DNA of 64,000 nucleotides. It comes from Ceratorhiza oryzae-sativae. Lineage: Eukaryota; Basidiomycota; Agaricomycetes; Cantharellales; Ceratobasidiaceae. The first letter of the stretch is position 1; each line of letters opens with the position of its first letter. A program made the translations under genes and the position numbers. The DNA is taken from assembly GCA_030998015.1 (NCBI GenBank), contig JARWMV010000003.1, positions 62,001 through 126,000 on the forward strand. Reading direction: 5' to 3'. Shown piece after piece: positions 1 to 64,000 of the stretch. Below the pieces are notes generated by a model. The model worked only from the letters and a program-made list of their open reading frames with translations. It did no database searches and had not been told where the DNA came from.

Positions 1-434
1 ACCTTTAGATTGGAGATCATTTCCTCTTGCTGTCGCCTTAGTAGGGCATAAACATAATCCTCGTCTTCGTCTATCACAGGCGTTCAATCAGGCTATTCGC
101 ATAGCTATGAGAGACAGTTCTTACCGGGAAGGTAATAGTCGTTATCTTCGATTCCAATGTTATCTTCTGTCTCTTTCTTCAGGTTGTGCCAGTTGAGTAA
201 TTGCAGCGTCAGTCTCGAAGATTTGATGAGCGTCTGATAGAGTCGTTTCTTCTGGAATATTATTGCTACTAGACTCATTTGGCTCTACTGTTGGTACTGA
301 AATCTTGTTCAACTCGTCGTCTTCCGGGGTTGCAGCACGAAACGCCTCTGCAGCCGAAGCCATGGCCTGAGCGGCGCTGACAAAGAAGCAGCAGCTTGAG
401 CCAAACATTCAGCGGTTTGACGAAACTTGGACAT
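1..434 (-). pseudogene. N-terminal fragment of a paralogue of the tandem pseudo-helicase gene
   Basis: Runs off the left edge. From an ATG at 434 the minus strand encodes an Ala/Gln-rich helix (FRQTAECLAQAAASLS, then AAQAMASAAEAF in the next frame) like the IRQAASSLAAAAEALSKAAQ stretch of the gene at 29331. An acidic second exon (DEDEDYVYALLRRQQEEM) follows a GTAAGA donor near 115 and an acceptor near 73; it matches DEDDDFDLAFMVKNNQ of the 29-kb gene. Two frame changes (near 380 and near 180) are needed to join the pieces, so this copy is probably decayed, or it contains assembly errors. What is seen is the homology and the frame breaks; loss of function is inferred. The helicase-like part would lie outside the window. 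Confidence 0.5.
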
Positions 435-1193
435 TCTATCAGGACTTGTCCTTCCTAAGAAGCAGTTGGGGCGATTGGATGTTTGGATGGACGATCGTCG
501 ATTCGGAGGAGGGGTTGCGAATTTGATATCTTGCCACTCGTGTTCGAGCTGCCACGGAAAAAGCCGTTTTAGCGCCCGACCAACCAATTAGCACAAGTTT
601 AGGGAATATCGGTTTGGCCGCTTAATTCTATGCCACATGCAGCGGTTGAACATACAATTTGCTGACCCTGTGATATCACGCTTGGCTGGAGGCTGTAAAC
701 ACGCATATATTGCAATTATGTGAGTGGGGTTGCCTATTGCGGTGGGATGAGATTGCTGCAAGGATCGCGGCTCGCGTCGGTCCTCACGAGTTGTTGGACT
801 ATGAGCATTGAAGGCTTGTTTCCAACCAGCACCAGCCCACGGCCAAGGCCGAGACGAGCCAAACAAATGGCGGGGTGGCGTGCGTCAACGGCTGACCAAG
901 CGTGGGATCTGGGCTTGTCCGTGGAATTTGTCGTGATCCGCGGATGCTCGGTTTACGCCACACAGCCACAGCTGGCCAACAAGGCGGCAACAAGGACCGA
1001 CTGGACCCGCGCACGACCCGCGCCCCTGACCTGACCCATCACCTCGCCATCGCACAAGGTGGCAGACGCCAGACTTGGCAGCGACGACGACAACAGCGAC
1101 GACTGGGACTGATTGTGGCTTGTGACTCGAAGCCCCTGACTGGCCAAAACCCACCGGACCACAACAACGACGACAGCGAGCGACTAGCCGACG
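435..1193. other. Upstream region of the mub1-like gene
   Basis: Short overlapping reading frames on both strands, none with recognisable motifs or believable splice structure. It is C/A-rich towards 1000-1190, as expected of the 5' leader of the gene that starts at 1194. I see no RNA gene or repeat here. Confidence 0.4.
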
Positions 1194-4100
1194 ATGAGGG
1201 AATCCAACTTTGCGTTCCCGCCGCAGAACAGGGCGTGTGTGTGCATCACCAGCCAGCTGTATGATCGCCGTGGTGAGTAATCAGCCCAGCCCCGCGATTT
1301 GGTTTTCGCCGTTTTCCACCATCTGTCCGCTATCGACCGTGGCTGACGGTCTGCACAGCACTCGACGCGACGTCGGCCCTGCCGCTCTACAACTCGCTCA
1401 CCCACCTCGTGTATCTCACCTCGACCTCGCCCCGCATCCGCGAGATCCTGACCCTGGACGGTGGCCTCGAACGCCTCGTCCGCATTCTCCGCGACTTTTG
1501 CGCCAATCCCCCGCGCAGAAGAGAGGCCGCCTGGATCTATGCCCTCTCCGCACCCGAAGACTCGCCCAACACACTCGAGCACCGGCCCAGCCCCGTCGCG
1601 TTTGACGCAGGCGACGAGCCAGACAGCACCTTCTTCCTCGAGTCCTCGTCCCGTGCCGAGCTCGAAAAGGCCCAGCAACTCACAAAGTTTAGGTTCGGCG
1701 CCCAGCGCGCACAGGAACATGCGCCCCGAGAGCCACATGCTGCCGCGTACTCGGTGCCCTATATCCCAACTCCCGGCACCCCCTTCCCCTATGCTATTGA
1801 TCCCCTTGCCTCTCGCACGTTCAGTCTAGCCTTTCAGAGTGTAGTCAACATTGGGGTGCGTGGCTCGGAACACATCCGTCGCCGTGTTGTCCAGGCTGGT
1901 GCACTCGGCGTCGTCAGCTGTATCCTTGCCGTGTGGCTCAAGGGAAAGGGCTTTGCGATCGGTGGGTATCCACTATTTCTTTCCCACCCAGTCGGCATAC
2001 TCACCACTTTACCCCCATCAGGCCCATCCGCCACAGGATCTGGCGCTCCGCGCGAGTCTCGCGAAGTCCGGGTCCGCAGGCGCGAAGAAGCTCTCGAACG
2101 CCAACGCGCAGCCGACCTCGCTCGCGCACTCGAGGCTGCGGGGGCCCGCAACACCGCCGCCAGCCGAGCAACTAATCCAAGCTCCGACGAGGGCGATGAA
2201 GAGATGAGTGCCTCGGATTTGGGTCCCTCGCCCACTCCTCCGCCAGTCATCAACCGAAGCATGTCCAACGATTCAGACGGCAGTTTTGCCAGCGGTCCCA
2301 CGGGTGGGTTTGCTCAGCCAGGTCCTGTTGCGCCTCAAGCGCTCATACGTTCTGCCGATCCACCGCTTCGTGCTGTTTCACCCGTACCCACCGCCGGACC
2401 TTCGACTGGGCCCCCTTCGCCCGTCCATCCGCGCGCGATCTCGATCAATCGGGCAATTTCACCCACAACTGCGCAATCCTCGGACGCATCGGCGAACGCC
2501 ACCCCTGTAGGTTCTGGCACCCCGACCGGGAGTGTGGTGGTTCCGGGGCGTGATCGCAGTGGTACGGTCGTCGGCCGTCCGGTATGGGATGATGCACCCA
2601 GACCAGCATGGGAAGGCCAAGACACCATGGCCGGCGCTGGGACAAGGGCCGGATGGGACGAGGGACAACGCACACGTTGGGAAGACGGGCCTACCGGTGC
2701 TGGTGAAGGAATGAATATTGGAACTGGTCGTCGTGGGACCATTACCCGTCGTCCCGGCCCCCGGCCCCAGCGAGATACAGATGGGGATGACACCGAGGCT
2801 GATCAGGAGGAGACCAATGTGCCAGGTGAACGGCGCACCATCGGTATTGTCGATGCTGCAGACGGGGATGGTGCGATGGCGATGGAAATGATGGGCGAAG
2901 GGGTCGGTGTGGGTGTAGTGGCGCTGGAACAAAACGACGACTTGGCGATGGGTGCGCCCCCCGGTGCACCCGGTGCGGTTATGCCTGTCGGAGTCGGTCT
3001 GACAACACCCCGGCCTCGTGTGCCCGGCGGTGGAATAGGCGGAAACGAGCTCACGCCTCGCCCAGGGCTTGCTCCTCTCGGAACCGGACCCGACGCTCCA
3101 CCCGAACCACGCAGGACCGTTGTCCCTGGGATCAGTACCGGACCATACGGTGACGAGGAGGTCCTGTTTAGCCTTCAGTTGCTCGCGTATCTGAGCAAGT
3201 ACCCTCATGTCCGACAGGCGTTCTACGAGACTCCCCAAACGCTTCGCCAGTTGGTCGATGCGAGCGCAGAGCCCAAAACGTCGGTTCCTTCGTCCAACTC
3301 GACTGCCCAATCGCCCAATGTCTTTTCGCTGGTCGAACGATTCACATTCCGACCCTCTCCAAGCGAGACCACGCTTCCTCGCTTACCGAATGAAATCCAG
3401 TATTGGGCCGGAGTGATTATGCGGAATGCGTGCCGAAAGGATGATCAGCGTGGTGGAATTCGGCAATGCGCGAATATGCTCTGTGGACGATGGGAAGACT
3501 TTCCGAGGGAATTTGCCAAGTGTCGCCGATGCAGAAAGGCTAAATATTGTGGAAAGGAATGCCAGAGCAAGGCCTGGGCAGAGGGACATCGGTTTTGGTG
3601 CAGGTGAGCCGAGGATTTTGATTGGACAATATCGGGGGCGGATGGGGTTGGACGATAGAGTGGGGTTTTTGTTGACGAAGCTTGATTGTTCAAGCGAACC
3701 CATGCGATTCTTGTTGCTCCCGTGCTTGCAGCGGACGCTGACTATTTCGTTTTCGACAGTGCCCGGGAAGAAGACGACACGGCAACAGTGGTCGGCAGGC
3801 GGGAGATGGCCAACGCGTCGGGTGTGACTGTCAGCGGTGCCGCAGCCGTGGCGACTGAAGTTGAAGTTCCGACCCGTCGAGGTCTCACAACGACGGTGAC
3901 GCGTGCGTTGGTCAACATCGCTGGCGGGATGACTGGACGAACCGCCACTCCTCCTGCGCCGGCGCCACGAGGTGTTCCAGGACCCATCCCGCCAAGGACC
4001 GGCGCGGTTGGAGCTGGTATAGGTTTGAATGGACGAGCGGTAGTTGGACCGGGGACTGGAACAGGAGCAGGCACAGGCAGAGTTGTTCGACCGGTGAGTT

Positions 4101-4419
4101 GCTTGTAACTGTCGGCTGGAATTTGGGTGTTCATGGGTTGGTGGTGTAGATGGCCATGCCAGCACCCGCTGGCAACCGTCCGTTTGGCCTCGCGGGTGGG
4201 AATCCTCCCGCCCCCGGGACTACACCTCCGGGCGGGATGAACTGGACACCGACCGTCGCACCAGGTCCGGCTGGACAAGACGCTGGCCCGTCCCGCCGAT
4301 CACGTGGACCCGGACCAGAGACGGCTCGACGGAGGAGCGGAACGATGCCTTCGGCCGGTGCGGCCCCGACAACCAACACGCCGGAGACGGATGGCGAGTT
4401 GTTCCTGTGGAACGAGTAA
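1194..4419 (+). CDS. mub1: MYND zinc-finger protein, Mub1/SamB family
   Basis: Five exons: 1194-1272, 1359-1961, 2022-3603, 3760-4093 and 4150-4419, with GT-AG introns of 86, 60, 156 and 56 nt. The start is chosen because exon 1 gives MRESNFAFPPQNRA and runs across the first splice into LDATSALPLYNSLTHL and TSTSPRIREIL, the hallmark N-terminus of Mub1/SamB. The 60-nt second intron keeps the frame open if it is read through. A long Pro/Ser/Gly-rich acidic middle is followed by a MYND finger near the end of exon 3: CGRWEDFPREFAKCRRCRKA, then KYCGKECQSKAW and HRFWC, in the usual C/H order. The Gly/Pro-rich tail is spliced on after HRFWC. Family knowledge: yeast Mub1 acts with Ubr2 and Rad6 in ubiquitin-dependent turnover of Rpn4, and Aspergillus SamB affects morphogenesis. 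The same role here is inferred. The gene looks intact. Confidence 0.88.
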
Positions 4420-5394
4420 GCCCAACGCCGAGCGCGCCCCACACGACGCCATTGCAAACTCAACGAGGGCTGGACGATGACGACATGATGGTCGAGTAAC
4501 TGACCACACATACAGGGGAGGATTGTATTTGTACGGCTTGTTTCTACTTTTTTTTTTCCCTCTATCTCAACCCATACCTTTCTCGTTTTGACTCGTTTCA
4601 TGTGTGTTTGCTATCGTGATGTGTGCTAGCAATTTCATTTTCTGTGTTAATCTTTTTTTTTTTTTGGCTTTGGGATTAACAACCCGGGGAGGCTGCGTGT
4701 CGCCCGACATGCGCTGATGGGGGCTGGACAATATATTCAAAGTGCATGGCTATGGGACACGTGTTGTGGAGGTCAGATAAATGATTGAATGAGCAACTTT
4801 TTTTTTTTATCGTGTATTCGCCAACGCGTTTAGATTTCCCGTTCTCAACCCTCCTCGTGCTACCGTGACGGTCGCCACCGCCACCTCCGCTTCTGGGTTT
4901 TGCCCGTTCGCTCGGCCGAAACTGCAGGTTATCGTATCGCCCGTCACGGCAAACGCCGAAATCAAGATACGATTTTCAACGCCGAGCCAAGTCTATGATG
5001 CATATGTCGCGCGCACACGATCATATCGCCTAGTCTTTCTTTTTCGACTCTTGGCTCGTACCGTTGGCAATTCTCCGAGACGCAGTTTAGAGTTTAACTT
5101 TCGCGACCTTCAATAAAAATGCTCCAATTATGACCATTGAACGAATACATCAGCTATAGATGAACAACTACCCCTACATCTTGAAAACGATACCTCGTCG
5201 ACATCCATGAATGTACAAGAGCACACGTGAGCAATACACATTTGAGAACAATTCCGGTTGTCCGTCTGTCCAAGTGACTATGAGGGTACGTACGATGAAA
5301 CAAACGGTCAGTCCGGAGCTACGGTGTGCCACGAGAGGATCCGGAGAACTGGGATGAGAGAGCGAGGGTGAGGGTCAGTTTGGGGTAGGAGGTG
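4420..5394. other. Intergenic, with T-rich tracts
   Basis: Follows the mub1-like stop. Three T runs (near 4549, 4650 and 4798) fit the 3' UTR and downstream sequence of that gene. A small open frame at 4865-5116 has no recognisable motif. From about 5150 the sequence begins to resemble the region after 14190 (module A). Confidence 0.4.
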
Positions 5395-7096
5395 TCATAT
5401 ATCCGATGCAACGTATGGTGGGTCGAGATGGTGGTGATAATGGCGAGTGGGGCGGACGGGGGTATGGGAATAAGTCACCAAGATCAACCACACGCGACCG
5501 GGGAGCGGGATGGGGTGAATGAAATATGTTTTAAATTGTGCTAAATGCAATTTAGCGATATCCGAAAAGGTCAAAGGCATTTCAGCGTACCGTATTTGAA
5601 TTAGAGGGGGGGGGGGTGGAAGGAATAGAGGGCCTTGGTCTCGGCAACAAAGTTTGCGAGCAGGTATGGTCCAGTCAGTCAGCCCTCGAAAGAACCCGTC
5701 GAGCAAGGGGCAGTACCAGATTTTTAGCGTATTATGGACTATTTGCTGCGAGGCATGGCATTAGCTCGATGGAGAAAAAGAAACGAAGGACCGACTTACA
5801 TGAACGGCGCGAGTCCGCATCAGCCATAAACTAAAATCTGCTTGATATAGTCAGTATTCGATTTACCTTGCTGGTTTGACTCGTAAATACCGGTACTGCC
5901 AGCCCATTAACTGGGTCTCGGGAGGGCGAGTGCCTGGGTGGACCTAACCAAGCTCGAGCTGTCGAAATTGTACCCGTGCCACAGGGGTGTGGTTGAGAGA
6001 AAACGCAGCGCAAGAGACTTGGTCAGATGAACAGTGGTTGAATAAGTGTCGGACGTACCATATTCGAACAAAAATTATGTTTGTTGCACGGGAGACCGAA
6101 GGCCACTTCGGATTACCAAGTACGGCACTTGAGAGAGATCTTGAATAAAACGTGTTGTGAGTGTACCGGCGGGCCATACGTACGACACTCAAATAATTAC
6201 CACAGAGAACAAATCGACAAGGATTGTTATAGGTATATGCTGGCACGAAGAGCGTCCATCTTGAGACCAATATGATGAAAGGAAAGGTCGACTTACATGA
6301 ACGGTGCGGGCCCGCATCGCCTATAAACTCGAGTCTGTGCAAGCGGTTTGTATCGAAATTCAAGAGACTCCACAAGCATAGCAATTACCTTGTCTGTACC
6401 CTTGAACTCTTCCGCCTTGGTAGGGCCGAAGTCGGATGGGGAGGGAGGGGAGGATGTTGGAGTCGAAGTGAAAGTGAAAATACTGGAGAATAGGATAAAT
6501 CCGTATCAACAACAAATCTATTAGTCATGTTCGGGTTCAAACTGGGACAGCTAAAGATTTAGATACCTCGGATAGAAATTTCAGCGTAAAAAAAAAAAAA
6601 GTCCTTCTCGGAAGCCAGGGGCGCCGCCGTGGCGGGTGCGTGAACGACATGCGAGATGTCTTTGGTGTTGAAAACGTTGGTCATACGCATATAGATCGAA
6701 TAGAATGAATATACGTACCGACAGCTCCATTAAGCAACTCTCTGGTCCAGCATTCTGACGGGCGCACGCTGTAAATTAGGGGACATGATATTTAGCACAT
6801 CGCCTAGACCTCGAATGCACAAGCTTACATGACGGCCCAAGTCCGCATCACCCATCAACACGCACCTATCAAACGCGCTTAGCCATTCATACAAGTCCTC
6901 AGAATTAAACTCACCAGCAGAGTCGCGACCGGCAACACAAGAGGCAACCGAGCCGGAAAGAAAGAGAAACAAGATTTTTTTTTTGCTTTTTTTTTTTCTA
7001 TGTTTTTGATGTTTTGTACGTGTTTTTGTTGAAATGGCGTGTGAGTCGAAAAGTCGAATAAATGGACAAATGTTTGGAAGATGAGAGCTGGGTAAA
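5395..7096 (-). other. Module A1 tail: spliced-looking sequence with three copies of a mini-exon motif
   Basis: Lies downstream of gene A1 on the minus strand and is the counterpart of 14.2-16.25 kb. It holds short stretches bounded by good GTRAG donors and AG acceptors. Examples are a mini-exon ending near 6832 (after GATAG near 6870) and the next stretch ending with QRVA just before 6730. Upstream and downstream reading frames do not join cleanly, so I cannot give a confident CDS. It may be an unrecognised small-exon gene, a long UTR/ncRNA or a decayed gene. The A/T runs near 6590 and 6975-7005 are shared in position with module A2. Confidence 0.3.
5790..6870 (-). repeat. Three copies of a ~40-bp motif ending in a splice donor (module A1)
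   Basis: Copies start near plus-strand 5793, 6289 and 6826. The shared plus-strand core is ACATGAACGG followed by CCGCATC and, in two copies, a CATAAACT or TATAAACT tail. Read on the minus strand each encodes F/L-M/I-A/G-DA-x-x-x-RS and ends exactly at CAT|GTAAG. The copy at 6826 lacks one T present in the others. Four more copies lie in modules A2 and A3. Confidence 0.6.
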
Positions 7097-8671
7097 TCAG
7101 TAGGTGGCGCAAAGAGCACCATCCACATCCACGATCGTAAAGTCGCTTCGCTGAACAAGAGTATGGCGGTGGGGCATGAAACAAGCGTTGATATCGACGG
7201 GGGTCGACGGCGGAGTCGAGTCGGGTGAGGATCCGGCACTGGAAGCGGAGCGAGGATAGGGAGCGTCGCCGTGGCGTCCCACGCCGTCGGAGTTGAGCGA
7301 TTCGGTGTCGTCACTGTCGTCACCGGGCATGTCGGACTTGTTGACATATCGCGTGTGATCGGCAGGGTCCTGGCGATCATCATACTGAGATGGAGCCTTG
7401 CGCTCACCCACCACGTCCGACTTGTCCGCTCGAATCGCTGTCGACTCCGCCGGATTGCTGCTCGTAGCCGTCAACTGGGCCGACGCCGAGCCCCTCTCGA
7501 CCGACTTTCCACCGTGACCAGAGACCGGACTGCAAATTGGAAAGAATCAGTCATCTCGCAGGTACTGGAACCGCTCATTTCCCTCACCTCGACTGAATAG
7601 GGGGGTCGTTGCCCGCAGGTTGCCCCAGGCGAAGCGGCTTGAGGGGGACATACGTGATGCACGCGGCTTGGTAACAATACAGGAACGCCCGCGTGTCATC
7701 ATCGCTTCGAATAGACAACAAGTCAATCCCTCCGCCGATCCAGCCAAAAGCTAATAGCATACCTTTTCGGTCTCATCGCCATGACAGAACCCGGCTTGGG
7801 CCTCACGTCGTCGATCAGCTTCTTTACCATGTCCCGGCGTAGAGGGCCGGTTTGAGGGAGCGGGGTGCGTGTGCGGGGTTTGTGCGAGGATCGAGCTTGG
7901 CGGTTGAGTGACGGGATGCCGCGCCATTTGATGGGTACCACCCCGCGTGGCTTGGACATGACCGGTGGCTCGGGATGAGCCGCTGCTGGCTTAATTGGAG
8001 ATCCCACGACCTCACAGGCGACAACGCGTAATTCATCGCTGTGTTTGTGAACCGGCTCGGGATCGTCCTTGTGCTCTGCCACTTGGGGTGACCCAGACTT
8101 CAGGGGTCTGTCAGCCACACTCGTTCTCCAACTACACTACACTCGGCTTCGACTTACCCACTTGGCCGCCAATACTATCATCCCACGCTTGTCCCATTTT
8201 CTCTGTCCGCTGAGCCCTGCAAACGACGTCCCAATCGAAGCCCCTTTAGCCGTACCGTGGCCGCATCCATGGGGGTAAATCATTGATGCGAGTCCGCCTC
8301 GCATACAGCCCGAATAAAACGCGCTGCAGGTTTGGCTGCACTTGTTCGAGGTGTTGGAGGAACAATTTTGTGAATGCATGTCGATACGAGGTGGATGTGG
8401 ACCAAAATCGAAAAATCGAATATGCACTGGGTCTAGTTGTTGGATTAAGCGCCGGCGGCACGGGACTTTGATTATATCGGCTGGGAACACTAGCAGGCAG
8501 ATGCTGCCTTGCGATTGAAATGAGGAACTTATTAAAACACTCAAAACAATATTTCACGCTCCCCTCGGGTGCCGACTTTTTGTTCGGAAGCAGCGTTCGT
8601 CCTGTATCCTCTGCATGCGCTACTGTCTTACCCCCACCCCCACATACCCGCAAACCCGAGCCCCCAAACAA
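7097..8671 (-). CDS. Unrecognised gene family A, copy 1
   Basis: Minus-strand multi-exon gene that I do not recognise. The best-supported part runs from about 8092 down to 7097. It has a Pro/Ser/Arg-rich segment with LRRDMVKKLIDDVRPKPGSV, a 59-nt-class intron (GTATGC donor near 7764), an exon with DDDTRAFLYCYQAACITYVP and a second intron with a GTGAGG donor. The last exon is acidic and Ser/Pro-rich and ends in FTIVDVDGALCATY. The same exon order and splice phases occur at 16254-17644. Upstream, FWSTSTSYRHAF and LYARRTRINDLPP match copy 2, but the frame around 8250-8300 is broken relative to it by a stop, so the 5' half may be decayed or contain another intron. The start at 8671 is only the limit of the open frame. 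No domain, signal peptide or catalytic motif is evident. Confidence 0.4.
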
Positions 8672-9579
8672 CGCATTCAGGGAAATTTTCAGTCATGTCC
8701 AGGAAGCCCGTCATCTCGAAACTGTTTGTAGCCTCATTCTCATAAGGCGACATAGACTTGAGACTCCAGCGAAGAGAAGCATCTCAGTTTAACGTACCCG
8801 CGTCAAATCGATTGCAGGAAGGACGATAATAGTTTAAAGGTAACCTAACCCGTGACAAACCAAAAACATGACTAATGTCCTCACCATGTATATCATTGAA
8901 GCGCGGCGTGTTGGTCGCGTCCTATTCCCGAGTAGAGTGGTGCTCCAGTCGAGGCATCGAATGTCACTTGCTTTTGCTCATACTTGAGAGACAGCTTTCA
9001 AGGTAGGGGACGATATTGGACATCCTCAGAAATACTCCAACACAGTGCCAATGGCGGCCCAATCAGCACGCCCCGCGCGGAGTCACAAAATCAAACCACA
9101 GGTATGGCAGGTTTACCCATCGGGTTTGATAGGATAAGTATCTGAATTACATATATAGCACAACTTCAAAGAGCGAGAAGGGATATCTGTGATTGGCCGA
9201 GAGGTTTTCAATCCAATCCGTGAGCAGGATTGATTTGTTGATATGAACTGTCCTTCATCTCACGCCGGGAGGTTTCGAGGGAGCTATATACGAATGTACT
9301 TATCTCAACTAGAAGGTAGAGAGCTGAGGGAAGAAAGTTTTACAGGGGGAATGATATCAAAAGCGGGCGCGCAGGCGCGGACACACCGCGTGCATGGACG
9401 GTGTGATTAGCACTTCGGAAATCGTAATCATGGCTCGGGTTTATGGGCAAGTGGATAGTTGGGGGCAGCTGCTATGCTACTATCTTAACTACTCTCGTCC
9501 CTAAGGACACGAGTTGACCGACAGCTCAGAAAACCATAATTGAACATTCATTTCATTCAATCGCCGTTCGATCTCACAA
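8672..9579. other. Spacer between A1 and lectin cassette 1
   Basis: No convincing coding region or RNA gene. It separates gene A1 from the left edge of the LP1 duplication at about 9580. Confidence 0.35.
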
Positions 9580-9609
9580 TACATGCACGCCTAGTGGCTC
9601 CATAATTCA

Positions 9610-10194
9610 TCAGTTCAGAGGAGTGCCAACTTTGTGGAAGACCCAACGCTGCTTTTCTCCAAGAGGGTCCGCAACCGGGGTGACCTAATTGAAGTTAGGT
9701 GAGTATATGCTTATCATCTTTGCGTCATGTATCTCACAGCAGCGTCGTTTACTGCACTGTTGATAGTCCACATCACCGTGCGGCCCCATCCTTGATACTG
9801 CGATCCCACTGTCAGTATAACAAGCTCCTCCGGATTCTGAGAAAACATACACGTATCCATGGTCGCCAGTGATATTCCACACGTAGCCGCCAAGAGGCAT
9901 TGTCTCGATTGTCGCGGCCCATCCGGCTTCGAGATCCTGGCGGCTCTTCGGACGAACGTGCTGCGTGTCGCCTTGGATACGATAACCCACTAAAGACAGC
10001 GCATATGGTCAACGTCGCCCACTTGATATTCCGGGCTGTCGTGTCATAATCACCTGTTGGGTCTCCTTGGCCGTGTCGAGAGGAGTGACAGTGATCGATT
10101 TCCTGTCGCCGTTGAACGTCATGGCGAGTCGCTGGCCGTTCTCGTTGAGAACACGGCTGTAGATGAAGTAGGTGTCAGGAGCAGGAGAAGACAT
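9610..10194 (-). pseudogene. CCL2/ricin-B-type lectin, copy 1 (frameshifted)
   Basis: Same four-exon layout as the intact copy at 18522-19112: start at 10194, the QQ-then-W splice junction, a 44-nt second intron and a last exon with EKQRWVFHKV. Compared with copy 2 it lacks 4 nt at the start of exon 2 (about 9978-9990) and 1 nt in exon 3 (about 9785). These do not restore each other, so the beta-trefoil would be broken after the first 48 residues. The rest of the sequence is hardly diverged, so the breaks are recent or are sequencing errors. Confidence 0.7.
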
Positions 10195-10237
10195 TGTTTT
10201 GAAGAGAGGGGTGATGAATTGGGGAAAGCAGTCGAGG

Positions 10238-10245
10238 CTTTTATA
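10238..10245 (-). promoter_or_regulatory. TATA box of lectin copy 1
   Basis: Minus-strand TATAAAAG about 45 nt upstream of the start codon. It is conserved at 19156-19163 before lectin copy 2. Confidence 0.45.
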
Positions 10246-10257
10246 CAGGTCATACAA

Positions 10258-11328
10258 GCGTTTGCTCGCACCGAAATGTCATCTCTGCTGGTCAGCAGTA
10301 CAGGTGTGTCCCTGACAGAACTTCTCATCATCCATTCATGCTCATCGAGAGCAACGAACAACCTGGCGTTCCTGAGGCGCACCACTAAACGTCGTGAGCG
10401 GAGCCGAGTTTGTACGGTGAAATCGATCTCCGTGGACCCCAAAATGCATATATCCGTACATGTATCTGATAGATTTGACTTCGGTGCCGCATGCGGCCAA
10501 CCGCACGGCGCAATGCATACATGTCACGAGTGCCTAGCGACCTACTGACCTGTTTGATGGCTGCCGAATCTATTGTGGCATTGAACCTACGTTGAGCTCC
10601 AGGACAAAGATGGCGGTGCATATAACTGATGGGGAGTGCGAAGATGAATTCGGGATAAAAGGAGACAAGTTCTAGAACGAACGGCAAACCATAAGGCATG
10701 AGGCAGCCAGGGGTGGTTGGAGAAAGGGTGAATTGACGGTGGTCATATGGAGGGGTTGGGCTGGGGCTCGACGAGGGAACTGGCAGCAGGAGAAAAAGGA
10801 ACCGTGTCTGAAAGGGCCTTTCGGGGAGTGACCTAATTTGCATGAGTGGTTGAAAGCTGGATCCGATGAACTGGCATTGGGGTATGAGCAATATACCAGG
10901 GCTTACTCTTTTATGATGCAGCTTTTCCACGAATAAACCTGAGTCATGAAAACATATGTTTCGAAAGTTTCACCGCTACGGTTCACCATCATATTTCCCA
11001 GATTCGATGATGGTTTGGAGAACTGAGAAAGGCTCGAGTTCAACTAAAATGGATGATATGAATGTAAGGCGGTTGGTGACTGTACCATGTCGATGCGTTG
11101 GATTCATGCGTTTATCACAACTCCGAGTCAAACCAAATGTACACCACCAGCATCGGAGTCGCCCCACAAAAGCCAATGAATAGCGCAGTGTATTTCGTGA
11201 GGTACCACGGACCTACAGGCGAGCTTAACTATACCCTACTTTTCACGAGTCGCACACGATGCAAGTATGCAAATACTACGCATGCAACCCTGAATCGACT
11301 GCCGGCATCGTTTTCTCGCTCTTTCCTT
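10258..11328. other. Lectin upstream region, copy 1
   Basis: Strongly conserved with 19176-20245 but open on neither strand in both copies: the minus-strand frame at 10385-10930 is interrupted in copy 2. I read it as promoter and spacer sequence carried along by the duplication. Confidence 0.4.
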
Positions 11329-11607
11329 TTAGAAATTATATAGTTTCACTACAAAGTCTCCGCCGCTCGAAGCGTTGAAAGTGAACAGTACGCGCTTCAA
11401 TGTATAACAGCGCAGGTTATAATTGCGATTGAGCTCTTGAACAAAACTATGCAAGTAAGTATATGCGTCGCTCAAGATCGAGGCGACTGTATATTTGTTT
11501 ATATATGCAGTACAGCGGGTGAAGCGGAGCGAAGACATGGGAATACATTGCTTTTGAAAGCGCTGGTACATAGAACGTGATCCACACGTATGATAAATAG
11601 AACACAC
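11329..11607 (-). CDS. Hypothetical small protein, duplicated with the cassette (copy 1)
   Basis: A 92-codon frame ending in FNASSGGDFVVKLYNF. Copy 2 (20246-20506) keeps the same frame for its last ~80 codons with few changes, so the frame survived the divergence of the two copies. There is no signal peptide, membrane segment or known motif. It may be the last exon of a longer gene whose upstream exons I cannot place, or a chance open frame in a conserved duplicate. Confidence 0.3.
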   Translation of the reverse strand: MCSIYHTCGSRSMYQRFQKQCIPMSSLRFTRCTAYINKYTVASILSDAYTYLHSFVQELNRNYNLRCYTLKRVLFTFNASSGGDFVVKLYNF

Positions 11608-12447
11608 AAAAGAAACACTAGGGAATCACAAGCGTAAGTATCGGGTTTACGTGGAAGATATCACGTTCGTTCAACACAACGCTTTCACGAAAATTTGCCT
11701 CTGGTCCGAACAACATAACCATCTATGGATCCTCATATCCATCATTTGAAACGTAGCAGTTAGGATAAGTATGTCATCGGAGTATGTAAACTATGTGAAT
11801 GGCTTGGCTCAAATTTCAAGCATAAGGAAGGCATAGTCTGTTAATAGGGTGCCACCCTGAGAATGACATTCTCGTGGCTTTTCATGGATCATCAAAAGCC
11901 AGGTCATTCCGACCCGCTGGTTGGATTCGCTACAAGTATTCAAGATGTCATTGGTAAAGTCTTTGATTCTATCGCCCTGATTCCGCCGATCCATGGCCGA
12001 GAAAATATATACTCTAAATCGTGTCTTTTGTAGGTCACACGAAACGGGAGAACAAGCGTTTGGTCGAGTACAAGTGAGGAGGTAGGTACACGAAAAATTG
12101 ACCAGGAGAGTGAACCCTTGACAGTGCTGTACAGTCAGCCACACATGTGCCGTAAGCGCTGCAAGAGCGGATTTCCAACAATGTCCACTGAAACAGCGGA
12201 GGGAAACAGCACCTCGCTAGCGTACCGCCGGTAAAGTTTCAGGGCTCGCGTTGGACTCGCTCTCCTACGGCGAAGGTGAGTCCAATTTGGAAGTATTCAT
12301 CTCGTTCTGATGCTCATGATGCGCACTCGGGATGTCAGGTTAAATTCAATCATTTCTATGCTATTCGTGATACAAATTCGTGACCTGTTACAGCCAATGG
12401 AGCGCCATTTCTATATTTCACATCTTTTATTCATCGCAAACTCTCTC
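11608..12447. other. Spacer of cassette LP1, including a segment absent from LP2
   Basis: The open frame at 11809-12144 on the minus strand is mostly within the ~180-bp segment missing from the second cassette, so it is not conserved. No other feature was recognised. Confidence 0.35.
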
Positions 12448-13594
12448 CTAGATTGAGCTCAACGCTGTCCCTCCTGCTCGCCTGTCAACCTCAATCACCT
12501 CATCCAGCCCTACGACCTCAAAGAACGCTCGCGGGTCCATTCCCCGTGCGCTCTGGTGGTCCGTTCCTGTCTTCTTCAGCAGCCCCATCGCTTCTCGAAT
12601 CCCGTGCACCGCTGCCACACAAGACACCAACGAGAATATGATGATTTTTGCGCCCATCATCTCCGCCTCTTTCGTCGTGAATGAAGGCGTCAGACCCCCT
12701 GAGATCACGTTCACTAGCACCTACCAAGAAAGGAAAGTTCCATCAGCCAGAGCACCCGTTTGATAACAGACCGGACATACCGGAGTCGGAGTCAGCGCCT
12801 TGACCGTCTTCTCCAGTAGCTCCTTCGTCTTCACCCCTTCGATAAACGCAACGTCCGCCCCTACAGCCGCTGCGGCTTGCAACCTCCTGATCGCCTCGTC
12901 CATGCCTAGCACCTGGGCCGAGTCCGTCCGAGCAATGATGACAATGTCGCTGCCCGGGATCGCATCTCGCGCCTGCACCGCGGCTCGGATGCGAGTCACA
13001 AACTCTTCGGTCGACACGACCTGTTTGCCAAGCAGATGGCCGCATCGCTTGGTCTGCACCTGGTCTTCGATGTGCAGAGCAGCGACGCCGGCTCGATCGT
13101 ACATCTGGACTGTGCGAGCGACCATGGCTGGTCCTCCAAAGCCAGTGTCTGCGTCGGCGATGAGGGGAGTGGAGTAGCTGAGACCGGTGATCATGGTCGC
13201 GTTCTGGACAAAGTCGGAAGGGTAGCGATGGCAAGATCGGGTTGACCGAGCTTGGCAGCTGTGGTTGCGGCGCCGCTACACAGATAGGCACTCCGGTCAG
13301 TATGGTGTTCGGTTTGATTAGGTATTGAAGGTACCTCTGGTAAAGGCAGGTAAAGCCCACCTCGAGTGCGCACCTGGCGCTGAGTCCATCACAGACTCCA
13401 GGCGCGACTACGATCTCATCACGAGCAAGCATCTGGCGAAGACGTGTGCTGGCCTTCCAGTGTAAGGGCTCATTGGCGGTGTGGACGAGATGTGCGGGCT
13501 TGATATAGGTACCATCGGGAGCCCAGTTGTCCAAGGCAGACGCAGAGGCAGTGATGACGGGGGAGAGGACAGTAGAGATGGGCTGAGCAACCAT
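12448..13594 (-). pseudogene. PrpB-like isocitrate lyase/PEP mutase family enzyme, copy 1 (frameshifted)
   Basis: Three exons matching the intact gene at 21184-22332, with the same start (MVAQPISTVLS), the same introns and the motifs DADTGFGG, HIEDQ, KRCGH and ARTD. One base is missing near 13215, in the exon-2 stretch just after LAIATLP, compared with copy 2. This shifts the frame before the active-site motifs. A second one-base difference, near 12775, lies inside the last intron and is harmless. Everything else is nearly identical, so the break is young or a sequencing error. Confidence 0.7.
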
Positions 13595-14185
13595 GACTAG
13601 TAGTGGTGTGTAAGAGATAGAGTAGCACGAGGGAAGATGAGAGGACTGTGTGGATGATGACTCTGAGCGATCGGAGGGAGGCGGGTTATATATTGCAATA
13701 CATCCAGCACGCTAGGGCGATTGGTGCGTCCGGAACGGCCTGACAGCAGGAGTTTCGCTGCCAAGTACATTTGCAGAACAAGCCCGATACACAAGTAGAG
13801 ATATCTACCGCCGGACCATGCCAACTACGGTGTGGAACCATTGTGCGCTGCCCGTTGGACAGTTGCACCTTAATCGAAGACAGATAGACAGCTAGACAAG
13901 CTCCGCATGCGATTGGTGATAATTATCCGGTCTTGGTGGTTCAATCGGGACATAACAAGGTTAGATGCCAAGTCTAGTTCGTTATCGGTTGAGGTAAAGT
14001 ACAGAGCCAAGATGAATGGCTGTCACCCTTCATCTCGGCACGTGATTACAAGATAAGATTGCTTCATTGTTGTTGCTTGTTGATCATTTGACAGGAAACA
14101 GACTTGGTTGATGCGAATGTCCTTCGTGGAATCCCAGAAGGGAATGTTAGTCTAGACTAATATGAAAAAAGACTTGGAGGACTAT
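13595..14185. promoter_or_regulatory. Upstream region of the PEP-mutase-like gene, copy 1
   Basis: Minus-strand TATATAA at 13686-13692, about 90 nt before the start, is conserved at 22424-22430 in copy 2. Similarity between the cassettes ends near 14132. Confidence 0.4.
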
Positions 14186-16253
14186 CTATTTGTGAATCTT
14201 TGTGGCTTGGGTCCTATGACGATGGACACAAGTAGCACATTCTGAATGCGGTCTGATGTTTTCCCTTGGCAGATTCGAATAAAATGCTCCAGTGTCCATT
14301 GAACATACATCTAATATACGAAACAAATACCCAAATCCTATAAGTAATGTCGCGTCTACGTCCAGAGCTCTACAAGGCGATTGCCACACATGGGCTACAC
14401 AAGAGTCTTGTCAGTCCGTCTGCCCAGGCCCCTATCCGGGCGTGTAAGATAGGACGAGACGGCCAGCCAAAGTCCGAGTGCGGTGCGCCTCGAGTAAGTT
14501 TGGGTATTAAGGAGCAAGAGCGAAGTCATGGTCGAGGGATACGTTGGAGTGGGATGAGTTGTGTATATATGGTGTAGAGGGGAGTGGGCCGAAAACAACA
14601 AGGCCATAGCGAGTGGGGGGATTCCGGGAATAAAGTCGCCGTGTACCAAGGGTAAACAGCCAAGGAGCTGTGCCTGGTGAATGAATAATCTACTGAACTA
14701 GATATAGAGATATATTCGGAAGAGTCCTGAAACACTTCAACGTACCTTGTGTAAACAAGGTAGGTTGGAAGGGGTAAGAGGTAGGAGGCCTTGGTGTCGA
14801 CAATGAAGCTTGGTGTGCAGGTGTAGTCCATCAATTCAGCACTCGGTGGAGACCGCTGAGCATGGGGCGGGACCCGTGGTTTAGCGTATTATGGTCAACT
14901 TGCTGTCAACCTCAATGTTAGCTCGATGTAGAGGCTGAAGATTAAGGCCGACTCACATGAACGGCGCAAGCCCGCATCAGCCATAAACTAAATCCTGTTC
15001 GACATAATCAGCGCACGATCGGGTAAAAAAAGGCAACTAGTAGATACCGGGGCCGCCCCACGCTTCAGGGCTTTGAGATGGCTTGCGTGCCGAGGATGGA
15101 GTTCTGGTGGTGAGGCAAACAGAAACCGAGGCGCGAAAGTTGGAATAATGCAGTACAAGGTACTTAGCCGAGTCAAGGCTGGTTGAGTAGGGCTCAGACG
15201 CACCATGCACACATTGCTACATTGGCGACTGAAGGCCAGTCGGACTACCAAGGGAGCAGCTTGAGAGTGTTACCTTTCGGACAGTGGGAGGTTAGTGTCC
15301 AAGTATAGCCAACATCGTAAACTAAAACGCTCACCACGGGTAGCGGTCGACGAGGTGTGTTATAGTCATGCACTGGTGTGAAGAGCGTCAATTTCGGGGC
15401 CGATACAGTGAAAGAAATGGTTGACTCACACGAGCGGTGGTGGCCGTATCACCTATAAACTCAAGTCTATGGCAAGTGATTGATATCGCATCTTAAGAAA
15501 TTCCAGAAGAATGGTAACTACCTCTTCCGTACCCGTTCATTCTGTTGCCTTGGTAGAACCGAAGTCGGGGGGGGGGGAGGTAAGATGTTGGAGGGGGTGG
15601 GGAAGATGTCGGAGGGGAGGGATGTCGGGGTGATGGTGGAATTTGGAATAGGATAAATCTGTGTCGCCAATGGATCGATCAGCCACATTTTTGTTCAAAA
15701 GATAGATGCACTCACGACTCAGATGTCTCTAGATGTATATATTTATGAAAAACAAAAAGCCGCCTCGGACGTCAAGCAAGCCGCAATGGTTGGTGCATGG
15801 ACGACACATGAAGTGCCTTTGATCGCAAGGAGATGAGACAGACGCATATAGATCGAATAGGGGTTACCCACCGGCAGACCTCACTAGGCAACTCGCTGGT
15901 GCAAGATTGTGATGGGCATACGCTGCAAATCGTTTGATGGAATATTCAGCCTTTGTGTTTCACCACAAACGGACAGACTTACATGAACGGCCCAAGTCCG
16001 CATCACCCACCAACATGCACCTATCAGACACGCTTAGCTACTCATCCAGATCCCCGAAAATAGACTCACCAGCAGAGCCGCAATCAACGGCAGCAAACGA
16101 ATCCGATTTGGAAAGAAGGAGAAACAGATGATTTTTTTGGGTTTTTGGGTTTTTGCATGTTTTGTTTGTTTTTTTCGATGTTCTATTGAAATGTTGTATG
16201 AGCTGAGAAGCCGAATAAATGAATTAATGTTTCAAAGATGCGGGTTTGATAAA
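14186..16253 (-). other. Module A2 tail
   Basis: Counterpart of 5.4-7.1 kb, with the same order of splice-bounded short stretches and three mini-exon motif copies. A segment near 14690-14830 with DYTCTPSFIVDTKA and RYVEVF matches DWTIPARKL and RYAEM near 5600-5700. Frames do not join into a confident CDS; one candidate frame has a TAG near 16045 where module A1 reads Trp. Confidence 0.3.
14948..16025 (-). repeat. Three copies of the ~40-bp splice-donor motif (module A2)
   Basis: Copies start near 14952, 15427 and 15977. The first has CATGAACGGCGCAAGCCCGC followed by ATCAGCCATAAACTAAA, and on the minus strand runs from a TTTAG acceptor to CAT|GTGAGT. The second is the most diverged. The third reads LVGDADLGRS into CAT|GTAAGT. 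Confidence 0.6.
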
Positions 16254-17644
16254 TTAGTGAGTGGCGCTGAGAGCGCCACCCACATCCACGGTCGTAAAGT
16301 CACTGCACTCGTCAAGGCAGCGAGGGTGTTCGATATGCATATCGGGATGTATGAAGCAAGTGTCGATATCGGTGGGCGTCGGCGGTGGGGACCACTCTGA
16401 CAAGGATGAACCTGCACTGGAAGGCGGCCGGGGATAAGGAGCGTTGTGTGCGTCGCCGGAGTTACGCGGCCCATTCCCCCAGTCGTCGCTGGGCATGTCG
16501 GGCTTGTTGACGTGTCGCGTGTGATCGGCAAGGCCCTGGAGATTATCGTTCCTGGAAGGATCCTTGCTCTTATCGACCACGTCTCTGCCTGCATAAATGG
16601 CGGTCGACTTTGCCAAATGAGTGCTTGTGGCTGCCAACTTGGTCGATGCCGGGCCCCTCTTGGCCAGCTCTCTGTCACGCCTAGATATCCCACCGCTGAT
16701 TGGACAAGAATCAGCTGCGTCACATAGACTCACACGTCGTTCAGCTCACCCTGACAACACAACGGCGACGCTCGCCGAACCTTGGTAGACCCGCAATGGC
16801 TTCAGCGCAGGGAGCTTGATACACTCCGCCTGGTACTTGAAGAATAGGGCCCTGATCTTTTCGCCGCTATGAGCAGACTACGAGTCAATCCCCCGTGTCG
16901 ATTCAGCCAATAGCCCACGACATACCTCTTTGGTTTCAAGCCAAAGACAGACCCTGGCGCTGGCTTGGTGTCATCGATCAACTTCTGGATCACCTCGCGC
17001 CGCAGGGGGCTGCTTTGGCTGGCTGGAGCGTGCGAACGGGGAGCATACGAGTTCCTACTCTGGCGGCTGGGTGATCGGGTACTGTGGCGTTGGATGGGTA
17101 TGCCCCTGCATGGCTTGGATACAGTGGGTGGCTCAGGATGAACCACTGCTGGCTTGGTGGAAGATCCCCCGAGTTCGCAAGCAACAAACTGTGCATTCTC
17201 ACTGCCTGTTGCAGCTTGCTCGAGTTCCTTCTCTGTCACAGGGGGTGCGCAAGGCTTCAGGGGTCTGTCAGCCCTCGACTCTCCAAACTGTATGGCACTC
17301 TCCTTCAACTTACCTCCTTGGCCGCAAATATCAGCAAAGGCGCATCCATATGTGCCATTCCGCTCAGGCCTAGAAATGTCGTCCCAATTGGTGCTGGATG
17401 AGTTGTGCCAGGGCCATGTCGGTGGGGGTAAATCATGGATGTGAGCCCCCCTCGCATACAGCCTGAATAAAAGGCGTGGCAGCTTCGGCAACAGTTGGAA
17501 GACGCGTTCGACGAATGTGTTTGCGATCGCATGTCGATACGAGGTGGATGTAGAGCAAAATCGAACATTCGAATATGCACTGACCCAGGATGTTTGGATT
17601 AAGCGCCGGTGGCACGAGACCTTGTGCATTCCAGCTGGGACCAC
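16254..17644 (-). CDS. Unrecognised gene family A, copy 2 (most complete)
   Basis: Exons read on the minus strand as 17644-16926 (possibly with an extra 50-nt intron, GTAAGT donor near 17322), 16866-16750 and 16695-16254. Introns of 59 and 54 nt join in frame. Recognisable stretches are CSTSTSYRHA, LFRLYARGAHIHDLPPPTWP, ADRPLKP, LRREVIQKLIDDTKPAPGSV, GEKIRALFFKYQAECIKLP and a Ser/Pro-rich acidic tail ending FTTVDVGGALSATH. No known domain or signal peptide was recognised. The family is shared with 7097-8671 (copy 1) and the decayed 23920-25075 (copy 3). The conserved exon phases argue for a real gene; function is unknown. The start codon is the first Met of the open frame and is uncertain. 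Confidence 0.5.
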
Positions 17645-18494
17645 TAGGGGTTGGACACTGCCTTTTTGGTTGGCTGGTCACTGGCTGACAGCACTTGGTC
17701 AAGTATTGAGCACCTAATTTGGGTGCTGATACTTGCCGTCCTACCGTGAAACAGCAATAAATTGCCGGTTGCTTGACTGAGTTAGTTTCAGTACGAGCGG
17801 AGACATTATGGTAGTGGGCTCATGTGCAAATTTGGAAAGGCCATGGAGGATGCATTTCTCGGCAGCCCTACTAGAACTTCCCTGCTTGAAATTGATAAAA
17901 CCAGGGCAGCGGTCGAATACCATGTACAGAAAGAGGCGTCGAGGCAGGTGAAAGAATATCTGTGGTTGGGCAAAATTGCTTCGAACCTTGTCTGCAAGCA
18001 GGAAAATAATTTCTTGTGATAAACGTGGCTTCAAAAGCCACTTCATTTTCATGGCAAGGCTGTATGGGGAGGCGGAGCGTTACAAGGCAGATGTTATAAT
18101 GATGTCTAAATCTAACTCATCTCTCGGGATATGAGTGCGTTGACATCTCAGAAGCCTATGTTTGAGAATTCATTCCATTTATTCAACCCCACGATACATG
18201 TGTTGAATTTACAATCATATGCGTGTATGTATGCGCATATTTGTTTCTGTTTCGTATCCCCCCTCTCTGATATCATGCGCGAGTTCGCGGGAATCCCCCT
18301 TCTTCTTCCTTATTTCTCTACCTTCGTAGTTGAGCTAAGGTATCGTATTTTCTTTCTTTTCTCATGTATTCTATTCACACTGTACTCTGTAGTACGATTT
18401 GTATCTTAGGTACAGTATATAGAGTTCTCTACCTTCGTAGTTGAGCTAAGTACGATTTGTATCTTAGCCACAAGAAACCTCCCTGCGTGAGAAC
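17645..18494. other. Spacer between A2 and lectin cassette 2
   Basis: No coding region that I can support. A ~25-bp stretch (TCTCTACCTTCGTAGTTGAG and following bases) occurs at 18314 and again at 18426, and TACGATTTGTATCTTA follows each copy, which suggests a local duplication of about 110 bp. Confidence 0.4.
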
Positions 18495-18521
18495 ATGCAC
18501 ACATAGAAGATTCACGATTCA

Positions 18522-19112
18522 TCAGTTTAGCAGGGTTCCGACCTTGTGGAAGACCCAACGCTGCTTTTCTTCAAGGGGATCCGCAACTGGGGTGACCTAA
18601 TTGAAGTTAGGTGAGTATATGCTTATCATCCTTTGCATCATGTATCTCACAGCAGCATCGTTTACTGCGTTGTTGATGGTCCACATCACCTTGCGGCCTC
18701 CATCCTTGATACTGCAATCCCACTGTCAGTTAACCCGGTTTCGCCGCATTCTGAGAAAACATACACATATCCATGGTCGCCAGTGATGTTCCACACATAG
18801 CCGCCAAGAGGCATTGTCTCGATTGTCGCAGCCCATCCGGCTTCGAGATCCTGGCGGCTCTTCGGACGAACGTGCTGCGTGCCTTCTTGGAAGTTTACAA
18901 TAACCCACTAAAGACAGCGCATATGGTCAATGTCGTCCACTTGATACTCCAGGCTGTCGTGTCATAATCACCTGTTGGGTCTCCTTGGCCGTGTCGAGAG
19001 GAGTGACAGTGATCGATTTCCTGTCACCGTTGAACGTCATGGCAAGTCGCTGGCCGTTCTCATTGAGAACACGGCTGTAGATGAAGTAGGTGTCAGGAGC
19101 AGGAGAAGACAT
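18522..19112 (-). CDS. CCL2/ricin-B-type beta-trefoil lectin, copy 2 (intact)
   Basis: Four exons (19112-18972, 18907-18767, 18722-18651, 18596-18522) joined in frame by introns of 64, 44 and 54 nt give 142 residues, the size of the Coprinopsis CCL2-type lectins. There is no signal peptide: it starts MSSPAPDTYFIYSRV, as cytosolic fungal fruit-body lectins do. Three trefoil-like repeats are visible. The first ends QQW at residues 46-48, the second has GGYVWNITGDHGY, and the third has VMWTINNAVNDAA and ends EKQRWVF. QxW is the ricin-B signature. Family knowledge: such lectins bind glycans and several defend against fungus-feeding animals. That role, and the sugar bound, are inferred here. It sits 2.1 kb from the PEP-mutase-like gene on the same strand. 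A TATAAAAG lies 44 nt upstream. An alternative is another beta-trefoil family. Confidence 0.65.
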
Positions 19113-19155
19113 TGTTTTGAAGAGAGGGGTGATGAATTGGGGAAAGCATTCGAGG

Positions 19156-19163
19156 CTTTTATA
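19156..19163 (-). promoter_or_regulatory. TATA box of lectin copy 2
   Basis: Minus-strand TATAAAAG, in the same place as in copy 1. Confidence 0.45.
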
Positions 19164-19175
19164 CTGGTCATGCAA

Positions 19176-20245
19176 GTGTTTGCTTGCACCGAAATGTCAT
19201 CTCCGCTAGTCAGCGGTACAGGTGTGTCCCTGACAGAACTTCTCACCATCCATTCATGCTCATCGAGAGCAACGAACAACCTGGCGTTCCTGAGGCGCAC
19301 CACTAAACATCGTGAGCGGAGCCGAGTTTGTACAGTGAAATCAATCTCCGTGGACCCCAAAACGCATATATCCGCCCATGTATCTGATAGATTTAACTTG
19401 GGTGCCGCATGTGGCCAACCGCACGGCGCAAGGCATACATGTCACGAGTGCCTAGCGACCTATTGACCTGTTTGATGGCTGCCGAATCAATTGTGGCATT
19501 GAACCTACGTTCAGCTCCAGGACAAAGATGGCGGTGCATACGACTGATGGGGTGTGCAAAGATGAATTCGGGATAAAAGGAGACAAGTTCTAGAACGAAC
19601 GGCAAACTATAAGGCATGAGGCAGCCAGGGGTGGTTGGAGAAAGGGTGAATTGACGGTGGTCATATGGAGGGGTTGGGCTGGGGTTCAACAAGGGAACTG
19701 GCAGCAGGAGAAAAAGGTATCGTGTCTGAAAGGTTGTTTCGGGGAGTGACCTAATTTGCATGAGTGGTTGAAAGCTTAGTCCGATGAGCTGGCATTGGGG
19801 TAGGGCAATTTACCAGGGCTTAGTTGTTTATGATGCAGCTTTTCCACGAATAAACCTGAGTCATGAGAAACATATGTTTCGGAAAATTCACCGCTACTGT
19901 TCACCACCATATTTCCCGGATTAGATGATGGTTTGGAGAACCGAGAAGGGCTCGAGTTCAAATGAAATGGATGATATTAATGTAAGGTGGTTGGTGACTG
20001 TACCATGCCAGTGCATTGGATTCATGCGTTTATCACAACTCCGAGTCAAACCAAATGTAAACCACCAGCATTGGAGTCGCCCCACAAAAGCCAATGAATA
20101 GCGCAGTGTATTTCGTGAGTACCACAGACCTACAGGCGAGCTTAACTATACCCTACTTTTCACGAGTCGCACACGATGCAAGTATGCAAATACTACGCAT
20201 GCAACCCTGAATCGACTGCCGGCATCGTTTTCTCGCTCTTTCCTT
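19176..20245. other. Lectin upstream region, copy 2
   Basis: Conserved with 10258-11328 in sequence but not in reading frame, so probably not coding. Confidence 0.4.
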
Positions 20246-20506
20246 TTAGAAATTATATAGTTTCACTACAAAGTCTCCGCCGCTCGACGCGTTGAAAGTG
20301 AACAGTACGCGCTTCAATGTATAACAGCGCAGGTTATAATTGCGATTGAGCTCTTGAACAGAACTATGAAAGTAAGTATATGCGTCGCTCAAGATCGAGG
20401 CGACTGTATATTTGTTTATATATGCAGTACAGCGGGTGAAGCGGAGCGGAGACACGACAATACATTGCTTTTGAAAGCGCTGGTACATAGAACGTGATTC
20501 ACACAT
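20246..20506 (-). CDS. Hypothetical small protein, duplicated with the cassette (copy 2)
   Basis: An 86-codon frame with QELNRNYNLRCYTLKRVLF and FNASSGGDFVVKLYNF, nearly identical to the frame at 11329-11607. No function can be suggested, and it may not be translated. Confidence 0.3.
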   Translation of the reverse strand: MCESRSMYQRFQKQCIVVSPLRFTRCTAYINKYTVASILSDAYTYFHSSVQELNRNYNLRCYTLKRVLFTFNASSGGDFVVKLYNF

Positions 20507-21183
20507 ATGCTAAATACAACGTACAAAAGAACCATCCAGGAATCACAAGCGTAAGTATCGCGTTTAAGTGTAAAATATCACGCTCGTTCAACACGACACC
20601 TTCACGAGGATTTGCCACTGGTCCGAACTACATAGCCACCTATGGATCCTCATATCCATCATTTGAAACGTAGTGGTTAGGATAAGTATGTTATCGGAGT
20701 ATGTAAACTATGTGAATGGCTGCGCGTATCCATGACCGAGAAAATATATACTCCTAAATCATGTCTTTTGTAGGTCACACTAAATGGGAGAGCAAGCGTA
20801 TGGTTGAGTACAAGAGAGAGGGTAGGTACACGAAAAATAGACCAGGAGAATGAGCCCCCGACAGTACTTTAAAGTCAGCCACGCGCCGTAAGCACTGCAA
20901 GACCGGATTTCCAACAATGTCCACTCAAACAGCAGAGGGAAACAGCACCTCGCTAGCGTACCGCCGGTAAAGTTTCAGGGCTCGCGTTGGACTCACTCTC
21001 CCACGGCGAAGGTGAGTTCAATTTGGAAGTATTCATCTTGTTCTGATGCTCATCATGCGCACTCGGGATGTCAGGTTAAATTCAATCATTTCTATGCTAT
21101 TCGTGATACAAATTCGTGACCTGTTGCAGCCAATGGAGCACCATTTCTATATTTCACATCTTTTATTCATCGCAAACTCTCTC
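20507..21183. other. Spacer of cassette LP2
   Basis: Matches 11608-12447 apart from the missing ~180 bp. Nothing was recognised. Confidence 0.35.
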
Positions 21184-22332
21184 CTAGATCGAGCTCAACG
21201 CTGTCCCTCCTGCTCGCCTGTCAACCTCAATCACCTCATCCAGCCCTACGACCTCAAAGAACGCTCGCGGGTCCATTCCCCGTGCGCTCTGGTGGTCCGT
21301 TCCTGTCTTCTTCAGCAGCCCCATCGCTTCTCGAATCCCGTGCACCGCTGCCACACAAGACACCAGCGAGAATATAATGATTTTTGCGCCCATCATCTCC
21401 GCCTCTTTCGTCGTGAATGAAGGCGTCAGACCCCCTGAGATCACGTTCACTAGCACCTACCAAGAAAGGAAAGTTCCATCAGCCAGAGCACCCGTTTGAT
21501 AACAGACCCGGACATACCGGAGTCGGAGTCAGCGCCTTGACCGTCTTCTCCAGTAGCTCCTTCGTCTTCACCCCTTCGATAAACGCAACGTCCGCCCCTA
21601 CAGCCGCTGCGGCTTGCAACCTCCTGATCGCCTCGTCCATGCCTAGCACCTGGGCCGAGTCCGTCCGAGCAATGATGACAATGTCGCTGCCCGGGATCAC
21701 ATCTCGCGCCTGCACCGCGGCTCGGATGCGAGTCACAAACTCTTCGGTCGACACGACCTGTTTGCCAAGCAGATGGCCGCATCGCTTGGTCTGCACCTGA
21801 TCTTCGATGTGCAGAGCAGCGACACCAGCTCGATCATACATCTGGACTGTGCGAGCGACCATGGCTGGTCCTCCAAAGCCAGTGTCTGCGTCTGCGATGA
21901 GAGGAGTGGAGTAGCTAAGGCTGGTTATCATGGTCGCGTTCTGGACAAAGTCCGGAAGGGTAGCGATGGCAAGATCGGGTTGACCGAGCTTGGCAGCTGT
22001 GGTTGCGGCGCCGCTACGCAGATAAGCACTCCGGTCAGCACGGTGTTTGGTTTGATTAGGTATTGAAGGTACCTCTGGTAAAGGCAGGTAAAGCCCGCCT
22101 CGAGTGCGCACCTGGCGCTGAGTCCATCACAGACTCCAGGCGCGACTACGATCTCATCACGAGCAAGCATCTGGCGAAGACGTGTGCTGGCCTTCCAGTG
22201 TAAGGGCTCATTGGCGGTGTGGATGAGATGTGCGGGCTTGATATAGGTACCATCGGGAGCCCAGTTGTCCAAGGCAGACGCAGAGGCAGTGATGACGGGG
22301 GAGAGGACAGTAGAGATGGGCTGAGCAACCAT
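21184..22332 (-). CDS. PrpB-like isocitrate lyase/PEP mutase superfamily enzyme, copy 2 (intact)
   Basis: Exons 22332-22073, 22013-21518 and 21456-21184, with introns of 59 and 61 nt, give 342 residues in one frame. The alpha/beta-barrel active-site signatures are in order: DADTGFGG (residues ~128-135), HIEDQ (~155), KRCGH (Cys ~165) and ARTD (~202-205), followed by a PrpB-like VLVNVISGG strand. The KRCGH cysteine is the catalytic residue of isocitrate and 2-methylisocitrate lyases, so C-C bond cleavage of a 2-hydroxy- or alkyl-malate-type substrate is more likely than a phosphonate mutase role. The exact substrate cannot be read from sequence. The N-terminal ~45 residues are extra compared with bacterial PrpB, with no clear targeting signal. 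A TATATAA lies about 92 nt upstream. Confidence 0.82.
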
Positions 22333-22949
22333 GACTAGTAGTGGTGTGTAAGAGATAGAGTAGCACGAGGGAAGATGAGAGGACTGTGTGGATGATGACT
22401 CTGAGCGATCGGAGGGAGGCGGGTTATATATTGCAATACATCCAGCATGCGAGGGCGATTGGTGCGTCCGGAACGGCCTGACAGTAGGAGTTTCACTGCC
22501 AAGTACATTTTGCAGAACAAGCCCGATACACAAGTAGAGATATCCACCGCCGGACCATGCCAACTACGGTGTGGAACCATTGTGCGCTGCCAGTTGGACA
22601 GTTGCACCTTAATCGAAGACAGATAGACAGCTAGACAAGCTCCGCATGCGATTAGTGATAATTATCCGGTCTTGGAGGTTCAATCAAGCCATAAGAAGGT
22701 TGAATGCCAAGCCTAGTTCGCTATCGGTTGAGGTCAAGTACAGAGCCAAGATGAGTGGCTGTCACCCTTCATCCCGGCACGTGATTATAAGATAAGAATG
22801 CTACATTGTTGTTGGTTGTTGATCATCTGATGAGAAACAGACTTGATTGATGAGAATGTCCTTCGTGTAACTCTCGAAAACGATTCAGTCATCTGAGTTC
22901 ATAATGAAAAAAAAGCCCACTTGGGACATGGCGCAGCGACGGATACCTG
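22333..22949. promoter_or_regulatory. Upstream region of the PEP-mutase-like gene, copy 2
   Basis: Conserved with 13595-14132, including TATATAA at 22424-22430 (minus strand). Similarity ends near 22872. Confidence 0.4.
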
Positions 22950-23919
22950 CGTGGAATGTTTGCTGTCAAACACGGGAATGTAGATTATTCATGTATGTAC
23001 TGGAATAATATAGCACTTGAACATGTCATTAATCGATTCAAGTGTGTGTATCCGCAGTATATGCGTATCAGGATCGCATATGACTCAATTGCGCTCGTAG
23101 GGTATAAATCAAGGCTCTATGAGCTTCGACGCACTCGATCGTTTACTCTCACTCACGCTCTTTCTTGTAAATATTTTTTACGCGATTTAAAATATATATT
23201 TGATTTCTGTAGGGATTAGCTCCATGAAAACGAAGGCTGGGATCGACTCGCTTGAACGGCGCAGGTCCGCATCAGCCATAAACTAAAACCTCCTTGATGA
23301 GATCAGCGCGCAATCCGGGTACATAAGTCGACTCGGAAATACCGGAACCTCTTCACTCTTCCTAGCCTGAAATGGCTGGGGTCTCAATGATAGAGTGCTG
23401 GAAGGATAAAACAAACCTGGAGCTGTAGGTGTGGGATCATTATGCCGTAAGATATCCGATGGGCGGAAGATATGGTGCGAGATAATTCGTTGATTCAACC
23501 GTGGCTGAGTGAGATTCAGACATACTATGCGCGAATATTGTGGTTATGCAGAGACCCAAAGGCACTCGGCCACCAAGGGAGAAGATCGGGAGCAGGATCT
23601 TTCGTGCGACCAATCGCGAGTATTTAATCGTTGACAGTGGATCGGTAATTCGTGATTTTGTTCAAGCGATGAAAACACTCAGGATCCCGATGTATCTGAG
23701 AGGAAATTTTGATATAAGATAAAATTCTGTCTCGGGCGGTAAGCTAGCTGTGAGGGCAGATGTGGGCGAGACGCGTAGTCTCTTTTTGGCGGCTAAAATG
23801 TTAGACAACTGCAGACAAATCAGACAGAATTGAGATATATACCGACGCATTACGCAAGGCAACCCACTGGCGTAGCGTTGTGGTGGGCGTGCGATGCACA
23901 TTAAGTTACATGCAGTCAT
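22950..23919. other. Module A3 tail, strongly eroded
   Basis: Position corresponds to the A1/A2 tails. Only one motif copy remains, near 23243 (TTGAACGGCGCAGGTCCGCA followed by TCAGCCATAAACTAAAA). Its donor is changed to GCGAG. The rest shows no coding structure. Confidence 0.4.
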
Positions 23920-25075
23920 TTAGCTCAACATGCTTGTCGTAGTGGGCCGAGAAGGATGCTTCGATATCGGCAGGAGCCAGAGGCGGAGTTGATTCCGGCG
24001 AGGATAATCCAGCGCTGGAGGCCGGGCAGGGACAAGGGGCGTCTTGGCAGCGTCACGCGCCGCCAGCGTTGAATGGTCCAATGTCGTCGCCACCGTCACC
24101 GAGCATGTCAAACTCTTTGACGTTCCTCAAGTGATTGGCAGGGCCTCGATATTATCATACCGGGGCGGAGACTCGCGCTCGTCCAGCACATCCGATTTGT
24201 CCGCTAGAATCGCGGTCGACTCTGCCCAATGGGCGCTTGTCTCCACCAGCGAGGCTGGGGCCGGGTCGCGCTCGACTAGCTCTTCGCCGAGTCTGGACAC
24301 CGAACTGGACGTTGGAAACAATCAGTCATGTCGCAGACGCTATCACCTCTCATTTTTTCACTTCGACTGGATACGTGGTCGTTGCCCGCAGATTGCCCCA
24401 GGCCAACTGGCTTGAGTGGAACACGCGTGATGCACGAAGGCTGGTAACAATACAGGAACGCTCGCGTGTCACCATCACTCCGAATAGACGACACGCCAAC
24501 GCCTGCGCCGATCCAGCCAAAAGTCAACAATATACCATTTCTGTCTCATCGTCATGACAGAACCTGCTTCGGTCTCGCGTCATTGATCAGCTTCTTTACC
24601 ATGTCTCGGCGTAGAGGGCCGGTCTGAGGGAGCGGGGCGCATGGGCTAGGATCGTGCGGGGACTGAGTCTGGGGGCTGAGTGACCGGATGCCGCACCATT
24701 CGATGGGTACCACCCCGCGTGGCTTGGACATGACCGGTGTTTTTTAGCGTTGACAACAAATGCGCTTCAAATAAGACTTAGTGGAGTGTGATCAAGCGGA
24801 TCGAGCTCGTTGTACAAGGTTGGGGAAAACGTCACTATAATTCAAGCGACTCATACATTTGTTTATATATCATACTATGGGAAAAACCAGGCGGTACATC
24901 AGCTTGTATATGGAATGGTGTACGTACAAATGGAGATAAAACATATAACATTGGAAACCGTACATGTCAAAAGGTATAAAATTGACATATCATCGATGTA
25001 TGCGCGGGATCATTCAACAGGGTGGCTCGAGATGAGCCGCTGCTGGCTTACTTGGACCAAACTTCAGGGGTCCCA
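23920..25075 (-). pseudogene. Gene family A, copy 3 (decayed)
   Basis: Matches gene A1 from MSKPRGVVPIEWCGIRSL through LRRDMVKKLINDARPK, then DGDTRAFLYCYQPSCITRVP, with the introns in place. One base is missing after DARPK (near 24566), giving an early stop. The last exon has further stops (near 24128). At 24740 the match is interrupted by ~280 bp of unrelated DNA and resumes at 25020 for about 50 bp. Similarity then fades, so the 5' half is gone. Confidence 0.65.
24740..25019. mobile_element. ~280-bp insertion in the A3 pseudogene
   Basis: The A1 sequence reads ACCGGTGGCTCGGGATGAGC without a break. In A3 the GGTG is followed by ~280 bp of A/T-richer DNA and then GGTGGCTCGAGATGAGC again, so GGTG may be a target duplication. 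No inverted or long direct ends and no coding region were seen; the class is unknown. Confidence 0.45.
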
Positions 25076-26055
25076 AATATCCATGATTGGTCGTGGCTGA
25101 AGGAGGGTGGAGTTTTGGGTCACCCAATCAACGAAAAAACCACGGTTTAGTTACCATGTTCAACTCAAACAGAGTGGCAGAAGGGGTTTCAATATCGCGA
25201 TCAGAACATAATATACATCCTGGGCAAAACTGTCTACATGCGGTGATGTCTCCCCCGTGTGAACTTTTCAGCCACTTACACGTATTGCCTAAAGACCTGT
25301 GGCATTTGCTTATACCGATCTTAGATCAGAGCTCATTGACATGATGTTCATCCATGTAGCCCACGCGTGCCATTCTATTTACTGCCAGAGATTGCTCCCG
25401 GGGCTTAAATGGATCTTGTGCTTCGATCTGAATTGAACCTCGACGCCAGACACAATCTATCAGGTGCCCAACGAAACTGTGAGTAATAATGCACAAAATT
25501 GTCCGCTCGCTGGAGGTAGCTGGTTTAGGCTTATCTGTTGTCAGTAAATACACCGCTAGGATCTCGATGGCAGCGCCACAAATCATCACAATGATGCTCC
25601 GCACGGTGTTTGATCATCGGTGCAACAACGAAATTCTATTCCGAAATTCTGCAACATACGACAGTAGTCATATTCGCAATCAATCTACCCAGCCACTTTC
25701 AAGGACTTGTAGGATGCCCGGGTACTTTTCTGGGTCGAGTGTCGACTTTTGCCGTTTACCCAAAGTGAATGCGCGAAGCTCATGTCATCGCGCCTTACTT
25801 GGCGAATACCATACTGGAACAGGAGGTTCTAACCTCATTCATCATTCTGTCTCATGTCTCAACATTGCAAATCGATACATGATACGCTGGTCGCTCTTGA
25901 TGTCTCGTCAAGGGTAACTCGCGCAAAAACCTAACACTGTATGGGATAATATCAGTCAAGCGTCTCATGACAATAACGAAATGACCATCCCTACCATCCT
26001 AAAAGCATGAGCCGCGAATAGCATCATAATAAACGCAGCACTGTTTGTATAGTTC
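25076..26055. other. Intergenic, nothing firmly recognised
   Basis: A minus-strand frame at 25326-25604 encodes a hydrophobic start (SIIVMICGAAIEILAVYLL, one possible membrane helix) and a polar tail ending MDEHHVNEL. It may be the last exon of a small membrane protein, but I cannot connect upstream exons. Otherwise nothing. Confidence 0.25.
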
Positions 26056-26256
26056 TTATTTTCCCGTATCCGGTCCGAGGTCACATGTCTGTCCATTGAT
26101 GAGCCCGCGCTTGGGAGAGTAGAATGTGTCAGCATCCATAACCTGTTTGCAACAGCGCATGCTTGAATCGTCTGTTTGGCTGCAGCAGCACCATGCAGCG
26201 TTCGCGCTACCGGCGGCGAGGATATTGAAGACCCCGATAAGAGCAAATAGCTTCAT
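26056..26256 (-). CDS. Small secreted cysteine-rich protein
   Basis: 66 residues from the ATG at 26256. It starts with a classic secretion signal: MKLFALIGVFNILAAGSANA, with AxA before the likely cleavage site near residue 20. The mature part of ~46 residues has six cysteines in the order CCC, CC, C (WCCCSQ, MRCCKQ, QTCDL). Size, signal and cysteine density fit fungal small secreted proteins. Whether it acts as an effector, a hydrophobin-like surface protein or an antimicrobial cannot be told. The cysteine spacing is not that of a hydrophobin. No intron is needed. It is flanked by ~1 kb of empty sequence. Confidence 0.55.
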   Translation of the reverse strand: MKLFALIGVFNILAAGSANAAWCCCSQTDDSSMRCCKQVMDADTFYSPKRGLINGQTCDLGPDTGK

Positions 26257-27061
26257 GATACTACAGCCCCTGGATACGTTAGAGGATGCAATACTCGGTG
26301 AATTATGAAGCTTGCCTACGGCGATGAGTGCTCGAGGGTCAGTGGGAGCTGGGGTCGTCGAAGGAGGGGAGGGGCGACTGATGTTCTATACCATTCGCTT
26401 GGGCATGTGAGTCCTCGTGGAAAGGACTAACCCAGTGGCCCCCGGTAGGGCTTTGTCAAACACACCCTCGGCCATCGAGCATTAACGTATTAGGACACAT
26501 ATAATCCAAGTCTGGCGAGTGATTGTGATTTACGAGATCACCAGCCTGGGTCTGAAGTGTCGGTTTTGTTAGATTTGGGTCGAAGTATGTTCGATTCGGC
26601 CCCTGGTTTGCGCTGATCAACGAGGTCAATCATTCCTGTTGCTGTATTTACACCTGGACTGCTGATACTCCCAGAAGGCGCGCGGAACGTGTAAATCGAG
26701 ATGTGAGTTGGGTAAATAGAAAGGTGGTTCTTGTGATGTAGCGGACTCAAAGTGTCAAAGGCTCTGCGCGGGAACCGGGTAGCAGAATTTCGAACCATAG
26801 CAGTAGCCTATAGATGACGAGTGGCAACGCAGCTGTTTGGGTGTTCGGCTTGCTGGCTGTATATCGCTTCACAGCTACGGGGATGAAAATTGCGCAAGAA
26901 TGAGACAAAAAAAAAAGGAGTGGAATAGATGTATGAACTGCTATGATATCGAATCAAGACAAACTGCCTCGGATGTTGTCGGTTGCCGGCCCATCGTCAG
27001 GTCACATGCTCGATCCCGTCATCTGTACGTCAGCAATGCCACGTGACTTTGTGTTGCCTCG
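26257..27061. other. Intergenic region upstream of the SMARCD-like gene
   Basis: The minus-strand frame at 26538-26798 has no recognisable motif and lacks support. The last ~60 bp before 27062 are the leader of the next gene. Confidence 0.35.
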
Positions 27062-28787
27062 ATGTCCGCCGCATACCTGCCTCCGACGCCTACGCCAAAC
27101 GCGTTTCTGCCTCCTCCCGAGATCATAAAAAAGAAACGAAAACTCGCTGCTCGAGTTCTTCCCGAGGCGGTCATACGGGAGTTTCGTGAAAATGGGCAGC
27201 CCGACGCGGACCTGTATGAACAGCTCGTCGAGAGGGAACGAAAACTCGACTGGATCACCCAGAGGAAGCGAATTGAGCTGCAGGATGGGCTCCAAAAATC
27301 GATCCGGGTGAGTAACTGAAATTGAATGCAAGTGCCACCAACTCATGTGGGGGATGGGGGCGGGCGCAGACTCGTCGGACGCTGCGCGTCTTTGTGTCTC
27401 ATACCACGTCCAGCCAGGCCTGGCAGACATCGGATAATCCTGTTCCTCCCAATTTCGAGACGGGAGAAGGGGTGCCTAGTTGGACGCTTCGCATTCAAGG
27501 TCGGCTTCTTCCTTTGGAATCCTCGACTCCGGAAGGAGAACCAGCGAGTAGCGAGCCAACCCCCAAGTTTTCGTCGCTGTTGAAAGCAATGCGAGTCGAG
27601 ATTGAGCGGGAGGCGGCTTTGTATCCCGAGCCAAATCAAGTTGACGTATGTCTGGCTAGTGGACCTTTGAATTTATTCCTGATTCGGATGTTTGTTGACA
27701 GTGGCACAACAACGCTCAAGAACCAGCTGTGAACGGTTAGTTTTGTTCAGCCCACCGTCATGATGAAACTAACCTGAATGGCAGGATTCAACATTACACG
27801 CCGTGGTGACCAACCGCTCACGCGAATTCGAATACTGTTGCACCTCGCTCCCCAAGACCCCCAGCTTGTCAAGTTCAAGCTCTCTCCGGCACTTGCCGCT
27901 CTGCTGGATATCCCCGTCGCCACTCGTCCAGATGCCATTGCTGCTGTTTGGGCGTACGTGCGGTCTCGCGGATTGTTCGACAAAGCGGATAGGAGAAAAG
28001 TTCGGGCGGACGATGGCTTGAAGATGGTTAGTGTGGTGTAGAGTAGGCTACACACTGGTACTGAAATGATGGATCTAGTTGTTTGGCACCGACATGTTTG
28101 ACTTTCACCGTATCCCGGAGATGGTCAATCACAACTTGGTTCAGCCTGAACCAGTTATGCTTCGTTACGAGCTGAAGTTGGTCATCCTATACAGACATCT
28201 GTTCACACATCTCACAAGTGTCTGCTATTTAGGCTCGATCCCTCGACGCCAAACCCTCCTCCGAAAGCATTCGACATCTCAATCGACGTCGACGATGTCG
28301 GACTCAAGGCCAAGATGCAAGAAGCCTACATAGCAATCACTGGCAGTGACGCAGCGGAGATCCAGACGTTGGAAGATAAAGTAGGTCTGCTGGCTTTACG
28401 CCAGGGCTGATTATTCATCACCTCTTTGGATTGTAGATTTCCCAAACGATAGCTCAGATAACCTCACTGTCACTCAAGCGTGAATTTTGTAAAGCGTTTG
28501 CGGCCGATCCCCAGCGCTTTATACAGCGATGGATCGAGAGCCAGGCACGGGATTTGGACAACATTCTTGGGCAGGGTGGAATGGCCGGGACTGGGAACGC
28601 CAAGCCCCAGGTTGGGCTCGGAGACGAGGATTTGCGTCGGAGCGAATTCTTTAGGCTTCCTTGGGTGAGCAATTCCCTTGAACTCACCCAGAATTCGTTT
28701 ACTAATGAGTGTTGACAGGTTCGAGAGGCCATCGGGGTCTATGAGGGAATGCGTGGGACTCGGATTCCGGATGGGGCGACTCGCTAA
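27062..28787 (+). CDS. SWI/SNF-RSC complex subunit, SMARCD/BAF60-Rsc6/Snf12 family
   Basis: Eight exons: 27062-27307, 27370-27645, 27702-27735, 27785-28026, 28079-28176, 28233-28380, 28437-28664 and 28719-28787. All join in frame (the fifth donor is GTTGGT). The order matches BAF60 proteins: basic N-terminus (KKKRKLAARVLPEAV), a coiled-coil start (YEQLVERERKLDWITQRKR), LRVFVSHT, WTLRIQGRLL, then a SWIB domain (FNITRRGDQPLTRIRILLHL to VWAYVRSRGLFDKADRRKV) and LFGTDMFDFHRIPEMVNHNL. The C-terminal helices (SLKREFCKAFAADPQRFIQR) follow. Family knowledge: this subunit bridges the remodelling ATPase complex to transcription factors in the nucleus. About 446 residues, with no frame damage. Confidence 0.9.
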
Positions 28788-29330
28788 AACATGCTGGATA
28801 GGATTTGCTGTTGCAATTTTCGGGACTCTATATGCTCCGGGTCTTGGTGCCGAGATTGTATTTCGGTCAATTTAATTATTTTTCTCCAGCCGATTTCCCG
28901 TGGAAAGTTAGTTTTGGCTCCCTCGTATCGAGTCGTTACTGTCCCTTGGTTTGGCACTCCGCGTTGGCTGAAATCACTGCGTCGCGTCAGTTCCGCCGCG
29001 ATTTGGAATCCTGGGACTTCGGGGCTCTTCCGGAGCCCGGATGGCTGCATCAAAGGCAAACATTGACGATTTCGATTTACAAGGTGCTTAAGCACTGCTC
29101 GGTTTCCGAGCATAGGATCCAGGGGTTCAAGACAACCGACTGGCAGCGTGGGTGTCACAAGCGGCGGCTTTCCTTTGTTCGTTCGGCTGTGTGGACCGCC
29201 CTGGGCCAAGGCGCGTGGCGGTTAGGTAAGCAGTCGCCACGCGCTTATAGCAACTTTGCCACCCACCGCGCCCATATCTTCGCCAGCCCCCGTTCCTCCA
29301 CACAGTCTTGCTGCTGAGACTGGGGATACG
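28788..29330. other. Spacer between SMARCD-like and pseudo-helicase genes
   Basis: A 170-codon plus-strand frame (28805-29317) overlaps the SMARCD 3' end and the next leader. It has no motif and conflicts with other frames, so I do not call it. An upstream Met at 29256 in frame with the next gene is an alternative start for that gene. Confidence 0.35.
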
Positions 29331-32300
29331 ATGCGAGAATCCGACATGTCCGCCGGAGGTCCACAAACAATCCCCGATATTCGCCAGGCGGCCTCGAGCT
29401 TGGCCGCGGCGGCCGAAGCGCTCTCAAAGGCAGCACAGGCCATGGCAGAGGCAGCGCTGGCCATGTCCGAGGCGAGCCTACTTTTTGACAATATTAACCT
29501 TGTTGCGCCCGAGTCCTCAACGTCAGAGAATAATGCCATAGCTCACAAGCCGGCCGACAGGTGGCTTGAGGATGACCCAGAGGACAGGCTGTCAGAGGTT
29601 GACTCGGAGCCAACCCCGAGCGAGGCGTCCAGCGGAGACATTATTACATGTGAGTCTATCATCAATTATAATATTCTCTTTAACCTGGACAACATCCTCC
29701 AGATGAGGATGACGATTTTGATCTTGCATTTATGGTCAAGAACAATCAAACGCCGGCGGTCGGCAATGCCGAAGCTGTGAGACCTTGTTCTTGTGGTCCG
29801 ATGGACATATCGCAAATTAGGCTGAGCCCATACCCCGCGGTACCCCGGCCAAGCTCGTAAGTCCGCATGTTGTAGGGCGTAGCGCCTGCTGGTGATGGTA
29901 TAATTAGGAGTCATGGCCGGCTAGTAGACGACAACTCAACGTAAGTTGCATATAATCTACTTTGAAGTTTCACCCCTCCATACACAAATTTCACACCACG
30001 AACAGTCCCATAGATGCGCCAAGAACTGAGGGTTCCAACGGCGATTCCGACACGAAGCAAACGGCCCCCACTGATAGTAACGAAAATGGAATGCCAAGGT
30101 GATATATTATTCCTGGGTTAGGTTGAGTTACTCATATCACTTCAGTATTCCTAAGAAACCGATGACACCAGTTCCCACGAATACCGAACCCGAAGTCATT
30201 GTACCTAGGCAGAATCCATTAGAGCTAGGTACAAACTTGGGTTCGAAACCTAGCTCTCTGATTCCAAGCGCGTATATTCCATCGTAAGTCCAATACTCTA
30301 AAGCCATGTTAATCAAGTTTACGACCATCGTCACTGCAGCACACCTCTCGGCCAGTCAGTTATGGCATACGTCAAACTTCCGTGGGGCCGCAATTATATC
30401 CAACTTGAGGAAGATTTCGACGCCATACCGATTATTGCGTGCATGGCACTGGCGAGCAAGAAAACCATTTGCCTAATTCCCGGCTCTGGAGCGCTCGCGC
30501 CGTATGGGAAGATTGTAAGCCTTGCCCAAAGCGCCACAGCAACCGTTGATAGCTGACCTGAATCCAAGCTCAACTTGATCACAAAACTCAAAATATTCTT
30601 ACCGCTAGAAGACAATCCTTCCGATAAACTGGATATTCTACTCGCAGCATTCACGTCAAACGACCTCCCCTCAATTCTCCTCCTAGCATCCGAATCCGCC
30701 CCACTCCTATTGCTCGAAAATATTCAAGCAGACTGTATAATTCATTGGGGTTGGCCAGAGGATCGGCAAAACTGTGAGTACAAATCGCGTTGCTACTGAG
30801 CTATGTGACTCAATGAAATCTACGCCAGATATCAAACAAATCACACTCATGAAACTCAACACCCGATCTTGCCTTATTTTACCATCGGGCAGCCACATGA
30901 AGCCATTCGGAGACTCAAAGCCATCGGATTACGGAGTAGCCAAATACCCTCATTCAGTCCTTGAGAGCTACTTCGGACCCAAAGCCCCCATTCACGAAGC
31001 TCGAAAGGTCACGACGCAAGTTTTGGCCGACATGGATATCGAAACGATGAAAAAGCTCTACCACGTAAGTAAGTTGACTTGTAAGGCTCCCCCACTTATG
31101 GTCATCTTCTTTTCAGAGTTGGCTTGATTACTATGGAATAGGCTCTACGCGACGAGGCGATTGGACTATCATCAACTTGATGAAATATGCGCGCGAGTAT
31201 GCAGCCAAGACACTATTACGCGGACCAGCCAGCGATGGGAGTCAATTACACCCCCCAACCTCACGATCGCAATTAGCGCTGCCTGTATGGGTTATTCGCG
31301 CTCTCGACGATTTGAATCCTAGCACTTTTAATCCTACACCCTTGCCAGGCGCAGCTGCCGCGCCCTCGTCGTCGACGCCTGTGCCGCCACCTCCGTCAAC
31401 CCTAAACCCCTCAGCCGGCTCAGACTCCACAGCCACCAAAAACCCTCTCAACCCGCACAACCCGCTCCAAAACAGCAAGTTGCACAACCCAAACCGACAG
31501 CAGTCCCCGCACCGTCCCAGCCGCCACAACCACAGCCACAACCACAACCACAACCACAACCGCAGTCTCAACCAACAGAGGCGCCAAGCAGCGACAAGAT
31601 CGATTTGTAAGTCCGATAGCTCGATTAGACCCACACACGCTTCTAGATACCTAACGAGTCGACCGTGAACCAGGTCTTGTTACCCGACTTCAGTGCAACT
31701 CGACCTCGAATTTACAAATCGCGGCCGATATTTCATAGTCCTCGAAGAAGATTTCCACGCTATTCCACTTATATTGTACCTGGCTCTTCGGAACCAAAAG
31801 ACAGTATGCTGTGTCCCAGGCCCGGAATCATTGCTTCCTTTTGAAAAGCTCGTAGGTTTCGTGATAAGGATATTTTTCCAAACTGCTCGTGGTTAACGCT
31901 TATTGCAGTTCCAAATGATCAGCAGCGTCGCGATAATGTATTCAAAGTCCATAGGCCAGACTGCACAGGCCCAGGCCAATCTTGCTCGTGCATCAAACCA
32001 GCGGTTGCTACTACAGCCTTATATCGCGCTAGAGACTGCCCCCATGGCCGCTTCAGTCGCAAATGCCCTAGTCTGCTGGGGATATCCGGCGAATTTTGAG
32101 AGCTGTTAGTTTCAAACCTGTTGCGAAGCACGAAGATTCACACGCTTGCAGATATCAATGGCGGGGTCAAGAGTGTGGATCGTTCCTATTTGATACTGAG
32201 CCCCGAGGAGTTTTCCCGACCCCAAGTTCAAAAAGACCTCACCAGGTTCAACCTCGCGCGACACTCATCCACCAACCGAATCAATGACCTCGGTAATTGT

Positions 32301-32666
32301 GGATTACTCTATCGTGCTCGAGAACAAGTATTAGATCATTTCAGGAAGGTGGCTTTCTCGTCGATTGCCAACTCCCTCTACTACGTGAGCCCATCCTTCT
32401 ATTCTATCTTTGCTAGGTATAGGTTTGCTCATGATTCTCAGAGCTATGTTGGATATCATTGTGTAGGCCGTGGTCGACCAACGGGGTTGACTCCTGGAGC
32501 GATCGCGCAGAGAGCCAATGTATATGCAGCTAAAGTCTTCCTTCGAGGTACGCCAGCTGATGGAAGCAAGCGATTCCCACCTGTAGGTGGCCGCCCTGTC
32601 CTCGGAGCTGGTGCGATCAAGGCATTTAAGCTTGAGCCGGCTCAGAAAGCAGGTCTTGTAAATTGA
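29331..32666 (+). CDS. Tandem degenerate DEAD-box-helicase C-terminal domains (pseudo-helicase)
   Basis: Multi-exon gene. An Ala-rich helical N-terminus (IRQAASSLAAAAEALSKAAQ) and an acidic segment lead into two homologous halves, about 30340-31300 and 31690-32666. They are joined by a Pro/Gln-rich linker whose frame I cannot fix. Each half follows the layout of an SF2 helicase C-terminal RecA domain. There is a YIQLEEDFDAIP / YFIVLEEDFHAIP lead, a KTICLIPG / KTVCCVPG strand, a SESAPLLLLENIQADCIIHW / ETAPMAASVANALVCW stretch where active enzymes have TDVAARGLD, and a LILPS / LILSPEE strand. The Mss116-like tail has YAAKTLLRG / YAAKVFLRG. The motif VI HRxGRxxR is missing in both, and no Walker A or DEAD half exists, so it should not hydrolyse ATP. 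Role unknown. The helicase origin is inferred from layout; the internal duplication is directly visible. Confidence 0.55.
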
Positions 32667-33427
32667 ACATGGACACCTTGTATGGACGAGATATAATTTG
32701 TCCCCGTGTTTGGGTTATTTGCTTGATTTTATGCCATCATCCCGGCTATGTTGCTGCCATAAGAGTAATTTATATTACTGAGGCAGCTTCCATGTACGCT
32801 TATTGTCACATGAGTCTGCTGATTGTTGATCAGAATGCTGTTTATTGCTAGGGATATTTCTGGTCTCTGGCAGCCTGCATGGCAATAGTACCCACAACAG
32901 TGAGTATTATTCCAGATGCAGTTCAATGCAGCTTAAACAAGGGTTAGCACCACAAGCACCAGTGTTACTCACTATGTGAATGCTGCTCCTTTGAATGATG
33001 CTGGTACAAAGCACATATGCAAACCTATAGCCAAAATTTCATACTCAATCAGTCACTTTAAGGGCAGAAAACCGGGAAAATATATCCCTGAACACTGGAA
33101 TTGCCCCTAAGCACCCTCTTCCATGTCACTGAGTGGGTTTCAGGTCTTGCTGATGGCATGGTTGTGAACATCATACCAAAAGACCATGGTCCAGGATGCT
33201 GGACAGTCTCAGTTTGATGACAATTTTTGACATAACATGCTCACACCTTGGGGAAGATCAAAACCATTGAGCTGAGATGAACTAGTGGTGAGTTTATATA
33301 TATGCAAGATACCTATGAGTAGGATGCTATAATTATTAGGGGTTAATTATTGGTCTGAATTGATTTGAATCATTGGGTTTGCTTAAACACTGTAGTTGTC
33401 AGAATTGTACTAATGCAGCACTCATGC
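32667..33427. other. A/T-rich non-coding DNA at the edge of the transposon nest
   Basis: Starts with the 3' end of the previous gene. Beyond ~32950 the sequence has the look of decayed repeat DNA. No coding or structural signal was recognised. Confidence 0.35.
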
Positions 33428-34736
33428 TGTTATGGGTCAGGGTACACTTGAATATCTAGAGCTTAAGAAAATGTAGATATGTTAGTATACACCAATCATA
33501 CTCAATACTTCTTAGACTAGAGTAAGAAGGCTCAAAGTAGTTGCAATGCGATCAAGTAACACTCAAGGTAGTCTTAATCTTTCACAGTGTAAACTGACTA
33601 ATTTATAGGTATAAAGAGCAAGACTACTATGGTCAGGTTCCCTTAGATATCTTAAATGCAGTTCAGCCCTAGTCGCTTGGACTAACTGATACTAATCTTA
33701 ATACTAGACTTAAGCAATAGCTTATAGGATAGATGGCAGGCTGCCTAATGCATGTACTTCCTCAGCTACAGGTACTTAGATTTCCTCTAATAGCTGGTAC
33801 TTAATGTCATGCTCAATCAGGCAATATTGTATCCTTATATAACTCTGTATATAAGATACAATGAATCAGACAGTATATAACTAATATGGTACTTTATTCC
33901 TCAGTACTAGTTATATAAGAAATCACACACAGACAAGAGAAATAGAAAGAGAAAAGAAACCAATAACTGGTCTGGGTTGAGTAGAGGAGGGGAGGTGATC
34001 TGGAAGGGCCTCAGAGGAGGTCCTTTTATACCCTGAGGAGGGCATTCCAGAGCCAAATAGATGCATGCATGCCAGTGTAATCATCAAAAGAGAGTACTGC
34101 TATACTTGGGGTACACCCTAGCCCAGTATAGGATATGAGAGTAAAGACAGGGTGTGGATCGAAGGCATTGATGCATCTGAGACCTGCTATTGGCTTGTAG
34201 ATCATATTATCATAGTATATACATGTAATGAACAGAGGCTACATCTCAGTGAGTCATAAAGTGAGTCAGAGAAGCTTCTGGATCAATTTGGAAGGCTCTC
34301 CTGACTCACTGGAGTCATTAGATCTTGATTGATGGTCCAGTAAGATTCTAATGATCTTTGGGCCATTCCGGCGCGAGGATCCGGTGGATCGCGACGATCT
34401 TCGGGCAGCAGATACCGCCGAAGATTAGCTATCGATAGAGCATAAGATCGCTTTGATAGCGTAAGCGGTTGCCGAGATATGAGCGGTGCGATGTAGTAAT
34501 CAATATCTCCTGATAAGAGGAAATATCGCAACCTCTGTATCTCTCTGAGATCTTATCGTAAAATCTTAATAAAATATGTGTTGGAGAGCGGGAAATTTGT
34601 ACTATTTAATGGAATGGAAAATAGTACAATTTGGAGTGCATACAAATTCAAGTATTTCACAAATTAATTACAGAGGCATCACTTGAGGTTGGCAGAGCAG
34701 ACTAAATTAATAGAAAAATGTTAGTGATCCATAACA
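33428..34736 (+). mobile_element. Solo LTR, family 3, copy 1
   Basis: 1309 bp beginning TGTTATGGGTC and ending GATCCATAACA (TG...CA with TGTTATGG/CCATAACA inverted tips). It is flanked by CATGC at 33423-33427 and 34737-34741. The same sequence recurs at 55848-57895 with its own duplication. No internal coding region belongs to it here. Confidence 0.85.
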
Positions 34737-34870
34737 CATGCTGTGTGACAAAATTTGGCAGAATCCATAATAACTGTAGGCTTAGTGTTATGTGACAAGA
34801 AAAAACTTACTGACAGAGCATATTTGACTTGAGTGGGATGTATGCTACATCATCAGACAAAAATATATAT

Positions 34871-35393
34871 TGTAAAGGCCATGCTGTCATGATTAAGGCC
34901 AAATGCTGATGAGGAAATGGTGGACCTATGGGCTATAACAGCTGGAGGTCAAACCACAACGTCTAAGGTAGAACACACAGTGAGCAAGGGGTTTGGTGTG
35001 ATGAGATGCAGGGTAGAGTAAGGGTGCACTTGCTATGAAGATAGCTGGGCAAGGGACCTCTGGCTTGGTGGCCTAGAGGGTAGATGACAAAGAGGGTAGA
35101 ACAGGAGGTTGAGTTCTGAGGCTTAAGGCTCTCAGACTCTCCCTTATATATTCATGGCCAAGGCTGTACATATCAAATACCAGGACCAATAAGAAGTACT
35201 AAATGCCATGCCATCACAGAACATTCTGGTAATACCAAACAGTGAGTCAACAACAACAAGGTCACATGACATCTAGGTAAATAATCCACATATATCTGAA
35301 TAAACAGGACTTGTCCAAAATACAAAGAAATCATTGATAAATAAAATGATTAAAATTCATAATAAAGTTGTGGTCATGGTCTAGGCCATGACA
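34871..35393 (-). mobile_element. Solo LTR, family 2, inverted
   Basis: 523 bp flanked by TATAT at 34866-34870 and 35394-35398. The right end reads GGTCTAGGCCATGACA, the reverse of the TGTCATGGCC start of the LTR at 61866. The sequence between also matches that LTR (CTCTCAGACTCTCCCTTATA and the AAACAGGACTTGTCC region). Confidence 0.8.
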
Positions 35394-36341
35394 TATATAT
35401 TTTACATCTTTTTTGCAGCCTTGAGGCTTGAGGGGTAAAACTGGGCTGTTCTGCCTGCTTTACCCCAGCTCTCCCTCCCCCCACCTCTGTTGTTACTCAT
35501 TGGCATAGACACTTTCTACACTACCTTGGACTATTCATACACTTCCCTAATTATTTAACTCACTCTATTGGTTCAGATGCCACTTATTACATCCTATTTT
35601 TCTCCTGCTACCCCCAAGCAGGCTGCAGAACAAGCTACCCAAGGCTTTGAAGAGATCTGTCACTCAATTGAGTGGGAGAAAGCATGGAAGCTTACCAAAG
35701 ATGGTGCCAGGGTGCAGCACCAGTGAGAAGCTGCTTTGGGGTGACAGAGGCAATGCTGTCAGCAACTCAACAAGGCTGAAGTGAAGCTTGGGCTTTGGAA
35801 TCCCAGGAATCTACAGAAGATTAAGGTATTGTTTCTTACCTTCTATTAACCAGTTTTCACTCACTTGTTTTATAGCCTATGGCACTTTGGAACCCATCTC
35901 CTGATCCTCAGCCATTGCCACCCCCTGCTGATCCTGACATCAATAAGGCAGCTGCTCCTTGCAAGCACCACCAAGCACCATGAACCAACTGGTATGGGCC
36001 AGTTCAATGGGAGCTCATTTCTGTGGCTGCCAAGAAGGTTGGGTTTTCAAGCCCACAAGACAACATTCACAAGTTGAAGGTCAGATCCAGTGGTACTCTT
36101 TTCAAGAACATTGAGTGAGGCACTGTTGCCCCCTGGATTAATGCTGAACAAACTGGATGGACTGAAGCAGTTCTCTCTTGGGTGGTGTGTGCCACAGAGG
36201 GTAATGCACCCTGTGTCATCAATTCTGACAAGGCTTTGGGGTGTCAACTGCTTTTGGTAAGTATTATATTGCATATCACTGATCTTTTACTGTCATTTTT
36301 ATGATTTGACCTTAGGTGATTACAATTATTGCAGCCATTGT

Positions 36342-36992
36342 TGTTATGACCTGTCAAACGGACATAACAAAATAACCAAATATTTTTACGGATTTATGGC
36401 ATTTTTCCTAAGTGGTCACATGACCTCGGTGCTTATCCGGCGCTTATGGTGGTTACCCTGAACTCGCTCCAGCATTTCTCTCCCTTGTTACTTGGAGCAA
36501 GGAGCAAGTTGTCACATGATCTCAGCACTTACAGCAGGATCACATGACCTCAGCGCCTATGGTGGTTACCCTGAACTCGCTCCAGCATTTCTCTCCATTG
36601 TTACTTGGAGTGAGGAGTGAGTTGTCATGTGATCTCGGCGCTTATGGCAGGATCATGTGACCTCAGCACCTACCTGTTGGACCTTGCACAGCTCTATAAG
36701 ATTCGGAGCTGCACAAACTTAAGACAAACAATTACCTAACCCATAGTACTGTACATAACCTGCACCTACCACAGATTGTGCTTAGATAATACATCCACAG
36801 CCACCACAGCCACAGGCATATATAAGAGGGATAAAGCAAGACTGGACACCTCAGCTTGCTTTATCTCATCAACCACCATAGACCATAGCAAACACTGTAA
36901 CTAGAACACTCAATACATAACTCATAGCACCAAACCGTCAACACAGCCACTACTTAAGTGCTTTGCAAGGAAGCATCCAGAGGGTCACAACA
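36342..36992 (+). repeat. 5' LTR of the chromovirus
   Basis: 651 bp, starts TGTTATGACC and ends GGTCACAACA. It holds two copies of a ~110-bp tandem unit (from 36451 and 36564), where the 3' LTR has one and the solo LTR at 60289 has four. Differences from the 3' LTR are mostly C/T or G/A at CpG sites. Confidence 0.9.
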
Positions 36993-37112
36993 TTATAAAG
37001 CAAGCTCTTAACTTAACTAGTGGCGAACATAAGTATACTACACAGATACTAAGGGCTGAGTACACAAGAAACCAGCTAACTCCTGTGATACATAAGAGAA
37101 CACAAAGAAACT

Positions 37113-38938
37113 ATGTCACAGAGACCACAAACTCGATCTCAAAGCAGAGTGGCAAATAGTAGGCCACAATCACCCAAACCTGTTACTTCCCCAGAGGCTG
37201 AAGGTAACCCAGAAGACCCTCCAAGGAATGCCAGGGGGGTTGCCACAAAACCCAGACCAGTGGCTCAACCAACCCCACTGGGCCCCCATCCTGGGAGGGA
37301 AATAGGGGGAATACCACTCTGCAGCCCTCAACTGCCAATTCACCTGATAAATCCAGACCCAGAAGATATCTCAAATCCAGAGAGGGATGAGGTAGAAGAT
37401 ATGACCCAAACCATATGAACAAGGCACGGCCTTGGCAGAAGAGGCAAGGACACAACCCCAGCCAGGTCCCGAACCATAGCCACTGCCAACCCTATTCACA
37501 CCATTGCCACCCATCAGGGCGGGGCTCAAGGAACTTAGAGACAATAACCATAGGGAACTAGAAAAGGCAATACAGGTATAAATCAGTGTCAAATATCACT
37601 AACCCGACAAGAAGGAAACATGGACTGGATGGTAAGGTCAATGGAAACATCCAACAAAAATGTCCTCTATGTGGCAAAGAACCAGGACAACCTAAAAGCA
37701 GAAATGGGGAACCTGATAAAAGAATTAAAGGACATCTCCATGGAAATAAACCGGGTACTGGGAATGCAAGAGCGAAAGCTTGAAAGCTTAGAGAAGAAAA
37801 CTGAAAACACAGGGGAGATCCTAACTGCACTAGAACAATGGGTAACCGATCTAGGAAATGAGCTCCAGAAAACAACTGAAGCAGGAAGGCCAAGGGAAAG
37901 GACAGAAGAACCAGGGGAAGAACTAGGGTGGTCATAGGAAGCCCCTCACGTCCCCCTCAGCCTCCCAGTACGAACACCCTTTCTGGGAAGAACCTTCCAG
38001 GCTGAGTCCACAATAAGACCCTGAACAGAACCTCCATCCCAAGCAAACCAACCTACCCTTGCTGCAAACCACACTCCTAAGGAGGTGCGACTAGGGAAAC
38101 CCAGCAAATTTAATGGGAAAAAAGGGAAGGAAGCAGAGAACTTCATAATCAGCATGGAACTTTTCTTTGCTGACTATGACAAATCAGCCTTTGATGATTG
38201 AAAAAAGATATCTGCTGTGTTAATGAACATGGAGGAGGGAAGCAGCAAACTGGGCACAACCTTACTGCCAGAAACTACTAGCAGGCAACGCACAGGTATC
38301 TTGCATCCTGGAAGGATTTCAGGAAGGGATTCCTGGATGCTTTTAATGACCCAGTCATAAAGGAAAAGACCATCTGGAAACTAAGGAAATTAACACAACC
38401 AAGAGTGCATTGGATTATGCTACCCAATTCCGGATCCTGATCCAAGAGGTAGACTGGAACCAGGAAGCCCTCAAGGACCAATTCAGGGAAGGGTTAAAAC
38501 CTGAAGTACGACAAGAGATCTTAAGGATTGAAGTACTGGCAAATGAGGCTGAAGGTCCATCATATACCTTAGATCAATTAATGACTTTGCCTGCAAAATG
38601 GATGACATGCAGTTTGCAAACCAGAAAATGAATGCAAGGACCAGCAACTCATCAAATTCAACCTGGGCACCAGCAAAATACAAACAAGGGGGAACAAGCC
38701 TTAGGGACCAGCAGCAAACAGGGGAATACCCAAACAACAACATGGTAAGGATACCAAACAGTGAAAAGGACAGGCGAAGGAAAGAAGGACTCTGTATCAA
38801 ATGGTAAATCAGGGCATGTCCTGAAGGAGTGCGAGGCCAGTGGACCTACGACAAAGCTAAGATACAAGGGAAGGCCAGCAGACAAGTTGAGGAAGAAAGC
38901 AGCTCTGAGTCGGAAAACTAATTGGTCCTACCACTTCC
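37113..38938 (+). pseudogene. gag remnant of the chromovirus
   Basis: Starts MSQRPQTRSQSRVANSRPQS. It continues in several frames: a coiled-coil segment (MDWMVRSMETSNKN... to GMQERKLESLEKKTENTG, 37620-37937), then KPSKFNGKKGKEAENFI and MELFFADYDKSAF, the usual gypsy capsid lead-in, near 38097-38200. A zinc-knuckle remnant (GKSGHVLKECEA) lies near 38806-38835 but its first Cys pair is out of frame. Multiple stops and frame changes make it non-functional. Confidence 0.75.
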
Positions 38939-39461
38939 ATGTTGGAGGACCCTGATATAACCCCTACCGCAGATGTATGTTACCTCAAGAAGTCTAGTAA
39001 TCAATCAATAATATACACTACAGTAGAGGGAATCATGGAACCAGCAAAGACGCTGATTGACTCAGGATCTTCAACCAACTTCATCGATAAGGCCTATTCA
39101 AGGGAAAAGGGGATTCCAACCACTCCCCTCAAACACAAGAAATCAATTGTGGCCATTGATGGAAATGAAATCAAGGATGCCATAGAAGAAAGGGCAGAAC
39201 TAACATGAAGTGGAAGGGAAGACACTAAAATGCTCCCTTTATGTAATGACCCTAGGTGACACAGACATAGTCCTAGGGAAAGAATGGCTTGAAGAAGCAG
39301 AACCTATCATAGATTGGAAAGACCTTACCATCTCATACCCAGACGAAATCAAGGCAAGGGCAGCAAGTGAAAGCCTACAAATCCCAGAAGAATTTAGGGA
39401 TTTTGAAGACCTTTTGGGGAAGAAGGTTTCCGAGAACTTCCACCCCACCAAGGTAACCTAG
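38939..39461 (+). pseudogene. Retropepsin-like protease region
   Basis: TLIDSGSSTNFID near 39050-39090 is the aspartic protease DSGS loop of gypsy elements. It is followed by a second strand region with DIVLGKEWLEEAEPIIDW. A TGA at 39206-39208 interrupts the frame between the two parts. Confidence 0.75.
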
Positions 39462-39469
39462 ACTTCAAA

Positions 39470-40229
39470 ATGGACCTGATCGAGGGAGCAGAGCTGCCAA
39501 AGCCTGCAAAGAGGTACAGTATGTGCCGCAGCAGAAACAAAGGCGCTCAGGGAGTACCTAGAGGAGGAACTAAGAAAGGGAAAATAAGGCCCAGCCAGTC
39601 AGTTGTAGCTGCACCCTGTTTCTATGTGAACAAAGCAGATGGAGGGCTTAGGTTGGTAGTCGACTACCGTAAGATGAATGACATCACCAAGCCAGACAGG
39701 TTTCCACTTCCAATCCAAATAGAATTGATTGAGAGACTGAAGGACGCAACCATCTATTCAAAAATGGATGTTCGATGGGGGTTCAACAATCAGGGTAAAA
39801 GAGGGAGACGAATGGAAAACAGCTTTCAGGACAGGAGAAGGCCAGTTTGAATGCTTGGTCATGCCATTCGGAGTAAAAGAAGGACCAAGAACCTTTACCA
39901 GGTTCATGATGGAAAAGTTCCGTGACATAATAGATGATTATGTGGTAATCTACATGGACGATGTACTAGTGTTTTCCAGAAACAGGGAAGAACACAGTAC
40001 AACATGTCAGGGAAGTGTTAAGAAGAATGAGGGAAAACCACCTCTTCCTCAAACCACACAAGTGTCAGTTCTTTGTGAAGGAGGTAAGCTTCATTGGAAT
40101 TGTCATATCCCCAGAAGGGATATCGATGGAAAGGAAAAGGTAAAGGCAGTTCTAGAATGGCCAGAACCTAACACAGTAAAAGAAGTCCAAGCCTTCCTAG
40201 GCTTGTGGGGTTCTATAGAAGGTGGATAG
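39470..40229 (+). pseudogene. Reverse transcriptase region
   Basis: FYVNKADGGLRLVVDYRKMN (39620-39680), then FECLVMPFGVKEGPRTFTR and the catalytic YMDD in VVIYMDDVLVFSRN near 39940-39980. This is the classic order of gypsy RT blocks. A frame change near 39785-39800 and another near 40205 break it. Confidence 0.85.
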
Positions 40230-40900
40230 AGAAGTTTAGCACCTTAGCCAAACCCCTCACAGATCTCACCAAAAAGATGTCAAATTCCTGTGGGAAAGAA
40301 AACAACAGAAGCATTTGAAGCTATAAAGAAGCAGTAGCAAGAGAACCAGTCCTAATCCACCCAAACCCAAACAGCCATACATACTGGAAACAGATGCCTC
40401 AGGAGTGGCCATGGGGGTGGTACTAAGCCAAAAGGGTGATGACAACCGATTGCATCCAATTGCCTTCCTATCAAAGAGCTTCACCCCACCAGAGAAAAAT
40501 TATGACACCTACGACAAGGAGTTGCTTGCAATTGTTAGGTCCTTAGAGCACTGGAGGTTATACTAGAAGGGACAGAGGAACCTATTGTGATATACACTGA
40601 CCATAGGAACCTCCAGTACTGGCAAAATGCCCAGATGTGGAATAGAAGGCATGCCAGATGGTATCTCACTCTGGCACCCTTCAATTTTCAGATTGTGTAT
40701 AGACCAGGGAAACTCTCACAGAAGCCAGATGCCCTTTCCAGAAGGAGCGACCATGGGGATACCCCTATGGAACCACAGATCATGATTCCAGAAGAAAGGT
40801 TCATAGGTTTCATGGCAGAAGTACAGGGGAATTTCTGGGAAGAGCTTAAAGAAGCTCAGGAAGAAGACAAATCTATCAGATCCTTAAGGCTGAGTGTGGC
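40230..40900 (+). pseudogene. RNase H region
   Basis: [16 protein letters not shown] near 40380-40430, then [20 protein letters not shown] and [12 protein letters not shown], then after a frame change near 40562 VIYTDHRNLQYW and FNFQIVYRPGKLSQKPDALS. This is the gypsy RNase H series from the first Asp to the linker before integrase. Confidence 0.8.
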
Positions 40901-41279
40901 AAATAAAGAACAACTACCACCCTCAGTACAGAAGGAATTTAGATGGTACGAAATGAAGGAGGACCTATTAAGGTATGACAATAGGCTCTACATCCCAGAT
41001 GACAAGGACTTGAGGTTGAGTCTCCTTGAGGAGTGCCATGATGCCCCTGTGGCAGGTCATCAGGGACAAGCCCAAACACTAGAATTACTATCAAGGGATT
41101 ACTACTGGCCAGGAATGAAGGCCCAAGTAAACCAATACGTGGAATCTTGTTAGAGATGTTGTGCCAGACTCCGTCTGCCAGAATCTGCCAGAATTTCCAG
41201 CCTAATTCCAGCAATTTCTGGCAATGCAGGAGCCAGAGATGGAGCAGGAATCAACCAACACCACTGGACTCCATCACAG

Positions 41280-41390
41280 GCTCCATCACATTCCTCCAAC
41301 TGGCATTCCAGCATTCTGGTGCATTCCGTGTTCTGGCATTCTGGCATTCTGGTGTGTTCTGCATTTCTGGCATTCTGGCACACATTGTTC
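41280..41390. repeat. Subterminal CTGGCAT repeats of the hAT left end
   Basis: Repeated CATTCTGGCATTCTGG-type units. Similar CTATTCTGGCTTCCTGC units lie near the other end (49350-49460). Clustered subterminal repeats are known transposase-binding sites in hAT elements; that role here is inferred. Confidence 0.5.
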
Positions 41391-42668
41391 ACTTGTTCAA
41401 ACATTCTCATGTATCTGTGATGGTGCTATATACTGTCATAAATTCACTGCATTTGAATCAAGTACCAATAACAGACTTGTTCTGACAATACCCTTAAACA
41501 ACAGATGTGTCAACAAGAGGTCTTATGATCCCATGTAGTTATGATGTTGAGAAACAGTTGTAGATTCAATTGAGTGCACACAATTGTAAGATATAACATC
41601 ACATGAAACATGCCAGAACACATTTGAAACCAAGAAAATGCTTGCACAGAACACAGGCTGGCAGACATGGAAGAAACAGATAATGTCGGAAACGTGTGAC
41701 CCTATCTCACATTAGTTAGACTACAACGTCTAGCGACAATGAGGTGCTTGTGCTTACCTATTACCTTGCTTAAAGCACTAGTGATGTTGCTGGGCAAGAG
41801 TCACACTCACCAGGGCACTGAGCGTAACAAACACAAACGGCTGACTTCGTTTGATGAGCACTATGCTTCCTGGCAGGCAGTCCCCGGGTGCTGAGAAGTG
41901 CTGGGGTGATAGAAGTGGAGGAGGCAGCTGGCATGTACGCTGATGGTCGAGAGAAAGAGATAAACTGTCTGAAGATTTTGTAAGTCAGTTTCATACCAGT
42001 TGTTGACCTGCACTACTGGACCGTGTCCTGAAGAAGCTGCCAAAGACATGCAGCGAGAATGTTAGTATTATAGTACGATGTTCGGAGGCTATAAAAAGGA
42101 CATACCAGCTTGCATGATTGCATGTGCAACCATGGCAAATGTTGAAACACCTAGCTCTATTCAATAGGCTCAACCAGTGTACGTTAAGAAACAACTAAAG
42201 AAATTACTAACCGATGTTGTCTGCACAAGGGCAGAAGCCACAACTGTGTTATGCTCACAGGTAGCGCGCTCAGCTGTCCTGAGACCGTGGCTGTTGAACA
42301 ACCGCGGACCCCCATTCCTCGTGTTCAATGTTTTCAAGCAGGAGCCCTACTTGGGCACAAGCACCCCACCCCAATCCTCGATCTAAATCAGGTCAGTGAC
42401 GTACAGAAGATTAGCATCAAGTATGCCCTACTAACCAAAGAGTGCAACCAACTATATGATACCTGACGCCAATTGTGATGAAATTATGTGGCACTGGATT
42501 TTGCTGAGTACTCCGTTAGCCATAGTGACGAACATAGCGAAACCCTACTTACAAATGCAAAGAAAGAGCATCTGAGATGGGAGGAAGGATGACGGGAGCC
42601 TGAAACACAAGCAGGACAGAGGTTGTGGTATGTGTTGTGTCTCACACTGGTCACATGACCACATTTAC

Positions 42669-45600
42669 TCACACTGTATGAATCAGGGTCGGCAAATGTG
42701 TGGTCCTAAACGTCAAAATCATAGAAGGTTCGTATATTTGTGAAGCATGAGCTGCAGACAGGTTGTAAGAATCATAAAGGATGTAAAAAAAAAGTTTAAA
42801 GATGCAAGAGAGTGTGCTAAACAACAGGGGGCGCCTTCGCCTTTGCTTTACCATTTCCAGCACCAGTCTTAAGCATCTTTGGCATAACAAGACAACCCAG
42901 CGATACAAGTCTGGCCTTGTCGTATGCACCAAGCATAGCCGAAGCCTGGATCGAGTAGGAGCTAAGGCGGTGGCAGCACTTGTTAACTGTCGCACCCATG
43001 AAAGAGAAAAGCCGCTTGACGTCAACACTTGTCGCTGAGAAAATGTCAGCTGCACATAGTTTCCCCTTGATAGACACTTACCAGGCATGCTCAGTACATC
43101 CAGTGTGAGCTGGGTAAACCCACTCCATTCGTTGCCAGCCATGCGTTGACTGTACCACCATGCCAATGGGTTGCACAGGATCGGATTTCCGTTTGCATCA
43201 GGCAGAGGTGCCATGATCGGCGCTATTTGTGGTAGGTCAAACAACACAGTACCAGATGTCTGGATACCTTACCATTCACAAACTCATGCACAGGGCATTG
43301 GGAAGAGGCTTGCCCGCTCTCTTGTCTGAAGAGATGTTGCACGAACAACTGTTTTGTATGTTAGCTGAATAAGATAAGGCCAGAGTCAAGAGCCTTACTG
43401 AGTATCCAAACTGAGAGACCACCAGCGGTGAAGAAGACAAGGTTGCTGGTTGCCCGCGTTGCTTGTAGAAGTCGCGGTAGATGTTAACGAGGGCAATTAT
43501 TGTGTCTTCAATCCATTTGGGCTCCCAATTGGACATTCGAAGGTATTTCGCACGCATGGCAGGATGACAAACTGCAAGCGAAAGGCGGTTATCTACACAG
43601 AACAAAATCAGCACTACACAAACTTACGAATAGCAAACCAGTACGCATCTGAAGTGTCAGTCTTGCTGTAGTATTCGTTTAGCTTCTGGCATGCCCGGTT
43701 GGCAGTGTGTCAGACGTAGAGGGGAAGCAAGTCGTCTTTGCAGATTTTGCCGAACATGTAGTCAAGTGAATCAAGATGAATAATAACGTCTGCAAGCATG
43801 GGGACTTTGGCGTGCGACATGACATCGGTAACAACCTGGAAAGCCTATACATGCTGTCAGCAAATTTAAGCAATTAGATATGCGAACCTGCAGCTTACAT
43901 TGAATAGTTGGTTAAGGTTCTGAATGTGCTCAAGGTCGTCTTCATTGAACTGATAGGGGCAAGGGATATTCACTTGAGGGTCGTCTTGGATTTCAAGACT
44001 ATGATGATACGATACCCATATCCATGAGCAGGGATAAATGCTATAAGAATCGACTCACATTGCTGGGAAGGTGCGCTCGCTGTCCTTTGTCATCTTACCT
44101 GTTGAATTCCAGTGTGTCTGAACGTCCCGCTGGAGGTTATGCGGGAGAGCAATCCCTAGCCTGCGACAAGCGTTGCAGAACCACTTCTTTGTGTAGGGGG
44201 AGAATTGAATTTTCTTCCCAAAGTACGTGAGCTAGGAGATTTGTGCCCAGTCAGATGTCAGGTAATAACTACAGGTAACTTGTACGTACCTTCTTCAGGA
44301 TTTGCCCAGCCCTCTTTGCTAAGCGCTCGTCGATAGACCTGGGAGTAATGGGTGGGATGTCATAATCGTCCACCTCCCTCCCAATGTTGCTTGCAAGGTC
44401 CTCGTCGTTGCCATCGCTATCAAGAGCCCATGATGAGTAGTCGTCGTCTTGGTCGTCTTCTTCGTCCTCGTTTCCAGCCTGCTGACATGCAGGGTAAGTA
44501 AAGTTTGATTGATTGCAGCAGTCTTGGCACACTAACCACTGTCTCCCCATCTTCCTGGTGCCCATCTTTGTCCATTTCCTCCTCCTCCTCCTCCTCTAAC
44601 TTGCTGCTGTCGCAAGCAATTGGCTTGCGAAATGGTTTAGTAGAGATGTTGCACCAGAAATATGCAGGAATCCGTCTCCTGCATACGGTTTCTGGCGGTT
44701 TTTTTCAATTCCTGCTCCAGCTCCGTCTCCGTCTGCCGGAAGCCGGATTCCGTACGGAATTCCGTCAGGGTTGCAGGAACTGCCGGAGTGAAGGAGTTCC
44801 TGCATATGATGATCCCTAAAAGTGCTCCGATCGTGATACTTTGTAGCTCAAAATGTGCGCGCTGACGAGCGCTTTCGAACGATATATAACACCAATTATA
44901 ATATCCCCGCGCGCGTATAATGCGACATCCTTTACATCTCAGACAGGGGGAATCAAAACCTGACATTTTTCAAAGTCACCACAACTTATTGCTCAGTAGC
45001 TCATTAAATGCGCAAAATTCCAGACATGCGATTCATATCAAAAAGTATAGGCTAGAAAATTCTGTAGCGTCTTGCGCGGCGCAATACATACTCAGAAAAT
45101 AATCCCAAACATGCGTACCTCCAAATGCACATGTATCCAAGCATATTCAGGCTTCAATAATGGTGCGATTGAGTTTCTGGGCACTGAAAACCCCCAGAAA
45201 GTTCTTCATGTTTCTGGCAGGGGGGTTGGAACAAGGTGAACCAAGCATGGTGCACCCATGTGCTGCATACCAACAGCTGAAACATGGTCAGTGATGATAG
45301 AACACTTGCTCCAGCACATTTGAGACGCACCAGGGGACCTCTAGTATGGTTTTCAAGGTCGAGGAGTCGATCTGTCTCATCAGAATTCGCTCAAACAGCC
45401 TAGTTGCTCCGGTACCGCCTCTGGTAAGCGATTTATGTCCCTGCAAGTGTTCTACCCCCCTGTTTTGTCAGTTAATAATGCTTCAAACGAGCTGATTTTT
45501 TGTATATAGCATGTAATAGATGTATCGCATCGATTGAACACAGGGAGCGATATTTGCACCGCTAGAATTGCTAGTGCCTGTGGCGCTCCTCAGGGGCTGA

Positions 45601-47019
45601 GCCCCCCTATTTCGCTGATTTCTTCTCGTAGAATGTTCCAAATGCCCGATGAATGGTACCATTGGATTCCCCTCACTGAGACGCATCGATTGATACTCAT
45701 TACGACTGAGATTGGTAAAGTCCTAAACAGGGGCTGTAAGTGCGCTTACCCCTGATTATTCTCTGAACTTGTTTAGCCAGCGATGTGGCCTATACAATTT
45801 TTTGACCCTATGTGTAATATATCGTTGGGACGCTGTGATTTTTCTGCATTTAATGGTGTATACTAAGAGTGTCTGCGATGGGTTTCAAAAAATGCTTCGC
45901 AGCTGCCAGAGCAGGAACTCCGGCATTCCTGCAGGCGCCGGAATTCCTCGGAGTCTGGCAAAATTCCGGCACCCCTGAGCTGATTCCGGCTCCGTCTCCG
46001 TCTCCTGCATGCCGGAAATATGCCAGAATAAGCGCCAGAATTCTGGCTGATTCTGGCAGACGGAGTCTGGCACGACATCTCTATGGTTTAGCAACCTCCT
46101 GTATATAGTGGTTCGCTTAATTGATAGAGTATAGGATACATAACCCACTACTCACCTGAGCACCCAGATTCAGGATGTGACACAAGCAATAAATGCAAGA
46201 CTTTCGTCCCTTGTGGCGCTTGAGTTTGAATTTGGCCAGGCGATCTAACATTGTGTTGTTGTTTGAGGCGGCATCTCCCACCATACCCCAGAACTAGGAA
46301 CTGGATGAATACTGATTGATCTTAGCTAGCATACACTTACAATATTTTCAATTCCAAACTTCTTCAACACCTTGAGCAACTTTCGGGCTAAGTTGTCACC
46401 TGTGTGCGCATCACCATCAAAACTAATGGTATAATCAGTACCACCACTCTTTGGGCCACCATGTAAACCTCTTAACTTGAGGCACTCCAAGACAAAGCGT
46501 TTGATTTTCATGGTCGAACTGACGACATCCTGATGGAACATGATGATTCCAAGGTAGTTGTAACCATTATCCAACGAATAGAGATCAAGCGCAATGTGCA
46601 TCACCCCTTGCACTCCCTGATGTTCAGTAAGCAGATTATATGGGGTTTGAATTATAGTGTGCCTTACCACCAAGTCTCCCTTGATCTTGTCTTGCATCGC
46701 ACGGTACATCAATTTGATATCAGCAGTGATTGTTGTTCAGTGGGGTTTGTGTCGACGCGCACTTGGGTGCAATAGACTGTCAAGCTAGCATACAGCCAAG
46801 GTAAGTGCATTCATGATTAGCATGTAGCACACTTATGTGCGGATCGTTTATGATGCTCAGGGGTCGTGAGCATCAGGCAACCCAGAGCGCACAAAATTCG
46901 CACACATCCCGTTCGGTCATGTTATCACCAGAGCCATGGAACCCGTGGTCACCAAGGGCGGTGTCTTGCTTGGTCGGTTTCCAGCAGTAGTGCTCCTTGT
47001 GTGTGTGGAATGCTGTCAT
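42669..47019 (-). pseudogene. hAT transposase gene, interrupted by a nested element
   Basis: Read on the minus strand with several short introns: a possible start at 47019 with a Cys/His-rich segment (HYCWKPTKQ, CEFC), then GVMHIALDLYSLDNGYNYLG, HTGDNLARKLLKVLKKFGIE, FWGMVGDAASNNNTML, and CIYCLCHILNLGAQ just before the nested element (46083). It resumes after the insertion at AKPFRKPIACDS, followed by an acidic stretch, RDVQTHWNSTGKMTK, HPAMRAKYLRMSNWEPKWIE and the C-terminal dimerisation block (NPLAWWYSQRMAGNEWSGFT, then SVDVKRLFSFMGATVNKCCH). These are hAT hallmarks in the right order. An extra stop near 43711 (before the ANRACQKLNEYYSKT stretch) and the insertion make it inactive. The true 5' end may lie further upstream, towards 48000. 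Confidence 0.75.
44641..46083. mobile_element. Non-autonomous hAT relative nested in the hAT transposase gene
   Basis: 1443 bp with tips TAGAGATGTTGCACCAGA and the reverse of TAGAGATGTCGTGCCAGA, close to the tips of the host hAT. 8-bp target duplication TGGTTTAG at 44633-44640 and 46084-46091. It contains no transposase and only short open frames, so it was probably moved by a transposase of the same family. Confidence 0.88.
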
Positions 47020-49200
47020 GTCTGAGACACCCACCTCGCGTGTTACTGTCTTTTTACACCTGATGACACTTGTAAGTATTCAAACTCTGGCTTAACAATG
47101 TGGTACTCACATCAGGCACGTCCAGATGTGCTGAGTTGGGGGTGTACCGCTCTCCCAGTTGATGACCAGGTCCGAAAACCCATTGTATGCTGTCGTTTTT
47201 GCTATGCTGATTCAGCATATCATTGCCGCTGGATACCAGTATGTAAAAAGCAATTCGACAGATAAGTTAGCCAGTTTGCTTACCGAGTTCTGTCTCTGGT
47301 TCATTCTCTTGCTGTTTCAGTTTTGTTTTCACCCGATGTGCCACGGCAAGAGCTGAACTAGCCTCGGAGAGGTGACCAGACTCGGACCAGCTGTCAGCCT
47401 CTGAGAGTGCATGCCTTGAGCCAGTGGGAGTGGACATGCATGTGCTTGATTCGTAGGGTGTTGGCCAGTGCTGTTTTGCGTTTCTCTGGATCACAATTCA
47501 GTCCTCTTCTGGAGTTACACACATTAGTCATTGTATGCATTCAGAATGCTAGACCTACCGTTGAGCGGACTAGATTCCTCTCTTCCGCGTTTACCCAGTG
47601 CCTTCATAACAGGTCGTCCCCAAGGCTCTACCAGCCTGTTTGTTGAGTGCAGGTCACAATGTACAACAACGCAACATACTAACCTATCGCAACTACTTCC
47701 TCGTTGGAGTCCATCGTCAATTCCACATGATCGGAGTATTTCACAGCAACCAAGTTCGAAACAAGCTCTATCCAGTGCTCTATGTTTGAACGACACGAGT
47801 CTGAGATGAGTGACATAGTCGAAAAGGTTTGTTTTTATAGTAATTTTTGAGCTAGACAGATACAACCAAGACACCTGCTGCGAGCAAATAATCTTGCACA
47901 TGACTGTCCACGCTGTTGTTCTTGACCATAATACCCTTGCCTCCTGGTCACATGTATTGTTTTCCCATTCGTCCACGACTGCATGGAACCTATTGGGTCA
48001 AAGGTGAGTGCGTGTCGACTGTCTGAACGCCACCATCAATGATATTTTTCAGGCGCCCTGCGGGGAACAGATACCAAGCCTGTAGTCGGTCCTTGACTCG
48101 TGTTTTCAACACTGCTGTCTATCACGTAAGTCCCGTTTATTTTTCTTAATGATTTACCACTTAATCCCCTACCTGTTCGTAGTAAGCACCCAGGATCTCG
48201 GACTCACGCAACGCGTCCCCTGGTCAGTGTACGTTGCGTGTGCTCGATTGCGCCTTTTTTCGCCTAATACCTCGACCCAAATCTGCTGACTCAACCTATC
48301 TATGAACAGACCAATCCACTGCTCTGGAGCACACTGGGAAAGGACCTCATCTTCGTGCAGGAGGTTGTTCCCTGGTATGTACTAACGTGCACGACAGCAA
48401 TCAATCCTGCATGCGCTGACATGTCATCTTTCGAGATGGATGCCAAGCTTGATACTTCAGCTGTGGACAAAACACGGCGTTGCATGGGCCCAGCCCATCC
48501 CAACTAGTTCGAACGGCAACTCAAGACAGGTGTTGCGTTTTGCAGGTACAAATTGGCTCTGTCAACACGCACTTGTACGCCTGGCATGCAGTCACCTACT
48601 GCGATGGGTTTTGGGCTAGCTCCTGTGCTCCTGTGTACTTGGACGGTAGGTTTCCAAAACATCTGCCCACTAGGCCTCTGCTTTGCACCCTATCCCACAA
48701 GTCCGGTTGCTCACACAGAACAACACAAGGTATAGTTTCTTGTTTCTTCCCAATACGGGACACGTTATCATCTGACATTCTTAATGGTATTCTACCACCC
48801 AAGGTCACAGTGGTCTCGTCACAGGTGTCCTCACCTGGCCTCATATCCCCTTGCTACACTCCTGTTCACTACGCTGAGTCTGGCCCACTTGGTGATCCTT
48901 GCAACACCTGGCGGAACATGTTGGACACAGTCAGCATCAGTTTCTTACCATCGTTCAGTGTCAGGTGGGTACCATGTGCAATTATATGTCATTTATTCTA
49001 ATATTAACTTATGCATGTATTGGATGATGGGCTGTCTGACTGCAGGCCAGCAGCAGTGTGGGTGGTCATCGTTTTCTTGACCCTCCTTTCTATATATCTG
49101 AACACGTTCGCTCTCACATTTCTTTCCTATTGTACTCTTTGTCATGTCTTGTAGCTCCATCTAATGTTGTCGTTGTGTTGAATAGCATGTATATTGTATT
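47020..49200. other. 5' part of the hAT element, unassigned
   Basis: Several splice-like sites and short frames on both strands (for example 47524-47976 minus and 48480-49001 plus) but no recognised motif. It could hold the transposase's upstream exons or a second element gene. Confidence 0.3.
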
Positions 49201-50345
49201 CAATCATAGAAATGGATAAGCTCTTTTACATGAAGTTGCATGATGCTTAGTATACTTGCCGGATTGGCTGTTGGTTATGAACCTGTGCTTATATCTTGCT
49301 GTGGCTGCTCCAGCTGCTCTTGCTTGCTGAACTCCTGTATGTTACATGGTAATTCTTGCTATTCTGGCTTCCTGCATTCCTACGTAGGTGCTTGTTCTTG
49401 CTATTCTGGCTTCCTGCGTTCCTGCATGTGACAGAATTCTTGCATTCTGGCAGGTGCTGGAATTCCATATGGAATCTGGCTTCTGGCAGCCGGAGATGGA
49501 GCTGGAGCCGGAATCGCAAAAATGCACCAGAATCCATATGCAGGAGACAGACTCCTGCATATTTCTGGCACAACATCTCTAAATCTTGTGAAACGTGTCA
49601 AAGAAGCAAAGGACACAAACAAGGCATTCCCCTGAAGCCCTTACCAATCCCATGGTTTCCATGGGCAGATGTCGCATATGATTTCATCATCAAATTACCT
49701 GTCTCAAAGGGGAACGACAGCATCTTGACAGTTGTAGATTGCTTCTCCTGGCAGGCCCATTTTGTACCATGTCTGGAGAGCACCAATGCAGAAGAACTGG
49801 CAGAAATATTCATAAGGGAGGTATGGAGACATCATGGGACCCCAGAAACCACTGTCTCAGACTGAGGGCCAACCTTTAACAGCCAATTCCTAAAAGCCCT
49901 ATACAAGGGAATTGGGACAAAGCCCAGATTCTCCACCACCTTCCATCCAGAAACAGATGGACTGTTGGAAAGAACAAATCAATGGGTAGAAGGGTTCTTA
50001 AGAACCTTCTGCAATTATAGACAAGATGATTGGGTAAAATGGTTACCCATTGCTGAATTCTGCCATAACAACCACGTAAATGCTACAACAGGACAAACCC
50101 CATTTGAAATGGTATATGGAAAAAACCCAAGATGGGTTGTCCAAGAGGGAGAAGAACTGTCTGAGGCACCTGCTGCAGACAACATGCATAATCAAATGGA
50201 AAAAGTATGGGATGAGGCAAGAGCCTCAATGGAATTACACCAACAAATGGAAAAGAAAGGGAGGGAATTCAAGGTAGGAGACAAGGTTTGGCTGCTCCTA
50301 ACAAACCTCTCATCCAAGAGACCCTCCAAGAAATTGGACAACTGA

Positions 50346-50762
50346 AAAGGGGGCCCTTTTGAAATCACAGAAAAGATCTCATCCCATGCGTATCACCTGG
50401 GCCTACCTAAAACCATATGTGTACACAATGTATTCCATGTAAATCTCCTCTCACCATTCACAGGAGATAAAGGCTTCCAAAGAAGGCAGGCCAAACCACC
50501 ACCAATCATAATGGAAGAAGGAGAGGAGGAGTATGAGGTGGACCACATTGCAAATTATGAATGGTGGAATGGCAAGCTGTTTTACCAAATCAGATGGAAG
50601 GGCTATGACCCAATAGAAGACACAATGGAACGTGCCAGCAAGTTTGCTGACATGAAAGAGGTTCTAAATGACTTGCAAAGGCACTTACCAGATGCACCAA
50701 TGCCAGTCAAGATGAGTCAGCACTCAGGTGACTTGAAAGGCAGGCCAAAGAGAACCAAATGA
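50346..50762 (+). pseudogene. Integrase C-terminus and chromodomain
   Basis: GGPFEITEKISSHAYHLGLP leads to EYEVDHIANYEWWNGKLFYQ, IRWKGYDPIEDT and MERASKF: a typical chromodomain with its aromatic positions. It marks the element as a chromovirus; such domains steer integration to marked chromatin (family knowledge). The pol frame ends at the TGA overlapping the next start (ATGA). Confidence 0.85.
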
Positions 50763-51688
50763 GGACCTGGAAAGCTTTAAAAAGAGCCATCCAGGATACC
50801 CAAGAAAGGTCAGAGCCTGCTCTACCACCTCACTTGCACCACAATACACCTGCAAAACCCCAAAACATGCCTTTCATCACTCACCCAGTCACACATCCCA
50901 ACCATTACACACCACTTGCTGAAAATCAGGTGGCCCCACTTTGGCAGCCACCCACCACTAGGCAGCCAGCACCCTACCCTGGCAGGGAAAATTGTCCTAA
51001 ACCAGGGATGTACTGCTCCAGCATGGAAGATGCCCAGAGGTATGCTGAGCAACTGTTGCCAGGGGCTAACCTAGTGTACATCCCAAAGAAGTTAAGGGAT
51101 GAAAGGAACTGGATCGACAATGACAAGTACCTGGATCCCAGGTTAGGGGTCCTGATATGGCATGGAAGCCAGAAGCCAACAACAAGAAACACCTTGCTAA
51201 GAACACTGATGTATGTTGTTGACAATATCATGGGACCAACAGTCAACATGGTGGCCAAGGCAGTGAGACAACAGAGGAGGGCCGCAGGCCAAATGGCAGA
51301 TGGGGGGGACTGGGAGGTGGAGTGCTGGGCCAAGGCATTGTTGGAAGAATGGAAGTTGACACCAGCCACACCATATGTGGGACTGCTCGAAGCAACTACC
51401 ACTGATGAGATGTTTACTGCTATCAGGACAAAGCAGGCAAACATGAGTGACTTCCAAAATTGGGTGAAGGTGCACCCAAACAAAAACACCAATTACAACA
51501 CCAATATGATGAGCCTTACATCAAGCCTAGAATCACTGGTTGTGGCTGAGGAAGAAGCCAAGCCAGTGATAAAGGAACCCACCCTGGACCCAGCTGTGGA
51601 GGAAGCCAAACAGGACTGGGACCAGTGGGAAAACAAGCTTGTCGAAGCTCTGGAGGAGGTGCCACTGTTGGAACCAGCCCCCATATGA
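50759..51688 (+). CDS. Extra ORF of the chromovirus, 309 aa, unknown
   Basis: Open throughout, unlike gag-pol. The ATG overlaps the pol stop codon by ATGA, a layout compatible with stop-restart translation. The N-terminal ~90 residues are Pro/His-rich (PPHLHHNTPAKPQNMP). The middle has GVLIWHGSQKPTTRNTLLRT and NIMGPTVNMVAKAVRQQRRA. The C-terminus is acidic (EEAKPVIKEPTLDPAVEEAK). There is no signal peptide or membrane helix, so it is not envelope-like, and no nucleic-acid enzyme motif. It may be a structural or accessory protein of the cargo region. I do not recognise it. Confidence 0.55.
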   Translation: MRTWKALKRAIQDTQERSEPALPPHLHHNTPAKPQNMPFITHPVTHPNHYTPLAENQVAPLWQPPTTRQPAPYPGRENCPKPGMYCSSMEDAQRYAEQLLPGANLVYIPKKLRDERNWIDNDKYLDPRLGVLIWHGSQKPTTRNTLLRTLMYVVDNIMGPTVNMVAKAVRQQRRAAGQMADGGDWEVECWAKALLEEWKLTPATPYVGLLEATTTDEMFTAIRTKQANMSDFQNWVKVHPNKNTNYNTNMMSLTSSLESLVVAEEEAKPVIKEPTLDPAVEEAKQDWDQWENKLVEALEEVPLLEPAPI

Positions 51689-51774
51689 CCAAGGTGCCTC
51701 TCACGGATTCTTTCTCAAATGTATAAGAGTTTTATTTTATTTTTTACATATCAAACCTAATACATTTTTGCTCT

Positions 51775-52306
51775 CTATTTACATTTGCCCTTGAGGGGCC
51801 AGGTATAGGGTTTCTTGCCCTTTTTATCCTTCTTAGTTGTCTGAACAACTGACCAGGTAGTGGGCCACAGCCAAGGGGCCTCCCCCCCTGGGAAGTCGGC
51901 CATGTAGTTCTGGAAACACCCAGAACTGGACACCACAAAAGGTGAAGCCTCTTCAAACAAGGGAGCAGAGCCCTCCTCGAAGAATTCAGCAAGAGCGGCC
52001 TGGTGAGACCACTCCTCAAAGGACTTGTAGTCCTGATCAACAAGCGCCCAGACACGCTCAAGGGTGGCCTCATGGGCCCAACCATTGAGGAGGATGCACT
52101 CTTCTACAGAGCAAGTTAGCAATGTGAGAACAACAAAGAACAAGCACACATACCTGGCACCCCACAGAAGAACCAATCCCCAACACCTTCATAGAAGTCT
52201 TCAAGGGAGGTGTCGCACACGGCATTGCAGTAGGCACAGTACTCCCCCTCAGGGGGAGACCAGCAGGTGCAGTCAAGGGGATTGTAGTTAAGGGAAATAA
52301 CGCGCA
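51775..52306 (-). CDS. Antisense spliced gene inside the chromovirus, unknown
   Basis: Starts at 52306 (MRVISLNYNPLDCTCWSPPE) and is joined across an intron of about 50 nt (GTATGTG donor, GCTAAC branch-like site, CTGTAG acceptor; about 52104-52153). It ends at 51775 with a basic tail (KKDKKGKKPYTWPLKGKCK). The first exon carries a compact cysteine cluster (C-T-C, C-A-Y-C, C), possibly zinc-binding. The second is acidic and Trp/Phe-rich (ERVWALVDQDYKSFEEW). An intron on the strand opposite to the retrotransposon RNA means it must have its own promoter. Coding is supported by openness plus clean splice signals; function is unknown. Confidence 0.45.
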
Positions 52307-52694
52307 TAGTAAAGATGGGATGAGGAAGGAAAACAACAAAAACACAAACATTAAAAAATCACAGTGCAACACAATAACTTGCACAAACATCAAAACAAAG
52401 TCTGGTCAGGTGACACCAACGGACATGTGACCATCTGCCAGAAAACAAACAACAAAGCACAGGAATCACATGACCTAGCCTAGTCACGTGAATATACGCT
52501 ATCCCCTAACTACCAGAGGGGTTGGAGAGGGGGCACCAACCAAAGTGGAGGAGTGGAGGCCCCGAGTGTAGCGAGGAATAAGGCCAACACAGGGGAACAC
52601 AGGAAGGGCACCCCTTGGAGATGTGTCATAACCAGCACAAGCCTACATCAGGAAACCATGTGATCACAACAACCAGAAAGGGTATATCTAGGGG
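52307..52694. promoter_or_regulatory. Divergent intergenic region with two short hairpins
   Basis: Lies between the outward-reading antisense gene and the Rep-like gene. CCCCT...AGGGG (52503-52521) and GGTTGG...CCAACC (52520-52541) form adjoining short stems. No TAATATTAC-type nonanucleotide was seen. It may act as a two-way promoter. Confidence 0.35.
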
Positions 52695-54056
52695 ATGCCT
52701 TTGGGGGCAAAAGGGGCTATCATCTCATGCCCTCCCCACAAGACGCATCCACCTCAAAAAACACCAACGATGCTAAGTGAAGATGGCTTGAACATGGGAA
52801 CACCCCAGCCAAACGAATCAAGCTCAGGGTGGAGGTCGCCATCACCATTGCTGGCACCCTCAGAATCAAGCCAAGCCCCCTCACCTGCTTCTACACAGCT
52901 TACACTGATGGATCACAGGTCCAAAGAGCCAACCAAAACCACACAGGCCCCCTGATTCCATGTCCAGACCAGGGCAGTGCTGCTGACCTGGTCAAAGCTA
53001 CACAATCAGCCCTCAAGTGGGCTCGCTGCCCAATACAAGGTGTTCTCCCACCACTGGCCCAATCACTGGGCAACCTTACCTGTGGTCAAACAGCACAACC
53101 TGGAGGAGCTGAACTACAACCCAACCTGGCCCCTGCATGTCCATGCCCTTTCCATCAGTCAGGAACAGAAGGGCGGGTGGAACACCCAGAACGCAGGGTT
53201 CTGGGACTTCAAGGGGCAACACCCCAACATACAGCCCAAAGACCTCAAGGACAGGCCAGGAGGCAACCCAGCAAGGGACACCTTCAACTATCTCTGGAAG
53301 GACGTTGGAGCTAATGGCAAGGAGATAGAGGATTTGATGGCAGGGGACCTGACCTTGGAAAGGTTGGAGGAGATCTTGGTGAAGGGAAAGGGTGGAAAAC
53401 AGTCAAGGATGGAGGCAGACTTGGAGGATGGGATGGAGATTGTTGCCTTGGCGATGAAACAGGAGTACTACCAGGTGTTCAAGCACCTCCACCCCCTCCA
53501 GATGGTGACAACATGGAACTTGGTACAAGCATATGCCAAGTACACATACAAGGAAGACCAGGGTTGCATGCCTGCAATCCCTGTGGAGTTAGAGGTCCTG
53601 GAAGACCAGGAGCACATCGACCAAGCAGACAGATGGTTTGCTGAGGAAGTTGAGAAGAGGGGAAGAGGGGTGCACCATTGCATCCTGGTGATAGAAGGAG
53701 AAACTGGAACGGGGAAAACAGCGTATGCACGATCCAAGGGCTGCCACAGCCAGATGTGCAATGTGTGGAATGTGGGCAACTTGTTGGAAGAGGCCAACAT
53801 TTGGATCCTGGACGACATGGTCCAGTCAAACGGGAAGTACTCGCTCAAGGCCCTGAGCCAGTACAAGGCGGACTTCACAGGCAGGTACACGCACATGAAA
53901 TCGATGAAGGTATGGCCAACAGTTATTCTGGGAAATAGCTGGTCAGCAATCATGAAGTGTTGGTTGGACATAGAGGGGGAAGAAGGGGACTTATGGGTAT
54001 CAAGAAATGTAGAATGGGTGTACGCAGGAGGAAAACCATTCTTTGTATTCCCTTAG
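52695..54056 (+). pseudogene. Geminivirus/CRESS-DNA-like Rep (HUH endonuclease + SF3 helicase) gene
   Basis: One frame of 454 codons with a single break, a TGA at 52953-52955. The first ~86 codons are Pro/Ser/Thr-rich with no domain. After the break, motif I (LLTW, near 52980), motif II with the HVH pair (near 53136), a HPNIQPKD block (near 53222), and motif III (YLWK, near 53288) form an HUH nicking domain. The SF3 part has Walker A (GETGTGKT, near 53698), Walker B (ILDD, near 53808) and motif C (VILGN, near 53925). This order is that of geminivirus-type Rep, which starts rolling-circle replication of small ssDNA genomes (family knowledge). The TGA may be a decayed Arg CGA (inference). Position inside a retrotransposon is the odd part. 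A retained function is not shown. Confidence 0.75.
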
Positions 54057-54173
54057 AATAATCTACTGTATTGTACAACTTCTGCTATGTCCATCCAAAC
54101 AGTTGGGGCATTCTGAGAAGAAGCAGACAAATCCTCACCCCTAAATAACCTCCACAACAAAGAAAAGAAAAAC

Positions 54174-54300
54174 AATCTCATGTAATGAAGAGGTTAAGGG
54201 GTCTAGCCTGACTCAGCCTGACCTCATCGAACAATACCAAATCAGCTGAAAGGTTGTTGGTTTGAGTCCAGCGCCCTTAACCTCCTTGGTGCATGAGATT
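54174..54300 (+). other. Long hairpin with tRNA-like arms after the Rep gene
   Basis: Outer stem AATCTCATG/CATGAGATT (54174-54182, 54292-54300) and inner 11-bp stem GAGGTTAAGGG/CCCTTAACCTC (54190-54200, 54274-54284). Inside, GTTGG-TTTGAGT-CCAGC (54256-54272) looks like a T-arm with a B-box, and TAGCCTGACT resembles an A-box. The D and anticodon arms are poor, so it is a tRNA-derived or tRNA-mimicking sequence, not a working tRNA. Confidence 0.45.
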
Positions 54301-54349
54301 CCTTTTGCATAAGGATCTAAACCATGTCTTGAGGTCCCCCAAGACATGT

Positions 54350-54365
54350 CCAAAGGGGGGGATAA
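54350..54365 (+). promoter_or_regulatory. Polypurine tract before the 3' LTR
   Basis: CCAAAGGGGGGGATAA directly precedes the LTR TG. It is preceded by a perfect CATGTCTTG/CAAGACATG hairpin (54323-54348). The tract would prime plus-strand DNA synthesis. Confidence 0.7.
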
Positions 54366-54921
54366 TGTTATGACCTGTCAAATGGACATAACAAAATAAC
54401 CAAATATTTTTATGGATTTATGGCATTTTTCCTAAGCAGAATAAGCCATAAACAAGGTCACGTGACCTCAGCGCTTATCCAGCGCTTACAGTGGTTACCC
54501 TGAACTCACTCCAGCATTTCTCTCCCTTGTTACTTGGAGTGAGGAGCGAGTTGTCATGTGATCTCAGTGCTTACAGCAGGATCACATGACCTCAGCACTT
54601 ACCCCTTGGACCTTGCGCAGCTCTATAAGATTCGGAGCTGCACAAACTTAAGACAAACAATTACCTAACCCATAGTACTGTACATAACCTGCACCTACCA
54701 CAGATTATGCTTAGATAATACATCTGCAGCCACTGCAGCCACAGGCATATATAAGAGGGATAAAGCAAGACTGGACACCTCAGCTTGCTTTATCTCATCA
54801 ACCACCATAGACCATAGCAAACACTGTAACTAGAACACTCAATACATACCTCATAGCACCAAACTGTCAACGCAGCCACTACTTAAGTGCTTTGCAAGGA
54901 AGCATCCAGAGGGTCATGACA
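54366..54921 (+). repeat. 3' LTR of the chromovirus
   Basis: 556 bp, starts TGTTATGACC and ends GGTCATGACA, with one copy of the ~110-bp internal unit. Otherwise collinear with the 5' LTR. Confidence 0.9.
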
Positions 54922-55847
54922 ATTGTGCTCCTACTCACTAACATGCAGAATGCCAGGTCTGTCATCACTCATGCTGTTGCTCAAAGTGTGGTTTTAACCT
55001 TTATCTGAACTGATGCACCCATGACCCTTGAGGATTCCACATTCAAGTGCTCTTGATCTTATGTGGCTCAGCTCTTATGTGACAAACTTGACTGGTCTTG
55101 GTGTGCAGTAACTCATGCTGATCAGATGCTCCCAGACAACTGGCTTGAACAATGTCTTGACTTTGGCTATTGACTAACTTGGCATATTGCTATGAACAAC
55201 ATCCCACCCAAGCTCATTATTAATGCTGATCAGACTGGAGTCTCATATCTTGGCATGGGATCTAGAACTTGGGAGTTGAAAGGGGTTTCACAGGTTTCTG
55301 CTGTCAGTCATGGTGAGAAACATCAGTTTACCCTGATGGTGGCTGTGGCTGCAGCTGGGAAACTTTTACCATTTCAAGCAATTTTTAAGGGCAAGACCAG
55401 CAATTCTCTACCATGTGCAAGCATATGGAAGCCTTGTGAACAAGCTGGCTTTTTATTCACACCAGGGGAGCCAAAACACTGGAGCACTATTGACCCCATG
55501 AAGGCAGTAAGTTATCTAATCTTATCTTGTATCTCCAGTTATCTTAACCCTTTGATAGTGGGTCAATGATGTTCTCAATCCATATCTTCAGAGTGAACAC
55601 CAACACTTGGGTCTACACTCAGATCAGAAGGCTATTTTGACCTTGGACTGTTGGGCAGTCCATTGGGGGGTGCCTTTCCAGGACTGGATGAAGCAAAAGC
55701 ATCCCTCAATCATTTTGCTCTTTGTTCCTGGTGACTGTGAGTGTTAAAATCTTTGACATTGTAGACAAGTGATTATGAATTTGGACTCTGAATTCAGGTA
55801 CCTTGGTTGCTCAACCATGCAACACTTGCATCAATCATGTGCTCAAG

Positions 55848-57895
55848 TGTTACAGGTCAGGGTACACTTGGATATCTAGAGCTTAAGCAAAAGTAGATAT
55901 GTTAGTATACACTAATCATACTGAATACTTCTTAGACTAGAGTAAGAAGGCTCAAAGTAGTTGCAATGCAATCAAGTAACACTCAAGGTAGTCTTAATCT
56001 TTCACAGTGTAAACTGAATAATTTATAGGTATAAAGAGCAAGACTACTATGGTCAGGTTCCCTTAGATATCTTAAATGTAGTTCAGCCCTAGTTGCTTGG
56101 ACTAACTGATACTAATCTTAATACTAGACTTTAAGTGATAGCTTATCGGATAGATGGTGGGCTGCCTAATGCATGTACTTCCTCAGCTACAGGTACTTAG
56201 ATTTCCTCTAATAGCTGGTACTTAATGTCATGCTCAATCAGGCAATATTGTATCCTTATATATCTCTGTATATAAGATACAATGAATCAGACAGTATATA
56301 ACTAATATGGTACTTTATTCCTCAGTACTAGTTATATAAGAAATCACACACAGACAAGAGAAAAATAGAAAGAGAAAAGAAACCAATAACCAGTCTGGGT
56401 TGAGTAGAGGAGGGTGGTCTGGAAGGGCCTCAGAGGAGGTCCTTTTATACCCTGAGGAGGGCATTACAGAGCCAAATAGATGCATGCATGCCAGTGCAAT
56501 CATCAAAAGAGGGTACTGCTGTACTTGGGGTACACCCTAGCCCAGGATAGGATATGAGAGTAAAGACACATCAGGAAAACGAGCCGCGTCTAATTAGCTC
56601 TAAACAGCGCGTTGAGCTGGTCGAGGGCCCCGAAATGAAACCTGCAATCGTTAGCGCTCTTGAGAGCTCGTAAGAGCTCGACCAGCATGGGGTAGAATCG
56701 GACTCCGATATCAGTTAGTTGGCAATTGAGTGATATTGGCTTACCCTGGCAGATAACGCCAACAGTGGTCATAAATGGAACATTTTATAGATACAGTTCA
56801 TACATGCGTGATATCGCAGCCTTGTCTATCGGCAGATTAATCATGGCTGTGCATGCCTCCACATGCCACACCTACTGCACTTGTTCGCTAGAGTGGGGCC
56901 GACTTGATCTGTTGGCCTGAACATAGCCATTCCGCCCATGTGAAGTCACCCACGGAGGTGGTGGCAATGTTTACTTGGTCGCCCATCTTGTACACGGGGG
57001 TAGTTTTGCTTTGCGCATCTACTGGCACTAAAGCCATTCAAAACGCCCCGCTAGTTCCAGATATTGATGAATAATGCAAATAACTTTATTCACTGCCACA
57101 AAATCACTAGCCAATAGGAGACTTCGACACGCATATATGGATATCACTCAATTTCCAACTAACTGATATCGGAGTCCGATTCTACCCCATGCCGGTCGAG
57201 CTCTTATGAGCTCTCAAGAGCGCTAGCGATTGCAGGTTTCATTTCGGGGCCCTCGACCAGCTCAACGCGCTGTTTAGAGCTAATGAGACGCGGCTTGTTT
57301 TCCTGATGCAGGGTGTGGATCGAAGGCATTGATGCATCTGAGACCTGCTATTGGCTTGTAGATCATATTATCATAGTATATACATGTAATGAACGGAGGC
57401 TACATCTCAGTGAGTCATAAAGTGAGTCAGAGAAGCTTCTGGATCAATTTGGAAGGCTCTCCTGACTCATTGGAGTCATTAGATCTTGATTGATGGTCCA
57501 GTAAGATTCTAATGATCTTCAGGCCATTCCGGCGTGAGGATCCAGTGGATCGCGACGATCTTCGGGCAGCAGATACCACCGAAGATTAGCTATCGATAGA
57601 GCATAAGATCGGTTTCATAGCGTAAGCGGTTGCCGAGATATGAGCAGCGCAATGTTCTAATCAATATCTCCTGATAAGAGGAAATATCGCAACCTTTATA
57701 TCTCTCTGAGTTCTTAAGATAAAATCACGATAAAATATGCGTTGGAAAGAGGAGATTTTGTACTATTTAATAGAACACAAATAGTACAAATTCAGATGCA
57801 TACAAATTCATTTAATTTCAAGAAAATTACAGAGGCATCACCTGAGGTTGGCAAAGCAGACTAAAATAATAGAAAAATGTTAGTGATCCATAACA
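55848..57895 (+). mobile_element. Solo LTR, family 3, copy 2, with a nested TIR element
   Basis: Starts TGTTACAGGTC, ends GATCCATAACA; target duplication TCAAG at 55843-55847 and 57896-57900. It is collinear with 33428-34736 apart from the 740-bp insertion. It splits the DDE_1 gene between NHVLK and HLVKS. Confidence 0.88.
56569..57308. mobile_element. 740-bp DNA element with 168-bp terminal inverted repeats
   Basis: Left arm 56569-56736 and right arm 57141-57308 are near-perfect inverted copies starting CATCAGGAAAAC. The uninterrupted family-3 LTR at 34141-34152 shows the empty site; CA appears on both sides, a possible 2-bp duplication. No transposase. The 404-bp core has a minus-strand stretch that reads like protein (PVYKMGDQVNIATTSVGDFT), perhaps a captured gene piece. 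Superfamily not assigned. Confidence 0.85.
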
Positions 57896-58250
57896 TCAAG
57901 CACTTGGTCAAATCCACATGTATTGAGCAGCTTTTGCAAGAGACTCAGCACCAGCTACAGCAGGGCATCCCAGCCTCAAAAGTGGAGATCAATAAAAAGC
58001 CCACTGTCCTTTGAGATGCAAGTGCAAAGTGGCTACTTGATGCATGGACCTGGTTCCAGGAACATCTGCAGGTAGTGCTTGACTCATGGTGTGACACTAA
58101 ATTTGGCAATTGGGACTTGTCATAAGAGATGCTGACTAGCCCTTGGTGTTGATTGATTGTCCATGAAAGGTCTCAGGAGGACCAAACCTTCAGCCTTGCT
58201 ATCTTGGCTCAAATTCCAAGTGATCTGGACTTTGTTGAGGATGACAGTCC

Positions 58251-58774
58251 TGTCATGGCCTAGACCATGAGCACAGATTTATTCCAATTTATTATGATTT
58301 GTCTTATCTCTATTTTTCTGCTTTCATGGACAAGTCCTGTTTATTCAGATATATGCATAGAATTATTGACTGAGTCATGTGACCTTGTTGTTGTTGACCA
58401 TTGTTGATGTATTCCAGAATATTCTATTGACATGGCACCATCTCTCATATTATACAAATTTACCTAGCTTCCCATTTCACATGTACAGCCCCTTTAGTGA
58501 ATATATAAGCAAGAGTCTGAGAGCCTTAAGCATCAGAATTCAAACTCCTGTCAACATTCACCTTCAACCTGCATGGTCACCAAGCCAAGCAGTCTCTGCC
58601 CAGTCCTCTTTAGGACAAGTGCCCTTCTAAATCCTCTGCATGTCATTGCAACCCCCTCCCTCACTGCACATCAACCCCTGGATGTTGTGGCCTTGACCCT
58701 CAGCATCATAGCCCTTGGATTTGCCTTTGCCTCACAAGCATTAGGTATTATCACCCAGGTTGTCAGCTCTGACA
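58251..58774 (+). mobile_element. LTR, family 2, direct orientation
   Basis: TGTCATGGCCTAGACCATGA at the start and GTCAGCTCTGACA at the end; collinear with 61866-62374. Flanking bases (AGTCC left, CTAAA right) do not match, so it is not a clean solo insertion and may be a recombinant or truncated remnant at the junction of the DDE_1 piece and the next gene. Confidence 0.7.
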
Positions 58775-60288
58775 CTAAAAGTGGCTAAACAAGCAAAGCA
58801 AAAATCAGCTTGATTAACAAAGTCCTACAAGGAGCTCAAATGTCAGTGTACTGCACTTGCACTTGAATCAAATAAACAAAAAGAACTTCAAGTTACTGAA
58901 ATAAGGCTACACAAAACCAAAATGGAGCAATACAAGTCATCAAAAATGTGCTGGAAGAAGAGAGCATATGCTGCTGAACAATCTGGTCAACATATGCAAA
59001 CCAAACACTCAAACAATGGTCCTGTGCAGTGCTCCTTTTGGAGTAAACTATGTGGGGCTTATGATATTTGCATTTGCAGCCTTTCACATCAACTCATCAT
59101 GGCTGGGGTCTCTGCAGTACAAGCCCCAACAGTTATTCAAATGTGTGCAACTACATTTGGAGTGAAAATAAAGCATGTACCCTCACCATGATCAGTTGGT
59201 TGTTTTGTACTGGAAGCAGGGGTTGGAACAAAGATCCAGATGGGCACTATACTAGCAGCAGGACAAGGTATGTTTATTCATGAACAGCATTCAAAATGCT
59301 GAGATATATACATATAGGCATTACTACCAGCATGGATTTCACATTGCAGTGCATCATTAACTTTAGTAGTATGCATGTAATGGCAAACAGTGGAAGTACT
59401 CACAGCAGCTTTTCCTTGGAGTCAAATCAACACCAGACCATACAAGCAAAACCCAATTCTCAGTACTTAAAACCTCTTTCAAGGTTGTATGCAACACTCT
59501 CAAACATGCCCCAAAGCCTCAAGATTGTCATATTTCACTACTAGCAGTGGCAGACATTGCATGCAAGCTGTGCAGAGCTAATGGCAACCATGTTAAAGAT
59601 CAATTGAAGGTGGCTCAGCTAGAACAAGAGTGGAGAGTTGAATCATGGGTCAATTATCTGGTTAACCTAGCACTTATGAACCTAGATATTGCAGAGGCCC
59701 AAATGGTCCATGAAATTATTCATAATTGCTCTGAAACTGCTGCTGGGGGTGTTGATGCTTTTGCTGGCCTAACTCTGGATGCTCAAGAGCACATACATGC
59801 AACTGAATACAAAATATAAGTCACTGAGCTGGGTAGCACTGAGTTTAATCAAAGTGCACCTAGTACTCAGCTTGATTGCACTTGCTTGGTTGAAGGGGGA
59901 TGCTCTGCACATAAAGATATGAATGCAGCAAAGGGGGGCACTTCTGTGATGCCAATATTCTGGGGGAAAACAATTAGTTCACCACACCTGCAGTTCTTTT
60001 TAAAAAAGACAATGATGCAACTATCTCCCTTGCATTACCCTCTTCTCACATATTGCCAGCTCAGTCTCATGCCATCCCAGTTTCTGAAGCAGGCACAATG
60101 AAGCTCTGTAGCTTAGCTGGAGCTGTTTTCAATCACAAAGATGACAAGAAGGGCCATCAGGATAGCCATGTGTATTGGTTTGAGGCAAATTGTCAGAGCC
60201 AACAACCTGAACCACAATGCCTAATGCTTGTGAGGCAAAGGCAGACCTATAGGCTATGATGGCCAAAGGTCAAACTGTAACATCTGGA

Positions 60289-61167
60289 TGTTATGACCCG
60301 CCTAGCAGACATAACCTAACAACCGAATATTGTACAGATTTATGGCATTTTTCCCGAAGCGGAACAAACCATAAACAGGATCACATGATCTCAGCGCTTA
60401 CCCAACGATTAAGCGCCGGTGGTTACCCTGAACTCGCTCCAGCATTTCTCTCCCATGTTACTTGGAGCGAGGAGCGAGTTGTCACGTGACCTCGGCGCTT
60501 ACCCAACAATTAAGCGCCGGTGGTTACCCTGAACTCGCTCCAGTGTTTCTCTCCCATGTTACTTGGAGCGAGGAGCAAGTTGTCATGTGACCTCGGTGCT
60601 TACCCAACAATTAAGTGCTGGTGGTTACCCTGAACTCGCTCCAGCGTTTCTCTCCCATGTTACTTGGAGCAAGGAGCGAGTTGTCACGTGACCTCGGCGC
60701 TTACCCAACAATTAAGTGCCGGTGGTTACCCTGAACTCGCTCCAGCGTTTCTCTCCCATGTTACTTGGAGCAAGGAGCGAGTTGTCACGTGACCTTGGCG
60801 CTTATCCAGCGATTAAGCGCTGGGTGCTTAAGTCCAAAAGTCACATGACCCTCGGACCTCGCGCGGCTCTATAAGATTCGGAGCCGCACAAACTTAAGAC
60901 AAACAATTACCTAACCCATAGTACTGTACATAACCTACACCTACTGCAGAGTGTGCTTAGATAATACGTCCACAGCCACCGCAGCCACAGGTATATATAA
61001 GGAGGATAAAGCAAGACTGGACGCCTCAGCTTGCTTTATCTCATCAACCACCATAGACCATAGCAAACACTGTAACTAGAACGCTCAATACATACTGCAT
61101 AGCACCAAACCGTCAACGCAGCCACTACTTAAGTGCTCCACAAGGGAGCCTCCAGAGGGTCACAACA
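60289..61167 (+). mobile_element. Solo LTR of the chromovirus family (family 1)
   Basis: Starts TGTTATGACCCG, ends GGTCACAACA; target duplication CTGGA at 60284-60288 and 61168-61172. At 879 bp it is longer than the chromovirus LTRs because it has four copies of the internal tandem unit. Confidence 0.9.
60421..60824 (+). repeat. Four 101-bp tandem repeats in the solo LTR
   Basis: Units start at 60421, 60522, 60623 and 60724 with GGTTACCCTGAACTCGCTCC. Each carries TCACGTGA or, once, TCATGTGA, and the inverted pair ACTCGCTCCAG / TTGGAGCGAG. Copy number differs among LTRs (2, 1 and 4). Confidence 0.9.
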
Positions 61168-61822
61168 CTGGAGGTGGATGTGTAGTGAGGAGATGTGGTG
61201 TGATAATACACAAGGATATATAGAAGTGTGCTTGTCCTAAAGAGGACTGGGCAAGTACTGATTGGCTTGGTGACCACTCAGGTAGAAGGTGGGTTTTGAC
61301 AGGAGGTCAAGTTCTGAGGCTTAAGGCTCTCAGACTCTCCCTTATATATTCACAGGTGAGGCCGTACATATGGAATGGGAAGCTATACAAAGTTGTACAA
61401 CATGTAAAGTAGTGCCATGTCAACAGAATATTCTGGAATGCATCAACAACAGTCAACAACAACAAGGCCACATGACTCAGTCAATAATTCTATGCATCTA
61501 TCTGAATAAACAGGGCTTGTCCAAAACTAGAAGATAGAGGTAAAACAAAATAAAATAAAATCAGAATAAAATTGTGCTCATGGTCTAGGCCATGACACAA
61601 ATTACCATCATCCTTGCTGTTTTTGAGATACAAGTAATGTTTGATATAGCTCATATATTGATGCAGCAACTGAACTTGCTGTACAACACAACACATATAT
61701 GAAGTTCATGGAGCACTGCAAACACAAGAAAGCATCTGGTGTGCTTAACCATATGGAAAGCAATATTGTCAAAGGTTTAAACTGTCCTGCCACTCTTGCT
61801 GAGCTACTCATAATGTCAATCT

Positions 61823-61866
61823 AGAGATGTCTTGCCAGCACACTGGCATGCTGGCAAGACATCTCT
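61823..61866. repeat. Perfect 18-bp palindrome with 8-nt loop
   Basis: AGAGATGTCTTGCCAGCA, loop CACTGGCA, then the exact reverse complement. It abuts the family-2 LTR start. The arms resemble the hAT tips (AGAGATGTTGTGCCAG), so it may be a miniature or leftover hAT. Confidence 0.7.
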
Positions 61867-62374
61867 GTCATGGCCTAGACCATGAGCACGATTTTATTAT
61901 GAATTTTCTATATTTTATAACTTCCTTTTACAATGTTTTGGACAAGTCCCGTTTATTCAGATATATGCGGTTTATTTACCTTCATGTCATGTGACCCTGT
62001 TGTTGTTGACTCAATGTTTGGTGTTACTGGAATGTTCTGTAGTGACGTGGCACTGTTAGCTTCTTATTGGTCCTGGTATTTGATTTGTACTGCCTCGGCC
62101 ATGAATATATAAGGGAGAGTCTGAGAGCCTTAAGCCTCAGAACTCAACCTCCTGTCGTATCCCTTCTACTACCTGTGTGACTTACCAGTCCATAGTCCCT
62201 GCCCAGTCCTCTTAAGGACAAGTGCACCTACTACCCTACCTCCTTGCGTCTTATCGCACCCTCACTGCACATCCCACCTTAGACGTTGTCAGTAAAGCCT
62301 CCAGCATCGCTGCCCATAGGCTTGTCATCACCACTTAGGTGTTTGACGTTACTGTTCAGGTTGTAGCTCTGACA
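61866..62374 (+). repeat. 5' LTR of the second gypsy element (family 2)
   Basis: TGTCATGGCCTAGACCATGA to GTAGCTCTGACA, 509 bp. It contains a TATATAAGG promoter-like box near 62106 followed by GAGAGTCTGAGAGCC. The element continues rightwards out of the window, so its partner LTR is not seen. Confidence 0.8.
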
Positions 62375-62741
62375 TTAGGTCGAGTTCTTCCTCATCACTC
62401 GGGATTGAGACGTACCCCTGTACTAGCCTACTGTGAAACGGAGAAAGGCTTGGACCGCATAATAGTCAAAAGCGGAAAGAGACTATCCAGTAACAGGTGT
62501 CTACAAGGCAGACGGTACCTATCACCCAACCCTAGGACTCTTGTCCATCACCGCACGTGTCGCAGACAGCAAACTACCCACTTGCAAAAAAGACGCTCTA
62601 TATCACACCCGTCAAAGGCTTGTTGATTAGTTGTAGTCATTGTTCAACGCTAGGTAGCAGAGCAGCCACAGTGTTTGAGAGTGAAAATCCCGGCTTCAAG
62701 AGCACCCACCATACTTGTCCATCCCACTCCCTTTTTTAGCT
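62375..62741 (+). other. Leader of the second gypsy element
   Basis: Between the LTR and the gag start. The tRNA primer site would be expected right after 62374 (TTAGGTCGAG), but I cannot match it to a specific tRNA. Confidence 0.4.
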
Positions 62742-64000
62742 ATGTCCGCACCAAACCCTGCCCCCGCTTGGATTCAGTTCGATGCCACTCAGATTCAAAT
62801 ACCCACCGATCCAGCCGACCTATTAGCATTTACCCAAACGATCAAGGACGCGCTGATCGCAATAAACAACAATCTGGCGGTATTCATCAATCAACAGTCG
62901 GCTGAACTATCCACTATCAACACCACTCTCCAGAACCACGATACAAGCCTATCTAACCTTGATACGAATGTAGTCGCGCTCCAGGCTGCAGTCCAAGCAC
63001 CTGGTACAAGCACCTCTATTGCGCGTACTTGAGCACCCAAGTTATCAGCACCTGCTAAATTCGATGGTTCAGATAAAAACAAAGCGGTATCCTTCAGGGT
63101 CGCGGTGGCCCATTATTTGTGGACTTCCTATCCCTCTGCGACTGCTGATGAGCAGATCGCTTACATCATTTCATGCCTGGATGGCAAAGCGCACAAATGG
63201 CTGGAACCCTATTTGGAAGACAATGTTATCAATGGCAATCCAGTCACTTGGCTTCACAATGTCAATGACTTCTGGACCCAATTTAACGCTTGCTGGAACG
63301 TTGCCAACAAAACCGAAAACTTCAGGGCAAAATTCAAATCGCTCAAACAAAAGAATTCGGTCCAAGAATACTTCAAAGACTTCCAGACATATTCCCAGGG
63401 CCTCGGCTACAATGACGCATCCCTTCGCGATCACTTCTATGATGGTCTCACAGTCAAAATCAAGGAATTCCTCGTGGCCCAAGACTACGATCATATGGCT
63501 GCCAATGTCACCCTGCAAACCCTTGCAGATAAGGCACTCAGAATCGACCAGCGCATTGAGTCGTTCCAGGCACAAAACCCATCTTCCAAATCCTCCACTT
63601 CCAATGTGGCTAGCACCTCTACCAAAGCTTCCACTTTGCCGTCAACAGCTCCTCCCAAAGGCCAGGCCAGGGAAAAGATGTCTGTTGGGGAAAAGGTGTA
63701 CACGCTTGGTCCAGATGGCAAGGCTTGCAAAGGAACAATCGCAGCTATAAACCGCAATGCCAAAGGACAGTCGATTCCCACGATCAAATGGAATGACGGA
63801 TCATCTGAGGAAACAACCTTCAAACAAATCCAAAAAGATTCGCATCCAATCGTTGTTGCTCCTCCAGCTCCCCAACTCGCTAAAGGATCAGGTCCAGGAC
63901 CCATGGATCTTGACTCAGCGGGCAAAGGAAAAAAGCCTCTCATCTGCAATAACTGTGGAGGAAGAGGCCATATCGCAAGTGCCTGCCCATCCAAACCCTA
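62742..64000 (+). pseudogene. gag of the second gypsy element, runs off the window
   Basis: Starts MSAPNPAPAWIQFDATQIQI, then a coiled coil (TINTTLQNHDTSLSNLDTNV). An in-frame TGA lies at 63030-63032, after which the same frame continues APKLSAPAKFDGSDKN and the capsid region (IAYIISCLDGKAHKWLEPYL, KQKNSVQEYFKDFQTYSQGL) without further stops. A small insertion resembling a barrel fold (GEKVYTLGPDGKACKGTIAA, near 63682-63740) precedes the zinc knuckle CNNCGGRGHIASAC (CX2CX4HX4C) near 63945-63990. Well preserved apart from the one stop, so this element is younger than the chromovirus. Confidence 0.85.

What the first reader, a model, noticed from the sequence alone, without database searches (positions are those of the whole stretch)
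50759..54056. Chromovirus carrying a geminivirus/CRESS-like Rep gene and two more extra genes
Between the chromodomain and the polypurine tract of a Ty3/gypsy element bounded by a matching ATTGT duplication there are ~3.3 kb of non-retroviral genes. One has, in order, HUH motifs I-III and the SF3 Walker A, Walker B and motif C of a rolling-circle Rep. Rep-like relics in fungal genomes are known in principle; a Rep gene as cargo of an LTR retrotransposon, with a fixed partner ORF and an antisense gene, is something I do not know to be described. Either an ssDNA element inserted into a retroelement, or the retroelement took it up and spreads it.
Basis: partly seen in the sequence, partly recalled or inferred. 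Interest (0 to 1): 0.9.

Follow-up and report, generated by a model that had tools for sequence, protein, structure and literature searches.

The report
Fungal retrotransposon carrying a virus-type Rep
A family of fungal jumping genes that copy themselves through RNA also carries, in copy after copy, a gene resembling the DNA-replication starter of small circular DNA viruses plus two partner genes, which suggests a genetic parasite that may combine two very different ways of copying itself.

Summary
Confirmed and extended. The window holds one decayed copy (36342-54921) of a Ty3/gypsy chromovirus. Complete relatives are about 10 kb: LTR, gag, pol with chromodomain, ORF2, an antisense gene with an intron, an intergenic region, a Rep-like gene, LTR. 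The Rep-like gene is at no fewer than 116 loci of the 48.8-Mb genome (union of two truncated searches); the named protein relatives are all from Ceratobasidium isolates. The cargo is not a one-off insertion. Pol, cargo and LTR are colinear in 18 of 20 stretches read (in 2 a nested element fills the pol side). Cargo-bearing elements have 5-bp target duplications in 8 of 13 copies with both ends readable, plus the window copy. A sister chromovirus only 66% identical in pol has the same cargo. The Rep gene is under purifying selection (dN/dS about 0.13 between lineages). It has HUH motifs I-III, Walker A/B and motif C in order. The geminivirus Rep central-domain profile matches only below its cut-off; no canonical nonanucleotide was found in two copies; structure prediction failed. 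So: an old, selectively kept Rep-like cargo of an LTR retrotransposon. That Rep replicates circular cDNA is inference. Closest precedent: rotifer Terminons.

The parts
36337..36341 (.). 5-bp target site duplication, left (ATTGT)
36342..36994 (+). 5' LTR (TGTTATGACC...)
   Evidence: blastn to complete copy L026
36995..38890 (+). leader and gag region (decayed; an open relative in L016 encodes a 613-aa Gag with Ty3_capsid and Retrotrans_gag matches); 38137-38890 has no counterpart in L026
38891..41150 (+). pol, first part (PR, RT, RH)
   Evidence: 97% to L026; domains from the 1147-aa Pol of L020
41151..49581 (.). foreign insert inside pol, hAT-like ends (8-bp repeat AATCTTGT, TIR TAGAGATGTTGT); not part of the element
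49582..50762 (+). pol, last part (integrase, SH3_Tf2-1, chromodomain)
50867..51688 (+). cargo ORF2 from the ATG shared with L018 and L026 (frame open from 50732); no relative outside this genome found
51775..52103 (-). cargo antisense gene, exon 2
   Evidence: ORF; gene model from relatives
52104..52153 (-). intron of the antisense gene (50 nt, as in 9 relatives)
   Evidence: window coordinates read by hand
52154..52307 (-). cargo antisense gene, exon 1 (Cys-rich)
   Evidence: window coordinates read by hand
52467..52635 (.). conserved non-coding block with G-rich repeats between the divergent genes; candidate Rep-binding/origin or promoter region
52770..54056 (+). Rep-like gene (HUH + SF3 motifs); this copy has an in-frame stop at 52953-52955
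54188..54300 (+). tRNA-like long hairpin with a B-box-like GGTTTGAGTCC
   Evidence: sequence; fold of the same region in L026 z -4.4
54353..54365 (+). polypurine tract
   Evidence: sequence
54366..54921 (+). 3' LTR
54922..54926 (.). 5-bp target site duplication, right (ATTGT)

Best explanation
It is a lineage of Ty3/gypsy chromoviruses (self-priming type by sequence) in Ceratobasidium-type fungi that long ago gained, between the chromodomain and the polypurine tract, a cassette of three genes and a conserved control region, one gene being a Rep-like HUH endonuclease with an SF3 ATPase. Shown: the cassette is inside elements that inserted as units with target duplications, it was present before a 66% split in pol, and its Rep and antisense genes are kept by selection between transpositions. 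Inferred, well supported: it passes through RNA. Inferred, not shown: Rep is made from its own promoter, binds the conserved G-rich block in the intergenic region, nicks the circular DNA forms that LTR elements leave in the nucleus, and unwinds them for rolling-circle synthesis by host polymerase, giving more DNA copies to transcribe or integrate. The antisense gene and ORF2 would be accessory proteins of this phase.
For: Fixed cargo: at least 116 Rep loci. Of the 40 best-matching pol ends, 29 have a listed Rep downstream within 15 kb; of the other 11, 10 have ORF2 directly downstream and the eleventh, at a contig end, reads into ORF2, antisense gene and part of the intergenic region. Unit transposition: 5-bp duplications ATCAG, GATTT, ATGCC, ACTGG, GAAGG, TGCTA, TATGC, CCAGT in 8 of 13 copies. 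Age: sister element with 66% pol identity has ORF2 (43% aa), antisense gene, intergenic block and Rep (71% aa). RNA passage: the sister's Rep has a 61-nt GT-AG gap, read as an intron, at the place where unnamed homologues P0027 and P0050 carry 24 extra residues; the main family lacks it precisely. Mosaic identity along copies (96-100% in pol, 64-98% in segments of the cargo) fits template switching. Selection: Rep dN/dS median 0.13 over pairs under 92% identity among 19 copies, 0.17-0.19 for the most divergent pairs; antisense gene 0.16-0.28 in the 9 of 15 pairs under 93% identity; Rep against sister dN 0.19 with saturated dS. His-x-His, Tyr, Lys, and the GKT and DD residues of Walker A and B are conserved at 93-100% of rows with a residue there. 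The intergenic block is 72-77% identical to the sister over three 60-column windows, flanking non-coding windows mostly 42-64%.
Against: No Pfam family passes its cut-off for the Rep, and chance-like families reach similar E-values (Jiv90 0.0048, P53_TAD 0.0052) to the second-best Gemini_AL1_M match. The genome search with PF08283 gave 3 weak matches, none at a Rep locus. No solved-structure match by sequence. AlphaFold models are unusable (pLDDT 33 and 46) and Foldseek returned nothing relevant. The CRESS nonanucleotide is absent from the two copies tested, and the intergenic block does not fold better than shuffles. No expression or circular-DNA data. 5 of 13 copies lack matching duplications. 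Intron gain in the sister, instead of loss in the main family, is not excluded.
Confidence: 0.5

Rival explanations
1. The cassette is fixed cargo, but Rep is used as a regulator rather than as a replicase: it binds the shared promoter and/or host cell-cycle or replication proteins to create conditions good for reverse transcription and integration.
For: The conserved block lies between divergent genes and contains CACGTGA-like sequences, as a two-way promoter might; no nonanucleotide and no excess folding.
Against: Nuclease and ATPase motif residues are conserved, more than a pure DNA binder needs.
Confidence: 0.25
2. The cassette is a whole captured CRESS-like replicon (Rep, two further genes, control region) that still can replicate by itself and uses the LTR element only as a vehicle.
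For: Layout with Rep and another gene diverging from one non-coding region, as in many CRESS genomes (recalled).
Against: Rep is followed by this element's LTR in 20 of 20 stretches and also in L058 and L059; no relative in the viral collection; no capsid family matched for ORF2 or the antisense protein.
Confidence: 0.1
3. The protein is not a Rep: an unrelated P-loop protein with chance resemblance to HUH motifs.
For: No family model above cut-off, no structure; nSTAND3, a P-loop family, was listed for 13 of 21 members, more than Gemini_AL1_M.
Against: Six ordered motifs, 0 of 200,000 shuffles; Gemini_AL1_M listed for 8 of 21 members, aligned in the best ones over nearly its whole length up to Walker A.
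Confidence: 0.07
4. An ssDNA element or gene simply inserted once into one retroelement copy (no cargo).
For: Would fit a single locus seen in isolation.
Against: Same junctions in many copies, target duplications around whole elements, same cargo in a 66% sister.
Confidence: 0.01
5. Rep was domesticated by the fungus and the retroelement is incidental.
For: Purifying selection.
Against: Stop density is alike in listed Rep and pol copies (3.0 and 3.4 per 1000 codons; both lists hold only the best matches), and no Rep outside the element was found among those whose surroundings were read.
Confidence: 0.03

Closest known systems
Terminons (giant Penelope-like retroelements at rotifer telomeres; review PMC6431247, passages and section 8 read)
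   Same: A reverse-transcriptase element carrying a rolling-circle Rep ORF among accessory ORFs; that review says association with Rep may point to circular intermediates.
   Different: Terminons are endonuclease-deficient PLEs with hammerhead ribozymes, not LTR elements with integrase; here Rep, ORF2, antisense gene and control region form a fixed cassette with measured purifying selection on Rep and antisense gene.
Geminivirus-like Rep genes and the Rep-bearing TIR transposon of Tuber melanosporum (Liu et al. 2011, PMC3198968, passages read)
   Same: Geminivirus-like Rep genes multiplied in a fungal genome as part of a repeat.
   Different: There an element with 37-bp TIRs, a transposase gene and no obvious target duplication; here an LTR retrotransposon with target duplications and signs of RNA passage.
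Tf1/sushi-type chromoviruses (recalled)
   Same: PR-RT-RH-IN order, SH3_Tf2-1 and chromodomain at the end of Pol, 5-bp duplications, self-priming-type sequence.
   Different: About 3.7 kb of extra genes between chromodomain and 3' LTR; a cargo-less chromovirus nested in L010 ends its pol inside the LTR.
LTR elements with extra or antisense ORFs (bdelloid rotifer elements, PMC5408684, listing and a term search; plant Retand, PMC11963269, listing only)
   Same: Extra ORFs in LTR elements, downstream of pol or antisense (as far as the listing and the Terminon review say).
   Different: The word Rep does not occur in the rotifer paper; here the antisense gene has a GT-AG intron.
Helitrons (recalled; described in passages of PMC6431247)
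   Same: Rolling-circle Rep plus helicase inside a transposable element.
   Different: DNA transposons with a fused RepHel protein and no reverse transcriptase.

Membership tests
Ty3/gypsy chromovirus | PR-RT-RNaseH-integrase order in Pol | tested here: met
   L020 1147-aa Pol, domains in order; integrase core rve 28.6 bits is under its cut-off of 32.6, the other main domains are over theirs
Ty3/gypsy chromovirus | Chromodomain at the C-terminus of integrase | tested here: met
   Significant (E 2.2e-5; 0.00047) and in the right place, but just under the cut-off of 25.1 bits (24.7 and 20.5); 35.7-37 bits in the cargo-less relatives
Ty3/gypsy chromovirus | LTRs TG...CA with short target duplication | tested here: met
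   8 of 13 copies with both ends, plus window copy
Ty3/gypsy chromovirus | Self-priming sequence after the 5' LTR (Tf1 type) | tested here: inconclusive
   12-nt complementarity between post-LTR ATAAAGCAAGCT and LTR AGCTTGCTTTAT read in L026; function not tested
CRESS/geminivirus-type Rep | HUH motifs I, II, III and SF3 Walker A, B, motif C in order | tested here: met
   motif names and forms recalled
CRESS/geminivirus-type Rep | Geminivirus Rep sequence (GRS)-like block between motifs II and III | tested here: inconclusive
   FWDFEGxHPNI is conserved at the right place, but the GRS form is recalled and was not compared with real GRS sequences
CRESS/geminivirus-type Rep | Curated Pfam Rep model above cut-off | tested here: not met
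   Gemini_AL1_M best 19.5 bits of 24, in P0015; no match in P0001, P0002. Genome search: PF08283 3 weak matches, none over cut-off, none at a Rep locus; PF00799 none; neither rang in any control genome
CRESS/geminivirus-type Rep | HUH and SF3 folds | tested here: inconclusive
   two low-confidence models, no usable structural match
CRESS/geminivirus-type Rep | Origin with NANTATTAC nonanucleotide in a stem-loop | tested here: not met
   0 matches in L026 and L018; no excess folding; a different origin sequence is not excluded
CRESS/geminivirus-type Rep | Site-specific ssDNA nicking and ATP-dependent unwinding | not testable with these tools
   needs biochemistry
Terminon | PLE-type RT, hammerhead ribozyme, telomeric repeats | tested here: not met
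   gypsy-type Pol with integrase; no Rfam match of any kind in L026; telomeric repeats not tested

The most novel reading that the evidence does not exclude
A retrotransposon that alternates between two replication modes: reverse transcription of RNA through its LTR machinery, and rolling-circle DNA replication of its circular DNA driven by its own Rep from an unconventional origin in the conserved intergenic block, that is, a natural hybrid of an LTR retroelement and an ssDNA replicon.
Probability: 0.35. Interest if true: 0.95.

Novelty: new variant of a known kind. Interest (0 to 1): 0.85.

Why it matters
LTR retrotransposons and Rep-encoding ssDNA replicons are treated as separate replication strategies. 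A selectively maintained Rep in many LTR elements gives a concrete system for asking whether retroelement circular DNA, usually seen as a dead end, can be a replicating intermediate. It also suggests a route by which CRESS-type Rep genes spread in fungal genomes, through RNA. A review made the same kind of speculation for Terminons (PMC6431247).

Tried and rejected
Structure route: AlphaFold with 21 and then 52 aligned family members gave mean pLDDT 33 and 46; Foldseek with the second model against PDB and BFVD gave nothing at E <= 0.001. Not used as evidence either way.

Looking for known Reps to compare profile against profile: a motif pattern in viral contigs found 5 contigs; ORFs were listed only in L055 (first 1200 bases) and L057, with no Rep-like protein seen there; L053, L054 and L056 were not read. 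Family searches of the genome with PF00799 and PF08283 found nothing above cut-off, and neither family rang in the control genomes. A tblastn search of phage records and a search of viral contigs found no relative. So no bridge to named Reps beyond the sub-threshold Pfam matches.

Origin idea: a CCCC...GGGG loop holding TAACTACC looked like a hairpin origin, but folding is no better than shuffles and the sister does not keep the loop. Apparent compensatory changes next to it lie at CpG sites and fit deamination; rejected as covariation (read by eye).

tRNA gene downstream of Rep: ARAGORN (6 loci, the window, and with introns allowed on 2 pieces) found none; Rfam found none in L026.

Host domestication: tested by stop density, Rep against pol; alike (111 of the 112 Rep rows were entered, 360 codons assumed per row; 40 pol rows of 1826 candidates).

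Bias to tell: all 20 ten-kb copies were picked because one search showed no stop in their Rep frame, so they say nothing about how often Rep is intact. In one search, 28 of 98 listed loci have a full-length frame without stop (counted by eye). For dN/dS 19 of those 20 copies were used (L028 dropped, shorter frame; window copy not used). For the antisense gene 22 sequences were tried: 10 gave no exon-1 match, 3 no splice match, 2 too short a frame, 1 (L013) no stop, 6 were used.

Literature: searches, 103 of an open-access library listed no paper whose title or abstract start reports an LTR retrotransposon with a Rep gene. Several had far more matches than were listed; subscription papers and preprints are not covered.
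Full report
WHAT IS THERE. The window lies in an unnamed 48.8-Mb genome. The protein relatives of its Rep-like gene that bear a name are 'hypothetical proteins' of Ceratobasidium isolates; the rest come from unnamed entries. So the host is most likely a Ceratobasidium-type basidiomycete (inference). The window copy runs from 36342 to 54921 between ATTGT duplications. Its pol is split by an 8.4-kb insert with hAT-like ends.

THE ELEMENT. L026 is a copy with two LTRs of about 783 bp, 95% identical. Other copies keep single genes open: a 613-aa Gag with Retrotrans_gag and Ty3_capsid matches (L016) and an 1147-aa Pol with protease, RT, RNase H, integrase, SH3_Tf2-1 and chromodomain (L020). Shortly after the LTR stands ATAAAGCAAGCT, complementary to AGCTTGCTTTAT inside the LTR (read), as in self-priming Tf1-like elements (recalled).

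THE CARGO IS PART OF THE ELEMENT. Twenty 10-kb stretches around Rep copies, all picked because one search showed no stop in their Rep frame, were compared with L026. In 18 pol, cargo and LTR are colinear apart from insertions and deletions. In L010 and L022 another element takes up the pol side of the stretch. In all 20 the Rep is followed by this family's LTR. Two genome searches list 112 and 98 Rep loci, 116 in union, both truncated. Starting instead from pol: the 40 scored matches to the pol end (of 162 candidates) have a listed Rep downstream in 29 cases, 26 at 2.2-2.6 kb and 3 at 8-11 kb. Of the 11 others, 10 have ORF2 directly downstream (matched by eye). One of these was read and runs into a Rep (L052; also listed); another has a Rep listed about 2.2 kb on; the remaining 8 were not read further. 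The eleventh is at a contig end and reads into ORF2, antisense gene and part of the intergenic region (L060). None was shown to lack the cargo.

IT TRANSPOSES AS A UNIT. Both outer ends could be read in 13 copies: 8 have perfect 5-bp duplications, 5 do not. LTR pairs of 7 of the 8 are 93-98% identical, differing mostly by transitions, so insertions are fairly recent but decaying.

IT IS OLD. A pol only 66% identical (C20:288275-291697) is followed by the same order of genes: an ORF2 relative (43% aa), the antisense gene (58% and 42% in two pieces), the intergenic block, Rep (71% over 343 residues with one internal stop, another stop before that), a tRNA-like hairpin, purine tract and LTR (L058). 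A chromovirus nested in L010 has a pol 40% identical that ends inside its LTR, without cargo; a like 1180-aa pol (40%) precedes the cargo in L022, probably nested too. So the cargo was gained before the 66% split and is not general to chromoviruses.

RNA PASSAGE. The sister's Rep is interrupted by a 61-nt GT-AG stretch inside one arginine-site codon, read as an intron (my reading; the frame shift there agrees). Homologues P0027 and P0050 show 24 extra residues at the same place. The main family has neither; the two sides join exactly. Precise loss of a sense-strand intron is what reverse transcription of spliced RNA does; gain on the other side is possible but less simple. The antisense gene, by contrast, keeps a 50-nt GT-AG intron in all 9 copies where my pattern found both splice sites (of 22 sequences tried), as expected when only the sense RNA is copied. 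Copies are mosaics: L026 against L018 is 96-100% identical through pol, 66-80% at the ends of ORF2 and of the antisense gene, 94-98% over the intergenic region, then 84-94% in Rep and 64% after it. That fits template switching between packaged RNAs.

SELECTION. Nineteen intact Rep frames give 171 pairs, median dN/dS 0.22, 0.13 for pairs under 92% identity, 0.17-0.19 for the most divergent ones. The antisense gene gives 0.16-0.28 in the 9 of 15 pairs under 93% identity. Against the sister, Rep dN is 0.19 with synonymous sites saturated. Stop density in Rep copies (3.0 per 1000 codons, 111 rows, approximate) is like that of pol (3.4, 40 rows), both from lists of best matches. Selection therefore seems to act on active elements, not on resident copies.

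IS IT A REP? For: motif I (LLTWS), II (LHxHAL), III (YLWK), Walker A, Walker B and motif C in the order of geminivirus-type Reps, with a GRS-like FWDFEGxHPNI between II and III (names and forms recalled). His, Tyr, Lys and the GKT and DD residues are conserved in 93-100% of rows with a residue there, in a 52-sequence alignment. The Pfam model Gemini_AL1_M was listed for 8 of 21 family members; the best scores were E 0.001 (P0015) and 0.0045 (P0035), covering model positions 11-106 of 107 and ending at Walker A. Against: none reaches the curated cut-off of 24 bits (best 19.5); P0001 and P0002 from this genome show no match; a P-loop family, nSTAND3, was listed for more members (13 of 21), and unrelated families reach E 0.005. 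PF08283 in the genome search gave 3 weak matches, none at a Rep locus. No solved-structure match, no usable model. I put the chance that it is a true HUH/SF3 Rep at about 0.9.

WHAT IT DOES. The conserved intergenic block, about 170 bp with G-rich repeats, is 72-77% identical to the sister over three 60-column windows, as high as much of the Rep coding sequence, where synonymous sites are saturated; flanking non-coding windows are mostly 42-64%. It behaves as a cis element. It lacks NANTATTAC in two copies and extra folding, so it is either an origin of another type or a shared promoter. Conservation of both nuclease and ATPase residues favours replication over mere binding. The best guess is rolling-circle amplification of circular element DNA, confidence 0.5 for the whole account; the architecture itself I hold at about 0.97.

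PRECEDENT. Review PMC6431247 (passages and section 8 read) reports Rep ORFs in Penelope-like Terminons and suggests circular intermediates. PMC3198968 (passages read) reports a geminivirus-like Rep in a TIR element of Tuber and Rep-like sequences in Laccaria. No LTR retrotransposon with Rep showed in the listings of nine searches. Hence 'new variant of a known kind': Rep in a retroelement is known, this pairing and its fixed, selected cassette appear new.

Noticed in passing
window 41151-49581: 8.4-kb insert in pol flanked by the 8-bp repeat AATCTTGT with ends TAGAGATGTTGT/ACAACATCTCTA, hAT-like; it contains further inverted repeats (44641-44763 and 49459-49581).
   Followed up: partly
window 60289-61167: A second LTR of the same family, with no element body matched beside it in the window.
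   Followed up: no
window 54188-54300; L026 8918-9045; L058 about 3480-3600: Long tRNA-like hairpin with a B-box-like sequence just before the polypurine tract, by eye also in the sister element; in L026 it folds better than shuffles (z -4.4) but is not called as a tRNA.
   Followed up: partly
L026 37-51 and 9893-9907: A 15-bp direct repeat TTCTTGGTTACATTG flanks this copy instead of the usual 5-bp duplication (read).
   Followed up: no
L059 (C143:11600-14600): Two Rep cassettes head to tail with one LTR between them, the second unit lacking gag, pol and the start of ORF2.
   Followed up: partly
L026 166-515; L018 9190-9637: LTRs hold varying numbers of an about 100-bp tandem unit, so LTR length differs even within one element.
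   Followed up: no
L010 526-7472 (oriented): A cargo-less chromovirus with about 380-bp LTRs and an open 1180-aa Pol nested just upstream of Rep in a Rep-bearing copy; a similar 1180-aa Pol lies before the cargo in L022.
   Followed up: partly
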